From contig JANQKR010000013.1 in NCBI GenBank assembly GCA_028281025.1, positions 248,001 through 312,000 on the forward strand: a DNA stretch of 64,000 nucleotides. The letters run 5' to 3'. The translations under genes and the position numbers were made by a program. The first letter of the stretch is position 1, and every line of letters begins with the position of its first letter. Shown piece after piece: positions 1-64,000 of this stretch. This DNA is from Croceivirga sp. (GTDB lineage Bacteria > Bacteroidota > Bacteroidia > Flavobacteriales > Flavobacteriaceae). The notes under the pieces were generated by a model that had not been told where the DNA came from, did not search any database, and saw nothing but the letters and a program-made list of their open reading frames with translations.

Positions 1-1188
1 TCGGGAGCAAAGTACATTCCCATTACCAAAGAATCCATTAAACATCAGGTAAATGCGTCCAGGGACGCCATCCTAACCTATATTCATGAAACCCGAAATT
101 CCAAGTTTGTGGATGGAAGGATGATTTTCTTGCAGGGCAGCCCGGAACTTGATGAGATTGGAGGTATAAAAATGGGGAGGCTATCCGGTATATCTGCCCA
201 TTATGTCCCCAACTACCTGCAAAAAAACCGTTTGCCCAGTTGGGAGACCAATTGTATTGAAGACTGGGAAACCAAGGTGAATGCCATAATAGAGGAGACC
301 GAAAATGAGGATATGACCGTTATTGCGGGAATACCTTCATGGGTGCAGATGTATTTTGAAAAGCTTAAGGAAAAACACGGTAAGGACGTTGGAGCGCTCT
401 TTGGGAATTTTGAGCTCTTCATTTATGGGGGAGTGAATTATGAACCGTACAGGGCCAAGTTTGAAGGGTTGATCGGTAGGCCCGTGGACAGCATTGAACT
501 TTTTCCGGCAAGCGAAGGGTTCTTTGCCTATCAGGATACCCAAAGGGAAAAAGGGATGCTTTTACTTTTGAATTCAGGTATCTTTTATGAGTTCGTAAAA
601 GCAGACGATTTTTTTGGGCCGGACCCTGAACGCCTGACCATTGGGGAGGTGGAATTGGGCGTTAATTATGTTATGATCATTAGCACGGATGCCGGGCTTT
701 GGAGCTATAACCTAGGGGATACCGTTCAGTTTATTTCTTTGGAACCCTTTAAAGTAATAGTATCTGGGCGAATTAAGCACTTTATTTCCGCTTTTGGGGA
801 ACATGTTATCGCCAAGGAAGTGGAACAGGCCATGCAGGAAGGCATCAAAAACACGGATGCTGAAGTGAACGAGTTTACCGTGGCCCCACAAATTACGCCA
901 ACGGATGGCGGACTTCCCTATCATGAATGGTTGATAGAATTTGGGAAGCTTCCTTCGGACATGGAAAAGTTCATAGCAATTCTGGATCAATCCCTCCAGG
1001 ACCAAAACAGCTATTATTTTGATTTGATTGACGGAAAAATCCTTCAGACACTAAAAGTATCCTGTATTGAAAAGGACGGATTCAAGAACTATATGAAGTC
1101 CATTGGAAAATTGGGGGGCCAGAACAAGATCCAGCGCTTGTCCAACGACCGAAAATTGGCAGATTCCCTTCAATCCTATACCATTTAG
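1..1188 (+). CDS. GH3-family protein (5' truncated)
   Basis: The reading frame is open from base 1, so the real start lies upstream. The first ATG at 109 is internal, because the residues before it (SGAKYIPIT...) already fit the GH3 family, where an S-G-(T/A)-K-Y-I-P motif lies in the N-terminal half. GH3 proteins are ANL-superfamily adenylating enzymes that in plants conjugate amino acids to plant hormones; the substrate of the bacterial members is unknown to me. The segment here holds the C-terminal two thirds, including Y-x-A-S-E-G-F-F-A-like and Y-N-L-G-D-T-V-like blocks typical of the nucleotide-binding core. It ends 156 bases before the next gene on the same strand. The family is clear; the function is inferred only as acyl adenylation. 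Confidence 0.85.
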   Translation, partial: SGAKYIPITKESIKHQVNASRDAILTYIHETRNSKFVDGRMIFLQGSPELDEIGGIKMGRLSGISAHYVPNYLQKNRLPSWETNCIEDWETKVNAIIEETENEDMTVIAGIPSWVQMYFEKLKEKHGKDVGALFGNFELFIYGGVNYEPYRAKFEGLIGRPVDSIELFPASEGFFAYQDTQREKGMLLLLNSGIFYEFVKADDFFGPDPERLTIGEVELGVNYVMIISTDAGLWSYNLGDTVQFISLEPFKVIVSGRIKHFISAFGEHVIAKEVEQAMQEGIKNTDAEVNEFTVAPQITPTDGGLPYHEWLIEFGKLPSDMEKFIAILDQSLQDQNSYYFDLIDGKILQTLKVSCIEKDGFKNYMKSIGKLGGQNKIQRLSNDRKLADSLQSYTI

Positions 1189-1274
1189 CTGTAAGCAAGG
1201 CGTGTTTTACCGCGGGCAGGTTTGTACAAAAAAGAATACATAAAGACCTTACTTTATGCAATACTTCCCATAAA

Positions 1275-1297
1275 TACGAACTCGTCTTGAGTTCGTA
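1275..1297. repeat. Perfect 9-bp inverted repeat in the intergenic region
   Basis: TACGAACTC (1275-1283), a 5-base loop and GAGTTCGTA (1289-1297) form a perfect hairpin between the GH3 gene and the following gene. No T-run follows on either strand, so a classical intrinsic terminator is not supported. It could be a weak terminator, an operator or a dispersed palindromic repeat. Confidence 0.5.
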
Positions 1298-1321
1298 GGG
1301 TTTAGTTATGACCAATTCGTG

Positions 1322-1329
1322 TATTTTTG
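1322..1329 (+). promoter_or_regulatory. Candidate -7 promoter box (TATTTTTG)
   Basis: This matches the Bacteroidota -7 consensus TAnnTTTG and lies 15 bases before the ATG at 1345. The -33 region has only a weak TTTAG. If it is used, the transcript leader would be very short. Confidence 0.4.
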
Positions 1330-1344
1330 TGCGGAAATAATTAC

Positions 1345-3030
1345 ATGGACGCCAAAACAAAGGAAACGACAAGGGCCCAGGAGTCCACAAATGCCATTGA
1401 ACGTTTGTACGTGACCATGAGACATTTGTTCAACCGGGGGTTTTACAAACCCTCCGGAGTCTCTGGGAATGCCCTTAAAAATGCACTTCTTGTCCTTAGG
1501 CCGGAAATATATGGCTCAGTGGCAGAGGAAAAAGGGGAGCTCAATGGATTGATTTATGTTTTGGAACGTTTGCCGGATGGGATAGAGCAATGCCGCTTTA
1601 TCAATTTAACGTCTGATGAAGGCTTCTCAAAATCACATTTAAAGCCTATTATTCCCCCAAAAAGAAGAAGGAACTGTTATCGGATCGACGAGGAACAGAT
1701 GAATATTGAGATTACCAGGGGGCGATCGGACATCTATGATATTCTTACCCATCTTACCTTTCTCTTTATAGAATCGAACAAAATTTGTGAACGGGTCTTT
1801 TTTGAGGAAGATCAATCCACCGTACGGGATTGGGATAAATTGGTTGCCTTTGTGCAAAGCAGGAAGAAAACCGAGCACGCCCGGGAAGTTGCCTTGATCC
1901 ATGCCGCCAATATCCTGGGAAGGACTTTTGAGGAAGTTGTGGAAGTGCACAACAAGCTAAGTACGGAAAAGCAAAAAGACCGTTTTCTTGAAATTATCTA
2001 TTGGCTGGGAAAACTGTCCATTGAGGAACAGACTACGGGAAATAAAAGGACCATTACGTTCAGTCCCTTGCTCAGGGAAAGTTTGGGGCACCATATCCAT
2101 GGGGAACGCTGGGCAATCACCGTTAAGGAAAAAATGCTCGAATTGGATTTGATCAACCGTCCCATCCATATTATCAGCGCGAATATGCACAGCGTTATGA
2201 ACACGCTTTTTGCCCGAAATGCACTAAAGGAGGAACTACCAAAAACAGAGGCCCTGGACATTTACAAAACCCTTAGTCTTAATAAAAAGGAGGCGCTTCA
2301 AGAAAAGGTTTTGAAGGTGGCAGGGGAAAATGGAATGGTCTATATTGATGATACCTCAGGGGCAAACATTGATGTACAGCTTTTCGATACGGCAAAGTTC
2401 AATGAAGCCGCTTGCTGCTATGCATTTCCAAAAACAAAGGACAAGGCCAGTAAACCCCTTATATTTGTCATGGATTATGCATTTGGCGAACAAGCTTTTG
2501 AGACCATTGATGAGTTGTTGAAACCTTATGAGGTTGATGGAAAAAAGCACTTTTTGGACGTCCTTTCCATTTCCATAATGGGCAAAGCAGGGATTTTGGA
2601 TGGCAAAAAAGGGGACTTGATGATTCCTTCAGCACATATTTTTGAAGGTACGGCGGACAATTATCCCTTCAAAAATGAACTTTGTGCGGCTGATTTTGAA
2701 GGCTATGGTCTGCAGGTTTTTGAAGGTACCATGGTCACGGTTTTGGGAACCTCATTGCAGAACAAGGATATTCTCCGTTTTTTTTACGAATCCACTTGGA
2801 ATGTCATAGGCTTGGAGATGGAGGGGGTCCATTACCAAAAGGCCATCCAATCTGCCTCCAAGATTCGTAAAAGCATACGTAAGGATATTAAGGTCAGGTA
2901 TGCGTATTATGCTTCGGACAACCCCTTGGAAACTGGAAGCACCTTGGCATCCGGTGGGTTGGGGACAGCAGGGGTAAAACCGACCTATTTGATTACAGAT
3001 AAAATTTTGGAACAACTATTCAATTCATAA
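1345..3030 (+). CDS. DUF6909-like protein with nucleoside-phosphorylase-like C-terminal domain
   Basis: 561 residues from the ATG at 1345; a TTG at 1327 is a possible but less likely start because it overlaps the candidate promoter box. From memory this resembles the Bacteroidota family named DUF6909, of no known function. The N-terminal 250 residues are charged and mostly helical, with no membrane segment. The C-terminal third has features of the nucleoside phosphorylase/nucleosidase fold: a glycine-containing segment (S-I-M-G-K-A-G-I), K-K-G-D-L-M-I-P, and an I-G-L-E-M-E-G-V-H-Y block near residue 487-496, like the E-M-E-(A/G/S) ribose-binding motif of purine and uridine phosphorylases. Only 3 bases separate its stop from the Wzz-like gene. 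The enzymatic reading is my inference. Confidence 0.75.
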   Translation: MDAKTKETTRAQESTNAIERLYVTMRHLFNRGFYKPSGVSGNALKNALLVLRPEIYGSVAEEKGELNGLIYVLERLPDGIEQCRFINLTSDEGFSKSHLKPIIPPKRRRNCYRIDEEQMNIEITRGRSDIYDILTHLTFLFIESNKICERVFFEEDQSTVRDWDKLVAFVQSRKKTEHAREVALIHAANILGRTFEEVVEVHNKLSTEKQKDRFLEIIYWLGKLSIEEQTTGNKRTITFSPLLRESLGHHIHGERWAITVKEKMLELDLINRPIHIISANMHSVMNTLFARNALKEELPKTEALDIYKTLSLNKKEALQEKVLKVAGENGMVYIDDTSGANIDVQLFDTAKFNEAACCYAFPKTKDKASKPLIFVMDYAFGEQAFETIDELLKPYEVDGKKHFLDVLSISIMGKAGILDGKKGDLMIPSAHIFEGTADNYPFKNELCAADFEGYGLQVFEGTMVTVLGTSLQNKDILRFFYESTWNVIGLEMEGVHYQKAIQSASKIRKSIRKDIKVRYAYYASDNPLETGSTLASGGLGTAGVKPTYLITDKILEQLFNS

Positions 3031-3033
3031 AAA

Positions 3034-4083
3034 ATGGCTGAGCAACCTGTAAAAAACACTTCAGACGAAATAGACTTAGGACAATTGTTCCAATTGATTG
3101 GAAGAGGCTTTCAGAAGCTGTTCGATTTCATTGGATCGATTTTCAGCGGAATTTTTCATGCTATAATTACTTTTCTTCTTTTTCTGCAAAAGAATTTTGT
3201 TGTACTGACGATTGCCGTTGTTGTTGGTGCTGTTGGAGGGTTCTTGGCGGATATGTACAAAACCCCAAAGTATATTTCCAAAATGGTAGTGGAGCCCAAC
3301 TTTAACAGTGTACAACAATTATATAACAATATTGATTTTTACAATGACTTGGCCAAGGCCAAAGATTCATTGACGCTATCAAGGGTATTGGAAATTTCCG
3401 TTGGTGAGGCCGCTACCATAAAGAAAGTTTTTGTGGATTCGTATTCCGACGAAAATCAAAAAATTCAACTTTTTGATGAATTCATTCGAGAGTTGGACAC
3501 CACTACCGTAAAGGCACTGGACTACCAGAGTTATTTGGAGAACTTTAACTCCATGGATGCAAGGTTCCACCAAATATCAATAGTTGCCACTGATGATAGT
3601 ACTGCCAAAAAGGTCCAACCAGCGATTATTGCATCAATCTCGGCAAATGAATATTTTAAATTGCAAAAGCGAATAAATGATGAAAATTTGGATTTACAGG
3701 AAAATATCTATAACCAACAACTCTTAGAGATAGATTCGTTACAGCAATTGTACAAAAGGGTCCTTGAAAAAGAGGCCGGTAAGCCCATGCAAGGCACTAG
3801 TATAAACCTGGCTGAAAATGGAGGGGCTCAAAACAAAGAGTTGGAACTGGTACAAGAACGTGATATTTTAAAAGACCGACTCGTGGTATTGAACAAAGAG
3901 AGGGCAAACAAGACCTCGATTTTAAACGTTATCAGTGATTTTCCGGCAAGGGGGGTAAAACAGAAAGGATTTTGGAAGAGCTATAAGTTTGTTTCGCCAA
4001 TCGCATTTCTTGTACTGACAATTATTATGTTGGCGATAAGGAATTTAAATAGCTATTTAAAAGAATATCAAAAAAGCGAATAA
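3034..4083 (+). CDS. Wzz-like polysaccharide chain-length/export protein
   Basis: 349 residues. There is a hydrophobic stretch at about 31-50, a clear membrane helix at about 54-73, a long periplasmic region rich in charged helix (coiled coil around 200-300) and a second membrane helix near 317-337 followed by a short basic tail. This two-helix arrangement with a large periplasmic coiled coil is typical of Wzz/PCP chain-length regulators. No tyrosine-kinase domain is attached. It opens the polysaccharide locus, and pseB follows 15 bases later. It most likely controls the chain length of the polymer made by the downstream polymerase. The family is supported by topology and context rather than by a strong motif. 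Confidence 0.75.
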   Translation: MAEQPVKNTSDEIDLGQLFQLIGRGFQKLFDFIGSIFSGIFHAIITFLLFLQKNFVVLTIAVVVGAVGGFLADMYKTPKYISKMVVEPNFNSVQQLYNNIDFYNDLAKAKDSLTLSRVLEISVGEAATIKKVFVDSYSDENQKIQLFDEFIRELDTTTVKALDYQSYLENFNSMDARFHQISIVATDDSTAKKVQPAIIASISANEYFKLQKRINDENLDLQENIYNQQLLEIDSLQQLYKRVLEKEAGKPMQGTSINLAENGGAQNKELELVQERDILKDRLVVLNKERANKTSILNVISDFPARGVKQKGFWKSYKFVSPIAFLVLTIIMLAIRNLNSYLKEYQKSE

Positions 4084-4098
4084 AATATTGACAAAAAT

Positions 4099-5115
4099 AT
4101 GTTTTACGAGGGCAAATCTTTATTGATAACGGGAGGTACCGGTTCTTTGGGCAAAGCCCTTACGGATTATATCCTCACCAATCACTCTGAAATTAGGAGA
4201 CTTATTATTTTTTCCAGGGACGAGCAAAAACAATTTCAAATGGCTCAGGAGTATCCCATAGAAAAGTATCCTCAAATACGTTTTTTTATTGGTGATGTTC
4301 GCGATAAGGCCAGATTGATCAGGGCCTTTAAGGGTGTTGATTATGTAATTCACGCCGCGGCAATGAAACATGTGCATTTAGCGGAATACAACCCAGAGGA
4401 ATGCATCAAAACCAATATTGGAGGCGCCCAAAATGTTGTGGACGCCTCTTTTGAAACGAATGTTGAACGAGTGGTTGCGCTTTCAACCGACAAAGCTTGT
4501 GCCCCCATTAACTTGTATGGTGCAACAAAACTTACCTCGGACAAACTATTTATTGCGGCGAATAATATAAAGGGAAATAATCCAATTCGATTTTCAGTGG
4601 TTCGCTATGGTAATGTCATGGGTTCAAATGGTTCCGTCATACCGTTTTTTATAAAAAGAAAAAAAATAGACAACATTTTGCCCATAACCGATAAAAATAT
4701 GACTAGGTTCAACATTTCACTATCCGGTGGAGTAGACATGGTTATGCATGCTTTGGAAAATGCATGGGGAGGTGAATTATTTGTTCCTAAGATACCGTCG
4801 TATAGAATTTTGGATGTTGCAGAGGCCATTGGCCCGGAATGTGAAAAGCCTGTTGTTGGGATACGTCCGGGCGAAAAGATTCACGAAGAAATGATTACCC
4901 CTTCTGATTCCTTTTATACATACGACCTTGGCAAATATTTTGCCATCATCCCGTCTACACCAAATTGGAAGGTTGAAGATTTCATCAATGAATTTAAGGC
5001 TGAAAAAGTACCTCATGGTTTCAGCTACAATTCAGGCAACAATGACGAATGGGAGTCCGTAGAAGGATTGAGGGAATTGATTAAAACTCATGTTGACCCA
5101 ACATTTTTGATTTAG
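4099..5115 (+). CDS. pseB: UDP-N-acetylglucosamine 4,6-dehydratase (inverting), PseB
   Basis: 338 residues, a normal length for PseB/FlaA1. It catalyses the first step of pseudaminic acid synthesis: NADP-dependent 4,6-dehydration with C5 inversion of UDP-GlcNAc. The Rossmann motif T-G-G-T-G-S-L-G is at 11-18, an M-K-H segment at 89-91 and S-T-D-K at 129-132. The tyrosine of the SDR pair is Y140 with K144 (Y-G-A-T-K). D131, K132 and Y140 line up with the catalytic residues known in FlaA1. The stop codon directly abuts the start of pseC, and the product is the substrate of that aminotransferase. The assignment is strong because the whole pathway follows. Confidence 0.95.
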   Translation: MFYEGKSLLITGGTGSLGKALTDYILTNHSEIRRLIIFSRDEQKQFQMAQEYPIEKYPQIRFFIGDVRDKARLIRAFKGVDYVIHAAAMKHVHLAEYNPEECIKTNIGGAQNVVDASFETNVERVVALSTDKACAPINLYGATKLTSDKLFIAANNIKGNNPIRFSVVRYGNVMGSNGSVIPFFIKRKKIDNILPITDKNMTRFNISLSGGVDMVMHALENAWGGELFVPKIPSYRILDVAEAIGPECEKPVVGIRPGEKIHEEMITPSDSFYTYDLGKYFAIIPSTPNWKVEDFINEFKAEKVPHGFSYNSGNNDEWESVEGLRELIKTHVDPTFLI

Positions 5116-6267
5116 ATGGGCATTGATTCAATACCATATGGCAGGCAGAACATTGATGATTCAGATATTGAAGCGGTGGTTTCTGTTTTAAAGGCAGACT
5201 ATTTAACGCAAGGTCCCAAGATTTCGGAATTTGAAGAAGCCTTCGCTAGATATGTAGGTGCCAGATATGCAATTGCGGTAAATAACGCAACGGCAGGGCT
5301 TCATCTTGGTGTGATCGCTCTGGGATTGAAAAAGGGCGAACGAATTATAACCAGTCCAATTACATTTGCCGCCTCTGCCAATTGTGCCAGATATGTGGGC
5401 GCAGAGGTGTGGTTCGCAGATATTGACCCTAACACGTATTTGTTGTCATTGGAAAAAACCAGGGAACTTTTGGAAAGTAAGCCTAAAGGGTTTTTTAAAG
5501 GGCTGATTCCAGTTGATTTTGCCGGTCTTCCGGTTAATATGGAAGAATTCAGAAAGCTAGCCGATGAGTTCGATTTATGGATTATAGAAGATGCTTGCCA
5601 TGCGCCTGGCGGAGACTTTACCGACTCTTCTGGGAATAAGCAAATGTGCGGGAACGCGAATTATGCCGATATCGGGGTGTTCTCTTTCCATCCCGTAAAA
5701 CATATCGCTTGTGGAGAAGGGGGCATGATCACCACCAACAGCAAAGCTTTATACAAGAAGCTTTCCACTTTAAGGACCCATGGAATCACCAAAGAAAACA
5801 TGACGGAGAATCATGGTGGATGGTACTATGAAATGCAAGAGCTCGGATTTAATTATCGGTTAACGGACATCCAGGCCGCGTTGGGGATAACCCAGCTGAA
5901 AAAGAATCCCGAGGGGGTTATTAGGAGAAATGAAATTGCTACCAGGTACAAAAAAGCATTTCAAGGAAAAATAAAATACCAAGCCCTACCACCCAATTCT
6001 TATAATGCGCATCACCTTTTTGTAATTGAAGTGGAGAAAAGAGCAGAAATATATGAATATCTGAGAATGAACAAAATATATGTTCAAATTCATTATATAC
6101 CTGTTCACAGATTGCCGTATTTCAAAAAAATAGGATATTCCGATGCAGAGTTAAGCGATTCGGAGAATTACTATGAGAGGTGTCTTAGTCTTCCAATGTA
6201 TCCTTCATTAAGCCAAAAAGAACAAGATTATGTAATAGATAAAGTTTTGACTTTTGTTGAACACTAA
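5116..6267 (+). CDS. pseC: UDP-4-amino-4,6-dideoxy-N-acetyl-beta-L-altrosamine transaminase, PseC
   Basis: 383 residues of the DegT/DnrJ/EryC1/StrS aminotransferase family, fold type I and PLP-dependent. It aminates the 4-keto sugar made by PseB, using glutamate. The opening (I-P-Y-G-R-Q-x-I-x-x-x-D) and L-T-Q-G-P at 30-34 are typical of PseC. The acidic PLP contact is in E-D-A-C-H at 158-162, and the PLP lysine is expected at K195 in S-F-H-P-V-K-H. It starts immediately after the pseB stop and overlaps the next gene by 14 bases, so the genes are likely co-translated. Confidence 0.95.
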   Translation: MGIDSIPYGRQNIDDSDIEAVVSVLKADYLTQGPKISEFEEAFARYVGARYAIAVNNATAGLHLGVIALGLKKGERIITSPITFAASANCARYVGAEVWFADIDPNTYLLSLEKTRELLESKPKGFFKGLIPVDFAGLPVNMEEFRKLADEFDLWIIEDACHAPGGDFTDSSGNKQMCGNANYADIGVFSFHPVKHIACGEGGMITTNSKALYKKLSTLRTHGITKENMTENHGGWYYEMQELGFNYRLTDIQAALGITQLKKNPEGVIRRNEIATRYKKAFQGKIKYQALPPNSYNAHHLFVIEVEKRAEIYEYLRMNKIYVQIHYIPVHRLPYFKKIGYSDAELSDSENYYERCLSLPMYPSLSQKEQDYVIDKVLTFVEH

Positions 6268-7138
6268 AAAAATCATACTCGGAACAGTTCAGTTTGGCAT
6301 TAAGTATGGTATTAATAATATAAAGGGAAGGCCAAGCAAAAAAAGTGTTTTCCAAATTCTGGATAGGGCCTATGAATTGGGAATTCGTACGTTGGATACG
6401 GCAGAGGCTTATGGAGATTCTCATCGCATCATTTCAGAGTATCATTCAAGTTCAAACAATCGCTTTGAGATTATCACTAAATACTCTAGTTCTAGCAATG
6501 AACAAAACCCTATATTGATCAAGAGGGTAGACAATTTGCTCAATTTATTTAAGATTCAAAGGCTATATAGTTATATGTTTCATTCCTTTGAAGATTTCAT
6601 GGTCAACTATAATAAATTCCATGAAGAAATAGTACAACTTAAGCTTGATAACAAGGTTGGAAAGATAGGAGTTTCCATCTATTCTAATGAACAGATAGAA
6701 AAAATACTTTCTTTAGATTGTATTGATTTAATACAGCTTCCTTTTAATTTGTTGGATAATCATGACCAACGATACGAGATTTTGGATAAGGCAAAAAAGA
6801 AAGGAATGGAGATTCACACAAGGTCATCGTTCCTACAGGGCCTTTTTTTTAAAGACATCAAAGATTTAAGTGGGAATTTATTGGAATTAAAAGACGAATT
6901 GGAACAAATAGATACTTTTTGTAATTCCCATGAAATCTCCAAGCATGAATTAGCAATTAATTATCCCCTTTCAAAGAAATATGTCGATAAGGTTTTAATT
7001 GGAGTTGATTCCGTTGATCAATTAGAAAGTAATATTCGGGCAGTAAATACAATCATTGATTCTTCTGTTTTTTCTCAAATAGACAGGTTCAAAGTAAAGA
7101 ACAAGGACCTTTTAAATCCTTCAAAGTGGCAAATATAA
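6254..7138 (+). CDS. Aldo/keto reductase of the pseudaminic acid locus
   Basis: 294 residues starting at a TTG (6254; a second TTG follows at 6257). No ATG near this point fits, and the start lies inside the end of pseC. The AKR fold is shown by the opening I-I-L-G-T-V-Q-F-G, the catalytic set D-T-A-E-A-Y-G (Asp and Tyr), the Lys in I-T-K-Y and the His in Y-M-F-H-S, and by V-G-K-I-G-V-S further on. It is expected to be an NAD(P)-linked oxidoreductase. Similar genes occur in nonulosonic acid clusters of other bacteria, but I know of no proven role. It is followed by a Gfo/Idh oxidoreductase and an SDR, suggesting a redox tailoring step on a sugar intermediate. Confidence 0.85.
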   Translation: MLNTKKIILGTVQFGIKYGINNIKGRPSKKSVFQILDRAYELGIRTLDTAEAYGDSHRIISEYHSSSNNRFEIITKYSSSSNEQNPILIKRVDNLLNLFKIQRLYSYMFHSFEDFMVNYNKFHEEIVQLKLDNKVGKIGVSIYSNEQIEKILSLDCIDLIQLPFNLLDNHDQRYEILDKAKKKGMEIHTRSSFLQGLFFKDIKDLSGNLLELKDELEQIDTFCNSHEISKHELAINYPLSKKYVDKVLIGVDSVDQLESNIRAVNTIIDSSVFSQIDRFKVKNKDLLNPSKWQI

Positions 7139-8025
7139 AAGCGCGTAAAAAGTTAAAATTGGGGGTGATCGGGTTAAGTAAAGGGAATGGGCATCCATAT
7201 TCTTGGAGCTCTATTTTTAATGGTTTCAATGATAATTTTCATTGCCCTTTTGATGTAATCCCCCAATACTTGAAAAAGGAAAAATTTCCCGATTCTTTTC
7301 TTACGGATTTGGCTGAGGTGACGCATATTTGGACACAGTCCGATGAAATTTCCAATCAGGTCTCGGGTTTTTCGAAAATAGGAACCATAGTTAAAGAGAA
7401 AGAAGATTTGATAGATTTCGTCGATGCTGTTTTATTGGCCAGGGATGACGCAGAAAATCATCTGGAATTTGCCAAACCATTCATTGAGGCCAGAATGCCT
7501 ATTTTCATAGACAAGCCTTTAGCTTTTTCCCATAAAGATGCAGAGGAGATTTTTAAAATGGCAAAAGACGAAAATCAGATAATCTTTACCTGTTCCTCTT
7601 TAAGATTTGCAAAAGAATTTGATTTCGTTTTCACCGAAAACGAGTATGATTATGTTGAAGCTACGATAATGAAAGACTGGAACAAGTATGCCATACATAT
7701 TATAGAACCTGTAGTAAAAATGTTTCCTAAACGAGGAAAGCTAAGGGAAGTAAAAAGACTGATTACAGATAAAAACATTCAAAAAGTGCATGTCCAATGG
7801 TCCAATCTTACTGCAACGTTTACCGTTACAGGGGCTATTGAAGCCCCATTGCAAATATCGCTCTATGGGAAAAAGGGTCGTAAGAAATTGCTTTTTGAAG
7901 ATACCTTTTTTGCCTTTAGAGAGTCTTTGAGATATTTTATCCATTTTATTCATGGAAATAGGGAAAATTTCTCAAATACAGAGGTTTTAGAGATTATTGA
8001 GATTATTGAGAATGGAAACAAATAA
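7126..8025 (+). CDS. Gfo/Idh/MocA-type oxidoreductase
   Basis: 299 residues from a GTG start that overlaps the preceding gene by 13 bases. The N-terminus K-L-K-L-G-V-I-G-L-S-x-G-N-G-H is a Rossmann nucleotide-binding motif, and F-I-D-K-P-L-A-F around residue 127 is the E/D-K-P signature of the Gfo/Idh/MocA family. The second half is the usual alpha/beta substrate domain. Family members oxidise or reduce sugar hydroxyls with NAD(P). It is shorter than the usual 330-370 residues but shows no break. Its place between pseC and pseF makes a nucleotide sugar or nonulosonic acid intermediate the likely substrate; this is inference. Confidence 0.8.
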   Translation: MANIKARKKLKLGVIGLSKGNGHPYSWSSIFNGFNDNFHCPFDVIPQYLKKEKFPDSFLTDLAEVTHIWTQSDEISNQVSGFSKIGTIVKEKEDLIDFVDAVLLARDDAENHLEFAKPFIEARMPIFIDKPLAFSHKDAEEIFKMAKDENQIIFTCSSLRFAKEFDFVFTENEYDYVEATIMKDWNKYAIHIIEPVVKMFPKRGKLREVKRLITDKNIQKVHVQWSNLTATFTVTGAIEAPLQISLYGKKGRKKLLFEDTFFAFRESLRYFIHFIHGNRENFSNTEVLEIIEIIENGNK

Positions 8026-8791
8026 TTGTAAAACAATTGTTATTACCGGTGGCACAGGGCTTATAGGAAAACAACTGGTGGCTTGTCTTTTGAAAAAAGG
8101 ACACAAGGTGATAGTTACAACGAGAAATAAGAAGAAAAAAGAACGGCTTTTAAAAGAACGGGAAATAGATAGGTTAAAAAGCAATTTGTTTTTAATAGAG
8201 ATTGATTTTTTATCTAATGATTATCTCGAACGTTTTAGTGAATTCTTCGATAAGGAAAAAATACGTCCTGACGTTATAGTTCATAATGCACGATCATTAG
8301 ATACGTTGGCAATTAGGGAAGACGGCACCAGTTCAGTTGAAAATATTGTAGAAGAATTTAAACTAGGAGTAGCCATTCCTTACGAGATGACCTTTAAAAT
8401 TATAAATTCCGAGTACGGAAAAGACTTGAGAAACATAATTTTTATTTCCTCTATTTATGGTGTTGTGGCTCCTACGCCCAATTTATACGATGACTTTACC
8501 AGACAGTCCCCAATCCAATATGGAGTCACCAAAGCATCCCAAATCCATCTTACAAAAGAATTGGCTGTACGACTGGCGGATAAAAAAATCAGGGTGAATT
8601 GCATCTCATATGGAGGAGTAAAGGGGAGAGCACCCCAGGACTTTATCAAAAAATATAGCGCTCTCAATCCCCAAAGTAGAATGCTGGAGCTTAACGAAGT
8701 TGCAAACCCTTTAGAGTTTCTTGTGTCCGATAACTCATTAGGTATGACAGGACATAATTTAATATATGATAGTGGATGGACAATTTGGTAA
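8012..8791 (+). CDS. Short-chain dehydrogenase/reductase
   Basis: 259 residues from the ATG at 8012, overlapping the upstream gene by 14 bases. Classical SDR features are seen: T-G-G-T-G-L-I-G at 12-19, H-N-A-R (in place of N-N-A-G) at 91-94, catalytic Ser at 146/147 (I-S-S-I-Y-G), and Tyr170 with Lys174 (Y-G-V-T-K). The C-terminal D-S-G-W block is the usual SDR end. The end of the gene overlaps pseF by 16 bases. With the AKR and Gfo/Idh proteins before it, it may perform an oxidation/reduction pair, for example an epimerisation, on the sugar. The substrate is unknown. Confidence 0.85.
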   Translation: METNNCKTIVITGGTGLIGKQLVACLLKKGHKVIVTTRNKKKKERLLKEREIDRLKSNLFLIEIDFLSNDYLERFSEFFDKEKIRPDVIVHNARSLDTLAIREDGTSSVENIVEEFKLGVAIPYEMTFKIINSEYGKDLRNIIFISSIYGVVAPTPNLYDDFTRQSPIQYGVTKASQIHLTKELAVRLADKKIRVNCISYGGVKGRAPQDFIKKYSALNPQSRMLELNEVANPLEFLVSDNSLGMTGHNLIYDSGWTIW

Positions 8792-9495
8792 AAAATAAAA
8801 ATACAGTAGCAATAATTCCAGCTAGAGGAGGGAGTAAACGCATACCAAAAAAAAACATAATAGAATTTTTTGACAAACCATTAATAGCATATACAATTGA
8901 GGCGGCAATAGGGGCCAACTGTTTTGATAAAGTGATGGTTAGTACTGATTGTGAAGAGATAGCCGATATTTCCGTGTCTTATGGTGCAGAGGTTCCTTTT
9001 CTAAGAGAAGATAAGACAGATGATTTTTCTACTGTTAGTGAGGCTACGATATATACCTTGAATAGATTGCAAAAGGAGAAAGGGGAAAACTATGATACCG
9101 TATTTCAACTAATGGCAAATTGTCCCATAAGAGACAGTAATAACATTTTGGAATTTGGAGAGTATTTTTCTAAAAATGATTTAAACTTTTTGATAAGCTC
9201 ATTCGCTTTTGGATGGATGAATCCATGGTGGGCATTTAAGATTACAAAGAACAATACGTACATCAGGCTTTTTGAGGATGAAGCGGCTCAAAGAAGTCAG
9301 GACTTGGATAAGTTATATTGTCCTACCGGTGCAATTTGGGTGGCGAAAACAGAGGAACTTATTAAACAGGGCAGTTTTTATGGGGATGGTCATAGATTTT
9401 TTCCTTTGGATTGGAAGTCTGCTATTGATATAGATGACTACGAGGATTTAGAAATGGCAAAAGCAGTTTTCATTTTAAAAAATAAAATGATTTAA
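8776..9495 (+). CDS. pseF: CMP-pseudaminic acid synthetase (cytidylyltransferase), PseF
   Basis: 239 residues. It activates pseudaminic acid with CTP to give the CMP-sugar donor. The nucleotide-binding motif I-I-P-A-R-G-G-S-K-R-I-P-K-K-N is at about 13-27, followed by typical S-T-D and M-A-N-C-P-I-R-D blocks of the CMP-NeuAc synthetase family. W-M-N-P-W-W and the D-I-D-D near the C-terminus fit the PseF subgroup. Its stop and the pseG start share a base (TAATG). Confidence 0.93.
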   Translation: MDNLVKNKNTVAIIPARGGSKRIPKKNIIEFFDKPLIAYTIEAAIGANCFDKVMVSTDCEEIADISVSYGAEVPFLREDKTDDFSTVSEATIYTLNRLQKEKGENYDTVFQLMANCPIRDSNNILEFGEYFSKNDLNFLISSFAFGWMNPWWAFKITKNNTYIRLFEDEAAQRSQDLDKLYCPTGAIWVAKTEELIKQGSFYGDGHRFFPLDWKSAIDIDDYEDLEMAKAVFILKNKMI

Positions 9496-10478
9496 TGCCG
9501 AAAAAAAACGTTTTTTTTAGAGCGGATGGGAATTCCGAAATAGGCTTGGGGCATATTGTACGCTCCTTGGCACTAGCAGATATGCTTAAAGATGATTTCA
9601 ATTGCATGTTTGCAACCCGTTTTGCCGATCAATATGTAAAGGATGAAATAGCAAAAACATGTACAAATTTCATCAAACTAAATGAAGACGGCAACTTTCA
9701 TTTGGAGGAATTTCTTGCTTACGTACCTCCGGGAGATATAGTGGTTTTGGATAATTATTTTTTTAGCACCGATTATCAAAAAGAAATCAAGAAAAAGGGG
9801 TGCAAACTGGTTTGTGTGGATGATATGCATAACAAACATTATGTAGCGGACTTTGTAATAAATCATGGTACAGGTCAAAAAAAGGAAAACTTTAGTATTG
9901 AACCCTACACCAAGTTATTGTTAGGGCAAGATTATGCCCTTCTACGAAAACCTTTTTTGGATATTGCACATAGAAAACGAACCAAATTGGAACGTTGTCT
10001 GGTTTGTATTGGCGGAGCGGACACCTATAATCTAACGACATTTGTTGTAACCGAATTGGAAAAGTTAGGACAGATCAAGATTGTTGATATTGTTATTGGT
10101 CCCGCGTTTTTGCATGAAAGCAAATTAAACGGTGCAATATCAACCAGCACTAAAGAAATCAATGTTTTGAAAGGACTTTCAGCATCGGAAATGGCACAAA
10201 GTATGCAAATTGCGGATTTTGGCGTTTTTCCTGCAAGTTCGGTCAGTTTTGAGGCAATGGCAGTGGGACTTCCTTTCTTAGTCGGGTATTATGCCGAAAA
10301 TCAGAAGGAGCAGTATTTCAACATGACCAAGAAAAATCCAGAAATAGGGTTAGGCTACATGAGAGAAATGAAAAGAGGTATAAAGATAAAAAGTAGCTTA
10401 CTTAATCAAGATAGAATAGACATAAATTTGTATTCTGAAATCCCCAAAAGATATATCAAAGCATTTAAATCATTATGA
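9495..10478 (+). CDS. pseG: UDP-2,4-diacetamido-2,4,6-trideoxy-beta-L-altropyranose hydrolase, PseG
   Basis: 327 residues with the GT-B-like fold of PseG, which removes UDP from the N-acylated intermediate before condensation with PEP. The start R-A-D-G-N-S-E-I-G-L-G-H contains the conserved Asp11 and the catalytic-type His20, and G-G-A-D-T with P-A-S-S-V-S-F-E-A-M-A-V-G-L-P further on is the UDP-binding region. It overlaps pseF by one base and the GNAT gene by 4 bases (ATGA). Length and motifs are normal. Confidence 0.93.
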   Translation: MPKKNVFFRADGNSEIGLGHIVRSLALADMLKDDFNCMFATRFADQYVKDEIAKTCTNFIKLNEDGNFHLEEFLAYVPPGDIVVLDNYFFSTDYQKEIKKKGCKLVCVDDMHNKHYVADFVINHGTGQKKENFSIEPYTKLLLGQDYALLRKPFLDIAHRKRTKLERCLVCIGGADTYNLTTFVVTELEKLGQIKIVDIVIGPAFLHESKLNGAISTSTKEINVLKGLSASEMAQSMQIADFGVFPASSVSFEAMAVGLPFLVGYYAENQKEQYFNMTKKNPEIGLGYMREMKRGIKIKSSLLNQDRIDINLYSEIPKRYIKAFKSL

Positions 10479-11032
10479 CATCTGAACCCCCAATTATAAT
10501 CGATGGATATACCTTAGTCAACTACGTTGATTTAACTTTGGAGCAAAAAAAGGAGGTTTTGACGTATAGAAATCATGAGGAAGTAAGAAAATGGATGTTG
10601 GACAACGCTATTATTTCATTGGAGAATCACTTGTCTTTTGTTGATGCGCTGAAGAATGATAAGTCTAAGCTTTACCATGCAGTTATTAAAGAAGACCTAA
10701 TAATAGGATGTATTTACATTGTGAACTGGAATGAGCAAATTAAAAAAGGGGAATGGGGGTGTTTTTTGAATCCCACTTATTTTGGATTAGGATTGCGTTT
10801 GGGATTTGTTTTTATTAAGTGGGTTTTTGGAAGATTGTCCGCAAAGGTAATACTGGCAAGTGTCCATAAAGAAAATATTACCGCAATACAGTTAAATGAA
10901 ATACTAGGATTCAAAAAGATAGAAGAGGATAACCCTCATTGGATTTATCGATTAAATCGTAATTCTTGGAATGAGATACCTTCAAATTATAAGACGTTCA
11001 TAAAAAACTTAAATAAAAACAATAATGAGTAG
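10475..11032 (+). CDS. pseH: GNAT-family N-acyltransferase, PseH-like
   Basis: 185 residues of the GNAT fold. T-Y-R-N-H-E-E-V-R-K-W-M near the N-terminus is the characteristic R-N-H-x-x-(I/V)-R-x-W-M stretch of PseH, which acetylates the 4-amino group of the pseudaminic acid precursor. The usual acyl-CoA loop is modest (G-L-G-L-R-L-G near residue 108). Directly downstream, overlapping by 8 bases, is an acyl carrier protein, then an SDR and an acyl ligase, so the acyl donor here may be an acyl-ACP other than acetyl. The PseH-type assignment is good; the acyl group is a guess. Confidence 0.85.
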   Translation: MTSEPPIIIDGYTLVNYVDLTLEQKKEVLTYRNHEEVRKWMLDNAIISLENHLSFVDALKNDKSKLYHAVIKEDLIIGCIYIVNWNEQIKKGEWGCFLNPTYFGLGLRLGFVFIKWVFGRLSAKVILASVHKENITAIQLNEILGFKKIEEDNPHWIYRLNRNSWNEIPSNYKTFIKNLNKNNNE

Positions 11033-11321
11033 AGGTGCAAATAAATTAGTGATGCAAGTACTGGGTGATTTTCTAAATGAGGAAAATATTGTATTTGATG
11101 GAAAGCTAACAGAAGAAACCCGTTTGTTTGGAGGTGATGGTATGCTGACGTCCATTCAATTGGTAATGTTCATTACCAGTTTGGAAGAGGAGATAGAGGA
11201 TGAATGGGATGTGATGTTAACCTTGGCCGATGAAAAGGCAATGTCACGTAGGGTAAGTCCTTTTTCTTCGATAAAGTATTTGGCAGATTATATTGAAGAA
11301 AAGATAAACGAATATGAATAA
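11025..11321 (+). CDS. Acyl carrier protein of the nonulosonic acid locus
   Basis: 98 residues, acidic, with the four-helix layout of ACPs. The phosphopantetheine serine is expected at S43 in M-L-T-S-I-Q-L-V, aligned with the D-S-L motif; here Asp is Thr and Leu is Ile. F-I-T-S-L-E-E-E-I-E-D-E after it corresponds to helix II of ACPs. It is a specialised carrier rather than fatty-acid acpP, which normally sits beside fabF. It overlaps the GNAT upstream and the FabG-like SDR downstream by 8 bases each. It probably carries an acyl group loaded by the AMP ligase two genes on. Confidence 0.85.
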   Translation: MSRGANKLVMQVLGDFLNEENIVFDGKLTEETRLFGGDGMLTSIQLVMFITSLEEEIEDEWDVMLTLADEKAMSRRVSPFSSIKYLADYIEEKINEYE

Positions 11322-12021
11322 TAGGCCCAGGGTTATTGTAATTACGGGAAGCAGAAAAGGAATAGGGCGTTTTTTAACAGAGCACTATCTTGAATCGGGT
11401 GACATCGTTGTTGGTTGTAGTCGCTCTAAGACGGACTTAGAGCATGATAAATACACTCATTTTATTTTAGATGTTTCCGATGAAATAGCGGTAAAAAGAA
11501 TGGTTTCCTCTGTCAGAAAATTATTCTCTACCATAGATATTTTGATTAATAATGCCGGAATGGCATCCATGAATCATTTTTTATTAACACCTAAGGCCAC
11601 GGTTGAGAAGTTGTTTAGCACTAATTTTACAGGGACCTTTTTATTTTCTCGTGAAGTTGCGAAACTAATGTCCAAGAAAAAGAAAGGCAAAATCGTTAAT
11701 TTTTCTACAGTAGCGGTTCCATTAAATTTGGAAGGGGAAGCGGTATATGCGGCTTCCAAAAGTGCAGTGGTATCATTAACCAAGATTTTAGCCAAAGAAG
11801 TTGGGGAAATGGGAATTACCGTAAATGCTGTAGGTCCAACTCCCGTGTATACGGATTTAATAAAAACAGTTCCAAAAAATAAGATTGGGGAATTGTTGAA
11901 CCAACAAGCCATAAAAAGATTAGGGACCTTCGAAGACGTATTAAATGTGATAGAGTTTTTTATAAATCCTAAAAGTGAATTTATTACTGGACAAGTAGTC
12001 TATCTTGGAGGGGTAAGTTAA
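11314..12021 (+). CDS. FabG-like SDR (probable 3-oxoacyl-ACP reductase)
   Basis: 235 residues. Classical SDR motifs: T-G-S-R-K-G-I-G at 11-18, N-N-A-G at 79-82, Ser131 and Y145-x-x-x-K149 (Y-A-A-S-K), and G-Q-V-V-Y-L-G-G at the end, as in FabG proteins. Because it lies between an acyl carrier protein and an acyl-adenylating ligase, a role in reducing a 3-oxoacyl-ACP to a 3-hydroxyacyl group is likely. An alternative is a sugar reductase. The family is certain; the substrate is inferred from position. Confidence 0.85.
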   Translation: MNNRPRVIVITGSRKGIGRFLTEHYLESGDIVVGCSRSKTDLEHDKYTHFILDVSDEIAVKRMVSSVRKLFSTIDILINNAGMASMNHFLLTPKATVEKLFSTNFTGTFLFSREVAKLMSKKKKGKIVNFSTVAVPLNLEGEAVYAASKSAVVSLTKILAKEVGEMGITVNAVGPTPVYTDLIKTVPKNKIGELLNQQAIKRLGTFEDVLNVIEFFINPKSEFITGQVVYLGGVS

Positions 12022-12026
12022 AATCA

Positions 12027-13352
12027 ATGAGAAGACAGTTTCAAAATTACACTGATAGAATAGCAATAGTTTCTGAAGGTAAAAAGTATGATTTTCAGAC
12101 CTTAAATCAAGAAGTTCTGGATAAGTTGGATCGTATTTCTCGTTACAATATAGCGAAAGGCGAAACGGTTCTTCTTTTGGGAGACTATTCGTTTGAGGCA
12201 ATTTCTTGGCTGATTGCATTGTATGAAAACAAGAATATTGTAGTCCCCGTTACTACAAGCGTACAAACGGAAATTGATGAACGTATTGAAGAAGCCCATG
12301 TTGATGTCATTGTTGATTTAAGACAGGACAAAGTTATTAGAACAAATAATACAAGGGAGAAACACGATTTTATACGTAATCTGCAGACGAACAATAACAG
12401 TGGGCTTGTAATATTTAGTAGTGGCAGTACTGGTAGACCCAAGGCGATGGTCCATAATATGGATCAACTAATTTCGGTTTATTTAAATAAACGTCCACGA
12501 AAGGTTACTTTTCTGGTCTTTTTGATGTTTGATCATATTGGAGGTTTGAACACTTTGTTCAATTGTCTATCTACTGGTGCGACCATAGTAATCCCTGCTA
12601 AAAGGGAACCTGAGGAAATCTGTAGACTTATTGAAGATTTTAAGATAAATATTTTGCCTACCTCTCCTACTTTTCTGAATTTAATGCTAATGTCAGGATG
12701 TATAAACAACTATGACCTGTCCTCGTTAAGAATGATTACGTATGGTACGGAAGCCATGCCGGAGAGTCTACTGATTAGATTAAAAGTTGCATTTAAAAGG
12801 GTTAAGTTTTTACAAACTTTTGGAACAAGTGAAACGGGAATCATCAAAACTACCAGTCAATCTTCATCTAGCACTTTCATAAAATTGGAAGACCCAGATC
12901 AAGAACATAAGATTGTGAACGGGGAATTGTGGTTGCGAAGTAAAACCCAAATTATGGGCTACATGAATCATTCAATGGAAAATTTCACCAAAGATGGATG
13001 GTTTAAGACAGGAGATATTGTGGAAAAAGAAGGGGATTATATAAGGATTAAGGGCAGATTAAAAGAGGTAATTAATGTTGGTGGAGAGAAAGTACTTCCA
13101 ATAGAAATCGAGGGAACATTACTTTCCCATCCGGATGTTATAGACTGCACGGTCTATGGTGAAGAAAACCTTATTACAGGCCAAACGGTGGTTGCCAACG
13201 TGCGGATTTTGGAGGGATCGGACAAAAAAGATGTCCGCAAAAAATTGCGTGCTTATTGCAAAACCAAGTTGGAACCCTATAAAGTGCCGACAAAATTTAA
13301 TTTTGTAAGTAACACGGATTATACGGAAAGATTTAAAAAATCTAGACCATAG
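12027..13352 (+). CDS. AMP-dependent acyl ligase (ANL superfamily)
   Basis: 441 residues. The P-loop S-S-G-S-T-G-R-P-K is at 131-139. Further on there are Y-G-T-E-A-M (A4/A5-like), T-F-G-T-S-E-T-G, K-T-G-D-I with I-K-G-R-L-K-E, and I-N-V-G-G-E-K-V that ends the core. The C-terminus is short (E-R-F-K-K-S-R-P). It adenylates a carboxylic acid and passes it to a thiol, most simply the acyl carrier protein two genes upstream, since no separate carrier domain is fused. It begins 5 bases after the SDR. The acid is not predictable from the sequence by eye. Confidence 0.88.
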   Translation: MRRQFQNYTDRIAIVSEGKKYDFQTLNQEVLDKLDRISRYNIAKGETVLLLGDYSFEAISWLIALYENKNIVVPVTTSVQTEIDERIEEAHVDVIVDLRQDKVIRTNNTREKHDFIRNLQTNNNSGLVIFSSGSTGRPKAMVHNMDQLISVYLNKRPRKVTFLVFLMFDHIGGLNTLFNCLSTGATIVIPAKREPEEICRLIEDFKINILPTSPTFLNLMLMSGCINNYDLSSLRMITYGTEAMPESLLIRLKVAFKRVKFLQTFGTSETGIIKTTSQSSSSTFIKLEDPDQEHKIVNGELWLRSKTQIMGYMNHSMENFTKDGWFKTGDIVEKEGDYIRIKGRLKEVINVGGEKVLPIEIEGTLLSHPDVIDCTVYGEENLITGQTVVANVRILEGSDKKDVRKKLRAYCKTKLEPYKVPTKFNFVSNTDYTERFKKSRP

Positions 13353-13394
13353 GCTTAAAACATATTAATTGAAAGAAATAGAAGAGATATTGTT

Positions 13395-14081
13395 TTGATA
13401 TATAAAGGCATAAACATAATTCTTACAGAAAAAGAGTGGAATTCAAATCTTGTAGAAAAGCTTTCTGTTAAAGTTCCAAGTATAAAGTGGGTCTTAATTT
13501 CTGACAAAAAGGAATTTACGGTTGAGACATTAGCCAAGATTTCTCCAGATTTTGTTTTTATTCCACATTGGTCCTACATCATTCCCAAAGAAATTTACGA
13601 GAATTATGAATGTGTTGTTTTTCATATGACCGATTTACCTTATGGTCGAGGAGGTAGTCCTTTGCAAAATCTTATAGTAAGGGGGAAAAAGGCAACCAAA
13701 ATTTCGGCTTTGAAAGTAGGCGCTGGAATTGATACTGGAGACATTTATTTAAAGAAGGAATTGTCCTTGGAAGGAACGGCAAAAGAGATCTTTGAGAGAT
13801 CTAGTATAGTAATAGAAGAGATGATAGAAGAAATAATAGACAAAAATTTAAACCCCATTCCACAACAAGGAGAAGAAGTTAAGTTTAAAAGGCGCAAACC
13901 GGAACAAAGCGATATCTCAAATCTGAAAAGTTTAAACAAGGTTTATGATTATATACGTATGTTAGATTGCCCTGGATATCCAAAGGCTTTCTTGAAAACG
14001 GAAAATCTCAGATTTGAATTTGATAGTGCAATTCTCAAAGGTGAAGAGATTATAGCAAATGTTAGAATCACTACGAAATAA
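13395..14081 (+). CDS. Formyltransferase-family protein (probable sugar N-formyltransferase)
   Basis: 228 residues from a TTG at 13395; an in-frame stop at 13356 limits upstream extension, and no ATG is near. The core V-V-F-H-M-T-D-L-P-Y-G-R-G-G-S-P-L matches the H-x-S-x-L-P-x-x-x-G-x-x-P block of 10-formyltetrahydrofolate-dependent formyltransferases. H77 and D113 (I-D-T-G-D) fit two members of the Asn-His-Asp catalytic triad. The Asn two residues before the His is replaced by Val75, which is odd. It ends 23 bases inside the PIG-L gene. It probably formylates an amino sugar freed by that deacetylase. Confidence 0.8.
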   Translation: MIYKGINIILTEKEWNSNLVEKLSVKVPSIKWVLISDKKEFTVETLAKISPDFVFIPHWSYIIPKEIYENYECVVFHMTDLPYGRGGSPLQNLIVRGKKATKISALKVGAGIDTGDIYLKKELSLEGTAKEIFERSSIVIEEMIEEIIDKNLNPIPQQGEEVKFKRRKPEQSDISNLKSLNKVYDYIRMLDCPGYPKAFLKTENLRFEFDSAILKGEEIIANVRITTK

Positions 14082-14775
14082 AAAAATACTGATTGTTGTA
14101 GCTCATCCTGACGATGAGCTTTTGGGTTTGGGGGCGAGTATGAATCGCTTAATTGCCGAATTTAATATTGAAACCCGAGTCGTAATTCTTGGAGAAGGGC
14201 TTACTTCCAGAAGTGAGAATAGGGATGTTGATAAGTGGAAAAAAGAATTAGAGGTACACCGTCAGAATATACAAAGCGCACAACAAGCCATAGGTTATAA
14301 TTCCGTGGGCATATATGATTTCCCGGACAACCGTTTTGACACAGTTCCCCTTTTAGATATTGTTAAGGTTATAGAGAAAGAAAAGGAACAGTACGGGCCG
14401 GAAGTGATTTTTACGCATCATGGTGGAGATGTTAATATTGATCACCAGTACACTTTTGAGGCCGTAATTACGGCCTGTAGACCAATGGAGCATGAAGATG
14501 TTAGCACTATTATTACATTTGAAACCCCTTCGGGTACGGAATGGAGAGCGAGTGTTGATCCCAAACATTTTATTCCAAATTTTTTCATAGAGGTATCTAA
14601 AGATAATTTAGCCGCAAAGATAAAAGGGATGGAATCGTATGAATTTGAAAAAAGAAAATTCCCTCATCCTAGATCACCAGAGGCATTGGAAATTCAAGCA
14701 CAACGATGGGGTGTGGCTGTAGGTGTAAATTATGCCGAAGCTTTTAATATAGTTAGACAAATTGAAAAAAAATGA
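14059..14775 (+). CDS. PIG-L (LmbE-like) deacetylase
   Basis: 238 residues. The zinc motif A-H-P-D-D-E is at 15-20, and T-H-H-G-G-D-V-N-I-D-H-Q near 117-128 supplies the second histidine set. PIG-L proteins remove N-acetyl groups from GlcNAc-type substrates. It overlaps the formyltransferase by 23 bases and pseI by 4 bases. In this setting it could strip an N-acetyl from the nonulosonic acid precursor so that a formyl or other acyl group can be added. The activity is well supported; the substrate is inferred. Confidence 0.88.
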   Translation: MLESLRNKKILIVVAHPDDELLGLGASMNRLIAEFNIETRVVILGEGLTSRSENRDVDKWKKELEVHRQNIQSAQQAIGYNSVGIYDFPDNRFDTVPLLDIVKVIEKEKEQYGPEVIFTHHGGDVNIDHQYTFEAVITACRPMEHEDVSTIITFETPSGTEWRASVDPKHFIPNFFIEVSKDNLAAKIKGMESYEFEKRKFPHPRSPEALEIQAQRWGVAVGVNYAEAFNIVRQIEKK

Positions 14776-15794
14776 GAAATAGCATATTCATAGTAGCGGA
14801 ACTGTCCGCCAACCATGGAGGAAGTATCGATACTGCTATCGAAACTATAAAAGCAGCCAAACGCAGTGGCGCTGACGCCATCAAACTACAGACGTATACT
14901 GCAAATACAATGACACTGGACTGCGATAAGGAGGATTTTATCGTAAAAGGAGGTACCCTCTGGGACGGCGAAACACTTTATGATTTGTACAAAAGGGCAT
15001 ATACGCCTTGGGAATGGCATGAGAAACTTTTTAAAGCGGCCAAGGAAGAAGGGCTTGTATGTTTTTCAACTCCTTTTGACAAACAGGCTGTTGATTTTTT
15101 GGAAAGCATAGATAACCCTATATATAAAATAGCTTCTTTTGAAATTCAGGACATTCCATTGATTGAGTATACCGCAAGTAAAGGAAAGCCTATTATTATG
15201 TCTACAGGGATTGCTTCCTATGAAGACATTGCATTAGCTGTTGAAACCTGCAGAAATGTTGGAAACAACGATATTACGATTCTTAAATGTACTTCATCAT
15301 ATCCAGCACCAATCGATCAGGCGAATTTGGTAATGATGCAACAATTTGTCAAAGATTTCAATGTAAAGGTGGGTTTATCTGACCATACAATGGGCAACAC
15401 TGTTCCAGTAGTGGCAATAGCCTTGGGTGCGCGGGTAATAGAAAAACATTTTATTTTAAACAAATCGATTGGTGGGCCAGATGCCGATTTTAGCTTGGAT
15501 GAAAGGGAATTTACCGAAATGGTAAATGCCGTACGTGCTGCCGAATCCTCTTTAGGAACAATTTCTTATGAGTTGACCGAGAAACAAGTTAAGGGTAAGC
15601 GATTCGCGAGAAGCCTTTATGTTGCTGAGGATGTAAAAAAAGGGGATGTTATAAGTGAAAAAAACATAAGATCCGTAAGGCCCGGTTTTGGGTTGCACCC
15701 AAAGTATTTAAAAGAAATTCGGGGAAAAAAATTTAATCAAGATGTGGAAAAAGGTACGCCCCTAAGTAGGGATGTTTTTTCTTGGGCCGATTAA
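14772..15794 (+). CDS. pseI: Pseudaminic acid synthase, PseI
   Basis: 340 residues. It condenses 6-deoxy-AltdiNAc with phosphoenolpyruvate. The NeuB TIM-barrel opens with A-E-L-S-A-N-H-G-G at about 9-17, followed by G-A-D-A-I-K-L-Q-T-Y, S-T-P-F-D, K-I-A-S-F-E, S-T-G-I-A, G-L-S-D-H-T and E-K-H-F-I-L. The SAF domain occupies the last 60 residues (R-S-L-Y-V-A, R-P-G-x-G-L-x-P). The A-N-H, not G-x-N-H-N, start fits PseI rather than NeuB. It completes the CMP-pseudaminic acid pathway within this locus. Confidence 0.95.
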   Translation: MRNSIFIVAELSANHGGSIDTAIETIKAAKRSGADAIKLQTYTANTMTLDCDKEDFIVKGGTLWDGETLYDLYKRAYTPWEWHEKLFKAAKEEGLVCFSTPFDKQAVDFLESIDNPIYKIASFEIQDIPLIEYTASKGKPIIMSTGIASYEDIALAVETCRNVGNNDITILKCTSSYPAPIDQANLVMMQQFVKDFNVKVGLSDHTMGNTVPVVAIALGARVIEKHFILNKSIGGPDADFSLDEREFTEMVNAVRAAESSLGTISYELTEKQVKGKRFARSLYVAEDVKKGDVISEKNIRSVRPGFGLHPKYLKEIRGKKFNQDVEKGTPLSRDVFSWAD

Positions 15795-15827
15795 TTGGGT
15801 TCTATAATATTTGGTTTTGTTTTTTCG

Positions 15828-17078
15828 ATGATAAATACCATGAGAGTTCGACCATTACTTAATTTATTCATTAGGGGTATTTCGTTGGCACTCAAATTTT
15901 GTTTTGTTATTTTTTTAGGGAAATTCTCTCAAGATGAAACTAATTTGGGAATTTATGGGATTTTTAACTCGGCATTGGGATATGGCATCTATATTATTGG
16001 ATTTGAGTATTACGTTCAAGTTGCCAGAAGTATATACGAAAAAGGAAGAACACTTGAGTATAATGTCAAAAATCAACTTTTTTTTTATAGTGTTTCCCAT
16101 TTAGTTTTTGTTCCTCTTATTCTAATAGCTGTTTTTGGCAATGGGTTTTTAGAAATTTCTTATTTGTGGATTTTCATTGCCGTACTGGTTGCGGAACATT
16201 TGTCTCAGGAATGTTTTAGGCTATTGTCAGCATTAAAAAGACCAATAGGGGCAAATATTGTTCTTCTAATCAGAAACCTTTGGATACTCATTTCCTTTTT
16301 TGACTTTTTGACTTCCAGAAAAATTGAATTAGTTGTTTATTTTAAATATTGGATATTAAGTTCCACAATCGGTCTTGTAGTGGGCATTCTTTTTTTAGGA
16401 AAACATCTGAAGATAAAAACTTTTTTAAGCGAGAAAATCGAATTTAAGAGTATAAAAAAAGGAATAGGCACTTCTATTTTCTTTTTTATCAGTTCTTTGA
16501 GTATTCAGACCATTTTATTGTCAGGGCGATTTTTTCTTGATTTTTCTTTTGACAAAAAAATAGTTGGGGTGTACACTTTTTATTCTAACATAGTCAACCT
16601 AATTGAAGTAGTCATCTACAACTTGGTTGTTATGATGCTTTTTCCATATCTATTGGAGAGTGCAAATCAAAAAAAGGAAGAGTTTAGGAAGTATTCCATG
16701 ATAATAAAAAAAAAGATAATTGTACTAACAATAGTATGTACAGGAATTATAGGCTTGGGCATGCCTTTTTTGGTTAACTTTCTGGATAAGACTTTGGCAT
16801 CTGATAATTTATATACTTTTTACGTTTTATTGCTTGGTGCAACTTTTTACAACTTTTCCCTTATTTCACATTACATTCTGTATGCGCTTAGCAAGGATTT
16901 GTTCATTTTAAGGTCGGCGGTTTTCGCTGTGGCCATAAACATAATCATAAATTTTATTTTCGTCCCATCTAAAGGCTTATTGGGAGCTTGTTTGGCTTTT
17001 ACAATTTCCATGGTAGTTTTGTTAATTAGCAAAGAAAGGTTCAAAAGAAATGTGTTTTATGAAAATTTTGGTAGTTGA
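15828..17078 (+). CDS. Polysaccharide flippase (Wzx-like)
   Basis: 416 residues from the ATG at 15828 (M-I-N-T-M-R-V-R-P). A TTG at 15795, directly after pseI, is an alternative start that would add 11 residues. The protein is highly hydrophobic, with about 10-12 membrane segments spread along the length and short basic loops, typical of the MATE/MOP exporter group that contains Wzx O-unit flippases. No soluble domain is present. It probably moves the lipid-linked repeat unit containing the pseudaminic acid derivative to the periplasm. The call rests on topology and context. Confidence 0.75.
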   Translation: MINTMRVRPLLNLFIRGISLALKFCFVIFLGKFSQDETNLGIYGIFNSALGYGIYIIGFEYYVQVARSIYEKGRTLEYNVKNQLFFYSVSHLVFVPLILIAVFGNGFLEISYLWIFIAVLVAEHLSQECFRLLSALKRPIGANIVLLIRNLWILISFFDFLTSRKIELVVYFKYWILSSTIGLVVGILFLGKHLKIKTFLSEKIEFKSIKKGIGTSIFFFISSLSIQTILLSGRFFLDFSFDKKIVGVYTFYSNIVNLIEVVIYNLVVMMLFPYLLESANQKKEEFRKYSMIIKKKIIVLTIVCTGIIGLGMPFLVNFLDKTLASDNLYTFYVLLLGATFYNFSLISHYILYALSKDLFILRSAVFAVAINIIINFIFVPSKGLLGACLAFTISMVVLLISKERFKRNVFYENFGS

Positions 17079-18357
17079 GAGCAGATCAAACGTATTCATA
17101 TGGGATAAGGTTTTTGGTGATGATTTCATTGAAAATATAGAAGTGCACTATTTGATTTTCAATACTTTCTTCGCTGCTAAAAATGGTATTAACCACTTTA
17201 TTTCATATGGTGAATGTGAAGATTCAAAAGTCGAGGTGCCGATTCAGTTTGACAGACAAAGAAATTTCTTTAATTCCCCAAACACCAAGCATTACGGGTT
17301 TTATGAGGAAAAGATTTCTAATAAACTAAAAGAGATCAACCCCAATTTGGTAATAGGAGAAGCAGCTTCTTTTCAAGATTTTCTGACTATCAAGGCATGT
17401 AGGGAAATGGGAGTAAAACATTTTAACCCAATGACAAGTAGGTATCCTAAAAATAGATTTTGTTTCTACAAGGAGGATACTTTAATCCCATTTCTCGGGT
17501 CTAAGGAAGAAATGTCAAAGGATGAACTCAATAAGGAGTTTGAAAGGATTGTTGGGAGAAGGTATGTGCCAGATTATATGATAAAGAAAAACTATAGGCT
17601 AAGACTTGGTCAAAGATTAAAGGATTTGTGGATTAAGCTCCAATCCTATTATAGCAATGACCCAAATACGCCTTCTCCACTTTATTTTGTAAATAGGACT
17701 TTGAAGTTAAAAACAGTAAAAAAGGCTTGGATACAAAAAAGTACCAAAACCATATCAAAAAATGGAGAAGGGCTTTATGTGCTCTACCCCATGCAAATGC
17801 AGCCAGAATCCAATATAGACGTATATGGACACCCATACAGCAACCAATTTGAACTAATTCAACAAATCTATGATAACCTGGAAGAATGGGATGTTTTGAT
17901 AATTAAACCCAATCCCAAACCATTTATGGAATTATCGATGGAGGTTGTTGATTTCGCTGAAAAAAATGATAGGATTATATTGCTCCCTTTTACATTTCCA
18001 ATGACTGAGGCATTCAAAAGTGCAGACTTGATCATTACCGTTACAGGGACGGTTTCCATTGAAGCAATATTATCAAATAAACCAGTAGGAGTATTTAAAA
18101 AAACATACTTTAATACAACGAAGAACTGTGTTCAATTAAGTTCTTTCCAAGACTTATCCCCATTAATAGAGAAGGTAAGAAATGGGAACTACCAACCTAT
18201 GACAGAAGAGGAAAGGAAGACACACCTAAGCATGTTGAACAAAGTGAGTTATCAAGGAAGAATTTCGCCCGTTAATTTAAATGCCGAAGAAGTAAGCCAG
18301 ATACAAAAAAGTTTTAAATCTTTTTTTGACGATTTCAGGGAGCAATCTTTCAACTAA
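17059..18357 (+). CDS. Capsule-type glycosyltransferase, candidate nonulosonic acid transferase
   Basis: 432 residues from the ATG at 17059 (an ATG at 17050 adds three residues). The C-terminal half has Y-P-M-Q-M-Q-P-E-S, H-P-Y-S-N-Q-F-E-L, I-I-K-P-N-P-K, and T-V-T-G-T-V-S-I-E-A-I-L-S-N-K-P-V-G-V-F. These match the conserved blocks of the KpsS/KpsC-like and related GT-B capsule transferases, which handle CMP-Kdo and similar donors. It overlaps the flippase by 20 bases. With a complete CMP-pseudaminic acid pathway upstream and no other obvious transferase for it, it is the best candidate for adding that sugar. That role is inferred. Confidence 0.7.
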   Translation: MKILVVESRSNVFIWDKVFGDDFIENIEVHYLIFNTFFAAKNGINHFISYGECEDSKVEVPIQFDRQRNFFNSPNTKHYGFYEEKISNKLKEINPNLVIGEAASFQDFLTIKACREMGVKHFNPMTSRYPKNRFCFYKEDTLIPFLGSKEEMSKDELNKEFERIVGRRYVPDYMIKKNYRLRLGQRLKDLWIKLQSYYSNDPNTPSPLYFVNRTLKLKTVKKAWIQKSTKTISKNGEGLYVLYPMQMQPESNIDVYGHPYSNQFELIQQIYDNLEEWDVLIIKPNPKPFMELSMEVVDFAEKNDRIILLPFTFPMTEAFKSADLIITVTGTVSIEAILSNKPVGVFKKTYFNTTKNCVQLSSFQDLSPLIEKVRNGNYQPMTEEERKTHLSMLNKVSYQGRISPVNLNAEEVSQIQKSFKSFFDDFREQSFN

Positions 18358-18426
18358 TAGATAATATTCCATTTTTTCAATAATCAGAAATTTTAGCTTG
18401 GATGCTTTTTTAATTCCATCAAGTTT

Positions 18427-18775
18427 ATGAAGAAAATATTTTATGGGAACGGAAGATTTCTTCTACTTATTATTGCTGCTGGTGAAAAATGGGAAAGCGT
18501 TGGAGGCGCTAAAGAATTTATTTCAAATTTGGAACAGGTCGCAGCCCCTAGTTACGCACACAATATCTATTTTCGTAAAAACAACTCCTATTTAAAAGAT
18601 GATATTGTGAATAAAAATAATACTGAAGTACCATAAATTTGTGATTTACTTTATCTTCAGTATTAAGGTTATATCAATAGCTAATTTTTTCCGAAAGAGG
18701 ATTTCTACAATTGTAACCATTTGGACAAAAAAGCAGCCAAAAAGTTGGACAGGAGACTTAATAAAGGTTGAATGA
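18427..18775 (+). pseudogene. Probable decayed gene (two short open frames)
   Basis: This stretch holds a 69-codon frame (18427-18636) and, shifted, a 44-codon frame from a GTG at 18641 to a TGA at 18773-18775. The second stop overlaps the ATG of the next gene (18772) in an ATGA arrangement, as in the intact genes around it. The second frame encodes a basic tail (F-F-R-K-R-I-S-T... K-K-Q-P-K-S-W-T-G). I do not recognise either product. The coupled stop suggests this is the end of a former gene, probably a transferase, now broken by deletion or frameshift. The 68 bases before 18427 show nothing else. Confidence 0.4.
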
Positions 18776-20172
18776 ACGCTATAAATAAAGTCATTTTCCA
18801 TAACCTTATAGCATTTTGTTTTGGTATAGTGGTTTATTTTTTTCTCTCACTTAACCTAACATTAGGGTTCATTTTGTTCTTGACAGTTTTTTTTCTTTTG
18901 ATACTTAAAACTAAGATTTTCTATTCCTTTTTGCTCCAAATTATTTTTTTTCAGAATACGTTCATAGGGTTTTTTTCAGGTTTTTTTGACTCAGTGGAAA
19001 ACTTTAAAATCGTGCATGGCGTTAACATTTTAGCGCCAGTACTATTGTTTGGTATTTATTTGGTTAAGGAAAAGTTGGATTTTAGAAAATTAAGTTTTCT
19101 GAATATGTCTCTAGTCTTATTTTTAATACTTTTCGCTTATTTCATTTTTGGGGCTTATTCATACGGATTTCAAAACGCAGCAGCTTATTTAAGACTTTTC
19201 TCGTCCCCCATTCTTATGCTTTTTGCAGGACTCTATTTTTCCAAAAGACTTGATTACAAATATTTTAACTCTAGTTTAAAGTTGTTGCTAATAGCCTGCT
19301 TTATTGTAGCGGTCCTTCAAGTTTTATTCCCCAAACAAGTTGGTATGGTATTAAACGAGTTGGCTTATTTCCAGATGAAGAGAGGTATTGTGAGTTGGGA
19401 AGAACTGTTGAAACAATATGGAGGCTGGAAACTGTTTAATTCACCTTGGATTGATATTTATGGACTTCGAGTCGGGTCTTTGATTAAAAGCGTCATTTCA
19501 ATGGGATATTTTTTAACAATTTTAGGAATTTATTACTATTGGCCGAAAAAAAGACTAATATTATTGGCAATAATGGCAATTGTAATTCTTGCTGTTAACT
19601 CAAAAGGGGTTCTTATTTCGTTTTTCTTTGTAATATCCCTTCACTTTCTTATCTATCGAACTAATTTATCAAAGGACTTGGCAATTGTCGGTTACTTGGT
19701 TTTAATTACAATAGTAATAGTGGTGGGGCATAGAAGTGGAAATGAACACATAATGGGCTTTTTAAATGGTGTGCCATATATTTGGTCAATGGGAAATGGA
19801 TTGGGTTTTTCTGGGAATTTATCTGATGTAAGGCTAGTCTCATGGAATGGAGGGGCTTTACCCGATTTGGGATACCATACACGTTTTCAAAATGGGAGCG
19901 AAAGTGTATTTGGTGTGCTTTTTTCCAGTATGGGAGCTTTTTCTATTCTGTATTTTTCATATTTTTTGATGGTAATGTTTCTTATCAACAAAAAACCAAG
20001 TAATGGAAATCTGAGAATGGATGTTTTAAAAGTTCTGTTAATTGTATTATTCCTTCAAGGTATTTTTCAAGAAGAAGCCTTTTCTCCATATGCTTTAGGG
20101 TTGGTAACGTTTTTAACAGGGTTGAATTTGAAAATAACAAAAGGAATACCAAAAGAATTTTCAAGGGGGTAG
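18772..20172 (+). CDS. O-antigen/capsule polymerase-like membrane protein (Wzy candidate)
   Basis: 466 residues, strongly hydrophobic with roughly 12 membrane segments and one larger periplasmic loop at about 200-250 (R-G-I-V-S-W-E-E... W-I-D-I-Y-G-L-R-V-G-S). A second loop near 340-375 holds N-G-G-A-L-P-D-L-G-Y-H-T-R-F-Q-N-G-S-E-S. Low motif content with this topology is the usual picture for Wzy polymerases. It is the only one of the three such proteins here without the H-N-x-(F/Y)-x-E-(F/Y)-L ligase-type block. The codon use is very AT-rich. Confidence 0.65.
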   Translation: MNAINKVIFHNLIAFCFGIVVYFFLSLNLTLGFILFLTVFFLLILKTKIFYSFLLQIIFFQNTFIGFFSGFFDSVENFKIVHGVNILAPVLLFGIYLVKEKLDFRKLSFLNMSLVLFLILFAYFIFGAYSYGFQNAAAYLRLFSSPILMLFAGLYFSKRLDYKYFNSSLKLLLIACFIVAVLQVLFPKQVGMVLNELAYFQMKRGIVSWEELLKQYGGWKLFNSPWIDIYGLRVGSLIKSVISMGYFLTILGIYYYWPKKRLILLAIMAIVILAVNSKGVLISFFFVISLHFLIYRTNLSKDLAIVGYLVLITIVIVVGHRSGNEHIMGFLNGVPYIWSMGNGLGFSGNLSDVRLVSWNGGALPDLGYHTRFQNGSESVFGVLFSSMGAFSILYFSYFLMVMFLINKKPSNGNLRMDVLKVLLIVLFLQGIFQEEAFSPYALGLVTFLTGLNLKITKGIPKEFSRG

Positions 20173-20221
20173 GCATTTGTTGATTACCTGGGAATATCTA
20201 CTGATTTCTAAAGATGGTTAA

Positions 20222-20428
20222 TGTCAGGCACTAGATACGCTTTTTAATGATTACTGCTTTTTCACCAATCCTAGAGAGAGAGACTTAGTTTATCTAATTG
20301 ATGGTTAAGAAAGGTTTTTAAATTATAAAGCAATTAAAACATTATCACACAATAGAGCATACTTTGAATTTATGAATATAATGAAAAGGATTTTAAAAAA
20401 AACTATTTCTATCTATGGGCAGATTTAA
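20222..20428 (+). pseudogene. C-terminal remnant of a decayed gene with internal stop
   Basis: After a stop at 20219-20221 the frame runs to 20428 with a single internal TAA at 20306-20308. It reads as plausible protein before the stop (A-L-D-T-L-F-N-D-Y... D-L-V-Y-L-I-D-G) and after it (E-R-F-L-N-Y-K-A-I-K-T-L-S). Its terminal TAA overlaps the next ATG (20415) by 14 bases, the same overlap seen at pseC/AKR and Gfo/SDR in this locus, which suggests a real former gene. The product is not recognised. The preceding bases 20173-20221 show nothing. Confidence 0.4.
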
Positions 20429-22271
20429 TAGGGATGTTTTTTTTGTCAGAGGCTTTTATATTTCTTTATTATTGTTTGCTTTTGTGTTAAGTTTTGCCCC
20501 GCACTGGAGCAGCAAAGCCTTAGCAATCACAGGTTTGATTGGGCTTTTAAGGTTTTCATTTACTCAATTAAGGAAATCATTATTTTTTTTGCTGGTAATT
20601 TGCTTTGCTATTTTTTATTCTCTCGTCAATATGTTCACCGTAGGCGTCTTTGACTACGAGTGGATATCCCTTTTTTTAGTTTTAGCTTTATGTCATCAGA
20701 TTTTTAATTGGAATGAAATTTCACATAAAGAATTCCAAAGAATTTTATTTTTCTTTTGTCTTGGGGTTTATGTTGTTGGTGGATTGAATTTTGGAAATTT
20801 ATTTATAAGTGATGTAAGTAGCATAATTAATCTTAAATTCTTTGATAAGTGGGATAGTCACAGCTTAATAGACATTCATAAATTATATTTTGGCCTTTAT
20901 TTAAATTTCGCTTTACTTATAGTTCTTAATTTTTACACCGAAAACAAGATTAGAACCCTACAATTTTTTCTGCACCTCATTTATATTACTACCCTCTTAT
21001 TTTTTTGTGGTTCTAGAGGCGCCATTACCATTGCCCTATTATTGATAATACTATGGGCCTCATTTAAGTTTATTGGAGAAAAAATTGTTTGGTTTGTGTT
21101 GATTCCTGTTCTGTTTTTGATAATAATGTTTGTTACAGATTTAACTGTTCTCATGGAATGGATTGATGGAGACTTGTCTAGACTTAGGAATTTTATTTAT
21201 AACAAACAAGCATTTCTAGACTCTCCTTGGTTTGGTCACGGTATAGGAAATGAATTTAATACCATTCAATCATACAGGTCCCCAAGAGGATGGGAATATT
21301 TGCAAAAATATAATGCGCACAATCAATATATGGAGTTCTTAGTAGGTGGTGGCGTATTTTGGATGGCAATTTTTTTATTATTTATTGTATACTTTTTGAT
21401 TAGGGTTAGGATTGATGGATTAAGTGTAGGTTTTGTATTGATTATTCTGACAACGTTCTTATTTGAGTCTATATTAAATCGACATCATGGAGTTTTCTTT
21501 TTTGCCTTTTTCTACACCTTATTCATAGTTTATTACAAAAATATGGAAGATAAGAACAAAAACCCTGCTGAAATCCTCAAATCAAATTTGGCCTCATCCA
21601 TGCAGTATGAGGAACATCATATATGTCTAAACACATTTCTAAACGCGTATAGTTATCTTTTGTTTAGAAAGGAACTCAACCTTTTTAATCACTTTTCTAT
21701 AAGAATTGATGGAATTGCTATGATATATGTACTCCGCTTATTTGGTATAAAAATGAAGCGTTCTAGCTTTGATATGACATCAATGGCTCCTAAAGTATTT
21801 AACTATTGCATTGAAAAGGAAAAAGAAGTTTTCTTCATTGGTTCTAGTGAGGAAAATATTGTAGGATTTGTTGGAATGTTACGAAGGAATTTCCCCTTTT
21901 TAAAAATAAAAGGATTTCGCAATGGATTTTTTACAGACGAGGAAGAAAAAAACCTTGTTATACACGAAATCACAAAAAAAAACCCGGATATAATAGTTGT
22001 AGGTACCGGAACACCGTTGCAAGAACAGCTTTTATTGAAATTAAAAATGGCAGGCTGGCAAGGCGTTGGGTTTACTTGTGGAGGGTTTATCCATCAAACA
22101 TCGAAAAGATTGGATTATTATCCCAAATTCTTTGACAAATATAATTTACGTTGGTTATATAGGATATATGACGAGCCCAAATTAATCAAAAGATATCTGT
22201 TCAAATATCCAAAATCTATATGTTTGCTTATTTTTGATTTGACCAAGCTATCATTGCAAAAGAATGCATAA
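20415..22271 (+). CDS. O-antigen ligase/polymerase-like protein fused to a WecG/TagA-type glycosyltransferase
   Basis: 618 residues in one unbroken frame. Residues 1-375 are a polytopic membrane domain (about 10-11 segments) with the Wzy_C/WaaL-type block A-H-N-Q-Y-M-E-F-L at 301-309 after the periplasmic loop. Residues 400-615 are a GT26 domain: I-D-G-I-A-M at 431-436 with the catalytic-type Asp432, F-F-I-G-S-S-E-E at 473-480, P-D-I-I-V-V-G-T-G-T-P-L-Q-E at 524-537, and R-W-L-Y-R-I-Y-D-E-P at 579-588. GT26 enzymes normally add ManNAcA or ManNAc to a lipid-linked primer at the inner face. Both parts look complete. A decayed IS3 element follows the stop. Confidence 0.85.
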   Translation: MGRFNRDVFFVRGFYISLLLFAFVLSFAPHWSSKALAITGLIGLLRFSFTQLRKSLFFLLVICFAIFYSLVNMFTVGVFDYEWISLFLVLALCHQIFNWNEISHKEFQRILFFFCLGVYVVGGLNFGNLFISDVSSIINLKFFDKWDSHSLIDIHKLYFGLYLNFALLIVLNFYTENKIRTLQFFLHLIYITTLLFFCGSRGAITIALLLIILWASFKFIGEKIVWFVLIPVLFLIIMFVTDLTVLMEWIDGDLSRLRNFIYNKQAFLDSPWFGHGIGNEFNTIQSYRSPRGWEYLQKYNAHNQYMEFLVGGGVFWMAIFLLFIVYFLIRVRIDGLSVGFVLIILTTFLFESILNRHHGVFFFAFFYTLFIVYYKNMEDKNKNPAEILKSNLASSMQYEEHHICLNTFLNAYSYLLFRKELNLFNHFSIRIDGIAMIYVLRLFGIKMKRSSFDMTSMAPKVFNYCIEKEKEVFFIGSSEENIVGFVGMLRRNFPFLKIKGFRNGFFTDEEEKNLVIHEITKKNPDIIVVGTGTPLQEQLLLKLKMAGWQGVGFTCGGFIHQTSKRLDYYPKFFDKYNLRWLYRIYDEPKLIKRYLFKYPKSICLLIFDLTKLSLQKNA

Positions 22272-22274
22272 AAA

Positions 22275-22785
22275 AATACTTGGGCAAAAAAATATGTTTT
22301 TCAAACAGCATAGGTATTCTAATTTCATTACCCCCTTCCCCTTTTTGGAGGTATTTGGCTTGGGGCCGATGGCTGATATTCCCATAAACCCAAAAGGCCT
22401 CTCAATGCGCTTTTTGTTGACTCAAAAGCCTTTGTCCTCCCTGAGCCATTCGGTCATGTGGGGCACACCGAGCCATGGGCGAAACATGTGTTCCTCGTCA
22501 ATAGGGTGCACCAGTTCCAAGTTCAGCTGTGGCATAGTACAGTCAGCTTCGGTGGACGTCCAATAGCTCACATTGGCGAACAATGTTCAAAACATGTTCC
22601 CATTAGACAAGTCCCCCTCTCTTTTACGGAATTACTCATGACGAGGCCTTCTTTAAAAAATCGTTCTCTACTTTCAATTGCAGATGGTGGGCAACAGGCG
22701 CTCCTCTTTCTCTTCGCCCTTGCTCTTGGCATTCTTCACAGGTCGCCCTAAAACTGCTTGACCGTTCTTTAAAACTGGCCCTTCC
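22275..22785 (-). mobile_element. Decayed IS3-family transposase remnant (orfA end and orfB start)
   Basis: Read on the - strand, about 22785-22640 encodes the typical OrfA end: K-N-A-K-S-K-G-E-E-K-E-E-R-L-L, then after a frameshift L-K-V-E-N-D-F-L-K-K-A-S. Next, about 22560-22290 encodes the OrfB start: L-N-L-E-L-V-H-P-I-D-E-E-H, M-T-E-W-L-R-E-D-K-G-F, an in-frame stop, V-N-K-K-R-I-E-R, then G-I-S-A-I-G-P-K-P-N-T-S-K. These are hallmark segments of IS3-family (IS3/IS150-like) transposases. The catalytic DDE part of OrfB is missing. Stops and frameshifts show it is dead. Open frames on the + strand here are shadows. Confidence 0.85.
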
Positions 22786-22813
22786 ATGTGGTTATCTGGG
22801 TCGGGCGTAAGTT

Positions 22814-22887
22814 TATACTTACTGGGACAGTGAATTTAAGGTTAAAAATCTAACTTAAATCACTGTCCTAAGTATGGGGTAAGTATA
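22814..22887. repeat. Long imperfect palindrome beside the IS3 remnant
   Basis: Outer arms TATACTTAC (22814-22822) and GTAAGTATA (22879-22887) are perfect. Inner arms GGACAGTGA (22825-22833) and TCACTGTCC (22860-22868) are perfect, and ATTTAAG(G)TT pairs with AACTTAAAT across a short loop. The 74-base structure lies just outside the IS3 remnant and may be two abutted element ends or a folded RNA. Bases 22888-23042 contain no gene I can see. Confidence 0.6.
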
Positions 22888-23042
22888 GTCAGTTTTGCCG
22901 AGTTGGTTCTTGATGAACGAACGGCCTAATTACATCATGACGGCATATTAAAATTATTGCTTAATCGATTTTGTCTAGACTTGATTTTATGTATTTTCAA
23001 CCAGTGGTTTAATTTATCACTCGTTATAAAATAGACGTTGTC

Positions 23043-24266
23043 TTGAAAACCGTATTCAAATATAAGATTTGGCTCTTGTACGCAGGAATCTTTACATTGC
23101 CTATGTATATGAGGCTCAATAATGTTGTACTAGGGGTATTCATAGTATTTGGTCTTATCGACATCATTTTTGTATCAAAGAGGTTTAACTTTAAAAAGTG
23201 CCTATTATATGGTTGGCCTGTTATTGGTTTTTTTGCCTTATCCGTCCTTGCCTCCTTTAGAAGTTTGGACATTGATAATATCAACTATTTAGAGACACAT
23301 TGGTCCTTATTGTTCGTGCCACTTTTAATGTTATCTGAAAAAGAGCTGTACTTAAGAAACCGACATAGGATTTTCATGTCGTTGATCTGGGGTTGTTTAG
23401 TAACGTTAATTATTTGCTATGGCAACCTTGCTTGGGAAATTGTAAAGAGCGGAGAACCCCTAAAAGAGTGGTTTCAAAATAGATATTATACTCATAGTTT
23501 CACAGAGATGGCCGATACACAACCGGCCTATCTAAGTTTGTTCCTGGTCACTTCAATACTCTTTTTAATACAAGATCGAAAACTATATGGGATACTAAGG
23601 TACATCCTACTAATCATTTTTTTATTCGGACTTTTTCAATTGGCCAGTAAAATGGCACTGCTTTTATTTATTTTGTTCCTGTTTTATGTCGCAGTAAGCA
23701 ATATTAGGCATTACAGACAACAGCTGGTCATATTAATTTTTGGTGTCTTATTGTGCACTTCATTTTTTTTGGCTTTTGAGAATTATTATATGCAGAGTAG
23801 AATGTTTTCGGTTGATGCCATTCTTGATGAGAAAAGGGTTCAACGCTGGGAAGTGTCGTATCAAATATTTAAAGAGAATCCCTTTATTGGGGCAGGATAT
23901 GAAAAAATCGAAACGGTGCGAAAAGAAAAATATCGAGAAGGGGGATATTCATTGGCTGAGGCCAATGAACTGAATGCACATAACCAGTTTTTGGAGTATT
24001 TGAGCATCAATGGCGCCATTGGCGGTTTTGTTTACGCAATTGCCCTTGGTTTCTTGTTTTTGTTCAGTATTTATAAAAGAGATCACCTATTTACTTTTGT
24101 CTTCTTTGCCTTTTTCCTGGCCAACCTGACGGAATCCATGATGGTAAGAATCAAGGGGATTGAGTATTATGCAATTTTTGCAACCCTCTTTCTGTGCTCT
24201 CAAACAAGAAACCCCTCAACATATGGCAGGCTCTCTTTAAGCGACGAAAAAGAAGGATTTGACTAA
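23043..24266 (+). CDS. O-antigen ligase-like membrane protein (Wzy_C family)
   Basis: 407 residues from a TTG at 23043; the next in-frame ATG would cut into the first membrane helix. About 10-11 membrane segments. The periplasmic loop carries R-W-E-V-S-Y-Q-I-F-K-E-N-P-F-I-G-A-G and then A-H-N-Q-F-L-E-Y-L, the H-N-x-(F/Y)-L-x-x-L motif of the WaaL/Wzy_C family. It probably ligates or polymerises the finished polysaccharide. It differs from the membrane half of the 20415 fusion, so the locus holds two proteins of this type plus one Wzy-like protein. Confidence 0.75.
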   Translation: MKTVFKYKIWLLYAGIFTLPMYMRLNNVVLGVFIVFGLIDIIFVSKRFNFKKCLLYGWPVIGFFALSVLASFRSLDIDNINYLETHWSLLFVPLLMLSEKELYLRNRHRIFMSLIWGCLVTLIICYGNLAWEIVKSGEPLKEWFQNRYYTHSFTEMADTQPAYLSLFLVTSILFLIQDRKLYGILRYILLIIFLFGLFQLASKMALLLFILFLFYVAVSNIRHYRQQLVILIFGVLLCTSFFLAFENYYMQSRMFSVDAILDEKRVQRWEVSYQIFKENPFIGAGYEKIETVRKEKYREGGYSLAEANELNAHNQFLEYLSINGAIGGFVYAIALGFLFLFSIYKRDHLFTFVFFAFFLANLTESMMVRIKGIEYYAIFATLFLCSQTRNPSTYGRLSLSDEKEGFD

Positions 24267-24369
24267 AATCGACCCATATATAAAGAAGGAAGACCTGAAA
24301 GATTTAGGAATATAGGTTTGGGAACAACGTAGACCAGTATAGGATAAGGCGCTCAATTTACAAGCAATT

Positions 24370-25722
24370 ATGTTATTTACTTACAACAAATATTCTGACC
24401 TGATAACTCCGATGTCTTATTTGATGGACTTGTTGGTGATTAACTTATTTGCTTATTTTCTTCCCATTAATTTTCAGACTCCATTACTATTTCATGCATA
24501 CATAATATTGGGGTGGATTGTAGTTTCAACGAAGAATAAATTTTATAAAGTTCATCGCTATGCCAAGGTGGTTTTGGTCTTGAGGTTGCTTTTTGTTCAG
24601 TTTGTATTTTTCTTTCTGATTTTATATGCATTTATTGGCTTTTTCAAACAGCCAGAAATTAGCAGGCTAGCATTGGCACAATACTTTTCGCTTGTACTTA
24701 TTACTGTCGCGGTACTGAAGTTTCTACGCTTCATTCTACTTATGCAATACCGCGAACATATTAAGGGTAACATACGAAATGTGGTGGTTATTGGAAGGAA
24801 TAGGAAAACAGATCAATTGATTCGGGTATTCAAGGAAAGAACGGAATATGGGTATAATTTTTTAAAACAGTTTTCCACGAAAAACCCCGAATTTGATAAA
24901 AATGACTGCTTCAGATTTATTAAAGACAAGAATGTTGATGAAATATATTGTTCAGTTTCAGAACTCAAAGACGGAGAAATAACGGAACTGATAAATTTTG
25001 CAGACAACAACTTAAAAACTCTAAAATTCATCCCGGACAACAAGAATATTTTTGCCAAAAAACTAAAGTTTGAATACTATGACTATATCCCGGTTCTGTC
25101 TTTAAGGGACATTCCTTTGCATAATCCCATCAATGCTTTTTTAAAACGAAGTTTTGACATCATTTTTTCCTTAATTATTATTTTGGGTCTTTTATCATGG
25201 TTAATTCCTTTGTTGGCAATAATTATCACTTTGGAGTCCAAAGGCCCTGTTTTTTTTAGGCAGAACCGTAATGGGGTTGACAATCGAGAATTTTATTGTT
25301 ACAAGTTCAGGTCCATGGCGCCAAACCGCGATGCGGACAATTATCAAGCTACTAAAAACGATATGCGGATTACCAAGGTGGGAAAATTCCTTAGAAGCAC
25401 CAGTATAGATGAGCTTCCACAGTTCTATAACGTTTTTTTTGGTACCATGTCTGTTGTTGGGCCAAGACCCCATATGGTCAAACATACCAATGAATATGCA
25501 GATACTGTGGACAAATATATGGTTCGCCATTTCGTAAAACCAGGTATTACGGGATTGGCCCAAGTGAGGGGGTATAGAGGAGAAGTGGAAACCCATGCTG
25601 ATATACAGAACCGAATTAAATTTGATATTTTTTATGTTGAGAATTGGTCTATGTTTTTGGACGTCAAAATCATTGTCCAAACTATTATAAATGTTTTTAA
25701 GGGGGAGGTTAAAGCCTATTGA
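24370..25722 (+). CDS. Undecaprenyl-phosphate sugar phosphotransferase (WcaJ/WbaP type)
   Basis: 450 residues. Four N-terminal membrane helices (to about residue 125), a CoA-binding-like Rossmann segment (V-V-V-I-G-R-N-R) near 140, a fifth hydrophobic segment at about 265-290, and the catalytic bacterial sugar transferase domain. That domain has R-S-F-D-I-I-F-S, F-F-R-Q-N-R-N-G, K-F-R-S-M, T-S-I-D-E-L-P-Q-F-Y-N-V, M-S-V-V-G-P-R-P-H and P-G-I-T-G-L-A-Q-V-R-G. It starts repeat-unit synthesis by moving a sugar phosphate to undecaprenyl phosphate. The start ATG is at 24370, 103 bases after the preceding stop. Confidence 0.92.
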   Translation: MLFTYNKYSDLITPMSYLMDLLVINLFAYFLPINFQTPLLFHAYIILGWIVVSTKNKFYKVHRYAKVVLVLRLLFVQFVFFFLILYAFIGFFKQPEISRLALAQYFSLVLITVAVLKFLRFILLMQYREHIKGNIRNVVVIGRNRKTDQLIRVFKERTEYGYNFLKQFSTKNPEFDKNDCFRFIKDKNVDEIYCSVSELKDGEITELINFADNNLKTLKFIPDNKNIFAKKLKFEYYDYIPVLSLRDIPLHNPINAFLKRSFDIIFSLIIILGLLSWLIPLLAIIITLESKGPVFFRQNRNGVDNREFYCYKFRSMAPNRDADNYQATKNDMRITKVGKFLRSTSIDELPQFYNVFFGTMSVVGPRPHMVKHTNEYADTVDKYMVRHFVKPGITGLAQVRGYRGEVETHADIQNRIKFDIFYVENWSMFLDVKIIVQTIINVFKGEVKAY

Positions 25723-25725
25723 TTC

Positions 25726-26709
25726 ATGAAAAAAACACTGATTACCGGCGCCGCTGGCTTCCTAGGCTCTCATTTATGTGACCGTTTCATTGCCGAGGGC
25801 CACCATGTCATAGCAATGGACAACCTCATCACAGGGGATTTAAAAAATATTGGGCATTTAATGCCCTTGGAAAACTTTGAGTTTTACCACCATGATGTCA
25901 CCAAGTTTGTACATGTTCCGGGCAAGCTGGATTACATCCTTCATTTTGCTTCACCTGCCAGTCCAATAGATTATTTAAAAATCCCGATAGAGACGTTAAA
26001 AGTGGGCTCCTTGGGTACACTTAACTTATTGGGATTGGCGAAGGACCATGATGCCAGGATTTTGGTGGCCTCCACTTCAGAGGTTTATGGAGACCCTTTG
26101 GTGCATCCGCAAAATGAGGAGTATTACGGAAATGTAAGCCCAATAGGCCCGAGAGGGGTCTATGATGAAGCCAAGCGCTTCATGGAGTCCATTACCATGG
26201 CCTATCATCGTTTTCATGGATTGGACACACGGATCGTTCGTATTTTTAATACCTACGGTTCTCGAATGCGGTTGAACGATGGCCGTGTAGTCCCAGCATT
26301 TATGGGACAGGCGTTGAGAGGAGAAGATTTGACCGTTTTTGGTGATGGTTCCCAAACACGCTCCTTTACCTATATTGATGACCAAATTGAAGGGATTTTT
26401 AGATTGTTGATGAGTGATTATGTGGAACCTATCAATATCGGAAATCCAGATGAGACAACAATACTGGAGTTTGCCGAAGAAATCATAAAATTAACGGGAA
26501 CCGACCAAAAGATAGTTTTTAAACCATTGCCTAAGGACGATCCATTACAGCGCCAACCGGACATCTCTAGGGCAAGGGAAGTCTTGGAATGGGAACCTAA
26601 AGTACATCGGTCGGAAGGGCTCAAAAAAGTGTATCAATACTTCAAATCGCTTTCACCTGAGGAATTGAATCGACAACATCGGGATTTTTCCGAGCTTTAT
26701 AAAAAGTAA
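25726..26709 (+). CDS. UDP-glucuronate decarboxylase-like NAD-dependent epimerase/dehydratase
   Basis: 327 residues of the extended SDR family, starting 3 bases after the sugar transferase. Features: T-G-A-A-G-F-L-G-S at 7-15, H-F-A-S-P-A-S-P at about 74-81, [15 protein letters not shown] (catalytic Tyr and Lys), R-I-F-N-T-Y-G-x-R-M and G-D-G-S-Q-T-R-S-F-x-Y-I-D-D. The [15 protein letters not shown] and G-x-R-M set is characteristic of UDP-xylose synthase (UXS), which converts UDP-GlcA to UDP-xylose. It would supply a pentose to the polysaccharide. A related activity, such as a 4-keto-pentose product, is not excluded. Base composition is back to that of the core genome. Confidence 0.88.
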
Positions 26710-26740
26710 ATTGGGTTTTCCAATTACTATTTAGATAGGT

Positions 26741-26748
26741 TATTTTTG
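26741..26748 (+). promoter_or_regulatory. Candidate -7 promoter box before purD (TATTTTTG)
   Basis: TATTTTTG fits TAnnTTTG and lies 15 bases before the purD ATG at 26764. A TTG upstream at 26711 is too far (27 bases), so the -33 element is uncertain. Confidence 0.4.
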
Positions 26749-26763
26749 CCGAAAACGGTACTA

Positions 26764-28035
26764 ATGAACATACTTGTCCTGGGCTCTGGAGGTCGTGAGC
26801 ATGCGTTGGCATGGAAACTTTCCCAAAGTAAAAACAGCACCAACCTTTTTGTTGCACCCGGTAATGCGGGGACCGCAACCATTGCCACAAATAGCGATAT
26901 TGGGGTTTCTGATTTTGAGGGCATCAAACAGCTGGTCTTGAAAGAAAGTATAACCCTTGTTGTTGTTGGGCCCGAAGTTCCTTTGGTGGAAGGGATCCAT
27001 GATTTTTTCCTAAAAGAGGAGTCACTTAGGAACGTCACGGTGATAGGGCCCCAAAAATTGGCGGCCACCCTGGAGGGCAGCAAGGAGTTTGCAAAAGAAT
27101 TCATGTTTCGCCACAACATTCCCACGGCGGCATATCAAAGTTTTTCAGTAGATGGCCTGGAGGAAGGGTACAGGTTCCTTGAATCTTTGGAACCTCCCTA
27201 CGTGTTAAAGGCAGACGGATTGGCCGCAGGAAAGGGGGTGTTGATTTTGAATGACCTAAAGGAGGCCAAAAACGAGCTAAGGACCATGTTGGTCGATTCA
27301 AAATTTGGTGATGCCAGTCGAACAGTGGTCATTGAAGAATTTTTGGATGGCACGGAACTGAGCTGTTTTGTATTGACCGATGGGGAGCATTATAAGATAC
27401 TGCCCATGGCAAAGGACTACAAGCGTATAGGGGAAGGCGATACAGGCCTCAATACGGGCGGAATGGGCGCAATTTCCCCCGTTCCCTTTGTAGACGATGT
27501 ATTTTATAAAAAGATGGAAGAACGCATTGTAAAACCAACCATAGAAGGATTAAAAAAAGACGGGATCCCCTATGTTGGATTCCTGTTCATTGGCTTGATC
27601 AAAGTTGGTGGGGAACCCAAAGTCATCGAATATAACGTACGTATGGGAGATCCGGAGACCGAAGTGGTCATCCCAAGGATAAAAAATGATTTGGTCGAGG
27701 TATTCAGGGCCGTGATGGACAAGGCCTTGGACAAAGTTGAATTGAAAATCGATGACCGTACGGCCACCACGGTTATTGCAGTTTCAGGAGGGTATCCGGA
27801 AGCCTACAAAAAGGGCAAGGAAATCCTGGGCCTTGAGTCGATTGACAATTCCATTGTTTTTCATGCAGGGACAAAGAAGATGGAGGATAAGGTAGTTTCA
27901 AACGGAGGTAGGGTATTGGCCGTGACATCATTCGGTAAGGACCATGAAGAAGGTTTGGCATTATCCTATTCCAATTTGAAAAAACTGTGTTTTGATGGGA
28001 TGTACTACCGCAAGGATATCGGGTTTGACCTATAA
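26764..28035 (+). CDS. purD: Phosphoribosylamine--glycine ligase, PurD
   Basis: 423 residues, normal length. ATP-grasp enzyme of purine synthesis that makes glycinamide ribonucleotide. Motifs: L-G-S-G-G-R-E-H-A-L-A-W-K at 6-18, V-V-G-P-E-x-P-L-V-E-G, G-P-x-x-x-A-A-x-L-E-G-S-K, L-K-A-D-G-L-A-A-G-K-G-V, N-T-G-G-M-G-A-I-S-P-V-P and E-Y-N-V-R-M-G-D-P-E-T-E. The ATG at 26764 is chosen over a TTG at 26746 because that TTG lies inside the promoter box. It is monocistronic and convergent with the next gene. Confidence 0.97.
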   Translation: MNILVLGSGGREHALAWKLSQSKNSTNLFVAPGNAGTATIATNSDIGVSDFEGIKQLVLKESITLVVVGPEVPLVEGIHDFFLKEESLRNVTVIGPQKLAATLEGSKEFAKEFMFRHNIPTAAYQSFSVDGLEEGYRFLESLEPPYVLKADGLAAGKGVLILNDLKEAKNELRTMLVDSKFGDASRTVVIEEFLDGTELSCFVLTDGEHYKILPMAKDYKRIGEGDTGLNTGGMGAISPVPFVDDVFYKKMEERIVKPTIEGLKKDGIPYVGFLFIGLIKVGGEPKVIEYNVRMGDPETEVVIPRIKNDLVEVFRAVMDKALDKVELKIDDRTATTVIAVSGGYPEAYKKGKEILGLESIDNSIVFHAGTKKMEDKVVSNGGRVLAVTSFGKDHEEGLALSYSNLKKLCFDGMYYRKDIGFDL

Positions 28036-28047
28036 AAATCCCGGGAA

Positions 28048-28080
28048 ACCGGAAACGCTTATATTCCGGTCGCTAAGCGT
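28048..28080. terminator. Candidate bidirectional terminator with two alternative stems
   Basis: Between two convergent stops, ACCGGAA (28048-28054) pairs with TTCCGGT (28064-28070), and overlapping it ACGCTTA (28055-28061) pairs with TAAGCGT (28074-28080). The stems exclude each other. No good T-run follows, so the terminator role rests mainly on the convergent position. Confidence 0.35.
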
Positions 28081-28088
28081 GACCGAAG

Positions 28089-28310
28089 CTAAAGGTAGGA
28101 GTGTGAGGTAATGCTCTTGTCCTCTTCCCCATTGGCATCGAATATCCTGAGCTGTCCCATCCAATAGACCATGGCCACAAGACCCATGATCATGAAAATC
28201 CAATTGATGGCATTGGAGGTCCACCAGCTTTCCATAAAGCGGAAAAAGTCAAAAGGCCAAAAAAGTACGTTTACGAATAAGTCTTCAATACCATAAAAAA
28301 ACCTGCTCAT
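28089..28310 (-). CDS. Small membrane protein (DUF6341-like)
   Basis: 73 residues. One clear membrane helix at about 37-53 (I-N-W-I-F-M-I-M-G-L-V-A-M-V-Y-W-M) after an aromatic N-terminal half (F-F-Y-G-I-E-D-L-F-V-N-V-L-F-W-P-F-D). The short C-terminus is charged. It resembles a small flavobacterial family that I recall as DUF6341; no function is known. It is divergent from the larger membrane protein at 28371 and convergent with purD. A TAnnTTTG box precedes it. Confidence 0.75.
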   Translation of the reverse strand: MSRFFYGIEDLFVNVLFWPFDFFRFMESWWTSNAINWIFMIMGLVAMVYWMGQLRIFDANGEEDKSITSHSYL

Positions 28311-28329
28311 CTTAGCTATATTTACTTCG

Positions 28330-28337
28330 CAAAAGTA
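28330..28337 (-). promoter_or_regulatory. Candidate -7 promoter box (TACTTTTG, - strand)
   Basis: On the - strand TACTTTTG exactly fits TAnnTTTG and lies 19 bases upstream of the ATG of the small membrane protein. No clear TTG stands at the expected -33 distance. Confidence 0.4.
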
Positions 28338-28370
28338 ATAAAAGGCAATTAATAAGTCCGAAAAGAAGAC

Positions 28371-29294
28371 ATGATTTCTACTTTTTTCGACAAGACAAAA
28401 CCTATAAACTTTCTGGTGTTGCTGGGATTGGCCATGTTACTTTTCTGGGCGGCGACTTTTAAGCTCCATGGTTTCCAGTTGAACTACGCTGAAGTTTTTG
28501 AACGGATTCTGGCATCGGCGTCCCTGGTGCTCTCCATTTTTCTTTTGGGCAATATTGTACAGAAAAAGAAATTGACGTTGGACAATTCTTTTGCCATGTT
28601 GTTTTTTTCCTTATTGCTCTTTGTTTTTTTTGATGTGCTGGAGAATACCAAGATCATATTCTGTAATTTTTTTTTGGTCATGTCCTGGGATAGGGCGTTG
28701 GCGTTGAAAAGCGAAAAAAACCAAAAGGAAAAAGTGTTTGAATCGGCACTGTGGACCTTGGTGGCCAGCTTATTTGTGGACTGGGCAATTCTCTTTCTTG
28801 TTCCCCTTTATATTGCCATTGGTTTTTTTTGCGGCAGACAATTACGGTTCTGGTTGATGCCCTTAGCTGCCTTTTGCTGTGTCCTTTTGTTGGTTTTGGC
28901 AAGTATGCCGGTTTTGGTCGATGCCGGTTTTTTCCATTCGCATTACCGGTTTTCTACCTCCTTGCACTTTTTTCTTCAACCCAATTATGGAATTATAATT
29001 TACCTCATATTGATCTTAATTCCCGTTTCTGTGGTATTTGGAAAAATGGGATATCGAAGGTTGGGGAGAACCTTGTCATTGCGGTTGACCTTTGCCTATT
29101 TGGTTTTGACAGTTTTGCTATTGGTACTTTCCAGTGGCAACGAAAGTGGAATGGAGCTCCTTTCTTTTTTTGCGGCTTCGGTGTTCTTGGCCAATTATAT
29201 CGAGACCATAAAAAAGCAAAGGTTCAAGGAAACATTGATCATTGCGTGTATAGCCCTTCCCATACTCAGCTTTGTGATAAGGCTGTTTCAATAA
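28371..29294 (+). CDS. Polytopic membrane protein (DUF6427-like)
   Basis: 307 residues with about nine hydrophobic segments spread over the whole length and no soluble domain. It resembles a flavobacterial family that I recall as DUF6427, commonly near purD and small membrane proteins; no function is known. Sequence landmarks are F-F-D-K-T-K-P-I-N-F at the N-terminus and N-Y-I-E-T-I-K-K-x-R-F-K-E before the last helix. A 199-codon overlapping frame (28751-29350) is a shadow. It is followed after 24 bases by the DUF4254 gene, which has its own promoter-like box. Confidence 0.75.
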   Translation: MISTFFDKTKPINFLVLLGLAMLLFWAATFKLHGFQLNYAEVFERILASASLVLSIFLLGNIVQKKKLTLDNSFAMLFFSLLLFVFFDVLENTKIIFCNFFLVMSWDRALALKSEKNQKEKVFESALWTLVASLFVDWAILFLVPLYIAIGFFCGRQLRFWLMPLAAFCCVLLLVLASMPVLVDAGFFHSHYRFSTSLHFFLQPNYGIIIYLILILIPVSVVFGKMGYRRLGRTLSLRLTFAYLVLTVLLLVLSSGNESGMELLSFFAASVFLANYIETIKKQRFKETLIIACIALPILSFVIRLFQ

Positions 29295-29304
29295 TGTATC
29301 TTTG
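29271..29304 (+). promoter_or_regulatory. Bacteroidota-type promoter before the DUF4254 gene
   Basis: TTTG (29271-29274), 22 bases, then TATCTTTG (29297-29304). The second box fits TAnnTTTG exactly and lies 14 bases before the ATG at 29319. The first overlaps the 3' end of the upstream gene. Confidence 0.5.
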
Positions 29305-29318
29305 CAAAAAACAACAAG

Positions 29319-29924
29319 ATGTTCACAGATACCGCCATTTCCATTTTTGAAGAAAGCATAAAAAAGTACCATATTTTGGATGATGTAAACCAACCTTTTA
29401 CAAATCCCTACCCTTCGGATAGTATAGAACACCTGTTGTACAGAAAGAATTGGATAGATACGGTGCAGTGGCATTATGAGGATTTGATCCGAGATCCAAA
29501 AATAGAACCCATTGCAGCCTTGGAACTAAAACGAAAAATTGATGCGAGCAATCAGGACAGAACGGATTTAGTGGAGTACATAGACAGCTATTTTTTGAAT
29601 AAATACCGGTCGGTCCAAATTCTGGAAGGTGCAGGTATCAATACGGAAAGTCCGGCCTGGGCCATTGATAGATTGTCCATCCTGGCCTTGAAAATCTATC
29701 ATATGAAAGAAGAGGTGGACAGGGAAGATGCCACCAGTGAACATATAAGGCAATGTCAAAAGAAACTGGATGTGCTCCAGGAACAACGCAATGACCTTTC
29801 CACTGCTATTGATCAATTGATCCATGATATTGAAAACGGCAGAAAATATATGAAGGTGTACAAACAGATGAAAATGTACAATGATGATGAACTAAACCCC
29901 GTCCTTCGTGGCCAAAAGGGCTAA
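29319..29924 (+). CDS. DUF4254 family protein
   Basis: 201 residues, soluble and largely helical, with a coiled-coil-like stretch at about 130-175. The blocks N-P-Y-P-S-D-S-I-E-H-L-L-Y-R-K-N-W-I-D-T-V-Q-W-H-Y-E-D and K-R-x-I-D-A-S-N-Q-x-R-T-D-x-V-E-x-I-D match the DUF4254 family as I remember it. The function is unknown, but in Bacteroidota the gene very often precedes a GT9 glycosyltransferase, as here, where the two overlap by 17 bases. A role in lipopolysaccharide assembly is therefore likely by association only. Confidence 0.85.
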   Translation: MFTDTAISIFEESIKKYHILDDVNQPFTNPYPSDSIEHLLYRKNWIDTVQWHYEDLIRDPKIEPIAALELKRKIDASNQDRTDLVEYIDSYFLNKYRSVQILEGAGINTESPAWAIDRLSILALKIYHMKEEVDREDATSEHIRQCQKKLDVLQEQRNDLSTAIDQLIHDIENGRKYMKVYKQMKMYNDDELNPVLRGQKG

Positions 29925-30969
29925 TGTTCCGCATATTTTGATCATTCGCCTCTCCGCAATGGGAGATGTTGCGATGACCGTTCCAGTGGTTCTCGCCTTA
30001 CAACGAAGCCATCCAGAAGTTAAGGTCACGGTTCTGACCAAACCACAGCTTTTACCCATTTTCAATTCCGTGGAAGGGGTCAGTGTATTTTCGGCAAATG
30101 TAAAAACGGAACACAAAGGTGTTTTTGGACTTTGGAAGCTTTTTAGGGAGCTGAAAAAGCTTTCCGTGACCCATGTGGCCGATTTACATCATGTGCTAAG
30201 AAGTAGCCTGCTGCGGTTTTTCTTTATGACGATTGGCATCCCGACACAAAAAATAGATAAAGGACGTAGCGCGAAAAAAAAGCTGACGAGGGCGAAAAAC
30301 AAAATATTCGCACCCTTAAAATCGACCATGGAACGCTATCGGGAGGTCTTTGAGAAATTGGGTTTTCCAATTGCGGGAGAAGGAAACCATTATCTGCCAA
30401 AACAAGAATTGTCCGGAAAGGCAGCCAAATTTTATATGCCCCAAAAGAAGAAACACATTGGAATAGCCCCGTTTGCAGCCTACCCCAGCAAAATATACCG
30501 ATTGGATTTAATTGAAGAGGTGATCGCACTATTGCAATCCAAAATGGATTGTGGCATTTTACTGTTTGGGGGAGGAAAAACAGAGGTCGAACACTTGGGA
30601 ATGCTCCAGGGAAAATTTGGTGATCACGTACAATCGGTCGCTGGCAAGCTTACCTTTAAAGAGGAATTGGCCCTGATATCCCATCTGGACGTTATGTTGG
30701 CCATGGATAGTGGAAATGGTCATCTGGCGGCAAATTATGGCGTTCCCGTGGTTACTGTTTGGGGAGTTACCCATCCTTTCGCGGGATTTGCTCCCTACCA
30801 ACAGCCTTTGGAAAACGGTATGGTTCCCGATCGAAGGAATTACCCCGGGATTCCAACTTCAGTTTATGGAAACAAATACCCGGAACATTACAAAGATGCC
30901 ATTAATTCAATTCCGCCAACGGCCGTTGCAAACAAGCTTGTTGAAGTTTTGGAAAGGGCTAAGGCTTAA
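29908..30969 (+). CDS. Glycosyltransferase family 9 (heptosyltransferase-like)
   Basis: 353 residues from a GTG at 29908, inside the end of the preceding gene. GT-B fold: I-L-I-I-R-L-S-A-M-G-D-V-A-M-T-V-P at the N-terminus is the hallmark of ADP-heptose:LPS heptosyltransferases. I-G-I-A-P-F-A-A-Y-P-S-K-I-Y, L-F-G-G-G and M-D-S-G-N-G-H-L-A-A-N-Y-G-V-P-V-V-T-V-W-G-V-T-H-P make up the donor-binding half. It most likely adds a core sugar to lipid A at the inner membrane. It ends 4 bases inside the stop region of the convergent TetR gene. Confidence 0.9.
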   Translation: MAKRANVPHILIIRLSAMGDVAMTVPVVLALQRSHPEVKVTVLTKPQLLPIFNSVEGVSVFSANVKTEHKGVFGLWKLFRELKKLSVTHVADLHHVLRSSLLRFFFMTIGIPTQKIDKGRSAKKKLTRAKNKIFAPLKSTMERYREVFEKLGFPIAGEGNHYLPKQELSGKAAKFYMPQKKKHIGIAPFAAYPSKIYRLDLIEEVIALLQSKMDCGILLFGGGKTEVEHLGMLQGKFGDHVQSVAGKLTFKEELALISHLDVMLAMDSGNGHLAANYGVPVVTVWGVTHPFAGFAPYQQPLENGMVPDRRNYPGIPTSVYGNKYPEHYKDAINSIPPTAVANKLVEVLERAKA

Positions 30970-31577
30970 TTGTATTTATTGGAGATGCTGTAAAAGTAAT
31001 AACGGAGCTGTTGTATATACTGATTTGCCAATAACTGTGAATTTCCCTCTACCATTAATGTACGGGCGCCCATATAGGAAGATATGATATAATTGGCAAC
31101 ACCATTACAATCCACATCTTTATTTACGTAACCGTCCAATTGTCCCTTTCGCAATAGGGAGACCAGATTGATTTCCCAGATTTTTAGGATGTCCTTGAGG
31201 TATTTGTTGATACGATGGTTTTTATTGTTGAATTCAGCAATAAAGTTGAACAGCATGCTACCATTGTCGGCTACGCTGTTGATGGCTTTTTCAAGTTCCA
31301 GATCGATGACGTCCAAAATCAATGGAAATGGACTTTGCTTGTAGGCCACGGGTTCAATAAGCAGGTTAAGGGTATTTTGAAGGATAAGGCTCTGGGCAAT
31401 CCCGATAAAAAAATCTTCTTTGGACAAAAAGCTGTCAATAAAAACTTTTTTGGAGAGGGATAGGGAGTCGCATAGTTCCTCCAGGGAAGTATTGCAGTAT
31501 CCATTCTTGTAAAAGAGTTCAAGACCTTTAGCGCGATACAAATGCAATGCTTTACTGTGCTGTAGGGTAGTTTCCAT
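30966..31577 (-). CDS. TetR/AcrR-type transcriptional regulator
   Basis: 203 residues from the ATG at 31577; a 13-residue longer version from 31616 begins with an unlikely G/P-rich segment. The N-terminal 55 residues form the TetR helix-turn-helix (A-L-H-L-Y-R-A-K-G-L-E-L-F-Y-K-N-G-Y-C-N-T-S-L-E-E-L-C-D-S-L-S-L-S-K-K-V-F-I-D-S-F-x-S-K-E). The rest is a helical ligand-binding domain. No divergent target gene is adjacent; it is convergent with the GT9 gene and lies upstream of nothing on its strand. Confidence 0.85.
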   Translation of the reverse strand: METTLQHSKALHLYRAKGLELFYKNGYCNTSLEELCDSLSLSKKVFIDSFLSKEDFFIGIAQSLILQNTLNLLIEPVAYKQSPFPLILDVIDLELEKAINSVADNGSMLFNFIAEFNNKNHRINKYLKDILKIWEINLVSLLRKGQLDGYVNKDVDCNGVANYIISSYMGARTLMVEGNSQLLANQYIQQLRYYFYSISNKYN

Positions 31578-31900
31578 AGGATTTGGGTTTGGCCCGAATC
31601 TAAAACCTCCGGACACTACAAAGCTCCAATTATATCATTGTAGGATAAACCTTATGGGATAAAGCGCGATAAAAAATCGATATGAGGTCAGGATTCCGCT
31701 TGTTTTGGAAATAATTGGCCGACCGCTAAAAATGATTTCTCGTTTAAGGGCAACGTTTTTCGGATAAAACGAAACATCCTAGGGCCTTTGTGGTCCAAGA
31801 ACGATCTATCCCAATGCCCAAGGAGGATGTGAATGGAAAACGCACTTAAGCAAGCCTTGCATTAAAGCCACGATGCGCCAACAAACCTCAATATAATTTC
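31578..31900. other. Intergenic region without recognisable gene
   Basis: 323 bases between the TetR start and the arsM stop, both on the - strand. It must hold the TetR promoter, but no clear TAnnTTTG box is seen on that strand. A weak palindrome (GCAAGCCTTGC, about 31851-31861) lies downstream of arsM. No RNA gene or coding remnant was recognised. Confidence 0.5.
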
Positions 31901-32869
31901 TTAACAACACCCCCCACCATCATAGTGGTAGGTAGATTTGCTGATAAAAATGTCCTCTCTTTCCAATGATGCCAGCGCCCCTGCAGTTTTATCGCAAATG
32001 GCCAAAGGTTGGTTTTTAAGCAATATATGGCCTTTGTTATCGTCAAAATAATCCTGATCGCCAAAGTAAATGGCGGCCTTTCCAGTGAATACACAAGGAC
32101 CATCGTCTGGCATGGGATCTTTGATCGCCGCTACTTCAATGGATTCAATATAGATCAATTCGTTGGTAGGATAGTTCTTGGGGTCAAGGATACGATAGGG
32201 TTTTCTTGCCCTGATTTCTATAGTGCCAAAACCAACATCGGTCAATGCCTTAACGTATTGTTGGATGGGGAGGCTTCCACTTAAGCACAGGGCACGTAAT
32301 CTGTCGTCATTGCGAAGGGTCTCATTCATTTCCTGTTCGCATGTGGGGTCGCTCATCACCAATTTGCCATGTGGTTTTAGTACGCGGTACATTTCTTCAA
32401 TGGCCCGCTTTAAATCCTCCTCCTTAAAAATATTGAACAGGCAATTCTGGGCGGCAACATCAATAGTGTTGTCCTCAACCGGAAGATTTAGGGCATCTCC
32501 CCTACGCAGTTCCACAAAGTCCGACCTGAACCATTCGTTTTCTTTTTCGGCCACCTTGAAGTTTTGCCTACTGGCCTCCAACATTTCGTCCACCACATCA
32601 ACACCGATAACCCCACCTTTTTGGCGGTTGAAGTAAGCAAACTGTAACAGTTCCATTCCCCCACCTACACCAACATAAAGCATTTTTGGATTATTGGAAA
32701 GATCACGGGCATGCACTGTGCTGCCGCATCCATAGTTCATCTCCTGCATAATTTTTGGAATCTTCAATCCCGGTAGTTCCCATATGGGATTGGTTGTGCA
32801 ACATAATCCTACATCTGGGGTTAGGGCAGCTTCCCTATATAAATCGTTGGTTGTTTCTAAGTAACTCAT
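31901..32869 (-). CDS. arsM: Arsenosugar biosynthesis arsenite methyltransferase, ArsM
   Basis: 322 residues. SAM-dependent methyltransferase that methylates As(III). The SAM site is M-L-Y-V-G-V-G-G-G-M-E-L-L at about 63-75, with G-V-D-V-V-D, R-G-D-A-L-N-L-P-V-E-D and the post-motif L-K-P-H-G-K-L-V-M-S-D. Cysteines 23/24 and 48 (in Y-G-C-G-S) are the expected arsenic-binding thiols, and the protein ends G-G-G-C-C. It is the last gene of a four-gene - strand operon with arsS, which fixes the assignment to the arsenosugar-type ArsM with its extra C-terminal domain. Confidence 0.92.
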   Translation of the reverse strand: MSYLETTNDLYREAALTPDVGLCCTTNPIWELPGLKIPKIMQEMNYGCGSTVHARDLSNNPKMLYVGVGGGMELLQFAYFNRQKGGVIGVDVVDEMLEASRQNFKVAEKENEWFRSDFVELRRGDALNLPVEDNTIDVAAQNCLFNIFKEEDLKRAIEEMYRVLKPHGKLVMSDPTCEQEMNETLRNDDRLRALCLSGSLPIQQYVKALTDVGFGTIEIRARKPYRILDPKNYPTNELIYIESIEVAAIKDPMPDDGPCVFTGKAAIYFGDQDYFDDNKGHILLKNQPLAICDKTAGALASLEREDIFISKSTYHYDGGGCC

Positions 32870-32894
32870 ACGTTTTTGTTTACTGTTATTTTGA

Positions 32895-33983
32895 TTAGGC
32901 TACGGTGCCCTGACAACTACTTCCCGCTCCGGCGGTGCACCCATAGCAGTGTTGGGAAATGGTGATATTCCTGTCGTTTAAAATATCCTCGTTGTACGCA
33001 CTAATGTGTTTTACCTTGCTCGCCACTTTTAAATCCAACATTTGGTTAAAGTCGCAATCGTACAACCATCCATCCCAACTTACGGAAATGGTATTGGTGC
33101 ACATTACATTGGACACCGCATCGGGATTATAGGCTTCAACCAGTGCATACATATAATCCTCATAGTTTTCCGAGGCGATGAGGTAATCCAAAAAGCGGGA
33201 AATGGGCAAGTTGGTAATGGCAAATAGGTTGTGGAACTGAATACCAAAATCTTCATCCAAAGCCTTTTTAAAATCGTTTTCCAAGGCCATTTGGTCACCG
33301 GGCAAAAAAGCGCCGGAAGGGTTGTAGACCAAATCCAACCGCAGTGGACTGTCCGGCATACCGTAGCCCACGGCATTGAGTTCCTGTAAGGCCCTAATGG
33401 ACTTGTCAAAGACACCATCACCACGTTGTTTGTCCGTTTTCCCACGGGTATAGTGCGGCATGGAAGAAACGACATGTACATTGTGTTTTTTAAAAAACTC
33501 GGGAAGGTCATGGTATTTTTTGTTTGCCCTGATGATGGTAAGGTTGGAACGAACGATAAAATCCTGTATCCCTGCTTTGGCGGCTTCTTCCACAAACCAT
33601 CTAAAATTTGGGTTCATTTCCGGGGCGCCACCCGTTAAGTCCAACGTATGGGCACCGGTATTCTTGATGACCTCCAGGCATTGCTCCATGGTTTCGCGGG
33701 TCATGATTTCCTTTCGGTCCGGTCCCGCATCCACATGGCAGTGCTCGCAAACCTGGTTGCACATATAGCCCACATTGATCTGGAGGATTTCCAGCTTTTT
33801 GGGGCGTAGGGGAAAATGACCGGTTTTGGCAATCTTATCCTTGAAATAAGGAAGTTCCCCATCGGCGAAAATGCCCCCGTTGAGGATTTCCAGTTGTTTG
33901 TTGACCGATGCCAACTCGTTTTCCCTCGCCTTCAGCGATTTTTTTGAAGCTTTTTTGACTTCGTGCAAAATACTCTGGGACAT
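32895..33983 (-). CDS. arsS: Arsenosugar biosynthesis radical SAM protein, ArsS
   Basis: 362 residues. The radical SAM iron-sulfur motif C-N-Q-V-C-E-H-C is at C75, C79 and C82. It is followed by D-L-T-G-G-A-P-E-M-N-P and, near the C-terminus, a cysteine set (C-Y-G-C-T-A-G-A-G-S-S-C-Q-G) for auxiliary clusters. ArsS proteins join the dimethylarsenic product of ArsM to the 5'-deoxyadenosyl group, giving the precursor of oxo-arsenosugars. It starts 6 bases from the stop of the peroxidase-like gene. Length and motifs are normal. Confidence 0.95.
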   Translation of the reverse strand: MSQSILHEVKKASKKSLKARENELASVNKQLEILNGGIFADGELPYFKDKIAKTGHFPLRPKKLEILQINVGYMCNQVCEHCHVDAGPDRKEIMTRETMEQCLEVIKNTGAHTLDLTGGAPEMNPNFRWFVEEAAKAGIQDFIVRSNLTIIRANKKYHDLPEFFKKHNVHVVSSMPHYTRGKTDKQRGDGVFDKSIRALQELNAVGYGMPDSPLRLDLVYNPSGAFLPGDQMALENDFKKALDEDFGIQFHNLFAITNLPISRFLDYLIASENYEDYMYALVEAYNPDAVSNVMCTNTISVSWDGWLYDCDFNQMLDLKVASKVKHISAYNEDILNDRNITISQHCYGCTAGAGSSCQGTVA

Positions 33984-33989
33984 AAGCTA

Positions 33990-34325
33990 TTACATTGATA
34001 ATTTGTTGTATTTGTTCATCATCTGTACACCATGCACAAGGGTGGCGCCACTTTCTATGGCAGCTCCGGCATGCACGGCTTCCATCATTTCCTCCTTGGT
34101 GATACCCCTTTGGAGCCCATCCTTTGTGTAGGCGTCTATACAGTAGGGGCATTTTACCACATGGGCCACCGCCAAGGCGATTAAGGACTTTTCCCTAGCA
34201 CTTAGTGCGCCTTCTTCAAAAACCTTACCGTAATAATCAAAAAATTTTGTGCCCAGTTCCTCGCTCCATTCCGTGATTTTGCCAAACTTTCTCAAGTCGG
34301 CCGGGTCATAATATGAGTTTGCCAT
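33990..34325 (-). CDS. Arsenosugar-associated peroxidase-like protein (AhpD/CMD fold)
   Basis: 111 residues of the carboxymuconolactone decarboxylase/AhpD family. The redox pair is C59-P-Y-C62, preceded by S-L-I-A-L-A-V-A-H. The AhpD histidine after the second Cys is a tyrosine (C-I-D-A-Y), which I recall as usual for the arsenosugar-linked subgroup. G-A-T-L-V-H-G-V-Q-M near the end is also typical of it. It sits between arsS and the glycosyltransferase; a thiol redox role on the arsenic intermediate is likely but unproven. Confidence 0.88.
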   Translation of the reverse strand: MANSYYDPADLRKFGKITEWSEELGTKFFDYYGKVFEEGALSAREKSLIALAVAHVVKCPYCIDAYTKDGLQRGITKEEMMEAVHAGAAIESGATLVHGVQMMNKYNKLSM

Positions 34326-34383
34326 AAGTTGTATGTTATGCCCATGTACGGGCAGATTATCAGTGAATTAAAAAGTGAAAAAA

Positions 34384-35079
34384 TCAGTGTGAAGGGAGGG
34401 AAAGGGGAGAACCTTTGTTGAAGGGTAGTGCAAAAAATACAAGGTTTGTATATCTAAAGGAATAAAGCCAATAGTGCCGGACCGTTTGAAGTATATCCAC
34501 CAATATATTGCGAATTCGGGTGGAAAATGATCTTACGGTTTTGAGAAGGAAAGCGATATCAGCTAGGGTGTCAATATCAGAAAACACCCGGAGCAATTTT
34601 GGCTGTTGTCCACGTTGCCCAAAATAAACCAGGGTCTTGGATAGGAGTTGTCCCGTTTGCCAGGGAAGCTGTTCAAATTCCTGTTTTCCAAACGAATCCC
34701 TTTGTATTCCCAAAAGATTAAAACCGCCATCCTTGGAAGGGGCAATTACATTTTGCCCAGAAGACAATTGCAGGGCAGCAGATTGGATATGCTTCCTTGT
34801 TATCTGGGGGCAGTCGTTGCCAAGGGCAATAACATTTTCAAAACCTTTGTCGAAAAGATTTTGGATGGCATTGGAAAACCGTTCCCCAAAAGAACTTCCT
34901 TTTTGTAGTTTTTCATCAAAATGGAAATAAGGAAGCCCGGCTTTTTTTACTTTGGACAATGTTTGTCCGGTAAGTACACGAAAGAGCAACCCGCCCTTTT
35001 GGATGTGCTTGTATTTTGACTCTTCGGAAGCACTTAGGGCAAATAGTAAAACGGCGGTATTTGTTTGGTTTTCGGACAC
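34384..35079 (-). CDS. TIGR04282-type arsenosugar glycosyltransferase (DUF2064)
   Basis: 231 residues, first gene of the arsenosugar operon. The DUF2064 nucleotide-diphospho-sugar transferase core is seen in F-G-E-R-F-S-N-A, V-I-A-L-G-N-D-C-P-Q-I (the D-x-P type metal site), A-P-S-K-D-G-G-F-N-L-L-G-I and S-D-I-D-T-L-A-D-I. The C-terminal 40 residues are basic and aromatic. It would handle a sugar at the arsenosugar or precursor. The family name is from memory of annotations of this operon. Confidence 0.88.
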   Translation of the reverse strand: MSENQTNTAVLLFALSASEESKYKHIQKGGLLFRVLTGQTLSKVKKAGLPYFHFDEKLQKGSSFGERFSNAIQNLFDKGFENVIALGNDCPQITRKHIQSAALQLSSGQNVIAPSKDGGFNLLGIQRDSFGKQEFEQLPWQTGQLLSKTLVYFGQRGQQPKLLRVFSDIDTLADIAFLLKTVRSFSTRIRNILVDILQTVRHYWLYSFRYTNLVFFALPFNKGSPLSLPSH

Positions 35080-35086
35080 AAATAGC

Positions 35087-35098
35087 GTTTACGTAAAC
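35087..35098. promoter_or_regulatory. Perfect 12-bp palindrome upstream of the arsenosugar operon
   Basis: GTTTACGTAAAC lies 8 bases before the first codon of the operon (start at 35079, - strand), a suitable place for an operator of a dimeric regulator. No ArsR-type regulator is encoded in the window. The facing patatin gene starts 100 bases away. Confidence 0.45.
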
Positions 35099-35170
35099 TT
35101 ACAACAAAATAAGTATACAGGTTTAGTCGAAAAATTGATATTTCATTACAGCTATAATTGGGAAAGACCA

Positions 35171-35178
35171 TAATTTTG
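35171..35178 (+). promoter_or_regulatory. Candidate -7 box before the patatin gene (TAATTTTG)
   Basis: It fits TAnnTTTG and is 20 bases before the ATG at 35199. No TTG is present at -33, so the call is tentative. Confidence 0.35.
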
Positions 35179-35198
35179 AATAGCAATACCGTATTGAA

Positions 35199-36005
35199 AT
35201 GAAAAATATTGAAGGGAAAAGCATTGGGTTGGTCCTATCCGGAGGTGGCATACGGGGCATGGCCCATATAGGATTGTTAAAAGCCATGGAAGCGCATGGA
35301 CTGGAGGCCAATGTAATTTCTGGAAGCAGTGTGGGGGCTTTGGTCGGCGCTTTATATGCCAATGCGAACAGTATAGAGGAGATGTTGCAGTTTTTTAAGG
35401 ACACCCCCCTGTTCCAATATAGTTTCTTTACGTTCAATAAACCAGGATTTATAGATACCGATCGGTATTTTGACATTTTTAAAAAGTATTTCCCGGAAAA
35501 TTCCTTTGCTTCCTTAAAGCGGAAGCTGTTTGTTTTGGCAACCGATCTTATGAACGGAAAAGAGGTGGCCTTTGATTCGGGAACATTGATCCGTCCATTG
35601 TTGGCATCGGCGGCGTTGACCCCGGTCTTCAGCCCTGTTGAAATTGGCGAAGTCCTATATGCCGATGGCGGGGTGATGAACAATTTCCCCAAGGAATATG
35701 TGGATGGGAAGTGCGATATCATCATTGGATGCAACGTTTCCATTGCGGGGGAACTACAGAAAAAAGACTTAAAGAACGCATGGCAACTGGGAACACGCGT
35801 CACCAGTTTGGCCATCTATGCCTCTTGTAAGGACAAACTGGCCGCATGTGATATCGCCATTGAGCCAAAAGAGTTGGAGACCATAGGGGTTTTTGACAAA
35901 AAAAACATTGAGAAAGCCTACAACCTGGGATATGATTATGGGATGGGGGCTATTGAAAGATTTCTTTCCAAAGAATCACAAACGGCCGCGCCCAACACCA
36001 AATAA
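35199..36005 (+). CDS. Patatin-like phospholipase
   Basis: 268 residues. The oxyanion-hole motif S-G-G-G-I-R-G is at 14-20, the nucleophile elbow G-S-S-V-G at 42-46 with Ser44, and the catalytic Asp156 in A-D-G-G. No signal peptide or outer-membrane barrel is present, so it is a cytoplasmic NTE/RssA-type patatin rather than a secreted PlpD-type enzyme. It probably hydrolyses phospholipid or lysophospholipid esters. It is monocistronic, divergent from the arsenosugar operon and convergent with the ferredoxin-reductase gene 113 bases on. Confidence 0.92.
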   Translation: MKNIEGKSIGLVLSGGGIRGMAHIGLLKAMEAHGLEANVISGSSVGALVGALYANANSIEEMLQFFKDTPLFQYSFFTFNKPGFIDTDRYFDIFKKYFPENSFASLKRKLFVLATDLMNGKEVAFDSGTLIRPLLASAALTPVFSPVEIGEVLYADGGVMNNFPKEYVDGKCDIIIGCNVSIAGELQKKDLKNAWQLGTRVTSLAIYASCKDKLAACDIAIEPKELETIGVFDKKNIEKAYNLGYDYGMGAIERFLSKESQTAAPNTK

Positions 36006-36118
36006 CAAAAAATAGGGCCATTTCCTTTGGTGAAGCCTTTTTTTGGAAAAAACGTATGATACCGATTCCTACCGCAACCCGGATAATGCCATATGGATGG
36101 CCTTAAGACCTGTAAAGG

Positions 36119-37168
36119 TCAGACATCATCATAATCCACTTTTAAAACGGGTGTTTTAGCATGGGCCTGACAGGTAAGGATCAACCCCTCGGCAACTTCA
36201 CTGTCCGTGAGGATTTGATTTTTGACCATCTCCGCCTCTCCTTCCAGTATCCTCGCTATACAGGAACTGCATACCCCACCTTGGCAAGAGTAGGGCGCAT
36301 CAATATCATTTTTTAGAACGGCATCCAATACCAATTCCTTTTGATCCATGGTAAACTCCTGCTCTTCGTCATCCAATACCACGGTAACCTTGGTCTTTCC
36401 ATCCAAACCTTCAACTTGGTTCACTTCGGAACCGGATGAGGTAAATAGTTCATGCAAGATTTTTTCCTCGGCAACACCATTTTTTTTCAGGGAATCGGAA
36501 ACTGTGGTAATCATCTGCTCAGGGCCACAAAGGTAAAAGGTATCAAAGTCCAATTCCTTGAACTTGTTTTTTAGGATCAGATTGACAGTGGCATTTTCGA
36601 TTCGGCCAAAAAGGCAATCAACCTCATTGCTCCTGCTATAGACCCACTGGATAAAAAATCGATTGGCATACTTCCCTTGAAGATCGAGCAATTGCTTTCT
36701 GTACATGGCCTCCCCCGGGTTTTGATTTCCAAAGACCAGGACAAACCTATTCTTTTCGTTGGCTTCCAATACACTTTGCGCAATACTCATAATGGGCGTA
36801 ATGCCGCTTCCAGCCGCAAAGGCGGCAATGGTCTTTATTTCACCATTGGATTCAAAAACAAAACGTCCTTCCGGGGGCATTACCTCAAGAACATCGCCGG
36901 GGGAAATGGATCCATTGGCATATTTTGAAAATGTACCGTTCGGCATTTTTTTGATGCCAACGGTCAGCTTTCCCGAAGAAGGGGCAGAGGAAATGGAATA
37001 GGCCCTACGTACCTCTTTATGGTCCATTTCCTTTTTTAGGGTGATATACTGTCCCGGCAGAAAGGCAAAAGTTTCCCGTAGTTCGGTCGGGACATCAAAA
37101 GAAAGCGCTACGGCATTGGGCGTCAATGCGTCAACCGATGCAACTTTTAAGGCGTGAAAATCGCTCAT
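36119..37168 (-). CDS. PaaE-type ferredoxin/NAD(P)H reductase
   Basis: 349 residues from the ATG at 37168; a 14-residue longer version overlaps the promoter. Three domains: FAD-binding barrel (R-A-Y-S-I-S-S-A-P at about 54-62), NAD(P) domain (A-A-G-S-G-I-T-P-I and Y-L-C-G-P-E-Q-M-I) and C-terminal plant-type 2Fe-2S ferredoxin with C295, C300, C303 and C333. The order matches PaaE and the benzoyl-CoA epoxidase reductase. No phenylacetate genes are nearby, so it may serve another oxygenase or a desaturase. Confidence 0.9.
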   Translation of the reverse strand: MSDFHALKVASVDALTPNAVALSFDVPTELRETFAFLPGQYITLKKEMDHKEVRRAYSISSAPSSGKLTVGIKKMPNGTFSKYANGSISPGDVLEVMPPEGRFVFESNGEIKTIAAFAAGSGITPIMSIAQSVLEANEKNRFVLVFGNQNPGEAMYRKQLLDLQGKYANRFFIQWVYSRSNEVDCLFGRIENATVNLILKNKFKELDFDTFYLCGPEQMITTVSDSLKKNGVAEEKILHELFTSSGSEVNQVEGLDGKTKVTVVLDDEEQEFTMDQKELVLDAVLKNDIDAPYSCQGGVCSSCIARILEGEAEMVKNQILTDSEVAEGLILTCQAHAKTPVLKVDYDDV

Positions 37169-37182
37169 AGCAAAAATTTTTG

Positions 37183-37210
37183 CAAAGCTAAATAAACGCA
37201 ACGCATTCAA
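37183..37210 (-). promoter_or_regulatory. Bacteroidota-type promoter before the reductase gene
   Basis: On the - strand TTG (37210-37208), 17 bases, then TAGCTTTG (37190-37183), an exact fit to TTG-N17-23-TAnnTTTG. It ends 14 bases before the ATG at 37168. Confidence 0.6.
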
Positions 37211-37288
37211 GGAAATTTTAAAATAGAAATGAATTATGTAACAATTCGATTAATTTAGACACTAACATCGCGAACTAAACACCAACCC

Positions 37289-38758
37289 ATGTTCAAACGG
37301 TTTATTCAATTGCAATGGAAAGCATTTTTCCGTTCGGCTTCGTTCGGAAAAAGTGTGGGGATTAAAATATTTATGGCCTTTATGGGCCTTTATCTTTTGG
37401 CTTCCCTGGGAATACTGGGGGGCACCCTATATTTTATCTTAAGAAAACTGGTGCCAGATCAAGGGCCGATGTGGGTCTTGAGCCAATTTTTGGTCTACTG
37501 GGTTTTAGGGGAACTGTTTTTTAGGTATTTCATGCAGAAACTGCCAGTACTGGAAATTAAACCATTGCTGATCAACAATATTCCAAAATCCAAGATTGTC
37601 AATTATATCTTGGGCAAATCGGTTTTTTCCGGCTTTAATCTGCTCACTTTGGTGACTTTTGTCCCCTTTGTTATTGTCCTGTTGGCCAAGGGATATCCCG
37701 CCTTGAATGTATTGGTATGGCTTTTGGCCATGGTGGTAATCGCCCTTTGTGCAAATTTCCTCAATTTTTTGATCAATAAGAGTGATGTGGCCCTAGGCGT
37801 TATTATTGGGGCATTGGTGGCTTTTTGGGGATTGGAATATTTTGGGATCATTTCCATAAAAGCCATTTTTGGACCTATTTTTCATGCCCTCTATGCCTAC
37901 CCCATCGCGGTTCTCGCCCCATTGGGCATTCTGATTGTCCTGTATTTCCTCAATTTTAAATACCTAAAGCGCGTGTTGTATTTGGACGGTGCTTTAAAAG
38001 GAAAGACAAAGGAGGCAAAATCGACCAATTTGGCCTGGACCAGACGCTTTGGTGAGATGGCCCCATTTTTACAATTGGATTTACGATTGATATGGCGAAA
38101 CAAACGGACCAAAACCCAGGTGTGGATATCCCTATTGTTCGTTTTTTATGGCCTTATCTTCTATACCCAGGAAGTGTATGCCAATATGGTAGGGATACAC
38201 GTGTTTTTGGGCATTTTTATGACCGGGATCTTTTTGGCGAATTTTGGCCAGTTCATACCAGCTTGGGACAGCGCTTATTATGGAATGATGATGTCCCAGA
38301 ACATTCCGTTGCGAAAGTACTTGGAATCCAAGGCGCTCCTTATAACCGTTAGCGTGGTGGTCATGTTCTTTTTGACCATTCCCTATGTGTATTTTGGGTG
38401 GAAGGTTTTTTTGGTGAACACGGCCTGTGCCGTCTATAATCTAGGGATAAACATCCCAGTGATCCTGTACTTTGGGTCCTTTAACAAAAAAAGGATTGAA
38501 TTGGATCAAAGCCCATTTGGAAATATGCAGGGAACCAGTGCCGTGCAGTTTTTGATTATGCTTCCCGTGCTTGGGCTGCCCATCGCATTATTCACCCTAT
38601 TGCATTTTTTGATATCCTTTGAAATTGCCATTTCGGTACTGGTGGGCCTGGGAATTTTGGGCTACGCCTTTAAAGGGAGATTATTGGATTTGGTAACGGA
38701 ACAGTATGCCCATAAAAAACATGTAATGCTTCAAGGATTTCAACAAAAAAATGGATAA
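37289..38758 (+). CDS. DUF5687-type ABC transporter permease
   Basis: 489 residues with about a dozen membrane segments. The N-terminus (F-K-R-F-I-Q-L-Q-W-K-A-F-F-R-S-A-S-F-G-K) is the short amphipathic start usual for DUF5687 proteins, a Bacteroidota family that accompanies a single ABC ATPase. A central cytoplasmic loop holds W-T-R-R-F-G-E-M-A-P-F-L-Q-L-D-L-R-L-I-W-R-N-K-R. The ATPase gene starts 27 bases later. The substrate is unknown; the direction is probably export. Confidence 0.85.
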   Translation: MFKRFIQLQWKAFFRSASFGKSVGIKIFMAFMGLYLLASLGILGGTLYFILRKLVPDQGPMWVLSQFLVYWVLGELFFRYFMQKLPVLEIKPLLINNIPKSKIVNYILGKSVFSGFNLLTLVTFVPFVIVLLAKGYPALNVLVWLLAMVVIALCANFLNFLINKSDVALGVIIGALVAFWGLEYFGIISIKAIFGPIFHALYAYPIAVLAPLGILIVLYFLNFKYLKRVLYLDGALKGKTKEAKSTNLAWTRRFGEMAPFLQLDLRLIWRNKRTKTQVWISLLFVFYGLIFYTQEVYANMVGIHVFLGIFMTGIFLANFGQFIPAWDSAYYGMMMSQNIPLRKYLESKALLITVSVVVMFFLTIPYVYFGWKVFLVNTACAVYNLGINIPVILYFGSFNKKRIELDQSPFGNMQGTSAVQFLIMLPVLGLPIALFTLLHFLISFEIAISVLVGLGILGYAFKGRLLDLVTEQYAHKKHVMLQGFQQKNG

Positions 38759-38785
38759 TCAACTCAATATAGAAAACACCCCATC

Positions 38786-39481
38786 ATGATAGCAGTTCAT
38801 AATCTTAAAAAGAATTACGGTCCAAACACGGTTTTGAACATTGAGGCCCTGGAAATCCCCAAAGGACAAAGTTTTGGCCTTGTAGGTAATAATGGTGCCG
38901 GTAAGACCACATTGTTCAGCTTGTTATTGGATTTAATTCCCCCAACTACCGGGCATATAGAAAACAACGAAGTTCAGGTAAACAAAAGCGAGGCATGGAA
39001 ACCCTTCACAACGGCCTTTATCGATGAGACTTTTTTGATAGGATACCTGACGCCGGAGGAATATTTTTATTTTATCGGCGAGCTTCGAGGAAGGAACAAA
39101 GCCGATGTGGATGCCTTATTGTCACAGTTCGAGGACTTTTTTCACGGTGAAATCCTGGGCCAGAAAAAATACCTTAGGGACCTATCAAAAGGAAACCAAA
39201 AAAAAGCGGGCATTGTAGCCAGTTTTATTGGTAGTCCGGAAGTGGTCATCCTGGATGAACCTTTTGCCAATTTAGATCCCACCACCCAGATACGGCTCAA
39301 GTCCATTATCAAGGAACTGGCCGCAACGGAAGGGGTGACCGTTTTGGTATCGAGCCATGATTTGATGCATGTTACCGAGGTTTGTGAGCGCATTGTAGTG
39401 TTGAACAAAGGCGAAATTGTCAAGGATATCGAAACTTCCGCGGAGACGCTTAAAGAATTGGAGACCTTCTTCGGGGGATAA
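38786..39481 (+). CDS. ABC transporter ATP-binding protein
   Basis: 231 residues. Walker A G-N-N-G-A-G-K-T-T at 34-42, ABC signature L-S-K-G-N-Q at about 134-139 (a Lys variant of L-S-G-G-Q), Walker B V-V-I-L-D-E-P-F-A-N-L-D and the switch S-S-H-D-L. It pairs with the DUF5687 permease upstream. Only this half-transporter gene is present, so it presumably works as a homodimer. The end is convergent with a - strand lipoprotein gene. Confidence 0.93.
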   Translation: MIAVHNLKKNYGPNTVLNIEALEIPKGQSFGLVGNNGAGKTTLFSLLLDLIPPTTGHIENNEVQVNKSEAWKPFTTAFIDETFLIGYLTPEEYFYFIGELRGRNKADVDALLSQFEDFFHGEILGQKKYLRDLSKGNQKKAGIVASFIGSPEVVILDEPFANLDPTTQIRLKSIIKELAATEGVTVLVSSHDLMHVTEVCERIVVLNKGEIVKDIETSAETLKELETFFGG

Positions 39482-39491
39482 GAACCCTTCT

Positions 39492-39752
39492 TTATTCAGG
39501 ATACACTTGGTAACAATCATCCGAGTTACCCGTAGGAGGGCAATAGGAAGCCTTGCAAGCGCTCCCATCTTTCTCCTTTGCGATTTTTATGCATTCGGAC
39601 TCACTCACAAAGGGGTGGTTGGTCAGTACAAAGGGCTGACTTGTACGGAATCCGCCACAGCTTATACTACAATTACCCCCTTCTTCCTCCGAGGAACAGG
39701 AAAAAGACAATACAAGAAAAAGGGTGAATACAATTAAGGGCAATGGTCTCAT
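39492..39752 (-). CDS. Small cysteine-rich lipoprotein, unknown
   Basis: 86 residues. Signal peptide of type II with a lipobox ending at Cys19 (L-V-L-S-F-S-C). The mature 67 residues contain six further cysteines (28, 32, 54, 66, 71, 80), enough for three disulfides in a compact domain. I do not recognise a family. It is the last of three consecutive - strand genes for exported proteins (39492-40874), spaced 19 bases from the next. Confidence 0.7.
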   Translation of the reverse strand: MRPLPLIVFTLFLVLSFSCSSEEEGGNCSISCGGFRTSQPFVLTNHPFVSESECIKIAKEKDGSACKASYCPPTGNSDDCYQVYPE

Positions 39753-39771
39753 AATGGTTTGGTTTAGGCAT

Positions 39772-40356
39772 TCAATAGTATTCGGAAATGCATTTTGCAG
39801 GCTCCATTAGGCTTGACCGGAGGTTTTCGTTACGTATTCCGTAGTCGAAAAAGGTTCCTAAATCATCGGTGCTAAATTTGTCCTCTCCAATAGCCTTATC
39901 AGAAGAAAAATAGACTTTGACATGGGCTATTGGGTGTTGGGTGAACAATTCCAACTGTTCACTGCTTACTTTGTAGTAAGGCTTGTTGATTTCCGTTGTC
40001 ACGGGCAGTGTGAATTTGCCCATTAAAGTTCTATCCGGATATAAGGTTTCAATTTGGTCGTTTTCAAATTGTACAACCAAAGGATTGTCCTTCAAGATGT
40101 TGATTCTTCTGCCCATCTCCCTCACAAGAACGAGCGATAAGTAGTAGTTCTCAGATGATTTGACAAAATTTGCTGAAGCGGCTTGGCTGAATTTTGAAAA
40201 CAAAGGCTTTCGTTTTGTCGCTTTTACAATTTTTTCCGCTGTAAAATGTTTGCTTGCCCTACGCATGCTCTTCGAAGAGTTCTTGCATTTTTGCCCAATG
40301 CCCGAAATACAAACGCACATTAGCAATATTAGGGTTGTTTGTTTTAGTGGCATCAT
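39772..40356 (-). CDS. Exported protein of unknown function
   Basis: 194 residues with a Sec-type signal peptide (Q-T-T-L-I-L-L-M-C-V-C-I-S-G-I-G-Q, cleavage about 22). The mature part begins basic (K-C-K-N-S-S-K-S-M-R-R-A-S-K-H) and is then mixed. No known motif was seen. It overlaps the upstream gene by 4 bases (ATGA), so the two are translated together. A link to the neighbouring small lipoprotein is likely only by position. Confidence 0.65.
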   Translation of the reverse strand: MMPLKQTTLILLMCVCISGIGQKCKNSSKSMRRASKHFTAEKIVKATKRKPLFSKFSQAASANFVKSSENYYLSLVLVREMGRRINILKDNPLVVQFENDQIETLYPDRTLMGKFTLPVTTEINKPYYKVSSEQLELFTQHPIAHVKVYFSSDKAIGEDKFSTDDLGTFFDYGIRNENLRSSLMEPAKCISEYY

Positions 40357-40874
40357 AGTCTCATGGTGATTTTTAGGTTCAATGCATTGGTTTGGGCATT
40401 GATATCCAGATTAATGGGCATATGGAAGCCAAGGGATTTTTTCTTAAGTGGTATCGATTTCCACTTTGGGGCCAAAACCCCTATTAGTGCACCCAATGCT
40501 GCACCGGTACCCGCCATTGCCAAATAAAATCCCACTTCTTTTTCTCTGGGCCGCCCCAAAGGATCGGTGTCCAAATCAATAACAAGTGCAGAAAGTGACA
40601 TTGTTGCCGTACCTAATGCGGCACCAAGCCACAAATGATTTCCTTTGGGAACTTTAATGAGTGAAATGTTCTTCAATGGCAATACGATTTCTTCATTGTT
40701 TTTCGAATCCATAAAACGAACTTCTACTTGATTGACCTCTAGGTCACTGGCCTTCATGATTCGGTGGTCGTCCAAGTATATTTTGGCCTTATCATAATGG
40801 GGGCTGGATTTGGACTGTGCAGGACCTTTCAATACAAAAAGGAGCAAGATGAAAACGACAACAGTGTTCTTCAT
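40353..40874 (-). CDS. Exported protein with glycine-rich membrane segments, unknown
   Basis: 173 residues. A signal peptide (V-V-V-F-I-L-L-L-F-V-L-K-G-P-A-Q) is followed by a predicted beta-rich part (Y-L-D-D-H-R-I-M-K-A-S-D-L-E-V), then hydrophobic stretches with small residues at about 80-98 (W-L-G-A-A-L-G-T-A-T-M-S-L-S-A) and 113-130 (A-M-A-G-T-G-A-A-L-G-A-L-I-G-V). Two glycine-rich helices after a short soluble domain recall small flavobacterial envelope proteins, but I know of no function. Confidence 0.65.
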   Translation of the reverse strand: MKNTVVVFILLLFVLKGPAQSKSSPHYDKAKIYLDDHRIMKASDLEVNQVEVRFMDSKNNEEIVLPLKNISLIKVPKGNHLWLGAALGTATMSLSALVIDLDTDPLGRPREKEVGFYLAMAGTGAALGALIGVLAPKWKSIPLKKKSLGFHMPINLDINAQTNALNLKITMRL

Positions 40875-41043
40875 AACGGTTTAAGGTTGTGTAGGGATGA
40901 GCTTGGCCTTATATATGGAAAGCCCTATTTTATAAGCTGTTAAATACGGAAATGGGGAGATTAAAACTATAAAGTAAGGTGGCTGGGCAACGCTACTTAT
41001 GGTTCAATTTCTTATAGGTATAGGTCTAATAAGTCTTTTTAAA

Positions 41044-43896
41044 TCAAGATTTATATTGTGAGGGAGGAACCCCAAAGGTTTCATTAAAGCATTTGGAGAA
41101 ATAGCCCACATTCTCAAAACCTACTTTGTAGGCCACTTCGGCAACGGAGCCTACACCCAGGTTCAACAGTTGTGCGGCTTTTTTTAAGCGAATCAAACGA
41201 ATGAACTTTGTTGGGGAACAGCCCGTATGGGCCTTTAGTTTTCGATACAATTGCGATCGACTCATGTTCATGTTTGAAGCAAAGGACCCAATATCAAAAC
41301 TGGAATCGCTTAGATGCTCTTCAACGGTTTGCAATGCGTGTTGAATGATTCTCTGCTGTTCAGGGGGAAATTTTAAACGCGTAATGCGCAGGATGTTAGG
41401 GTTGTTTTGGTTTTTGGCCAAATTGGTTTGTAATACACGTATTTCCGATTCAAACTGCTGCCTTGATGTACGTACCCGTACTAAATGACGATACAACAGT
41501 GTGCCCAAAATAAGTAATGTGGCGACATAGATACCATAGGCCGATATGGATTTCCAGAAGGGCGGGGAAATGATTAAAGCCAAAGAGGCCCTCTTGACCA
41601 AATCATCCGTTGTTTTAACGTTGAGCACATATGCGCCCGAAGGTAGATTGCCCAAGGTGATTTTTTGTTCTTCGCCCAGCGGTTTCCAGTCTTCACTTAG
41701 CCCAATCAGTTGGTATTCGTATTGGCTGTTTGCCAAATCAGCATAACTCAATTCGGCAAAAGCAAAAGTCATGTTGTTCTGGTCGTGGTTCAGTTTTAAG
41801 GTATCCCTTCTTGAAATATGGGTTTTTAAGAAATCGGTGGTCAAATGATTGCTTTCCCCATCGAGCAATTGAAAATCAGTGAACACCATTGGGGCGCTTT
41901 TTGTTTTTTGGCCAAAAGCAAGGGGGTCAAAGGAGTTGAAACCATTGATTCCCCCAAAGAAAAATTCGCCTGTTGCACTTTTAAAGTAGGCCCCTGCGTT
42001 GAACTCATTGTCTTGAAGGCCCTGATCAACATCAAAATGCCTGAATTTTTTTAAAGTCTGGTCAAATACACCAAGGCCGGCATTGCTCGTAAACCAAATG
42101 CGGTCCCTACCATCGACCAACACCCCATAGATAACATCGTTTAAAAGACCATTTTGGGTAGTGTAATGCGTGAACGTTCCTGTAGTGACATCCAATTGAT
42201 TGAGGCCGCCGCCATAGGTGCCGATCCAGAAACGTCCTTTTTTATCTTCGGCAATAGCGGTAATGTATTTATGGCTCAAACCTTCTGGATTTGAGGGGTC
42301 GAACAAATATCTTTTTAGTGTACCCGTAGCGGTATCCATGCAATTGAGACCGTCTTTGGTACCTACCCAAAGCAATCCCTTTTTGTCAAAAAACAGCATA
42401 TTGATGGAGTTTGCCAAAAGGGGCCTGCCTTCATCGAATTCGAACAAGAACTTTTTGGAAACTTTGGTTGCCGTATTGAATCTCCATAGCCCATAGCCTC
42501 CAATCCAAAGGTTGTGGTCTGGGTCGGCAGCTAGGGTACGTACCTGGTTTATGGAATCCGTTTGCCCTGGCAGGGTGCGAAAACGTTCGAATTTTTTTGT
42601 TTTTTCGTTGTACCTGTTCAGCCCGTTCAACCAGGTACCCGCCCAAATTACGCCAGTTGAATCCTTACAGATAGAGCGAATGGTATTTGAAGAAATGGAT
42701 AGCATATCTTTGGAATCGTTGGTGAACAATGTTACTTCTTCCGTTTCCCTGTTGATGAGGTTCAACCCTCCATGTGTCCCCACCCAAAGTCTATTCTCCC
42801 TTTCCAATAAGATACTACGAACAGTATTTTCACTTAAGGTATTCGTATTCCCAAGAGTGTGTTTGTAGTGATTGAATCGAGGTTGACGCGGATCATATTT
42901 ATTCACACCACCACCATAGGTGCCTATCCATAGGATTTCCTGAGTATCTCGATGTATAGACCGAATTGAGTTTGAATTAAGTCCTTTTTCATTGTAGGGA
43001 TTGTGAAGTAAAGCCCTAAAAGAGTGGTCCAGGCGATCAAAGAGTACAAGCCCGCTTTTCCGTGTTCCTATGTAGAGCGTATTCTGCGCCCCAATGGTAA
43101 GCGACAACACTCCAATATCGGAAGGCAAGGCACTGTTTTTATCATAAAACGTGGTGGGTTGCAATTCATTATTTTGAGTGCTGTAGTTCAAAAGTCCTTT
43201 ATCGGAACCGATCCAAAGTGAAGATGAATCCAATACCATGGTCGCCCAAGAGGGGTTGTTCAAGGGTTTTTTTAGAACAGATACAAACGAACGGTCTTCA
43301 ATCCTTATTTTTTCCAAACTCTTGGAACCCAACACCCAAAAATGGTTTTTATCTTCTGCAGCAATGGACCATATCACGGAGTTACCTTTTGGTGCCCCTG
43401 AAAAGTATTTTTTAAAACCGCTGTCCCCATCAAAAATGTTGAGGCCGTTCATGGTCCCGACCATCAAAAGCCCATCTGCATTGACACATAAAGCGGTTAC
43501 CCTATTGCTTGATATACTGCAGACCTCGTCGGGCTGGTGCAGGTATCTTGTAAATGTTTCGGTATAGGGGTTGAAATAGTTAAGTCCGTTTTTGGTTCCT
43601 ACCCATAGAAATCCATCTTGGTGTTCCGCTATGGTATTGATATAGCTGCTGCTTAGACTGGTACTATCGTTTGGTTGATGTCTGTACACCGTAAAGCTCG
43701 TGCCATCGTACTTATTAAGACCATCCTCGGTTCCAAACCACATAAACCCTTGGGTGTCCTTAATAATACAGGTTACTGAAGATTGTGATAAACCATCTGT
43801 CATGGTGAGGTGCTCAAATCTTGAAGACGTATTCTGGGTATTGGCACAATTAAAGGCCAAGAAGAAGAAGAACAGGATGATCGAATCTTTTCCCAT
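41044..43896 (-). CDS. Membrane-anchored AraC regulator with two-component propeller sensor but no kinase
   Basis: 950 residues. A signal peptide is followed by about 650 residues of repeated W-V-G-T-x-x-G-L-N-type two-component regulator propeller blades, a Y_Y_Y domain (Y-E-Y-Q-L-I-G-L-S-E-D-W-K), one membrane helix at about 784-802, a 45-residue linker and an AraC helix-turn-helix domain at about 850-950 (S-R-S-Q-L-Y-R-K-L-K, F-x-x-V-G-Y-F-S-K-C-F). This is the hybrid two-component layout with the histidine kinase and receiver missing; no H-box or D-x-G-x-G is present. The regulated genes are not obvious; no susC/susD pair lies in the window. Confidence 0.9.
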   Translation of the reverse strand: MGKDSIILFFFFLAFNCANTQNTSSRFEHLTMTDGLSQSSVTCIIKDTQGFMWFGTEDGLNKYDGTSFTVYRHQPNDSTSLSSSYINTIAEHQDGFLWVGTKNGLNYFNPYTETFTRYLHQPDEVCSISSNRVTALCVNADGLLMVGTMNGLNIFDGDSGFKKYFSGAPKGNSVIWSIAAEDKNHFWVLGSKSLEKIRIEDRSFVSVLKKPLNNPSWATMVLDSSSLWIGSDKGLLNYSTQNNELQPTTFYDKNSALPSDIGVLSLTIGAQNTLYIGTRKSGLVLFDRLDHSFRALLHNPYNEKGLNSNSIRSIHRDTQEILWIGTYGGGVNKYDPRQPRFNHYKHTLGNTNTLSENTVRSILLERENRLWVGTHGGLNLINRETEEVTLFTNDSKDMLSISSNTIRSICKDSTGVIWAGTWLNGLNRYNEKTKKFERFRTLPGQTDSINQVRTLAADPDHNLWIGGYGLWRFNTATKVSKKFLFEFDEGRPLLANSINMLFFDKKGLLWVGTKDGLNCMDTATGTLKRYLFDPSNPEGLSHKYITAIAEDKKGRFWIGTYGGGLNQLDVTTGTFTHYTTQNGLLNDVIYGVLVDGRDRIWFTSNAGLGVFDQTLKKFRHFDVDQGLQDNEFNAGAYFKSATGEFFFGGINGFNSFDPLAFGQKTKSAPMVFTDFQLLDGESNHLTTDFLKTHISRRDTLKLNHDQNNMTFAFAELSYADLANSQYEYQLIGLSEDWKPLGEEQKITLGNLPSGAYVLNVKTTDDLVKRASLALIISPPFWKSISAYGIYVATLLILGTLLYRHLVRVRTSRQQFESEIRVLQTNLAKNQNNPNILRITRLKFPPEQQRIIQHALQTVEEHLSDSSFDIGSFASNMNMSRSQLYRKLKAHTGCSPTKFIRLIRLKKAAQLLNLGVGSVAEVAYKVGFENVGYFSKCFNETFGVPPSQYKS

Positions 43897-44020
43897 TTGG
43901 ATGCTAATTAACTAGTAACTAGAACACTGCATTCTAAAAATAAGATAAATAGCTAGCTTAATCAAAAAGTGTCCTATATATGATGGACCGAAATGGCTTT
44001 ATATTCAATGGGGATTGCTA

Positions 44021-44046
44021 AAAAAAAGGTGTGAAAACTTCACACC
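44021..44046 (-). terminator. Intrinsic terminator (- strand)
   Basis: GGTGTGAA (44028-44035) and TTCACACC (44039-44046) form a perfect 8-bp stem with a 3-base loop. On the - strand the stem is followed by seven T residues (44027-44021), the classical terminator form. It would end transcripts coming from the SnoaL-like genes at 44207 and beyond. Confidence 0.75.
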
Positions 44047-44051
44047 AAAAA

Positions 44052-44180
44052 GGGACTGTTTAAAAAGTTTTTTTTGTCAACCTTAACCTGTTTCAAGTTC
44101 CCTTGGGAATTGGGAAATAAAAGGTCAGGATTCTGAACTAAATTCGGAACGACGATTTTATTGCCTTTTTAAACAGCCCC
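44052..44180. mobile_element. Candidate MITE with 16-bp terminal inverted repeats
   Basis: GGGACTGTTTAAAAAG (44052-44067) and CTTTTTAAACAGCCCC (44165-44180) are inverted copies with one mismatch, bounding a 129-base non-coding stretch. The ends begin with GGG(A/G)CTGTTTAAA, like transposon termini. No clear target-site duplication is seen. Confidence 0.45.
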
Positions 44181-44206
44181 AACAAATTAAATTTGGTGGC
44201 TAAGGA

Positions 44207-44578
44207 TTATTCGCTAAAAACAGAAGGATCATAGAAAAAGGATGCCTTTTTGATTTTTCCGTTTTCCACCTCATATACACAAAGCTCCTCCATGGTGCAG
44301 CGCCCCATATCCTTAAAGGTGGCATCACTGATCATAGGAACAACAAAGTGGTTTCCTACTACTACCGCATCACCTACCATGCCGTCATGATGTTCCTGAA
44401 TGCTGTTTGCCCAATTTTCAAATCCTTTTAAGATATTGGCGATCCCTTCGGTTCGCTCATTGGGAACTCCGGGCATTTCCATACTCACTGCATCTTCTGC
44501 GTAAAGGGCATAGGCCTCAACATATTTTCCCTGCCTACATAGATTTACCAGCTTGTTAGCTACTTCTTGTGTTGTCAT
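44207..44578 (-). CDS. SnoaL-like (NTF2 fold) protein
   Basis: 123 residues. The cone-shaped NTF2/SnoaL fold is suggested by the start E-V-A-N-K-L-V-N-L-C-R-Q-G-K-Y-V-E-A-Y-A-L-Y-A-E-D-A-V, a middle helix (I-L-K-G-F-E-N-W) and the strand-rich C-terminus ending V-E-N-G-K-I-K-K-A-S-F-F-Y-D. Members are small enzymes or ligand-binding proteins; no catalytic set is evident. A close paralogue lies directly upstream, including matching bases before the start codon (GTCATTTGTCTTCGTT on the + strand), so the pair arose by tandem duplication. Confidence 0.8.
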   Translation of the reverse strand: MTTQEVANKLVNLCRQGKYVEAYALYAEDAVSMEMPGVPNERTEGIANILKGFENWANSIQEHHDGMVGDAVVVGNHFVVPMISDATFKDMGRCTMEELCVYEVENGKIKKASFFYDPSVFSE

Positions 44579-44610
44579 TTGTCTTCGTTCTATAATTGTA
44601 CTTCGGGACG

Positions 44611-44975
44611 TTATGGGGTTGGGGTATAGAAAAATTCTTCCTGCACGATCTTACCATCCTTTACCTGGTACAGACAGATTTCTTCCATCGATTGTCTTCC
44701 CCCCTCCTTAAAAGTGGCATCCATTCTCATATAACATGAAAAGAAATTATCGGCCACTATGGGGTCGGACACTTCATTGCCATGAAATTCTTCGACCATA
44801 TCATTAAAAAATGCGGCTTTTTTTAGGACTTCCTCAAAACCTTCCACGCGTTCCATAGGGGCTCCTTTGGGCTCAATACTAACAATGTTGGGACCGTAAA
44901 GCGTTTTCATGGCGTTTTCAAATTGGCCAGTCTACAATAACCGACCAATTTGTCGGCAACTTCCTGTGTTGTCAT
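44611..44975 (-). pseudogene. Frameshifted tandem paralogue of the SnoaL-like gene
   Basis: From the ATG at 44975 the protein begins M-T-T-Q-E-V-A-D-K-L-V-G-Y-C-R, as in the intact neighbour (M-T-T-Q-E-V-A-N-K-L-V-N-L-C-R). It then loses frame and stops after about 22 codons. One base added after the C-R codons would restore (x)-G-Q-F-E-N-A-M-K-T-L-Y-G and join the rest (44910-44611). The remainder keeps the paralogous pattern (E-R-V-E-G-F-E-E-V-L-K, D-A-T-F-K-E-G-G-R-Q-S-M-E-E-I-C-L-Y-Q-V-K-D-G-K-I). An internal start at 44910 would give a fold lacking its first helix. Confidence 0.75.
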
Positions 44976-44995
44976 TTGTCTTCGTTTTTATTGAT

Positions 44996-45673
44996 TCATA
45001 AATAATACTCCTGGTTTTCGAGGGCTTTGCCCAGATAGGTGTTTAGGGGCCTTAAAATTTCAAAATGCTCCACTATTTCACCTACCAGACGTTCCGACCC
45101 ATAAAAATTGGACACGGGAAATTCGGCAAAGGCATAAAATTGTTTATGGAACAAGTAGTCACATTGCTCCGCAATTGCCTTGAATTCCTTATCCAATCGC
45201 TTTGCCCTTTCCCCTTTTAAGAGACCAAATGCCCTCCTGAATGTTGGGGTTTCCACAAGACCTGTAAGTTGCTTTGGATTCTTGGCAATATATTGCCGTA
45301 TCTTTTTGAGTTGCGTTGGGCTTACCATAAAAAGGCCACCCCCTACATGTACATGTTCGGCATCGATACCCAAATAATATCCCGGCTTTTCCGATTTTTT
45401 TCCTCCTGGGGAAAAACCGGCCTTCATTAGGGTATGGTAAGGGGATTTGTCCTTGGAAAACCGAATGTCCCTATGAATCCTGAAAAGGGCCTTTTTGGGG
45501 TCTTCAACCATTTGGCCATTCCATAGTTTCAATTGTGGAAGTAAGGTCTCCAACAATTCCAAAAAAGGACCTTTTACATCCGTTTCATAACGCTTCTTAT
45601 TGGCGTGGAACCATTCCTTGGTATTGTTTTGGGCAAGTTCCTTAAAAAAGGTGCTGTAGGAGGCTGTGATCAT
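44996..45673 (-). CDS. DUF2461 family protein
   Basis: 225 residues, soluble. The block F-F-K-E-L-A-Q-N-N-T-K-E-W-F-H-A-N-K-K-R-Y at about 9-29, F-R-I-H-R-D-I-R-F-S-K-D-K-S-P-Y-H-T at 63-80 and G-Y-Y-L-G-I near 97 are typical of DUF2461, a conserved family without known function. It overlaps the next upstream gene by 4 bases (ATGA), so the two small genes form a translationally coupled pair. Confidence 0.9.
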   Translation of the reverse strand: MITASYSTFFKELAQNNTKEWFHANKKRYETDVKGPFLELLETLLPQLKLWNGQMVEDPKKALFRIHRDIRFSKDKSPYHTLMKAGFSPGGKKSEKPGYYLGIDAEHVHVGGGLFMVSPTQLKKIRQYIAKNPKQLTGLVETPTFRRAFGLLKGERAKRLDKEFKAIAEQCDYLFHKQFYAFAEFPVSNFYGSERLVGEIVEHFEILRPLNTYLGKALENQEYYL

Positions 45674-45996
45674 ACCTTTGTTTTTTGGTTTCGGATCGTG
45701 TCAAGAGCCAATTGGGTCATTTCTTCCCAATGGTATTTGTTGGTAAAGGGAAGCTCGTACCAGCCGGTCAACGGCCCTTTGTTCCTAAAGGGATTGAATT
45801 CCTTTAGTGGTTTTTTGATCTGGTCTATGGGATAATCCTTCCCCAGCCTAAATACCATTCGCCCCTTTCTGGAATAAAAGGCAAATACCTTTCCCTCAAA
45901 GCAAAGGGCCGGGGAACGCATCATCCTGCCTTCCACCACCTGCGGATGTAACGCACAAAACGTTTGGCAAATCCCTAGAAAGATCTCAAATTCCAT
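45670..45996 (-). CDS. Small protein, possibly TfoX/YjbR-like
   Basis: 108 residues, soluble. M-M-R-S-P-A-L-C-F-E-G-K-V-F-A-F-Y-S-R-K-G-R-M-V-F-R-L resembles the beta-hairpin core of TfoX N-terminal domains and YjbR-like proteins, and the end W-x-x-M-T-Q-L-A-L-D-T-I resembles their last helix. The match is weak. It is coupled to DUF2461. A TAGCTTTG box (46008-46001, - strand) lies only a few bases before the ATG, so the message may be leaderless. Confidence 0.6.
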   Translation of the reverse strand: MEFEIFLGICQTFCALHPQVVEGRMMRSPALCFEGKVFAFYSRKGRMVFRLGKDYPIDQIKKPLKEFNPFRNKGPLTGWYELPFTNKYHWEEMTQLALDTIRNQKTKV

Positions 45997-46056
45997 ATCC
46001 CAAAGCTAGGGATGCCCTCAATGGGGGGAAATGGTGAAATCCGACACTTTTGAGGG

Positions 46057-46087
46057 TTGATTGTGCCAAAAAGGATGGTTACCTTTA
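46057..46087 (+). promoter_or_regulatory. Candidate promoter for the GlxA-type regulator
   Basis: TTG (46057-46059), 20 bases, then TACCTTTA (46080-46087), one mismatch from TAnnTTTG, ending 18 bases before the ATG at 46106. Confidence 0.45.
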
Positions 46088-46105
46088 GTTCAGATACGAA
46101 CAAAC

Positions 46106-47119
46106 ATGAAACATGTAAGCATTTTGGTGCCAAAGGGGAATTCCATCTTGAGTAGCATAGTTGGACCTTATAAGATATTGATGGGTGCCAACCAATTTAT
46201 GATACAGGCGGGTTTACGGAATGATAACTATTTTGACCTTCACCTGGTAGGTATTGAAAAAGCGGCCACACTCTATGAAGGAGCCTTTGGGGTCCATTGC
46301 GATAACCTTTTGGAGGAGATTGAAAAAACGGACCTGATTTTAATTCCAGCCCTGCGACCAGACAATCTTATGGAGGATTTGGCTGAAAATGCGCCCTTTA
46401 TTCCCTGGATCTTAAAGCACAGGGCCCATTCCAATGCCGAGGTTGCCAGCATGTGTATGGGGGCATTTATTTTGGCACAGACCGGTTTGGTGGACAACAA
46501 GCAATGTTCCACCCATTGGGCTGCCATGGATTTGTTTGCCCAATTGTTTCCGCAAGTGAATTTGGTGTCCAATAAAGTGGTTACTGAAGAGGATGGCATC
46601 TATACCAGCGGGGGCGCCTATTCGTTTTTGAACCTTATGTTACATCTGGTGGAAAAATACTGTGGCCGTGGGGCAGCTGTATATATCTCCAAATTTTTTG
46701 AAATAGAATTTGACCGTGACAATCAAAATCAATTTGCCATATTCCAGGGTCAGAAAGATCATGAGGATGAAGCCATACGACAGGCGCAGCTGTACATTGA
46801 AGGAAATGTCACCGAAAGGATCTCGGTGGAGGCCCTGGCCCTAAAATTTGCCATCAGCCGACGGAATTTTGTGCGACGATTTAAAAAGGCCACACAGAAT
46901 ACCCCCTTGGAATACATCCAGCGGGTTAAAATGGAAGCGGCCAAGCGAAGTTTGGAGTCTACCCAAAAGAATGTGAACGAAGTGATGTATCAAGTGGGCT
47001 ATGCCGACCAGAAGGCATTCAGGACCGTATTCAAAAAATATGTGGGTTTGTCACCTATAGCGTACAAGGCAAAATACAACCGAAGTAAGGTAAGTTTTGA
47101 CCGACCTATGGCTTGGTGA
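46106..47119 (+). CDS. GlxA-type transcriptional regulator (DJ-1/PfpI plus AraC)
   Basis: 337 residues from the ATG at 46106. Residues 1-190 form a class I glutamine amidotransferase-like/DJ-1 domain with Cys117 in the nucleophile elbow (A-S-M-C-M-G-A). Residues about 225-330 are an AraC double helix-turn-helix (I-S-V-E-A-L-A-L-K-F-A-I-S-R-R-N-F-V-R-R-F, V-N-E-V-M-Y-Q-V-G-Y-A-D-Q-K-A-F-R). It senses an unknown compound and regulates transcription. It is divergent from the small TfoX-like gene, which could be a target. Confidence 0.9.
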   Translation: MKHVSILVPKGNSILSSIVGPYKILMGANQFMIQAGLRNDNYFDLHLVGIEKAATLYEGAFGVHCDNLLEEIEKTDLILIPALRPDNLMEDLAENAPFIPWILKHRAHSNAEVASMCMGAFILAQTGLVDNKQCSTHWAAMDLFAQLFPQVNLVSNKVVTEEDGIYTSGGAYSFLNLMLHLVEKYCGRGAAVYISKFFEIEFDRDNQNQFAIFQGQKDHEDEAIRQAQLYIEGNVTERISVEALALKFAISRRNFVRRFKKATQNTPLEYIQRVKMEAAKRSLESTQKNVNEVMYQVGYADQKAFRTVFKKYVGLSPIAYKAKYNRSKVSFDRPMAW

Positions 47120-47163
47120 TTTGGTTTAATCTATTATTTTGGCTTTCAAAGTGAATTTGGAGA

Positions 47164-47871
47164 ATGCCATCAGATTTGGATTTATTAATTGATCATTATC
47201 AATGGGAGGTGCAGAGAATAAAAGCCCTTATAGAAGAACATAAGGAAATGCACTTTTACGAAGAAGTAATATTGGATAATAGGGCTTTACAAAGCGCTTA
47301 TGGTGAACTTGATAGGCTACTTGCTTTAAGAAAGCCAAACCATAATAAAATACAATATATTGAACATAGGATTTCTTCCATGAAAAGAATGGAAGAAAGA
47401 ATGATTAAAAAATATGGCTCATTATATGACTCTTCTTCTATTAAAGTTGAAATAAGAGTGTTGGAAAAAGAGCTAAAAGAACTCTCTAAGCCCAAAGTTG
47501 GGAAAAGGGAGGAGACCCAGGTTTTGGACGATGTTCTTTATAAGCTGATTGAGGACAACCAGGAGCAGATATCCATTTTTATTGATTCTTATCAATCAAG
47601 GTTGATGATTTCCATCGTTAAAATTGACGATTTAATTTTTCAAACGGAACTCTATCTGACAGACATTCAGGAAAACAGTTATTTAAAGAACAAAAGTGTC
47701 CTCAAAGAGCTTCAATTCGTATTTGATGCTGAATCAAAGAAATTTCGAAGTAGTTTTACCCTTTCTTCCAGAAAAAACATCCTTCCTTTCAAGGAATACT
47801 TTGCAAGACTGATTTTTGGTTTGAAAAGGGATTTGGAATTGGTGGATGAACTTTACATTAAATTAGATTAA
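47164..47871 (+). CDS. Coiled-coil-rich protein of unknown function
   Basis: 235 residues, highly charged and helical, with heptad-like segments at about 10-115 (Q-R-I-K-A-L-I-E-E-H-K-E, Y-I-E-H-R-I-S-S-M-K-R-M-E-E-R-M-I-K-K) and at 130-160. There is no signal peptide, membrane helix or known motif. The ATG is preceded by GGAG. Base composition is slightly more AT-rich than its neighbours. It stands alone between the GlxA-type regulator and the sprE gene. It may be a strain-specific orphan. Confidence 0.6.
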   Translation: MPSDLDLLIDHYQWEVQRIKALIEEHKEMHFYEEVILDNRALQSAYGELDRLLALRKPNHNKIQYIEHRISSMKRMEERMIKKYGSLYDSSSIKVEIRVLEKELKELSKPKVGKREETQVLDDVLYKLIEDNQEQISIFIDSYQSRLMISIVKIDDLIFQTELYLTDIQENSYLKNKSVLKELQFVFDAESKKFRSSFTLSSRKNILPFKEYFARLIFGLKRDLELVDELYIKLD

Positions 47872-47952
47872 GAATTTTAACAGATCTTGTCCCGATCTCG
47901 ATAATAATCCACCCTTTTTTAAGTTATCCTTCATAGGAAAGATTGTCACATT

Positions 47953-50502
47953 TTGAAGCTTCATTTTAAATCCATACTTCCAGCGATAGGGCTACTCTTG
48001 CTTTGTTTGGCGTGTTCCACCAAAAAGGATGCGTTCATCAATCGCAATTGGCATGCCGTGACCACAAAATATAACGTGCTGTACAACGGAAATTTGGCTT
48101 TTGAACAGGGAAGGGAAGAACTCAACGCATCCTATCGTGACGATTTTTGGGAAGTGTTGCCCGTGGAGCGGTTGGAAGTAACGGATGAGATCAAACTGGA
48201 TTCGGAAGACAACAATCCCAACTTTGTCATTGCTGAGGAGAAGGCCACCAAAGCCATCCAAAAGCACAGTATGGACATTAAGGACGAGGAGCGCAACCCC
48301 CAAACGGATGAGGCCTTTTTGCTGCTGGGCAAAGCACGCTATTTTGATCAGCGCTATATCCCAGCCCTGGAAGCCTTCAATTACATCTTAAGGAAATATG
48401 TGGAGAGTGACAAATTGAACGAAGCGACCATTTGGAGGGAAAAAACAAATATGCGTTTGGACAATCCCGAGGTTGCCCTTAAGAACCTAAAACGACTTTT
48501 GAAGTTTGAGCGGCTAAAGGACCAGGAATATGCCGATACCTATGCCGTAATGGCACAGAGCTACCTACACCTGAATGCCACGGATTCGGCCATTCAAAAA
48601 TTGAAGGTGGCCCAGGCCTATACCAAGAAGAATGAAGAGCGCGGTCGCTACCTGTTCATTATTGGACAATTGTACGATCAATTGGGACTTAAGGACAGTG
48701 CCAATTATGCCTTTGACAAGGTAATCGCCTTAAATAGAAAATCGCCCAGGGTATACATGATCAACGCCCATTTAAATAAAATTCGGAACACAGCGATTAC
48801 TGCGGAAAACCAGGAACCCTTGTTGGAATATTTAACGGATTTGGAAGAAGACCGTGAAAACCGCCCTTTTTTGGATAAAATATATCATCAGATTGCGAAT
48901 TACCATTTAAAAACGGGCTCGGATAGTATCGCATTGGCCTATTACAATAAATCGCTCAGGACCACACAGCAGGACACCAAACTCAACGCCAGGAACTATG
49001 AAACCCTGGGGGAACACAATTTCAACCAAAAAGAATACAAAAAGGCAGGTGCCTATTATGACAGCACCTTGACCAACTTGGCGGAAAACACAAAAAAATA
49101 CCGTCGCATCAAAAAGAAGTTCGACAATCTGGAAGACGTCATCAAATATGAGGATATCGTACAATATGCAGATAGTGTTGTTACGCTATATCGTATGCCC
49201 GAGGAAGAACGGACGGCCTATTTTGAGGAGTATGTCCAAGGATTAAAGGAGGAGGCTGCCGCCTTGGAGGCCGAAAAGGAAAAAAAGGCCAAAGCAGGTT
49301 ATGCTGCCTTTGCCGAAACCCAAGGCGGAAAGGAGAACAAGGGCAAGTTCTATTTTTATAACGTCACCAGTCTGGGCTATGGGAAGAATGAGTTCAGAAC
49401 CCGTTGGGGAGAACGCCCCTTGGAGGATGATTGGCGGTGGAGCAATAAAACCCGTGTAATACCCTCAGAAGCAACGGGCAACCCAGTAGCCGATGGGGAT
49501 AATGGACCCGCAACGGAAGAAGAAAAGTACTCCGTGGCATTTTACATGGAGCAATTGCCCAAGGACGCTGCAGTTATTGACAGTTTGATCGGGGAACGGA
49601 ATTTTGCCAATTACCAACTGGGGTTGATCTACAAGGAAAAATTCAGGGAAAACCTTTTGGCCGCAGCGAAACTGGAAAGGGTTTTAAAGGGAAATCCCGA
49701 AGAGCGATTGATATTGCCATCCAAGTACAACCTTTACAAGATTTATGAGGAGACAGGTAGTGCTTTGGCCGTGGAAATGAAGCAGGACATTTTGAAGAAC
49801 CACCCCGATAGTAGATATGCCACAATTTTACTGAATCCTGAAGCAATTTTGACCAATGACGCGCAAGGCCCGGAGGCGCGGTATGCCCAACTGTTCAAAA
49901 AGTATGGGGAACAACGGTTTTTGGAGGTCATTACCCAATCCCAGGAATATATCAATGTGTTCACGGGTGATCCCATTGTCCCAAAGTTTGAATTATTGAA
50001 GGCCAATGCCATTGGTCGCCTACAAGGTTTTGAACCCTACAAGGAAGCATTGAACTATGTGGCATTGACCTATCCCAACAATCCCGAAGGGAAGAAAGCG
50101 GAGCGGATCGTTGCCGAACAGTTGCCCAAATTGGAATCCAAGGAATTCTCCCCGGAAGAAGGAAGTACGGGAACGGGCAATTGGAAAGTGGTGTTCCCAT
50201 TTAAGATTAAGGATGATGGGAAAGCATTGAAGCTTCAAAAGCGATTGGAGGACGCCATTGAAGAGTTACGATACAGCAATAGGGTATCAAAGGATATCTA
50301 TAATTTGGAAGACCAGTTTGTCGTAGTCCATGGGTTCCGATCCAAGGATTTTGCCCTGGGTTTTTCCGAACTCATAAAAAAGAATAAGGACTACCGAATC
50401 AAGGATGAGAATTTTGTAATTTTATCCAAGAATTACCAAACCATCCTGATCCATAAGAATTTAGATGCTTACAAAGCACAATTGTTAACCCCAAAACCGT
50501 GA
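47953..50502 (+). CDS. sprE: Gliding motility/type IX secretion lipoprotein, SprE/PorW
   Basis: 849 residues from a TTG start (K-L-H-F-K-S-I-L-P). Type II signal peptide with lipobox Cys21 (L-C-L-A-C-S). Residues about 110-400 are TPR-like repeats; a low-complexity E/K/A segment lies near 428-455 and a second TPR set follows. Length, the start F-I-N-R-N-W-H-A-V-T-T-K-Y-N-V-L-Y-N-G-N and position beside bactofilin and atp genes match SprE of Flavobacterium and PorW of Porphyromonas. These proteins are required for type IX secretion. The stop is 4 bases from the bactofilin start. Confidence 0.92.
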   Translation: MKLHFKSILPAIGLLLLCLACSTKKDAFINRNWHAVTTKYNVLYNGNLAFEQGREELNASYRDDFWEVLPVERLEVTDEIKLDSEDNNPNFVIAEEKATKAIQKHSMDIKDEERNPQTDEAFLLLGKARYFDQRYIPALEAFNYILRKYVESDKLNEATIWREKTNMRLDNPEVALKNLKRLLKFERLKDQEYADTYAVMAQSYLHLNATDSAIQKLKVAQAYTKKNEERGRYLFIIGQLYDQLGLKDSANYAFDKVIALNRKSPRVYMINAHLNKIRNTAITAENQEPLLEYLTDLEEDRENRPFLDKIYHQIANYHLKTGSDSIALAYYNKSLRTTQQDTKLNARNYETLGEHNFNQKEYKKAGAYYDSTLTNLAENTKKYRRIKKKFDNLEDVIKYEDIVQYADSVVTLYRMPEEERTAYFEEYVQGLKEEAAALEAEKEKKAKAGYAAFAETQGGKENKGKFYFYNVTSLGYGKNEFRTRWGERPLEDDWRWSNKTRVIPSEATGNPVADGDNGPATEEEKYSVAFYMEQLPKDAAVIDSLIGERNFANYQLGLIYKEKFRENLLAAAKLERVLKGNPEERLILPSKYNLYKIYEETGSALAVEMKQDILKNHPDSRYATILLNPEAILTNDAQGPEARYAQLFKKYGEQRFLEVITQSQEYINVFTGDPIVPKFELLKANAIGRLQGFEPYKEALNYVALTYPNNPEGKKAERIVAEQLPKLESKEFSPEEGSTGTGNWKVVFPFKIKDDGKALKLQKRLEDAIEELRYSNRVSKDIYNLEDQFVVVHGFRSKDFALGFSELIKKNKDYRIKDENFVILSKNYQTILIHKNLDAYKAQLLTPKP

Positions 50503-50506
50503 ACAG

Positions 50507-50929
50507 ATGTTCTCAGACAACAAAAAGCCCCGACCTATGGAAAACTTTGGCGGACAGCCCAACAGAATCGAGAAAAACACCGTAATTAAAGGAGATATCA
50601 CCTCCGAGGCAGATTTTAGAATTGATGGTAAACTTGAAGGAAATGTAAAAACCTCCGGAAAGGTAGTTATTGGTAAGGATGGCCTTATCAAGGGAAAAGT
50701 GGAATGCGTGAATGCAGATATTGAAGGTAGCTTTAATGGCGAACTTTTTGTATCCGAATTATTGTCCCTAAAGACCACGGCCAAAATTGAAGGAACCGTA
50801 AACGTTTCCAAATTGGCAGTGGAACCGGGAGCTACTTTTAATGCTTCCTGTAGCATGGGAAAAGGAACAAGTACGGCAACCCATAAATTGCAGCCTCCCA
50901 AAGTGAATGAACCAGCAAAAGTCTCCTAA
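50507..50929 (+). CDS. Bactofilin (polymer-forming cytoskeletal protein)
   Basis: 140 residues. The core at about 20-120 is a right-handed beta-helix with regularly spaced small hydrophobics: I-K-G-D-I-T, F-R-I-D-G-K-L-E-G-N-V-K, V-V-I-G-K-D-G-L-I-K-G-K-V, A-D-I-E-G-S-F-N-G-E-L and K-I-E-G-T-V-N-V. The tails are short and polar, as in bactofilins. It polymerises without nucleotide and shapes the envelope or anchors proteins. It overlaps the atpZ-like gene by 23 bases. Confidence 0.93.
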   Translation: MFSDNKKPRPMENFGGQPNRIEKNTVIKGDITSEADFRIDGKLEGNVKTSGKVVIGKDGLIKGKVECVNADIEGSFNGELFVSELLSLKTTAKIEGTVNVSKLAVEPGATFNASCSMGKGTSTATHKLQPPKVNEPAKVS

Positions 50930-51137
50930 GAAGAACAATGGCTTTAAAAATGCAGCGGCCCTTTCCGGCATTGCATTTGAAATGGGCATTATCATTTACC
51001 TTGCCGTAAAAGGAGGCAATTGGTTGGATGTACATTACGAAACCGAAAAAAAATATTTTACCGTAATAGCCACGCTTTTGGGTGTGGCTATTTCTATTTG
51101 GGTAGTTTTGCAGCAATTGAAAAGATTGAACAATTGA
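50907..51137 (+). CDS. AtpZ/AtpI-family membrane protein
   Basis: 76 residues with two membrane helices (A-L-S-G-I-A-F-E-M-G-I-I-I-Y-L-A-V-K-G-G and F-T-V-I-A-T-L-L-G-V-A-I-S-I-W-V-V-L) and a basic start (K-S-P-K-K). G-x-x-F-E-x-G and L-G are typical of the AtpZ/AtpI group, whose members help assemble the c-ring or move magnesium/calcium. It heads the ATP synthase genes, starting inside bactofilin and overlapping the next gene by 4 bases. Confidence 0.88.
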   Translation: MNQQKSPKKNNGFKNAAALSGIAFEMGIIIYLAVKGGNWLDVHYETEKKYFTVIATLLGVAISIWVVLQQLKRLNN

Positions 51138-51535
51138 AAGTAGGGACAAAACTACCAAGGCAATTCACCTTAATTCTACTCGGGGCGCTGCTTCTTGCCT
51201 TTATGGTTCATTATTTTGTTTTGAAGAACCTTGATCTTGCCCCTTTGGACAATATGTTGGTTGCCTCCTACAGTATAAACTTTGTATTGGCCGTCGGAAT
51301 TTTTATAGGATTGTACTATGCCAGGAAAAAGCTAAAAAATGCATTGGGTTTTTTGTTCATGGGGGGAAGCCTAATAAAGTTTGTGGTATTCTTCATTGTT
51401 TTCTACCCGGTTTACCGGGCCGATGGGGAGATCCAACGTACGGAATTCGCAGCTTTTTTTGTCCCCTATTTGACCGCCCTGGTTCTGGAAACTTATTTTG
51501 CATCAAAAATGTTGAATCAAGTATCCGATTCCTGA
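51134..51535 (+). CDS. Small membrane protein between atpZ and atpB (DUF6168-like)
   Basis: 133 residues from a TTG at 51134 overlapping the atpZ-like stop (TTGA). A longer version of the frame from 51020 lies in another gene and is rejected. Four membrane helices: about 9-27, 43-62, 73-92 and 106-126. Position resembles the atpI-like spacer protein of other ATP synthase operons, and I recall the name DUF6168 for the flavobacterial family. It probably helps assembly of the membrane sector; this is inferred from position only. Confidence 0.75.
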   Translation: MKVGTKLPRQFTLILLGALLLAFMVHYFVLKNLDLAPLDNMLVASYSINFVLAVGIFIGLYYARKKLKNALGFLFMGGSLIKFVVFFIVFYPVYRADGEIQRTEFAAFFVPYLTALVLETYFASKMLNQVSDS

Positions 51536-51602
51536 ATTTTTCACCCGACCCAAATCACTAAAAATAAAGCAACAAAGCTTTTTTCCTTTTAAGGGAAAGA
51601 CT

Positions 51603-51610
51603 TACATTTG
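51603..51610 (+). promoter_or_regulatory. Candidate -7 promoter box before atpB (TACATTTG)
   Basis: An exact TAnnTTTG box 33 bases before the atpB ATG (51644), in a 108-base gap. A run of six Ts (51581-51586 area) stands at the -33 distance instead of TTG. It would give atpB onward its own promoter. Confidence 0.45.
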
Positions 51611-51643
51611 CACCGATTTTTAAAGACCGTTAGTTCCAGCGAA

Positions 51644-52780
51644 ATGCGAAAAACGTTTTTGAAGAGTTTTCTTCTTTTTTCTGTATTGATTCTAAGTCAA
51701 ATTTCCTTCGGAAAAGAAAAGGAGGACAAACATGGCGAGGAAGGTCATGGTAAGGACCTTAAGACCGAAATCAAGGAATACATCCATCACCATTTACAGG
51801 ATTCCCACGACTTCTCCCTTTTTTCCTATACCAAGGAAAATGGCGAACACAAATACGTGGGCTTTCCCTTGCCCGTCATACTATGGGATGAGGGGCTAAA
51901 AGTCTTTTCTTCCGCCAAGTTCCACCACGGGGAGACCTTGGCCGAAGTGGATGGAAATTACTATAAGCTCTACCACAGTAAAATCTACCGGACAGATGCC
52001 AATGGGACCATTGATTATGACGAAAGCCATCACCCTACCAACATAAAACCTTTGGATTTTTCCATTACCAAGAATGTGGTGATGATTATCGTAACGGGCT
52101 TGTTGATGCTTTGGCTTTTTTCCAGTTTGGCGCGATCGTACACAAAAAACAACGGTATCCCAACTGGGGCGGGAAGGTTCTTTGAACCCATAGTCCTTTA
52201 TATTAGGGACGATATTGCACGTCCCAATATTGGCGAAAAGCGTTACAAAAAATACATGCCTTTTCTGTTGACCATATTCTTCTTCATATGGTTTTTGAAC
52301 ATGTTTGGGATGACACCGCTTGGAATTAATGTCACTGGAAACATTGCCATTACCACCGCCCTGGCCATATTAACGTTTTTAATTACAAATTTTACGGGGA
52401 CCAAGGATTATTGGATGCACCAATTTAACCCTTTGGGTGATTCCCTGCCCTGGTATGGAAAAATACCATTGTATATCATTTTGGTTCCCATAGAGTTATT
52501 GGGATTGATCATTAAACCCTTCTCACTGTTGATTCGATTGTATGCGAACATGCAGGCCGGACACATTGTTATTGGAAGTTTGATTGGGTTGATGTTCATT
52601 TTTAAGAGCTGGCTTGGAAGTCCGCTGTCATTTGGCCTGGCTTTCGCCATAATGTTGATCGAGGTACTTGTGGCATTGTTACAAGCCTATATATTCACCA
52701 TGTTGAGTGCGCTTTACTTCGGTTTTGCTTCCGAGGAACACGAGCACGATCATGAACATGAAGCCGAGGTGGCCCATTAA
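51644..52780 (+). CDS. atpB: F0F1 ATP synthase subunit a, AtpB
   Basis: 378 residues from the ATG at 51644; a TTG at 51608 lies within the promoter box. It starts with a signal-peptide-like helix and a His/Glu/Lys-rich periplasmic segment (E-E-G-H-G-K, Y-I-H-H-H-L), an N-terminal extension usual in Bacteroidota. The membrane part has F-G-M-T-P-L-G-I-N-V-T-G-N and I-R-L-Y-A-N-M-Q-A-G-H with the essential Arg that faces the c-ring. The C-terminus is again His/Glu-rich. It carries the proton channel. Confidence 0.95.
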   Translation: MRKTFLKSFLLFSVLILSQISFGKEKEDKHGEEGHGKDLKTEIKEYIHHHLQDSHDFSLFSYTKENGEHKYVGFPLPVILWDEGLKVFSSAKFHHGETLAEVDGNYYKLYHSKIYRTDANGTIDYDESHHPTNIKPLDFSITKNVVMIIVTGLLMLWLFSSLARSYTKNNGIPTGAGRFFEPIVLYIRDDIARPNIGEKRYKKYMPFLLTIFFFIWFLNMFGMTPLGINVTGNIAITTALAILTFLITNFTGTKDYWMHQFNPLGDSLPWYGKIPLYIILVPIELLGLIIKPFSLLIRLYANMQAGHIVIGSLIGLMFIFKSWLGSPLSFGLAFAIMLIEVLVALLQAYIFTMLSALYFGFASEEHEHDHEHEAEVAH

Positions 52781-52857
52781 AAAATAGTTCGGTCGTTCAT
52801 GGAGTTGAACTGACCGATGGATAAGTGTTGAATTTTTAATTTTTAAACTAGATAGAC

Positions 52858-53049
52858 ATGGAAATTCCAGTAATGGTAGGTGCAGGTTTGGTAGTTATCG
52901 GTGTTGGTTTGGGTATTGGTAGGATTGGTGGTTCCGCAATGGAAGCCATCGCACGTCAGCCCGAAGCATACGGTAAAATCCAAACAGCGATGTTGATTGC
53001 AGCTGCATTGATTGAAGGTATTGGTTTTGCTGCCCTTTTTGCGGTATAA
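52858..53049 (+). CDS. atpE: F0F1 ATP synthase subunit c, AtpE
   Basis: 63 residues, two membrane helices with the polar loop A-R-Q-P-E. The ion-binding carboxylate is Glu53 in L-I-E-G-I-G-F. The residue after it is Gly and no Gln is present in helix 1 near the site, so the Na+-binding signature is absent and proton use is likely. The first helix carries the G-x-G-x-G-x-G packing motif. It is followed by a strong hairpin before atpF. Confidence 0.95.
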   Translation: MEIPVMVGAGLVVIGVGLGIGRIGGSAMEAIARQPEAYGKIQTAMLIAAALIEGIGFAALFAV

Positions 53050-53061
53050 TCAGTCATCTAA

Positions 53062-53099
53062 AAGCAAAAGGCTGCAACGGTTGGTTGCAGCCCTTGCTT
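53062..53099 (+). promoter_or_regulatory. Intercistronic hairpin between atpE and atpF
   Basis: GGCTGCAAC (53070-53078), loop of 5, GTTGCAGCC (53084-53092), extended by AAGCAA (53062-53067) with TTGCTT (53094-53099). The stem is very stable but no long T-run follows. It may protect the atpE message or partly stop transcription, so raising c-subunit yield over atpF. Confidence 0.65.
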
Positions 53100-53130
53100 G
53101 TTTAAAACATTAAGAGATAAAGAAAAAGAG

Positions 53131-53631
53131 ATGGAAAAATTATTGGAGGAGTTTTCATTAGGGCTGTTTTTTTGGCAAACACTGCTGTTCCTTTTGTTGC
53201 TATGGCTACTTTGGAAATTTGCGTGGAAACCCATTCTAAATGCGGTCAATGATCGCGAAGAAGGAATCAAAAATGCCCTTCAAGCAGCGGAGGATGCCAA
53301 AAAGGAAATGCAGAACGTTACCGCGGACAGCGAAAACCTTTTGCAGGAAGCCCGGGCAGAACGTGAGAAGATGTTGAAGGAGGCCCGTGAAATCAAGGAG
53401 AAAATGATTGCAGATGCCAAGGAACAGGCTCAGGTAGAAGGGGATAAGATGCTAAAACAAGCACAAGCGGCCATAGAAAGTGAGAAGAAAGCCGCCGTCG
53501 CGGACATTAAGGAACAAGTGGCGACCCTCTCCGTGGATATTGCGGAAAAAGTAATCAAAGGGGAACTGTCCGACAAGAAGAAACAACTAAAGGTTGTTGA
53601 GGACATGTTGGGCGACGTTAAGTTGAATTAG
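53131..53631 (+). CDS. atpF: F0F1 ATP synthase subunit b, AtpF
   Basis: 166 residues from the ATG at 53131. One N-terminal membrane helix (G-L-F-F-W-Q-T-L-L-F-L-L-L-L-W-L-L-W-K-F-A-W-K-P-I-L) and a long charged helix with A-E-D-A-K-K-E-M-Q and E-A-R-A-E-R-E-K-M repeats, the peripheral stalk coiled coil. R-E-E-G-I-K-N-A-L is the typical junction. Normal length. A TTG at 53098 would add 11 residues and is unlikely, since it overlaps the hairpin. Confidence 0.94.
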   Translation: MEKLLEEFSLGLFFWQTLLFLLLLWLLWKFAWKPILNAVNDREEGIKNALQAAEDAKKEMQNVTADSENLLQEARAEREKMLKEAREIKEKMIADAKEQAQVEGDKMLKQAQAAIESEKKAAVADIKEQVATLSVDIAEKVIKGELSDKKKQLKVVEDMLGDVKLN

Positions 53632-53651
53632 TTAATAGAAAGAGGTTAGAA

Positions 53652-53709
53652 GTTAATGGTTGAAGGTAAAGGACCGATTGCATTTTCCAATTACCGGATA
53701 ACCATTAAC
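53652..53709. repeat. Inverted repeat in the atpF-atpH spacer
   Basis: GTTAATGGTT (53652-53661) and AACCATTAAC (53700-53709) are perfect 10-bp inverted copies, with a further partial copy (AACCGTTAACC, about 53715-53725) just before atpH. The 106-base spacer is long for this operon. Confidence 0.55.
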
Positions 53710-53737
53710 CCACAAACCGTTAACCATAGCACGTAAA

Positions 53738-54277
53738 ATGAGTAATAGCAGGGCGGCCATACGATACGCAAAAGCAACCTTGGATTATGCCGTGGAGCAA
53801 AAAGTTGCGGACAAGGTAGATGCGGATATGCGCAAGATTGCCGAAACCATTTCGGACCATCCGGAGCTACAGCAACTTTTGACAAGCCCAATCATAAAAA
53901 ATGAGGTCAAGAAAAGCACCCTTTCGGCAATTTTTAAAGGAAGCAATGAAATTACCTTGGGACTTGTAAACACCTTGGCGGATAACAAACGTATCGACTT
54001 ATTGCAGGAAGTGGCGTACAAGTACATTATTCAGTACGAAAAGATGAAAGGCGAAGATACGGCCGTGGTTACCACAGCTGTCCCCCTTACGCCAGCACTT
54101 GAAAAGAAGGTGCTTTCCAAAGTAAAGGAGCTTACGGGCAATAAGGTTTCCCTGGAGAACAAAATTGATGAAAGTATTGTAGGTGGATTCATTTTAAGGG
54201 TCGGGGATTTACAGTACGATGCCAGTGTGGCGAACAAATTGAATACAATAAAACGAGAATTTACAAATAGTCTATAA
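53738..54277 (+). CDS. atpH: F0F1 ATP synthase subunit delta, AtpH
   Basis: 179 residues, normal length. N-terminal helical domain beginning [12 protein letters not shown], and a C-terminal part with [40 protein letters not shown], the standard subunit delta/OSCP signature. It links the peripheral stalk to the F1 head. One base separates its stop from the atpA start. Confidence 0.95.
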
Positions 54278-54278
54278 A

Positions 54279-55859
54279 ATGGCAGGAGTAAAAGCAGCTG
54301 AGGTTTCAGCAATATTGAAAAAGCAATTATCAGGTTTCGAAGCAACCGCTTCCCTGGATGAGGTAGGTACCGTACTCCAAGTGGGGGACGGTATTGCCAG
54401 GGTATATGGTCTTTCCAATGCGGAATACGGCGAGTTGGTAGAGTTTGATGGTGGAATGCAAGGTATTGTATTGAACCTGGAAGAGGACAATGTAGGTGTG
54501 GTATTGTTGGGGCCATCCAAGGAGATTTTGGAAGGGGCTACCGTAAAAAGGACACAACGTATTGCCTCCATCAATGTTGGAGAAGGTATTGTGGGCCGCG
54601 TTGTGGATACTTTGGGTACACCCATCGATGGTAAAGGTCCAATTGCTGGTGAAACCTATGAAATGCCATTGGAGCGAAAAGCACCCGGGGTAATCTACAG
54701 ACAACCGGTAAATGAGCCTTTGCAAACTGGGGTAAAGGCCATTGATGCGATGATTCCAATTGGTCGTGGACAACGGGAGTTGGTAATCGGTGACCGCCAA
54801 ACAGGAAAAACAACGGTTTGTATCGATACCATTCTTAACCAAAAGGAATTTTACGATGCGGGAGAGCCCGTATATTGTATCTATGTTGCTATTGGACAGA
54901 AAGCCTCTACCATTGCAGGTATCGCAAAAACACTGGAAGACAAGGGCGCCTTGGCCTACACCACCATTGTAGCTGCAAATGCCTCCGATCCCGCACCAAT
55001 GCAGGTATATGCTCCTTTTGCCGGTGCTGCAATTGGAGAATATTTCCGGGATACCGGACGCCCTGCCCTGATCATCTATGATGATTTGTCAAAACAAGCG
55101 GTTGCCTATCGTGAGGTATCCCTCCTGTTAAGAAGGCCACCGGGACGTGAAGCCTATCCTGGTGACGTGTTCTACCTGCACTCAAGATTATTGGAACGCG
55201 CGGCAAAAGTTATTAATGACGATACCGTGGCCCAAAACATGAACGATCTTCCCGATGCGTTGAAGGACAAAGTAAAGGGTGGAGGTTCCTTAACGGCATT
55301 GCCCATTATTGAGACACAGGCAGGTGACGTTTCCGCTTATATCCCAACAAACGTAATTTCCATTACGGATGGTCAGATATTCCTGGAGCAGGACTTGTTC
55401 AACCAAGGGGTCCGTCCTGCAATCAACGTGGGTATTTCGGTATCACGTGTGGGAGGTTCGGCGCAGATCAAGTCCATGAAGAAAGTGGCCGGTACCTTAA
55501 AACTGGACCAGGCACAGTTCCGGGAGTTGGAAGCTTTTGCCAAGTTCGGTTCGGATTTGGACGCGGCGACAATGAACGTTATTGAAAAAGGACGTAGAAA
55601 CGTTGAGATCCTGAAACAGGCCCAAAACGATCCGTTTACGGTTGAAGATCAGGTCGCAATTATTTTCGCAGGTTCCAAAAACTTGTTGAGGGATGTTCCT
55701 GTAAATAAGGTAAAAGAATTTGAAAGGGACTATTTGGAGTTCTTGAATGCCAAGCACAGGGGAGTTTTGGATACGCTAAAATCCGGTAAGCTAACGGATG
55801 AGGTGATTGAGACCTTGACTTCGGTTTGTAAAGATTTATCAAGCAAGTACACCGGTTAG
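54279..55859 (+). CDS. atpA: F0F1 ATP synthase subunit alpha, AtpA
   Basis: 526 residues. P-loop G-D-R-Q-T-G-K-T-T, then A-I-G-Q-K-x-S-T-I-A, [27 protein letters not shown] and [14 protein letters not shown], all diagnostic of the non-catalytic alpha subunit. N-terminal beta barrel ([19 protein letters not shown]) intact. The stop is followed after 19 bases by the inserted four-helix-bundle gene, not by atpG directly. Confidence 0.98.
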
Positions 55860-55862
55860 GAA

Positions 55863-56240
55863 TGCAGAGTTAAGAGTTATGAGTACGTTGAACGAAAGTC
55901 CTATACGCGTTAAGAGCTTTCAGTTTGCTTGTGACATAGTTGATTACTGCGATAAACTTAAAAAAAACAAAGATTTTGAACTTGCTTCTCAATTACTAAG
56001 GAGCGGAACCAGTATAGGCGCAAATACCAGAGAGGCACAAAGAGGCGTAAGTACAAAAGATTTCAAAAATAAGTTTGGCACTGCACTCAAGGAAGCTGAT
56101 GAAAGCATGTATTGGCTGGAAATTTTGGAAGCCACCGGAAGAGAAGTGCCAGAAAATATGATGGAAAAGTGCAATGAGTTGATTCGTATCTTGGTTAAGA
56201 TCATCAAAAACTCATAACTCTGCACTCATAACCCATAACT
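55863..56240. repeat. Inverted repeats bounding the four-helix-bundle gene
   Basis: TGCAGAGTT (55863-55871) matches AACTCTGCA (56216-56224) in inverse, and GAGTTATGAGT (55874-55884) matches ACTCATAACTC (56210-56220). Additional ACTCATAAC and CATAACT copies follow to 56240. The left copy contains the start codon of the gene and the right copy contains its stop codon. Confidence 0.75.
55879..56217 (+). CDS. Four-helix-bundle protein (23S rRNA intervening-sequence/Avd-like family)
   Basis: 112 residues. The pattern V-K-S-F-Q-F-A-C-D-I-V-D-Y-C-D-K-L-K-K, F-E-L-A-S-Q-L-L-R-S-G-T-S-I-G-A-N-T-R-E-A-Q-R, F-K-N-K-F-G-T-A-L-K-E-A-D-E-S-M-Y-W-L-E-I-L and N-E-L-I-R-I-L-V-K-I-I-K is that of the S23/IVS four-helix-bundle family, related to the Avd accessory protein of diversity-generating retroelements. 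No reverse transcriptase or variable repeat is nearby. It interrupts the atpA-atpG order and is bounded by inverted repeats. Its function is unknown; RNA binding is suspected for the family. Confidence 0.9.
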   Translation: MSTLNESPIRVKSFQFACDIVDYCDKLKKNKDFELASQLLRSGTSIGANTREAQRGVSTKDFKNKFGTALKEADESMYWLEILEATGREVPENMMEKCNELIRILVKIIKNS

Positions 56241-56250
56241 GAAAAAAGGA

Positions 56251-57111
56251 ATGGCAAACTTAAAAGAAATACGTAATAGGATCGCATCGGTAAAGTCGAC
56301 CATGCAGATAACGAGTGCCATGAAAATGGTTTCCGCTGCCAAGTTGAAAAAGGCCCAAGATGCCATAACGGCAATGCGTCCTTACGCCAATAAGTTGACC
56401 GAGCTATTGCAAAACCTAAGTGGTAGCCTGGATGGGGATGTTGGGGCCAAGTACACGGATAATCGTGAGGTGAAGAAAGTGCTTGTGGTTTCCATTACCT
56501 CCAACCGTGGACTTTGTGGGGCCTTCAATTCAAATATCATCAAGGAATCCGTTTCCCTTTATCATGGGAAATATGGTGGCAAACAGGTAGATTATATCAC
56601 TATTGGTAAAAAAGGAAATGATATTCTCGGAAAGAAATTCAATATCATTTCCAATGAGAGCAGCATCTTTGACAAGCTGACATTTGAGAATGTCACCGTA
56701 ATAGCGGAAGATTTAATGCAACGTTTTACCACGGGGGAGTATGACCGAATAGAACTGGTCTACAACCGATTTAAAAACGCAGCGACCCAAATCGTAACTA
56801 CGGAGCAGTTTTTACCCATTGTTCCCGTTGAAGGGGATGTAAATGCCAGTGCCGATTATATCTTTGAGCCGGACAAGGCGGGGATCGTGGAGCAGTTAAT
56901 CCCAAAATCACTGAAAACACAATTGTATAAAGCCATTCGGGATTCCTTTGCAAGTGAGCATGGGGCCCGTATGACCGCCATGCATAAGGCAACCGATAAT
57001 GCCGGGGAGCTTAAGGACCAATTAACATTGACCTATAACAAAGCAAGACAGGCCGCAATTACCGGTGAAATATTGGAGATTGTTGGTGGGGCCGAAGCAT
57101 TGAACGACTAA
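56251..57111 (+). CDS. atpG: F0F1 ATP synthase subunit gamma, AtpG
   Basis: 286 residues, normal length. The N-terminal helix A-N-L-K-E-I-R-N-R-I-A-S-V-K-S-T-M-Q-I-T-S-A-M-K-M-V-S-A-A-K-L and the C-terminal R-x-x-A-M-x-x-A-T-D-N-A-type helix (here M-T-A-M-H-K-A-T-D-N-A) form the rotor coiled coil. S-N-R-G-L-C-G-A-F-N-S-N in the middle is diagnostic. It is the last gene of the cluster; a terminator follows. atpD and atpC are not adjacent, as is usual in Bacteroidota. Confidence 0.97.
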   Translation: MANLKEIRNRIASVKSTMQITSAMKMVSAAKLKKAQDAITAMRPYANKLTELLQNLSGSLDGDVGAKYTDNREVKKVLVVSITSNRGLCGAFNSNIIKESVSLYHGKYGGKQVDYITIGKKGNDILGKKFNIISNESSIFDKLTFENVTVIAEDLMQRFTTGEYDRIELVYNRFKNAATQIVTTEQFLPIVPVEGDVNASADYIFEPDKAGIVEQLIPKSLKTQLYKAIRDSFASEHGARMTAMHKATDNAGELKDQLTLTYNKARQAAITGEILEIVGGAEALND

Positions 57112-57148
57112 AATAGAAACGGAAATAACCATTCCAAAACATAACTGA

Positions 57149-57177
57149 GCCCCACCTCCTTGTGGGGCTTTCATTTT
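57149..57177 (+). terminator. Intrinsic terminator after atpG
   Basis: GCCCCAC (57149-57155), 6-base loop, GTGGGGC (57162-57168), then TTTCATTTT. A typical GC stem plus T-rich tail, 37 bases after the atpG stop and just before the MFS start codon at 57180. Confidence 0.8.
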
Positions 57178-57179
57178 GC

Positions 57180-58394
57180 ATGAAATCAAAAAAGACGGCC
57201 TTACTTTTTATTTTCATCACCATTTTAGTGGATGTCATAGGTATTGGCATCATCCTGCCCATTATTCCGGAGTTTATCATGCAATTAACGGGGGAGGGCA
57301 ATCATATGGCGGTTATCTATGGCATGTGGTTGACAACGGCCTTTGCAGGAATGCAATTCCTGTTTTCCCCGGTTTTGGGCGAGATTTCCGATCGGTATGG
57401 CCGTAAACCGATCCTACTGCTTTCCCTTTTGGGACTAAGTATTGATTACTTGATCCATGCCTGGGCGCCAACCATCCTCTGGCTGTTCATTGGTCGTTTT
57501 CTGGCCGGGATTACGGGAGCGAGTTTTACGGTGGCATCAGCCTATATTGCAGATATCAGTACCATGGAGGAAAAAGCCAAAAACTTTGGACTTATTGGGG
57601 CGGCCTTTGGCCTGGGCTTTATTATTGGCCCTGGTATTGGAGGGTATTTTGGTGATATCGATATTCGATTGCCGTTTTATATTGCGGCCGGACTGACATT
57701 TGCAAATTTTCTGTTCGGATGGTTCGTGGTTCCCGAGTCTTTGAGTAAGGAAAACCGAAGACCAATCAGTGTTTTAAAGATGGTACCCGGCGTATCCTTG
57801 GTTGCCCTAAAGAACTATAAAGGGGTTTTGTTGTTGATCGCCGCATTTTTCCTGGCCAACCTGGCAGGGCAGGCACTGCCATCGGTGTGGTCGTATTTTT
57901 GTATCGAAAGTTTTGATTGGAATCCCAAACAGATAGGTCTTTCCCTCGTTGTGGTAGGACTTTTGGTCGCCTTTGTCCAGGGATTCCTGGTTGGTAAGGC
58001 CATTGGGTGGTTTGGGAAACGTAATGTGGTCACCTTTGGGTTTCTATTGTGGACCCTGGGGATGTTTTTATTTTCCCAGGCCAGTGAACCTTGGATGCTC
58101 TATGCATTTTTGATTCCCTATGCCCTTGGAGGGGTCGCTGGGCCAACGGTACAGGGCATTATTTCCAATCAGGTATCGGTAAAGGAACAAGGAATCCTCC
58201 AGGGATCGATTACGGGCTTGGTCAGTATTACTGCTATTCTGGGGCAGTTGCTATTTTCACCGGTGTTTTACTACTTCATACGCCCAGAAACCAAATTGTA
58301 CTTCCCCGGGGCTTCCTTTGCATTGGCATCTGCATTGTTGTTCATCGCTTTTGTTTTGGCCACTGTGGCAATGAAAAGAATAGCCATAAGGTAG
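57180..58394 (+). CDS. MFS transporter, TetA-like drug/H+ antiporter
   Basis: 404 residues from the ATG at 57180; a longer start at 57162 lies inside the terminator stem. Twelve membrane segments. D-V-I-G-I-G-I-I-L-P-I-I-P in helix 1 and G-E-I-S-D-R-Y-G-R-K-P-I-L-L in loop 2-3 (MFS motif A), then G-A-A-F-G-L-G-F-I-I-G-P-G-I-G-G (motif C of 12-TMS antiporters) place it in the tetracycline-efflux-like DHA1 group. The true substrate is not known. It stands alone after the atp terminator. Confidence 0.9.
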   Translation: MKSKKTALLFIFITILVDVIGIGIILPIIPEFIMQLTGEGNHMAVIYGMWLTTAFAGMQFLFSPVLGEISDRYGRKPILLLSLLGLSIDYLIHAWAPTILWLFIGRFLAGITGASFTVASAYIADISTMEEKAKNFGLIGAAFGLGFIIGPGIGGYFGDIDIRLPFYIAAGLTFANFLFGWFVVPESLSKENRRPISVLKMVPGVSLVALKNYKGVLLLIAAFFLANLAGQALPSVWSYFCIESFDWNPKQIGLSLVVVGLLVAFVQGFLVGKAIGWFGKRNVVTFGFLLWTLGMFLFSQASEPWMLYAFLIPYALGGVAGPTVQGIISNQVSVKEQGILQGSITGLVSITAILGQLLFSPVFYYFIRPETKLYFPGASFALASALLFIAFVLATVAMKRIAIR

Positions 58395-58487
58395 TCCCTC
58401 CAAAAGTCCTCACCACAATTTCCAAAGCTTGATGTAACATTTTTGGCGTTTTGAATCTAAAGGGAAAACAATTCAAAATTCTTAAAA

Positions 58488-59339
58488 ATGAAAAATTTAA
58501 AAAACCTTGTCCTTTTACTATTGTTCATGGTTGTCTCCGTAAAAGCACCTGCCCAAAATGAAGCATTTGAAGTTCATGTCAAGGGTGCTGGGGAACCATT
58601 GCTTTTTTTCCCGGGCTTTGCCTGTACGGATGAAGTATGGGATGAAATAGTAACCGAGCTTTCAAAAAAATACGAATGCCATGTGTTCACCTTTGCCGGC
58701 TTCGGGGATGTTCCGCCCGTAGCATTCCCATGGTATCCCAAAATGGAAGAGGCCGTTTGGGACTATATAAAATCCAATGATCTGGAAAATGCCATTCCCA
58801 TAGGTCACAGCCTGGGAGGAACCTTGGCCCTTTCGTTGGCGACAAGGGAAAATGTTTTTGAAAAGCTTATCATTGTCGATGCCTTAACGGCAACGGGCGC
58901 CTTAATGATCCCAGATTACAAAAGCGAACATATGGTATATGATAGCCCATATAACAACCGGATCCTTAGTATGGGTGAAGGGGATTTTAGGGCAATGGCA
59001 ACACAGATGGCATCTGGAATGACACTGCATCAGGAAAAGCAGGACCAAATCGTTGATTGGATGCTCATGGCGGATAGAAAAACATATGTCTATGGGTATA
59101 CGGATTACCTAAAGGTGGATTTGCGCAAAGCCGTCAGTGCGATCCAAATACCGGTTACCATTTTTGCCGCTACCCATCCTTTTGGGAAGGAAATGGTCAA
59201 AAAGACCTATGAAGAACAGTACAAAAACCTGGCTCATTACGACCTTAGGTTTGCGGAGGGCTCGGCCCATTTTATTATGTACGATAAACCAAAGTGGTTA
59301 GTGGAACAACTTATTGCTGTCTTGACCAACAATGAATAA
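58488..59339 (+). CDS. Exported alpha/beta hydrolase
   Basis: 283 residues with a signal peptide (L-V-L-L-L-L-F-M-V-V-S-V-K-A-P-A-Q, cleavage about 23). Hydrolase core: F-F-P-G-F-A-C near 40-46 (oxyanion region), nucleophile elbow G-H-S-L-G-G at 106-111 with Ser108, I-P-V-T-I-F-A-A-T near 220-228, and His at the end in G-S-A-H-F-I-M. The fold is that of esterase/haloperoxidase-type enzymes; the substrate is unknown. It overlaps the ECF sigma factor gene by 8 bases, so the three genes 58488-60376 are probably co-expressed. Confidence 0.88.
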   Translation: MKNLKNLVLLLLFMVVSVKAPAQNEAFEVHVKGAGEPLLFFPGFACTDEVWDEIVTELSKKYECHVFTFAGFGDVPPVAFPWYPKMEEAVWDYIKSNDLENAIPIGHSLGGTLALSLATRENVFEKLIIVDALTATGALMIPDYKSEHMVYDSPYNNRILSMGEGDFRAMATQMASGMTLHQEKQDQIVDWMLMADRKTYVYGYTDYLKVDLRKAVSAIQIPVTIFAATHPFGKEMVKKTYEEQYKNLAHYDLRFAEGSAHFIMYDKPKWLVEQLIAVLTNNE

Positions 59340-59826
59340 ACTTGACCAGGAATTTGAGCAGCTCTACCATACCAATTATGACCAGGTGATGCGACTATGC
59401 CTGGGGTATGTTTCAGGCGATAAGAATAGGGCCAAGGATTTGGTCCAGGAGGTATTTGTGAAAGTTTGGAACAGCCTGGGTGAATTTCGCAATGATAGTC
59501 ATGTCTCAACCTGGATTTATCGGATTGCCGTGAATACCTGTTTAATGGGCCTTAGAAAGAAGAAACCTTACACCCTAAAAATGGAAATGGAATCCGATAC
59601 CACCATCGAAGATGAAGGGTCTGCCGAACGTAAGGAAATACAATTCAAGGAAATGTATAGGTGCATCAATACCCTTTCGGCCACCAATAAAGCCATCATT
59701 TTAATGGAATTGGAAGGGCTCGCCCAAAAAGAAATAGCCGCTGTTATGGGAATGAACCATACGGCGATACGAACAAGGATACATCGCATTAAAACCCAAC
59801 TTTCAAAATGTGTACATTATGGATGA
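59332..59826 (+). CDS. ECF RNA polymerase sigma factor
   Basis: 164 residues. Region 2 at about 8-75 (Y-D-Q-V-M-R-L-C-L-G-Y-V, A-K-D-L-V-Q-E-V-F-V-K-V-W, V-S-T-W-I-Y-R-I-A-V-N-T-C) and region 4 at about 105-160 (L-S-A-T-N-K-A-I-I-L-M-E-L-E-G-L-A-Q-K-E-I-A-A-V-M-G-M-N-H-T-A-I-R-T-R-I-H-R). No SnoaL or other C-terminal extension. It directs RNA polymerase to an unknown regulon and is coupled to the hydrolase upstream and the membrane protein downstream. Confidence 0.93.
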   Translation: MNKLDQEFEQLYHTNYDQVMRLCLGYVSGDKNRAKDLVQEVFVKVWNSLGEFRNDSHVSTWIYRIAVNTCLMGLRKKKPYTLKMEMESDTTIEDEGSAERKEIQFKEMYRCINTLSATNKAIILMELEGLAQKEIAAVMGMNHTAIRTRIHRIKTQLSKCVHYG

Positions 59827-60376
59827 TTTTGACAACATAAAACAAAATTGGAAGGAACAACCCATCCCAAAGCCTTCCAAAGCAAGTTTCAAGGGCGTAA
59901 AGGGCAGAATTGACCAAGTGGCCCGGAAGCAGAAGATTGCCAATGGGGTCCTATTAAGTACGGTAGTCGTTTTAGTGGCCTTCTTTTTTTACATCAAGGC
60001 AATGGAACACCAAAGCGTGGCTTTGGGTTTGGGCGCCATGATGGCTGCTTTGTTGATTAGGGTGCTTGTTGAATTTTTTAGTTTGAGAACGTTGAAAAAC
60101 CTATCGATGACCTTGGACATTGAAAGCTTTAAAGCCAGGCTTATTGGTTATTACAGGAAAAGGGTAGGGGTACATATGGTATTAACACCCCTATTGATCC
60201 TTGTGTATAGCTTTGCGTTTTGGACCTTACTGCCGGATTTCAAAGAAAGCCTATCAAAAGGCTTTTACAATTACATCATAGTATCTTCCTTGGTGTTACT
60301 GGTGGTACTTGGGGCGTTCATTTTTGTCCAGGTCCGTAAGGAAATGGAAACACTTAAGAAATTGCAAAGTCCATAG
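59819..60376 (+). CDS. Membrane protein, putative partner of the ECF sigma factor
   Basis: 185 residues from the ATG at 59819, overlapping the sigma gene by 8 bases (a GTG at 59810 is an alternative). The cytoplasmic start D-D-F-D-N-I-K-Q-N-W-K-E-Q-P-I-P is followed by four membrane helices at about 40-58, 65-84, 115-135 and 145-168. The D-(D/E)-F-x-x-I-K-x-x-W start is one I associate with flavobacterial proteins encoded beside ECF sigma factors, likely anti-sigma-type partners, although no zinc H-x-x-x-C-x-x-C motif is present. Confidence 0.7.
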   Translation: MDDFDNIKQNWKEQPIPKPSKASFKGVKGRIDQVARKQKIANGVLLSTVVVLVAFFFYIKAMEHQSVALGLGAMMAALLIRVLVEFFSLRTLKNLSMTLDIESFKARLIGYYRKRVGVHMVLTPLLILVYSFAFWTLLPDFKESLSKGFYNYIIVSSLVLLVVLGAFIFVQVRKEMETLKKLQSP

Positions 60377-60382
60377 TTAAGC

Positions 60383-62035
60383 CTATTCGTTTTCCTTTGA
60401 AGAAGGGTCCATACTGTTTTTCAGATGAATGTCGATATACTTTTGGTTCAGTTCATCGGAATCCCCATAGTGCTCCCGTAATTCCTCCAGTTTCAATTTC
60501 AGGTTTGCAACCACATCGGCATATTGCGGATTCTCGTAGAGGTTTTGCAATTCGTTGGGGTCATTTTGTCGGTCATAGAGTTCCCATTCATCAACATCAT
60601 AATAAAAATGGGCCAATTTGTAAGCCTTGGTCACAATACCATAGTGCCGTTTTACCTGATGTACTGCGGGATACTCATAATAGTGATAGTACACGGCATC
60701 ACGGTTCCATTCGGTCTCATTGGATGTTAGCAAGGGCATTAAACTCTCGCCCTGCATATCATTGGGCGCTTCAATCTGGGCAGCCTCGAGCAGGGTCTGG
60801 GCAAAATCCAGGTTCTGGACCATCTCCTCATTGGTAATGCCCGGTTTTATGGTATTGGGCCAACGGATCAATAAGGGCGTTCCAAAGGATTCATTATAAA
60901 TAAACCGCTTGTCGAACCAGCCATGTTCCCCCAAATAAAATCCTTGGTCCGAAGTATAAACCACCAAGGTGTTTTCAGATAGGTGGTTTTCATCCAAATA
61001 ATCCAGGACACGACCTACATTATCATCAACAGAGGAAATACAGGCAAGATAGTCCTGCATATAGCGTTGGTACTTCCAGCGCATTTTCTGGGCGTCGTCC
61101 ATTTTTGGCCAATTTTCCTCGAAATCCGCGTTGATGCTATCAAGAATGGGCTCGTAAAGTGCTTTTTGTTCCGGAGTCGCCCGCTCGGTATAGGGGCCAT
61201 GAAAACTATTTTCAAATTCTGGGATATGGGGTTCTGGCCGCATACGTTGGACAAGTTCAGGTCTAATTTTGCTATCATGACTGTACATCATATGACTAAG
61301 CAAGTTCATCTCGGCAGTTTTGGCTGCTGTTCCCCGGGATGCATAATCATCAAATAACGTCTCGGGTTCCGGAAACTCCTTGTTCACGAACTCCTGGAAC
61401 TTATCCGGTCTGGGCCACCACGGACGATGTGGTGCCTTGTGCAGGTACATCATTAGGAAAGGTTTTGTGGAGTCCCTTTTGGTATCCAGCCAATCCAGGG
61501 TTAAGTCCGTGATGACATCGGTAACATAACCTTCTATTCTAACGGTGTCCCCATTTTTGGTTATGAAGTCCGGGTTGATATAGTTTCCCTGTCCCGGAAG
61601 GATCATAAAGTCATCCACCCCTTTAGGGTTATTGCCAAAATGTAATTTCCCAAACATGGCCGTTTGGTAGCCGGCGTCCTGAAAAAGTTTTGGAAAAGTG
61701 ACCTGAGTGGTATCAAAGGGACGGGAATTATCCGTTTTTCCATTGATATGCGTGTGTTTGCCCGTTAGGATGGTCGCCCTTGAAGGTGCGCAAATGGAAT
61801 TGGTAACGGAGGCGTTATGGAAAGTGATGCCCCCTTTGGCAATACGATCAATATTTGGGGTCTGGATCAAGTGGTTTTGATAGGCACTAATGGCCTGATA
61901 GGCATGGTCATCCGACATAATGAACAGGATATTGGGTCTTTCAGGGACGGATTTTTGGGTTTCCTGTCGTTGTGCGCAGGAAACCACCAGAAATACAAAA
62001 ACAAGAACCCGCAAGGCTTTTAAATGGAAGGTCAT
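60383..62035 (-). CDS. Sulfatase lipoprotein
   Basis: 550 residues. A hydrophobic signal ends in Cys20 (V-V-S-C-A-Q), a lipobox. Type I sulfatase core: R-P-N-I-L-F-I-M-S-D-D-H at 33-44 (calcium-binding Asp pair) and C82-A-P-S-R-A-T-I-L-T-G at 82-91, the C-x-P-S-R site for conversion of Cys to formylglycine. G-K-L-H-F-G, H-K-A-P-H-R-P-W and T-S-D-Q-G-F-Y-L-G-E-H-G-W-F-D-K follow. It acts on a sulfated glycan or small molecule at the cell surface; the substrate is unclear. No other polysaccharide-utilisation genes are adjacent. Confidence 0.93.
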   Translation of the reverse strand: MTFHLKALRVLVFVFLVVSCAQRQETQKSVPERPNILFIMSDDHAYQAISAYQNHLIQTPNIDRIAKGGITFHNASVTNSICAPSRATILTGKHTHINGKTDNSRPFDTTQVTFPKLFQDAGYQTAMFGKLHFGNNPKGVDDFMILPGQGNYINPDFITKNGDTVRIEGYVTDVITDLTLDWLDTKRDSTKPFLMMYLHKAPHRPWWPRPDKFQEFVNKEFPEPETLFDDYASRGTAAKTAEMNLLSHMMYSHDSKIRPELVQRMRPEPHIPEFENSFHGPYTERATPEQKALYEPILDSINADFEENWPKMDDAQKMRWKYQRYMQDYLACISSVDDNVGRVLDYLDENHLSENTLVVYTSDQGFYLGEHGWFDKRFIYNESFGTPLLIRWPNTIKPGITNEEMVQNLDFAQTLLEAAQIEAPNDMQGESLMPLLTSNETEWNRDAVYYHYYEYPAVHQVKRHYGIVTKAYKLAHFYYDVDEWELYDRQNDPNELQNLYENPQYADVVANLKLKLEELREHYGDSDELNQKYIDIHLKNSMDPSSKENE

Positions 62036-62100
62036 GGATTACAATCTTTGAACAGTAATATAGCAATAATTACACTTATGGCGCCAGTGGATTTTTAGGT

Positions 62101-62129
62101 TTGGCACTAATTTTGGTTTCATATCTTTA
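62101..62129 (+). promoter_or_regulatory. Candidate promoter for the small lipoprotein gene
   Basis: TTG (62101-62103), 18 bases, TATCTTTA (62122-62129), one mismatch to TAnnTTTG, 21 bases before the ATG at 62151. Confidence 0.45.
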
Positions 62130-62150
62130 CAACGCTATAAAGTAAACGCT

Positions 62151-62624
62151 ATGAAGATGATACCTTACATACTATTGGTTCTGGGATTCTCCATCTCTGG
62201 ATGCACATCCCAAAAAAAACTTTCGGATAAGGCCCCTTTTGAGATAGGTCCGGCCACCTGTCAACCATGGACGGAAAGTGCGGCGGAAGAGGGGTCCGGT
62301 CTGTTACTCGAAATCCCCATATTGAGTAAGGATTTAAACGGAGCACAACTCAAACAGGCCTATTTTAGAGGGAAAATAGCGAATATCGACTTGGAAAGCC
62401 TGGAAACGGGTTGGGTGGCGAGGGCCAATTTCCGGGAACAGAACATGGAAAAACCGGATATCATAATGCACTCGGATCCAAAAATGGAAATAGGTAACCG
62501 ACCACCACAGCCTAAAAAGGAATTTCCTTTTGTATTGGAAACAGATCAATGTGTGTTGAGCTATATGGAAGGTGAAACACTGAAATATGTAAAGATTGAA
62601 GGTATAGTGGAGAAGAATCCTTGA
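62151..62624 (+). CDS. Small lipoprotein of unknown function
   Basis: 157 residues. Type II signal peptide with lipobox Cys18 (S-I-S-G-C-T-S). The mature part has two further cysteines (in A-T-C-Q-P-W and D-Q-C-V-L-S-Y) that could form a disulfide, and a strand-rich pattern (L-L-L-E-I-P-I, A-Y-F-R-G-K, F-P-F-V-L-E-T-D-Q-C-V-L-S-Y). I recall no function for such proteins. It has its own promoter-like box and is followed by an intrinsic terminator. Confidence 0.75.
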   Translation: MKMIPYILLVLGFSISGCTSQKKLSDKAPFEIGPATCQPWTESAAEEGSGLLLEIPILSKDLNGAQLKQAYFRGKIANIDLESLETGWVARANFREQNMEKPDIIMHSDPKMEIGNRPPQPKKEFPFVLETDQCVLSYMEGETLKYVKIEGIVEKNP

Positions 62625-62667
62625 TTTACAAGTAGTGGATAATATTACTAATTTTATGCATATATAC

Positions 62668-62696
62668 CCCCGAAGCACCCCTTCGGGGTTTGTTTT
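62668..62696 (+). terminator. Intrinsic terminator after the small lipoprotein gene
   Basis: CCCCGAAG (62668-62675), 5-base loop, CTTCGGGG (62681-62688), followed by TTTGTTTT. It lies 44 bases after the stop codon and just before the flippase gene. Confidence 0.85.
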
Positions 62697-62703
62697 AAGA
62701 TAG

Positions 62704-64000
62704 TTGTATTTGGGCCCACTTAAAAAGTTATTCAAACAAACCTTTATCTACGGATTGGCAACCGTATTGCCCAGAATGCTTTCCTTTTTACTATTGCCCT
62801 TGTATACGGGTATTTTGGCTACTGCCGGCTATGGGGAGGTTTCGGTGATTTTTGCTTGGTTTGCCATCTTCAACGTGGTGTTGGCCTATGGAATGGAAAC
62901 CGCTTTTTTTAGGTTCTATAACGGGGAAACTTCCAAGGAAACCGTGGTTTCCACCTCCATTCTATCGATTGCGGCAACAACACTTCTTTTTGTACTGATT
63001 GGTTTTTTAGCGTTGGACGCCATTTCACAAGCTATTGCCATTGAACCAAAGTATATACGCTTTGCCATACTTATATTGGCTTTGGATGCCCTGGTCATTA
63101 TACCTTTTGCATGGCTCAGGGCAAATGAGAAGCCAATGCAATATGCCGTAATCAAGATATTGAATGTGACAATCAACCTTGGGTTGAACATTTTCTTTTT
63201 ACTGGGGCTTCCCGCCATTTTTTCAAAAGACCCGGAGGCACTATTGAGCAAACTTTATGTTGAAGATTATGAGATTGCCTACATTTTTATAGCGATGATG
63301 GTGGCCAGTGGCGTCACTTTACTTCTCATGTTGCCACGTTATTTTAAAACCACCTATATTTTTGATAAGGGTCTATGGAAGCGAATGCTGAAATATGCGG
63401 CCCCCGTACTGCTTGCTGGTATTGCATTTACCATTAATGAAGTGTTTGACCGGATTTTGTTGGAACAGCTACTTCCGGAAAACACGGCCAAAAGTGAAGT
63501 GGGAAAATATTCGGCCTGTTATCGCCTGGCCTTGTTCATGACCCTATTTGGAACGGCGTTCCGAATGGGGATAGAACCTTTTTTCTTCAGCCACTCAAAA
63601 AGCGAGGAACCTCAAAAGGCATACGCACAGATCACCAATTATTTTGTGATCTTAGGGAGTATTATATTGTTGTCCGTTGTCGTTTTCGCAGATATCCTAA
63701 AGGTATTGTTTGTTCGGGACGAAGCCTATTGGGAAGCCATGCCCATTGTTCCGATTATTGTTCTTGCCAGTTTTTGTTTGGGCATTTATCACAACCTTTC
63801 CGTATGGTATAAAATCACGGATAGAACCAGGTTTGGGGCCTATATATCCTCAATTGGTGCCCTGCTTACCCTTGTTATCAACTTTATGTTTATCCCTAAA
63901 ATGGGATATATGGCATCTGCCTTGGCAACACTTGTCGCTTATGCCAGTATGATGGGGTTATCCTATTATTTTGGCAAAAAATATTATCCCATTCCGTATA
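62704..64000 (+). CDS. Polysaccharide biosynthesis flippase (3' truncated)
   Basis: The frame opens after an in-frame TAG at 62701 and runs off the window end, giving 432 complete codons. Start is a TTG at 62704 or 62710; the first ATG (62776) would cut the first helix. The opening L-G-P-L-K-K-L-F-K-Q-T-F-I-Y-G-L-A-T-V-L-P-R-M-L-S-F-L-L-L-P-L-Y-T is typical of flavobacterial MOP-family oligosaccharide flippases. About 12 membrane segments are visible, with E-V-F-D-R-I-L-L between two of them. It is distinct from the AT-rich flippase at 15828 and belongs to core genome sequence. Confidence 0.88.
   Translation, partial: MYLGPLKKLFKQTFIYGLATVLPRMLSFLLLPLYTGILATAGYGEVSVIFAWFAIFNVVLAYGMETAFFRFYNGETSKETVVSTSILSIAATTLLFVLIGFLALDAISQAIAIEPKYIRFAILILALDALVIIPFAWLRANEKPMQYAVIKILNVTINLGLNIFFLLGLPAIFSKDPEALLSKLYVEDYEIAYIFIAMMVASGVTLLLMLPRYFKTTYIFDKGLWKRMLKYAAPVLLAGIAFTINEVFDRILLEQLLPENTAKSEVGKYSACYRLALFMTLFGTAFRMGIEPFFFSHSKSEEPQKAYAQITNYFVILGSIILLSVVVFADILKVLFVRDEAYWEAMPIVPIIVLASFCLGIYHNLSVWYKITDRTRFGAYISSIGALLTLVINFMFIPKMGYMASALATLVAYASMMGLSYYFGKKYYPIPY

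Follow-up and report, generated by a model that had tools for sequence, protein, structure and literature searches.

A pseudaminic acid (Pse) locus of Croceivirga sp. carries two modules that, by gene content, are stacked as acyl-tailoring systems in one pathway: an acyl carrier protein (ACP), an SDR and an acyl ligase, followed by a formyltransferase and a PIG-L deacetylase. The adjacent PseH belongs to a separate type and probably draws on the ACP-SDR-ligase cassette to attach an unusual acyl group to pseudaminic acid, a sialic-acid-like sugar. What the sequence itself shows is gene content, module recurrence, a distinct PseH branch and the residues altered on it. The locus lies within the window (the whole stretch of DNA analysed, 64,000 nucleotides) and contains the following genes.

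4099..5115, + strand: pseB, UDP-GlcNAc 4,6-dehydratase (inverting); TIGR03589, 492 bits against a cut-off of 408
5116..6267, + strand: pseC, aminotransferase; TIGR03588, 462 bits against a cut-off of 423.5
8776..9495, + strand: pseF, cytidylyltransferase; TIGR03584, 177.6 bits, below the cut-off of 205.7 but still the best match
9495..10478, + strand: pseG, UDP-sugar hydrolase; TIGR03590, 197 bits against a cut-off of 154
10475..11032, + strand: pseH, cassette-linked type, proposed acyl-ACP N-acyltransferase for the 4-amino group; TIGR03585, 94.5 bits against a cut-off of 93.1; linked branch; A69, C79, W94, N141
11025..11321, + strand: acyl carrier protein, phosphopantetheine Ser43; Ser43 conserved in cassette ACPs, weak profile matches to ACPs in the PDB
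11314..12021, + strand: FabG-like SDR, proposed 3-oxo/3-hydroxyacyl-ACP oxidoreductase; PF00106, 6.4e-45; flanked by the ACP and ligase genes in 65 of 80 loci
12027..13352, + strand: AMP-dependent acyl ligase, proposed ACP loader; PF00501, 2.4e-36; 80 relatives retained from a scan of genomes
13395..14081 (TTG start), + strand: formyltransferase, 1zgh type, which would formylate the amine that PIG-L frees; PF21553, 7.6e-24; PF00551, 1.2e-7; 1zgh, 246.5 bits
14059..14775, + strand: PIG-L/LmbE deacetylase, which would take off the 2-N-acetyl group; PF02585, 7.8e-20, above the gathering cut-off; beside the formyltransferase in 7 of 7 loci
14772..15794, + strand: pseI, pseudaminic acid synthase; TIGR03586, 518 bits against a cut-off of 340.25

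Organisation of the pse locus

The run reads pseG, pseH, ACP, SDR, ligase, formyltransferase, PIG-L and pseI, all on the + strand, with open frames and tight packing. The sequence-only reading had placed the module genes between pseG/pseH and pseI of a complete pse cluster, and they were found there, each with profile support except the ACP. Its description of the genes as overlapping holds for most junctions; the SDR and ligase are 5 nt apart, and the ligase and formyltransferase 42 nt. Pfam and NCBIfam profiles identified all six of pseBCFGHI, five above their NCBIfam cut-offs and PseF below its own. Between 6254 and 9495, AKR and SDR domains occur as separate genes beside the cytidylyltransferase, an arrangement that we set against EpaA/EpaB-type 8-epimerisation, as given in the available text of PMC12053666, by domain content. 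A comparison of the SDR at 7997-8791 with a phage collection gave six records, all partial.

The window ACP had no Pfam match, PF00550 (PP-binding) included, whereas 5 of 29 cassette-ACP relatives do match; its sole NCBIfam match, with an ACP model, was weak (E 0.067). The position of Ser43 is serine in all 71 aligned cassette ACPs. A profile of 29 cassette ACPs matched 15 PDB sequences at E <=1, all weakly, 12 of them named as acyl or D-alanyl carrier proteins; the best match was 2lki, named 'putative uncharacterized' (E 0.0027). Based on the conserved Ser43 and the carrier-protein matches in the PDB, we accepted the window ACP as genuine.

The ACP-SDR-ligase cassette and its relatives

In a genome scan, 80 ligase relatives were kept as loci, and the exact ACP-SDR-ligase order was retained in 65 of these, recurring across many phyla. 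Across 68 rows, the three proteins showed correlated divergence (Mantel r 0.72, 0.69 and 0.70; none of 1000 permutations as high in each case). Order and correlated divergence together rule out chance neighbours, and by its recurrence the triad is a portable cassette. Marker families were counted from about nine genes before to seven genes after the ligase. PseG and PseH were near the cassette in 10 of the 80 loci (all Campylobacterota as labelled) and NeuB/PseI in 11, while 29 had none of the ten counted families near the ligase. Other neighbours were other amino-sugar genes or CmlS-like halogenases; a literature search for viosamine with an ACP found no papers. Among flanking genes, 103 were listed and 94 scanned, and the GNAT count in this set is not independent, since about ten of the scanned genes are the linked PseHs themselves.

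These counts rule out a cassette dedicated to nonulosonic acids, as the sequence-only reading had it: the triad lies mostly apart from pse genes, also beside CmlS-type halogenases. Its regular occurrence elsewhere, with another product, removes the dedication to Pse and leaves the proposed mechanism untouched. Four more genomes (L214, L216, L217 and L219) have pseBCF, G, I and H followed by ACP-SDR-ligase. The complete five-gene set beside pseB, C, F, G and H was found at one other locus, in a Sulfurimonas MAG (L026), where pseI is not visible because the contig ends behind the ligase.

The gene set might instead be a chance or decaying insertion in a strain that makes plain di-N-acetyl Pse. 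It is sporadic among kin: the ACP (E <=1e-3) was found in no other of 149 genomes searched, the window genome included, and a ligase match in only two others, at 29-30% identity. Against it stand the open and tightly packed frames, the recurrence of the order in many phyla and the existence of a linked PseH branch, and we consider an insertion of this kind very improbable.

The combination of the triad with pse genes is already known. Aeromonas group II polar-flagellin glycosylation islands list the same gene set between pse genes (PMC7874193), so that the earlier proposal of an undescribed system is not supported, and the Croceivirga set is a variation on a known one. Compared as gene lists rather than sequences, the two share an ACP (orf1), a 3-oxoacyl-ACP reductase (orf2), an AMP-dependent synthetase (orf3), pseBC and pseFGHI. 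The Aeromonas island has luxE, luxC and many glycosyltransferases in addition; neither luxE nor luxC is among the annotated genes from 4099 to 18357 of the window, and no formyltransferase is named in the available text on the island. The three Aeromonas genes were assigned to fatty acid synthesis, and the same text gives no link to PseH. For A. piscicola AH-3, a Pse derivative of 376.14 Da (PMC7874193) fits acetyl plus dihydroxybutyryl (376.148 calculated), but two lactyl groups have the same mass, and we do not treat it as evidence here.

The order ACP-SDR-ligase is also common to the chloramphenicol genes cmlM-cmlJ-cmlK(-cmlS-cmlT) (PMC4249514, available in part), and as three homologous genes in the same order the window triad classes, by sequence, as a CmlMJK-type cassette. 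The chloramphenicol cluster has a halogenase partner and another acceptor, whereas no CmlS-type halogenase is among the annotated window genes from 4099 to 18357. At one scan locus (L074), genes for a CmlS orthologue (1085 bits to 3i3l) and an AKR come after the cassette relative. In a comparison made with the CmlS-linked cassettes L077 and L096 rather than with the S. venezuelae proteins, identity to the window was 43-46% (SDR), 44% (ligase) and 32-38% (ACP). In wfpC-wfpG of Flavobacterium psychrophilum, a dedicated ACP and ketoreductase are likewise proposed to feed an N-acyltransferase acting on a UDP-4-amino sugar, the acyl being the known 3,5-dihydroxyhexanoyl group; that system differs in its sugar, in its PglD-type transferase and in having ketoacyl synthases where the window has a ligase (PMC6519341, available in part).

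A cassette-linked type of PseH

Seventeen cassette-adjoining PseHs, that of the window included, together with one other PseH (L205) form one side of a branch with support 100/97. The linked/unlinked label changes twice on the PseH tree, compared with a shuffled mean of 14.8 (0 of 500). The first tree left out 9 fragments shorter than 115 aa and 4 rows that duplicated a genome in the set, and the second a further 9 long or odd rows. Without L205 the linked rows do not group as a clade in the best tree, but such a clade is not rejected (p-AU 0.17). The window PseH is a long branch; the row closest to it by path in the second tree, the canonical L146, is also the one with the highest identity (34%). 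The window PseH passes the TIGR03585 cut-off, which only 2 of 11 genomes carrying the cassette in a pse locus reach.

For PseH of H. pylori, Tyr138 has been proposed as the general acid, with Leu91, Leu125 and Glu126 in contact with the acetyl group (PMC4363471, available in part). The window PseH shares with it GNAT homology, the presumed acceptor, and Arg30 and His49, in contrast to N141 for Tyr138, W94 for Leu91, A128 for Leu125 and S129 for Glu126. The Arg30 and His49 positions, predicted acceptor contacts, are conserved in 17/17 linked rows; position 94 is W in 17/17 and position 141 is N or D in 16/17. The general-acid Tyr is present in 30/30 canonical rows, a control biased by its choice as the 30 best-scoring PseHs, which the addition of 17 lower-scoring rows was meant to offset. 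Some of these features are less specific: N141 is also found in the unlinked L190, A69 in several unlinked rows, and the Leu of canonical PseHs persists at 128 in L024, L026 and L027. The canonical CoA-side residues W40, M41 and G106 are retained in the window PseH and lost from most linked rows (W40 and G106 in 1/17, the window itself; M41 in 9/17). As judged from these alignments, linked PseHs retain the predicted UDP-sugar residues, have lost the general-acid Tyr and have an altered acetyl pocket. A separate cassette-linked PseH type with a changed donor site, as predicted by these residues, is new here.

One genome (L223) has both types. The PseH within its pse operon is canonical (152.8 bits to the canonical and 76.7 to the linked profile), and a second PseH, adjoining the cassette and not among the sequences that built either profile, is of the linked type (146.9 bits linked versus 31.5 canonical). 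A cassette-ACP profile, run on both strands, detected a cassette-type ACP within 1.5 kb of canonical PseH in 0/30 loci, although it missed another ACP type in L202/L234. The proposal that the ligase, ACP and SDR supply a PseH-like GNAT is best supported by the separate linked branch with a changed donor site.

Linked PseH might, however, use a hydroxyacyl-CoA in the manner of FdhC, with the cassette serving another acceptor in the same polysaccharide. FdhC uses 3-hydroxybutanoyl-CoA, and it is the second-best PDB match of the L026 PseH (E 8e-8). The unlinked pse loci of S. meliloti Rm41 and A. baumannii L241 combine W94 with H141, as in FdhC, and no ACP gene was seen in their pse stretches; G106, retained in the window PseH, also fits a donor of this kind. 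A. baumannii psaABCGHF is a pse pathway with a longer N7 acyl, giving N7-(R)-3-hydroxybutanoyl Pse, and the available text of PMC9676051 contains no 'carrier protein' and mentions no ACP. Against this, linked PseHs have N or D at position 141 rather than H and form their own branch with the cassette, and L223 has its linked copy beside the cassette and its canonical one within the operon. We regard FdhC-like donor use as unlikely. Two cases fit a residue rule poorly. The PseH of S. fredii CCBAU 45436 (L240) is of the canonical type, with Y141, although N7-hydroxybutyryl Pse is reported for S. fredii HH103 (PMC9037385, available in part), and Rm41 has W94/H141 despite a hydroxybutyryl reported at N5. 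Either the rule lacks something, or there are differences between the strains or in the assignments.

The formyltransferase-deacetylase pair and the proposed pathway

A formyltransferase of the 1zgh type was found in seven loci (the window, L014, L026 and L249-L252), with PIG-L adjacent in all seven, supporting the earlier proposal that deacetylase and formyltransferase act as a pair. The pair is separable from the cassette, since L014 has it in a pse cluster without an ACP gene; in L250, L251 and L252 it also occurs without the cassette, and GNAT-like domains are present there. The N-x-H motif of sugar N-formyltransferases reads V-F-H in the window, and other aligned 1zgh-type members also lack Asn at this place. 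This Asn, present in 4iqf, is catalytic, and its absence counts against the proposed formylation.

With modest confidence, we favour a pathway in which ACP-SDR-ligase would feed acyl-ACP to PseH, acylating the future N7, and PIG-L and the formyltransferase would swap the N5 acetyl for formyl. The ligase would activate a short acid with ATP and load it onto the ACP, and the SDR would set the 3-oxo/3-hydroxy state of the bound acyl. Linked PseH would transfer this acyl to the 4-amino group of UDP-4-amino-4,6-dideoxy-L-AltNAc, later N7 of Pse. PIG-L would remove the 2-N-acetyl group (later N5) and the formyltransferase would formylate the freed amine, after which PseG, PseI and PseF would yield CMP-Pse with an N5 formyl and a longer N7 acyl for a surface polysaccharide. 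We infer every reaction, the acyl-ACP rather than acyl-CoA donor, the acyl identity, the nitrogen assigned to each module and the step order.

The positions could also be reversed, with formyl on N7 and the ACP-derived acyl on N5 after PIG-L frees it. PseJ-type formyltransferases act at N7, and L217 has PIG-L without a 1zgh-type formyltransferase directly before PseH and the cassette. In the S. meliloti Rm41 K antigen, hydroxybutyryl is reported at N5 and acetyl at N7 (PMC9037385). Conversely, PseH is an N4 transferase and its acceptor-site residues are conserved, and the formyltransferase-PIG-L pair occurs without the cassette, in L014 and, though with GNAT-like domains, in L250-L252; we consider reversal improbable.

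For the acyl group in the favoured pathway, our guess is a C4 group such as 3-hydroxybutyryl. This guess is weak, as work on chloramphenicol biosynthesis points elsewhere: in an older speculation cited in PMC4249514, CmlK adenylates an aromatic acid, and malonyl-CoA is named in a review as the substrate proposed for CmlS. More tentatively, and short of an even chance, the cassette may be a source of acyl-S-ACP common to pathways of amine acylation that are otherwise unrelated (those of nonulosonic acids, Pse among them, of other amino sugars and of chloramphenicol), read in Pse by an acyl-ACP-dependent PseH subfamily. If so, a single cassette, whose acid would probably be a C4 3-hydroxy/3-oxo one, would account for unusual N-acyl nonulosonic acids as well as for the first dichloroacetyl steps, in which acetoacetyl-ACP would be chlorinated and then cleaved. 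The roles of the chloramphenicol dichloroacetylation genes were called obscure in 2014 (PMC4249514), and unexplained glycan acylation would be linked to them. A plain PseH annotation hides such acyl variants; the combination of PseH type and neighbouring cassette offers a sequence rule that predicts which bacteria make Pse with unusual acyl groups.

Layout of the pseudaminic acid cluster

The window holds a complete pseudaminic acid (Pse) cluster at 4099–15794, downstream of which come two further genes, one flippase-like and one of capsule type. Its last seven genes, from 10475 to 15794, are in order:

10475–11032, + strand, pseH
11025–11321, + strand, acyl carrier protein (ACP)
11314–12021, + strand, SDR
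12027–13352, + strand, ligase
13395–14081, + strand, formyltransferase
14059–14775, + strand, PIG-L
14772–15794, + strand, pseI

The sequence-only reading had described these genes as lying in overlapping order, which holds except at two junctions with short gaps (5 and 42 nt). The window ACP alone matched no Pfam model; a serine equivalent to its Ser43 is found, without exception, in 71/71 ACPs of ACP–SDR–ligase cassettes. Between pseC and pseF (6254–8791) lie genes for an aldo-keto reductase, a Gfo/Idh-type oxidoreductase and an SDR. Compared by domain content only, aldo-keto reductase and SDR domains beside a cytidylyltransferase are reminiscent of EpaA/EpaB, whose products are given as 8-epipseudaminic acid in the available part of PMC12053666, and by this analogy the window sugar may additionally be epimerised at C8. 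Upstream of the polysaccharide cluster, 109–3030 encodes one GH3-like and one DUF6909 protein.

The ACP–SDR–ligase cassette and its relatives

Genomes were scanned by ligase alignment, and the best 80 loci of a longer list were analysed. ACP and cassette-type SDR genes lay no more than four genes from the ligase in 68/80, and 65/80 had the exact ACP–SDR–ligase order on a single strand. Divergence of the three proteins was correlated across 68 rows (Mantel r 0.72, 0.69 and 0.70), with 0/1000 permutations reaching the observed r in each case. Neighbourhoods of these best 80 loci contained DegT aminotransferases (27/80), PseH-like proteins (15/80), KAS III (14/80), NeuB/PseI (11/80), PseG with PseH (10/80), CmlS-like (8/80) and PglD-like (7/80) proteins. 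Among 94 direct flanking genes, the top Pfam families were GNAT (9, mostly PseHs found beside the cassette), DegT (6) and KAS III (6), and the CmlS C-terminal domain and hexapeptide transferases each occurred in 5. Neighbours of this kind would be expected around a cassette that supplies acyl thioesters to amine-acylating enzymes. On Burkholderia and Bradyrhizobium plasmids (L007, L008), a reordered ligase–SDR–ACP set sits directly 5′ of a large multidomain SDR/polyketide-synthase gene, and in six Chloroflexota loci (L083, L085, L086, L092, L094, L095) the cassette is followed by one recurrent family of ∼500 aa.

The available text of PMC4249514 gives the S. venezuelae chloramphenicol gene order as cmlM (ACP), cmlJ (SDR), cmlK (ligase), cmlS (halogenase) and cmlT (aldo-keto reductase), calls the roles of the dichloroacetylation genes obscure, and reports that cmlJ deletion abolished chloramphenicol production. 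Since CmlS-domain genes flank cassettes, and one from Micromonospora (L074) matches CmlS (3i3l) over nearly its full length (1085 bits), the Pse and CmlS-linked cassettes are, judged by sequence, relatives, a kinship drawn through CmlS-linked loci and not through the S. venezuelae proteins.

A PseH branch tied to the cassette

In 249 genomes from the phylum of L035 (Aliarcobacter), PseH scored above the NCBIfam cut-off in 160/249, and the ligase matched at 1e-90 or better in 39/249. Among 20 ligase regions examined, L214, L216, L217 and L219 had pse genes with PseH directly 5′ of the cassette; in L218, which comes from the same genome as L050, a PseH-like gene follows the cassette. L223 encodes two PseH types (1942–2376 and 9289–9798): the copy inside the pse operon is canonical, and the copy adjoining ACP–SDR–ligase is of the cassette-linked type. 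The best PseH exceeded the cut-off in 2/11 genomes with the cassette inside the pse locus. In L027, pseB and pseC are separated by two APS-kinase-like genes (3333–4696).

A first tree, built from 65 PseH rows, placed all 17 linked rows together with three others, L202, L203 and L205 (support 98/86); in a second, with nine rows removed, they grouped with L205 only (support 100/97). On the second tree the linkage label required 2 changes vs 14.8 in shuffles, none as low (0/500). The L205 PseH neighbours SDR, AMP ligase, LuxE and LuxC genes, and near that of L202 are genes for an ACP-like protein and KAS III; around the L203 PseH no comparable acyl gene set was seen. As a counterpoint, the window PseH forms a long branch, and the row closest to it by path in the second tree is a canonical PseH. 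In their own quick tree, ligases of pse loci gave 5 changes vs a shuffled mean of 10.5, a result that would fit more than one recruitment of the cassette.

In H. pylori PseH, as described in the available text of PMC4363471, Tyr138 is the proposed general acid, Leu91, Leu125 and Glu126 contact the acetyl group, and Arg30 and His49 are among the acceptor contacts of a docked model. The window PseH aligns N141, W94, A128 and S129, R32 and H52 with these sites, and on its CoA side still has W40, M41 and G106. Position 141 carries N or D in 16/17 linked rows, and W94, A69, a G, S, A or C at 79, and both R32 and H52 occur in 17/17. Linked PseHs seem to have preserved the acceptor site but altered the donor site. 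Some of the single linked-type changes are shared by unlinked rows (several have A69, and L190 has N141), and W94 with a non-Tyr 141 is found by alignment in FdhC, S. meliloti Rm41 and an A. baumannii pse locus. FdhC has 3-hydroxybutanoyl activity. The W94/non-Tyr 141 pair is a hint of a hydroxyacyl group rather than of ACP dependence.

The formyltransferase–PIG-L module and prior proposals

The formyltransferase (13395–14081; PDB 1zgh type, with V, C or I replacing Asn of the usual N-x-H motif) and PIG-L form a separate unit, a second module beside the cassette. On a Synechococcus plasmid (L014) this pair sits between pseH and pseI, and no ACP gene was seen in that pse stretch. The window-type formyltransferase occurred in 5/375 genomes searched, including the window genome; PIG-L adjoins it in 4/4 others, and pse genes surround it in 3/4 (L250, L251, L252), the fourth locus (L249) being cut off by a contig edge. 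A second formyltransferase-like gene is nearby in L249, L250 and L251, and GNAT-like domains are also present in L250–L252. PIG-L occurs without this formyltransferase in L217 and L020. In the simplest reading, both enzymes would serve one nitrogen, the acetyl group being removed and then a formyl group added. PIG-L enzymes are known that act on 2-acetamido sugars, which would make N5 of Pse the nitrogen served.

The cassette gene set has already been catalogued in Aeromonas islands (PMC7874193), and enterobacterial flagellin islands are listed with Acp, FabG, CaiC, LuxE and LuxC; in the available parts of these descriptions, no proposal of an ACP feeding PseH was seen. ACP-fed N-acylation of a UDP-amino sugar has been proposed for F. 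psychrophilum, according to the available text of PMC6519341, so the window system is not wholly new and varies on a known theme. It is real and recurrent, with a readable mechanism and a chemistry that is predicted throughout. What is new is the cassette-tied PseH branch and the kinship of the Pse cassette with the CmlS-linked cassette.
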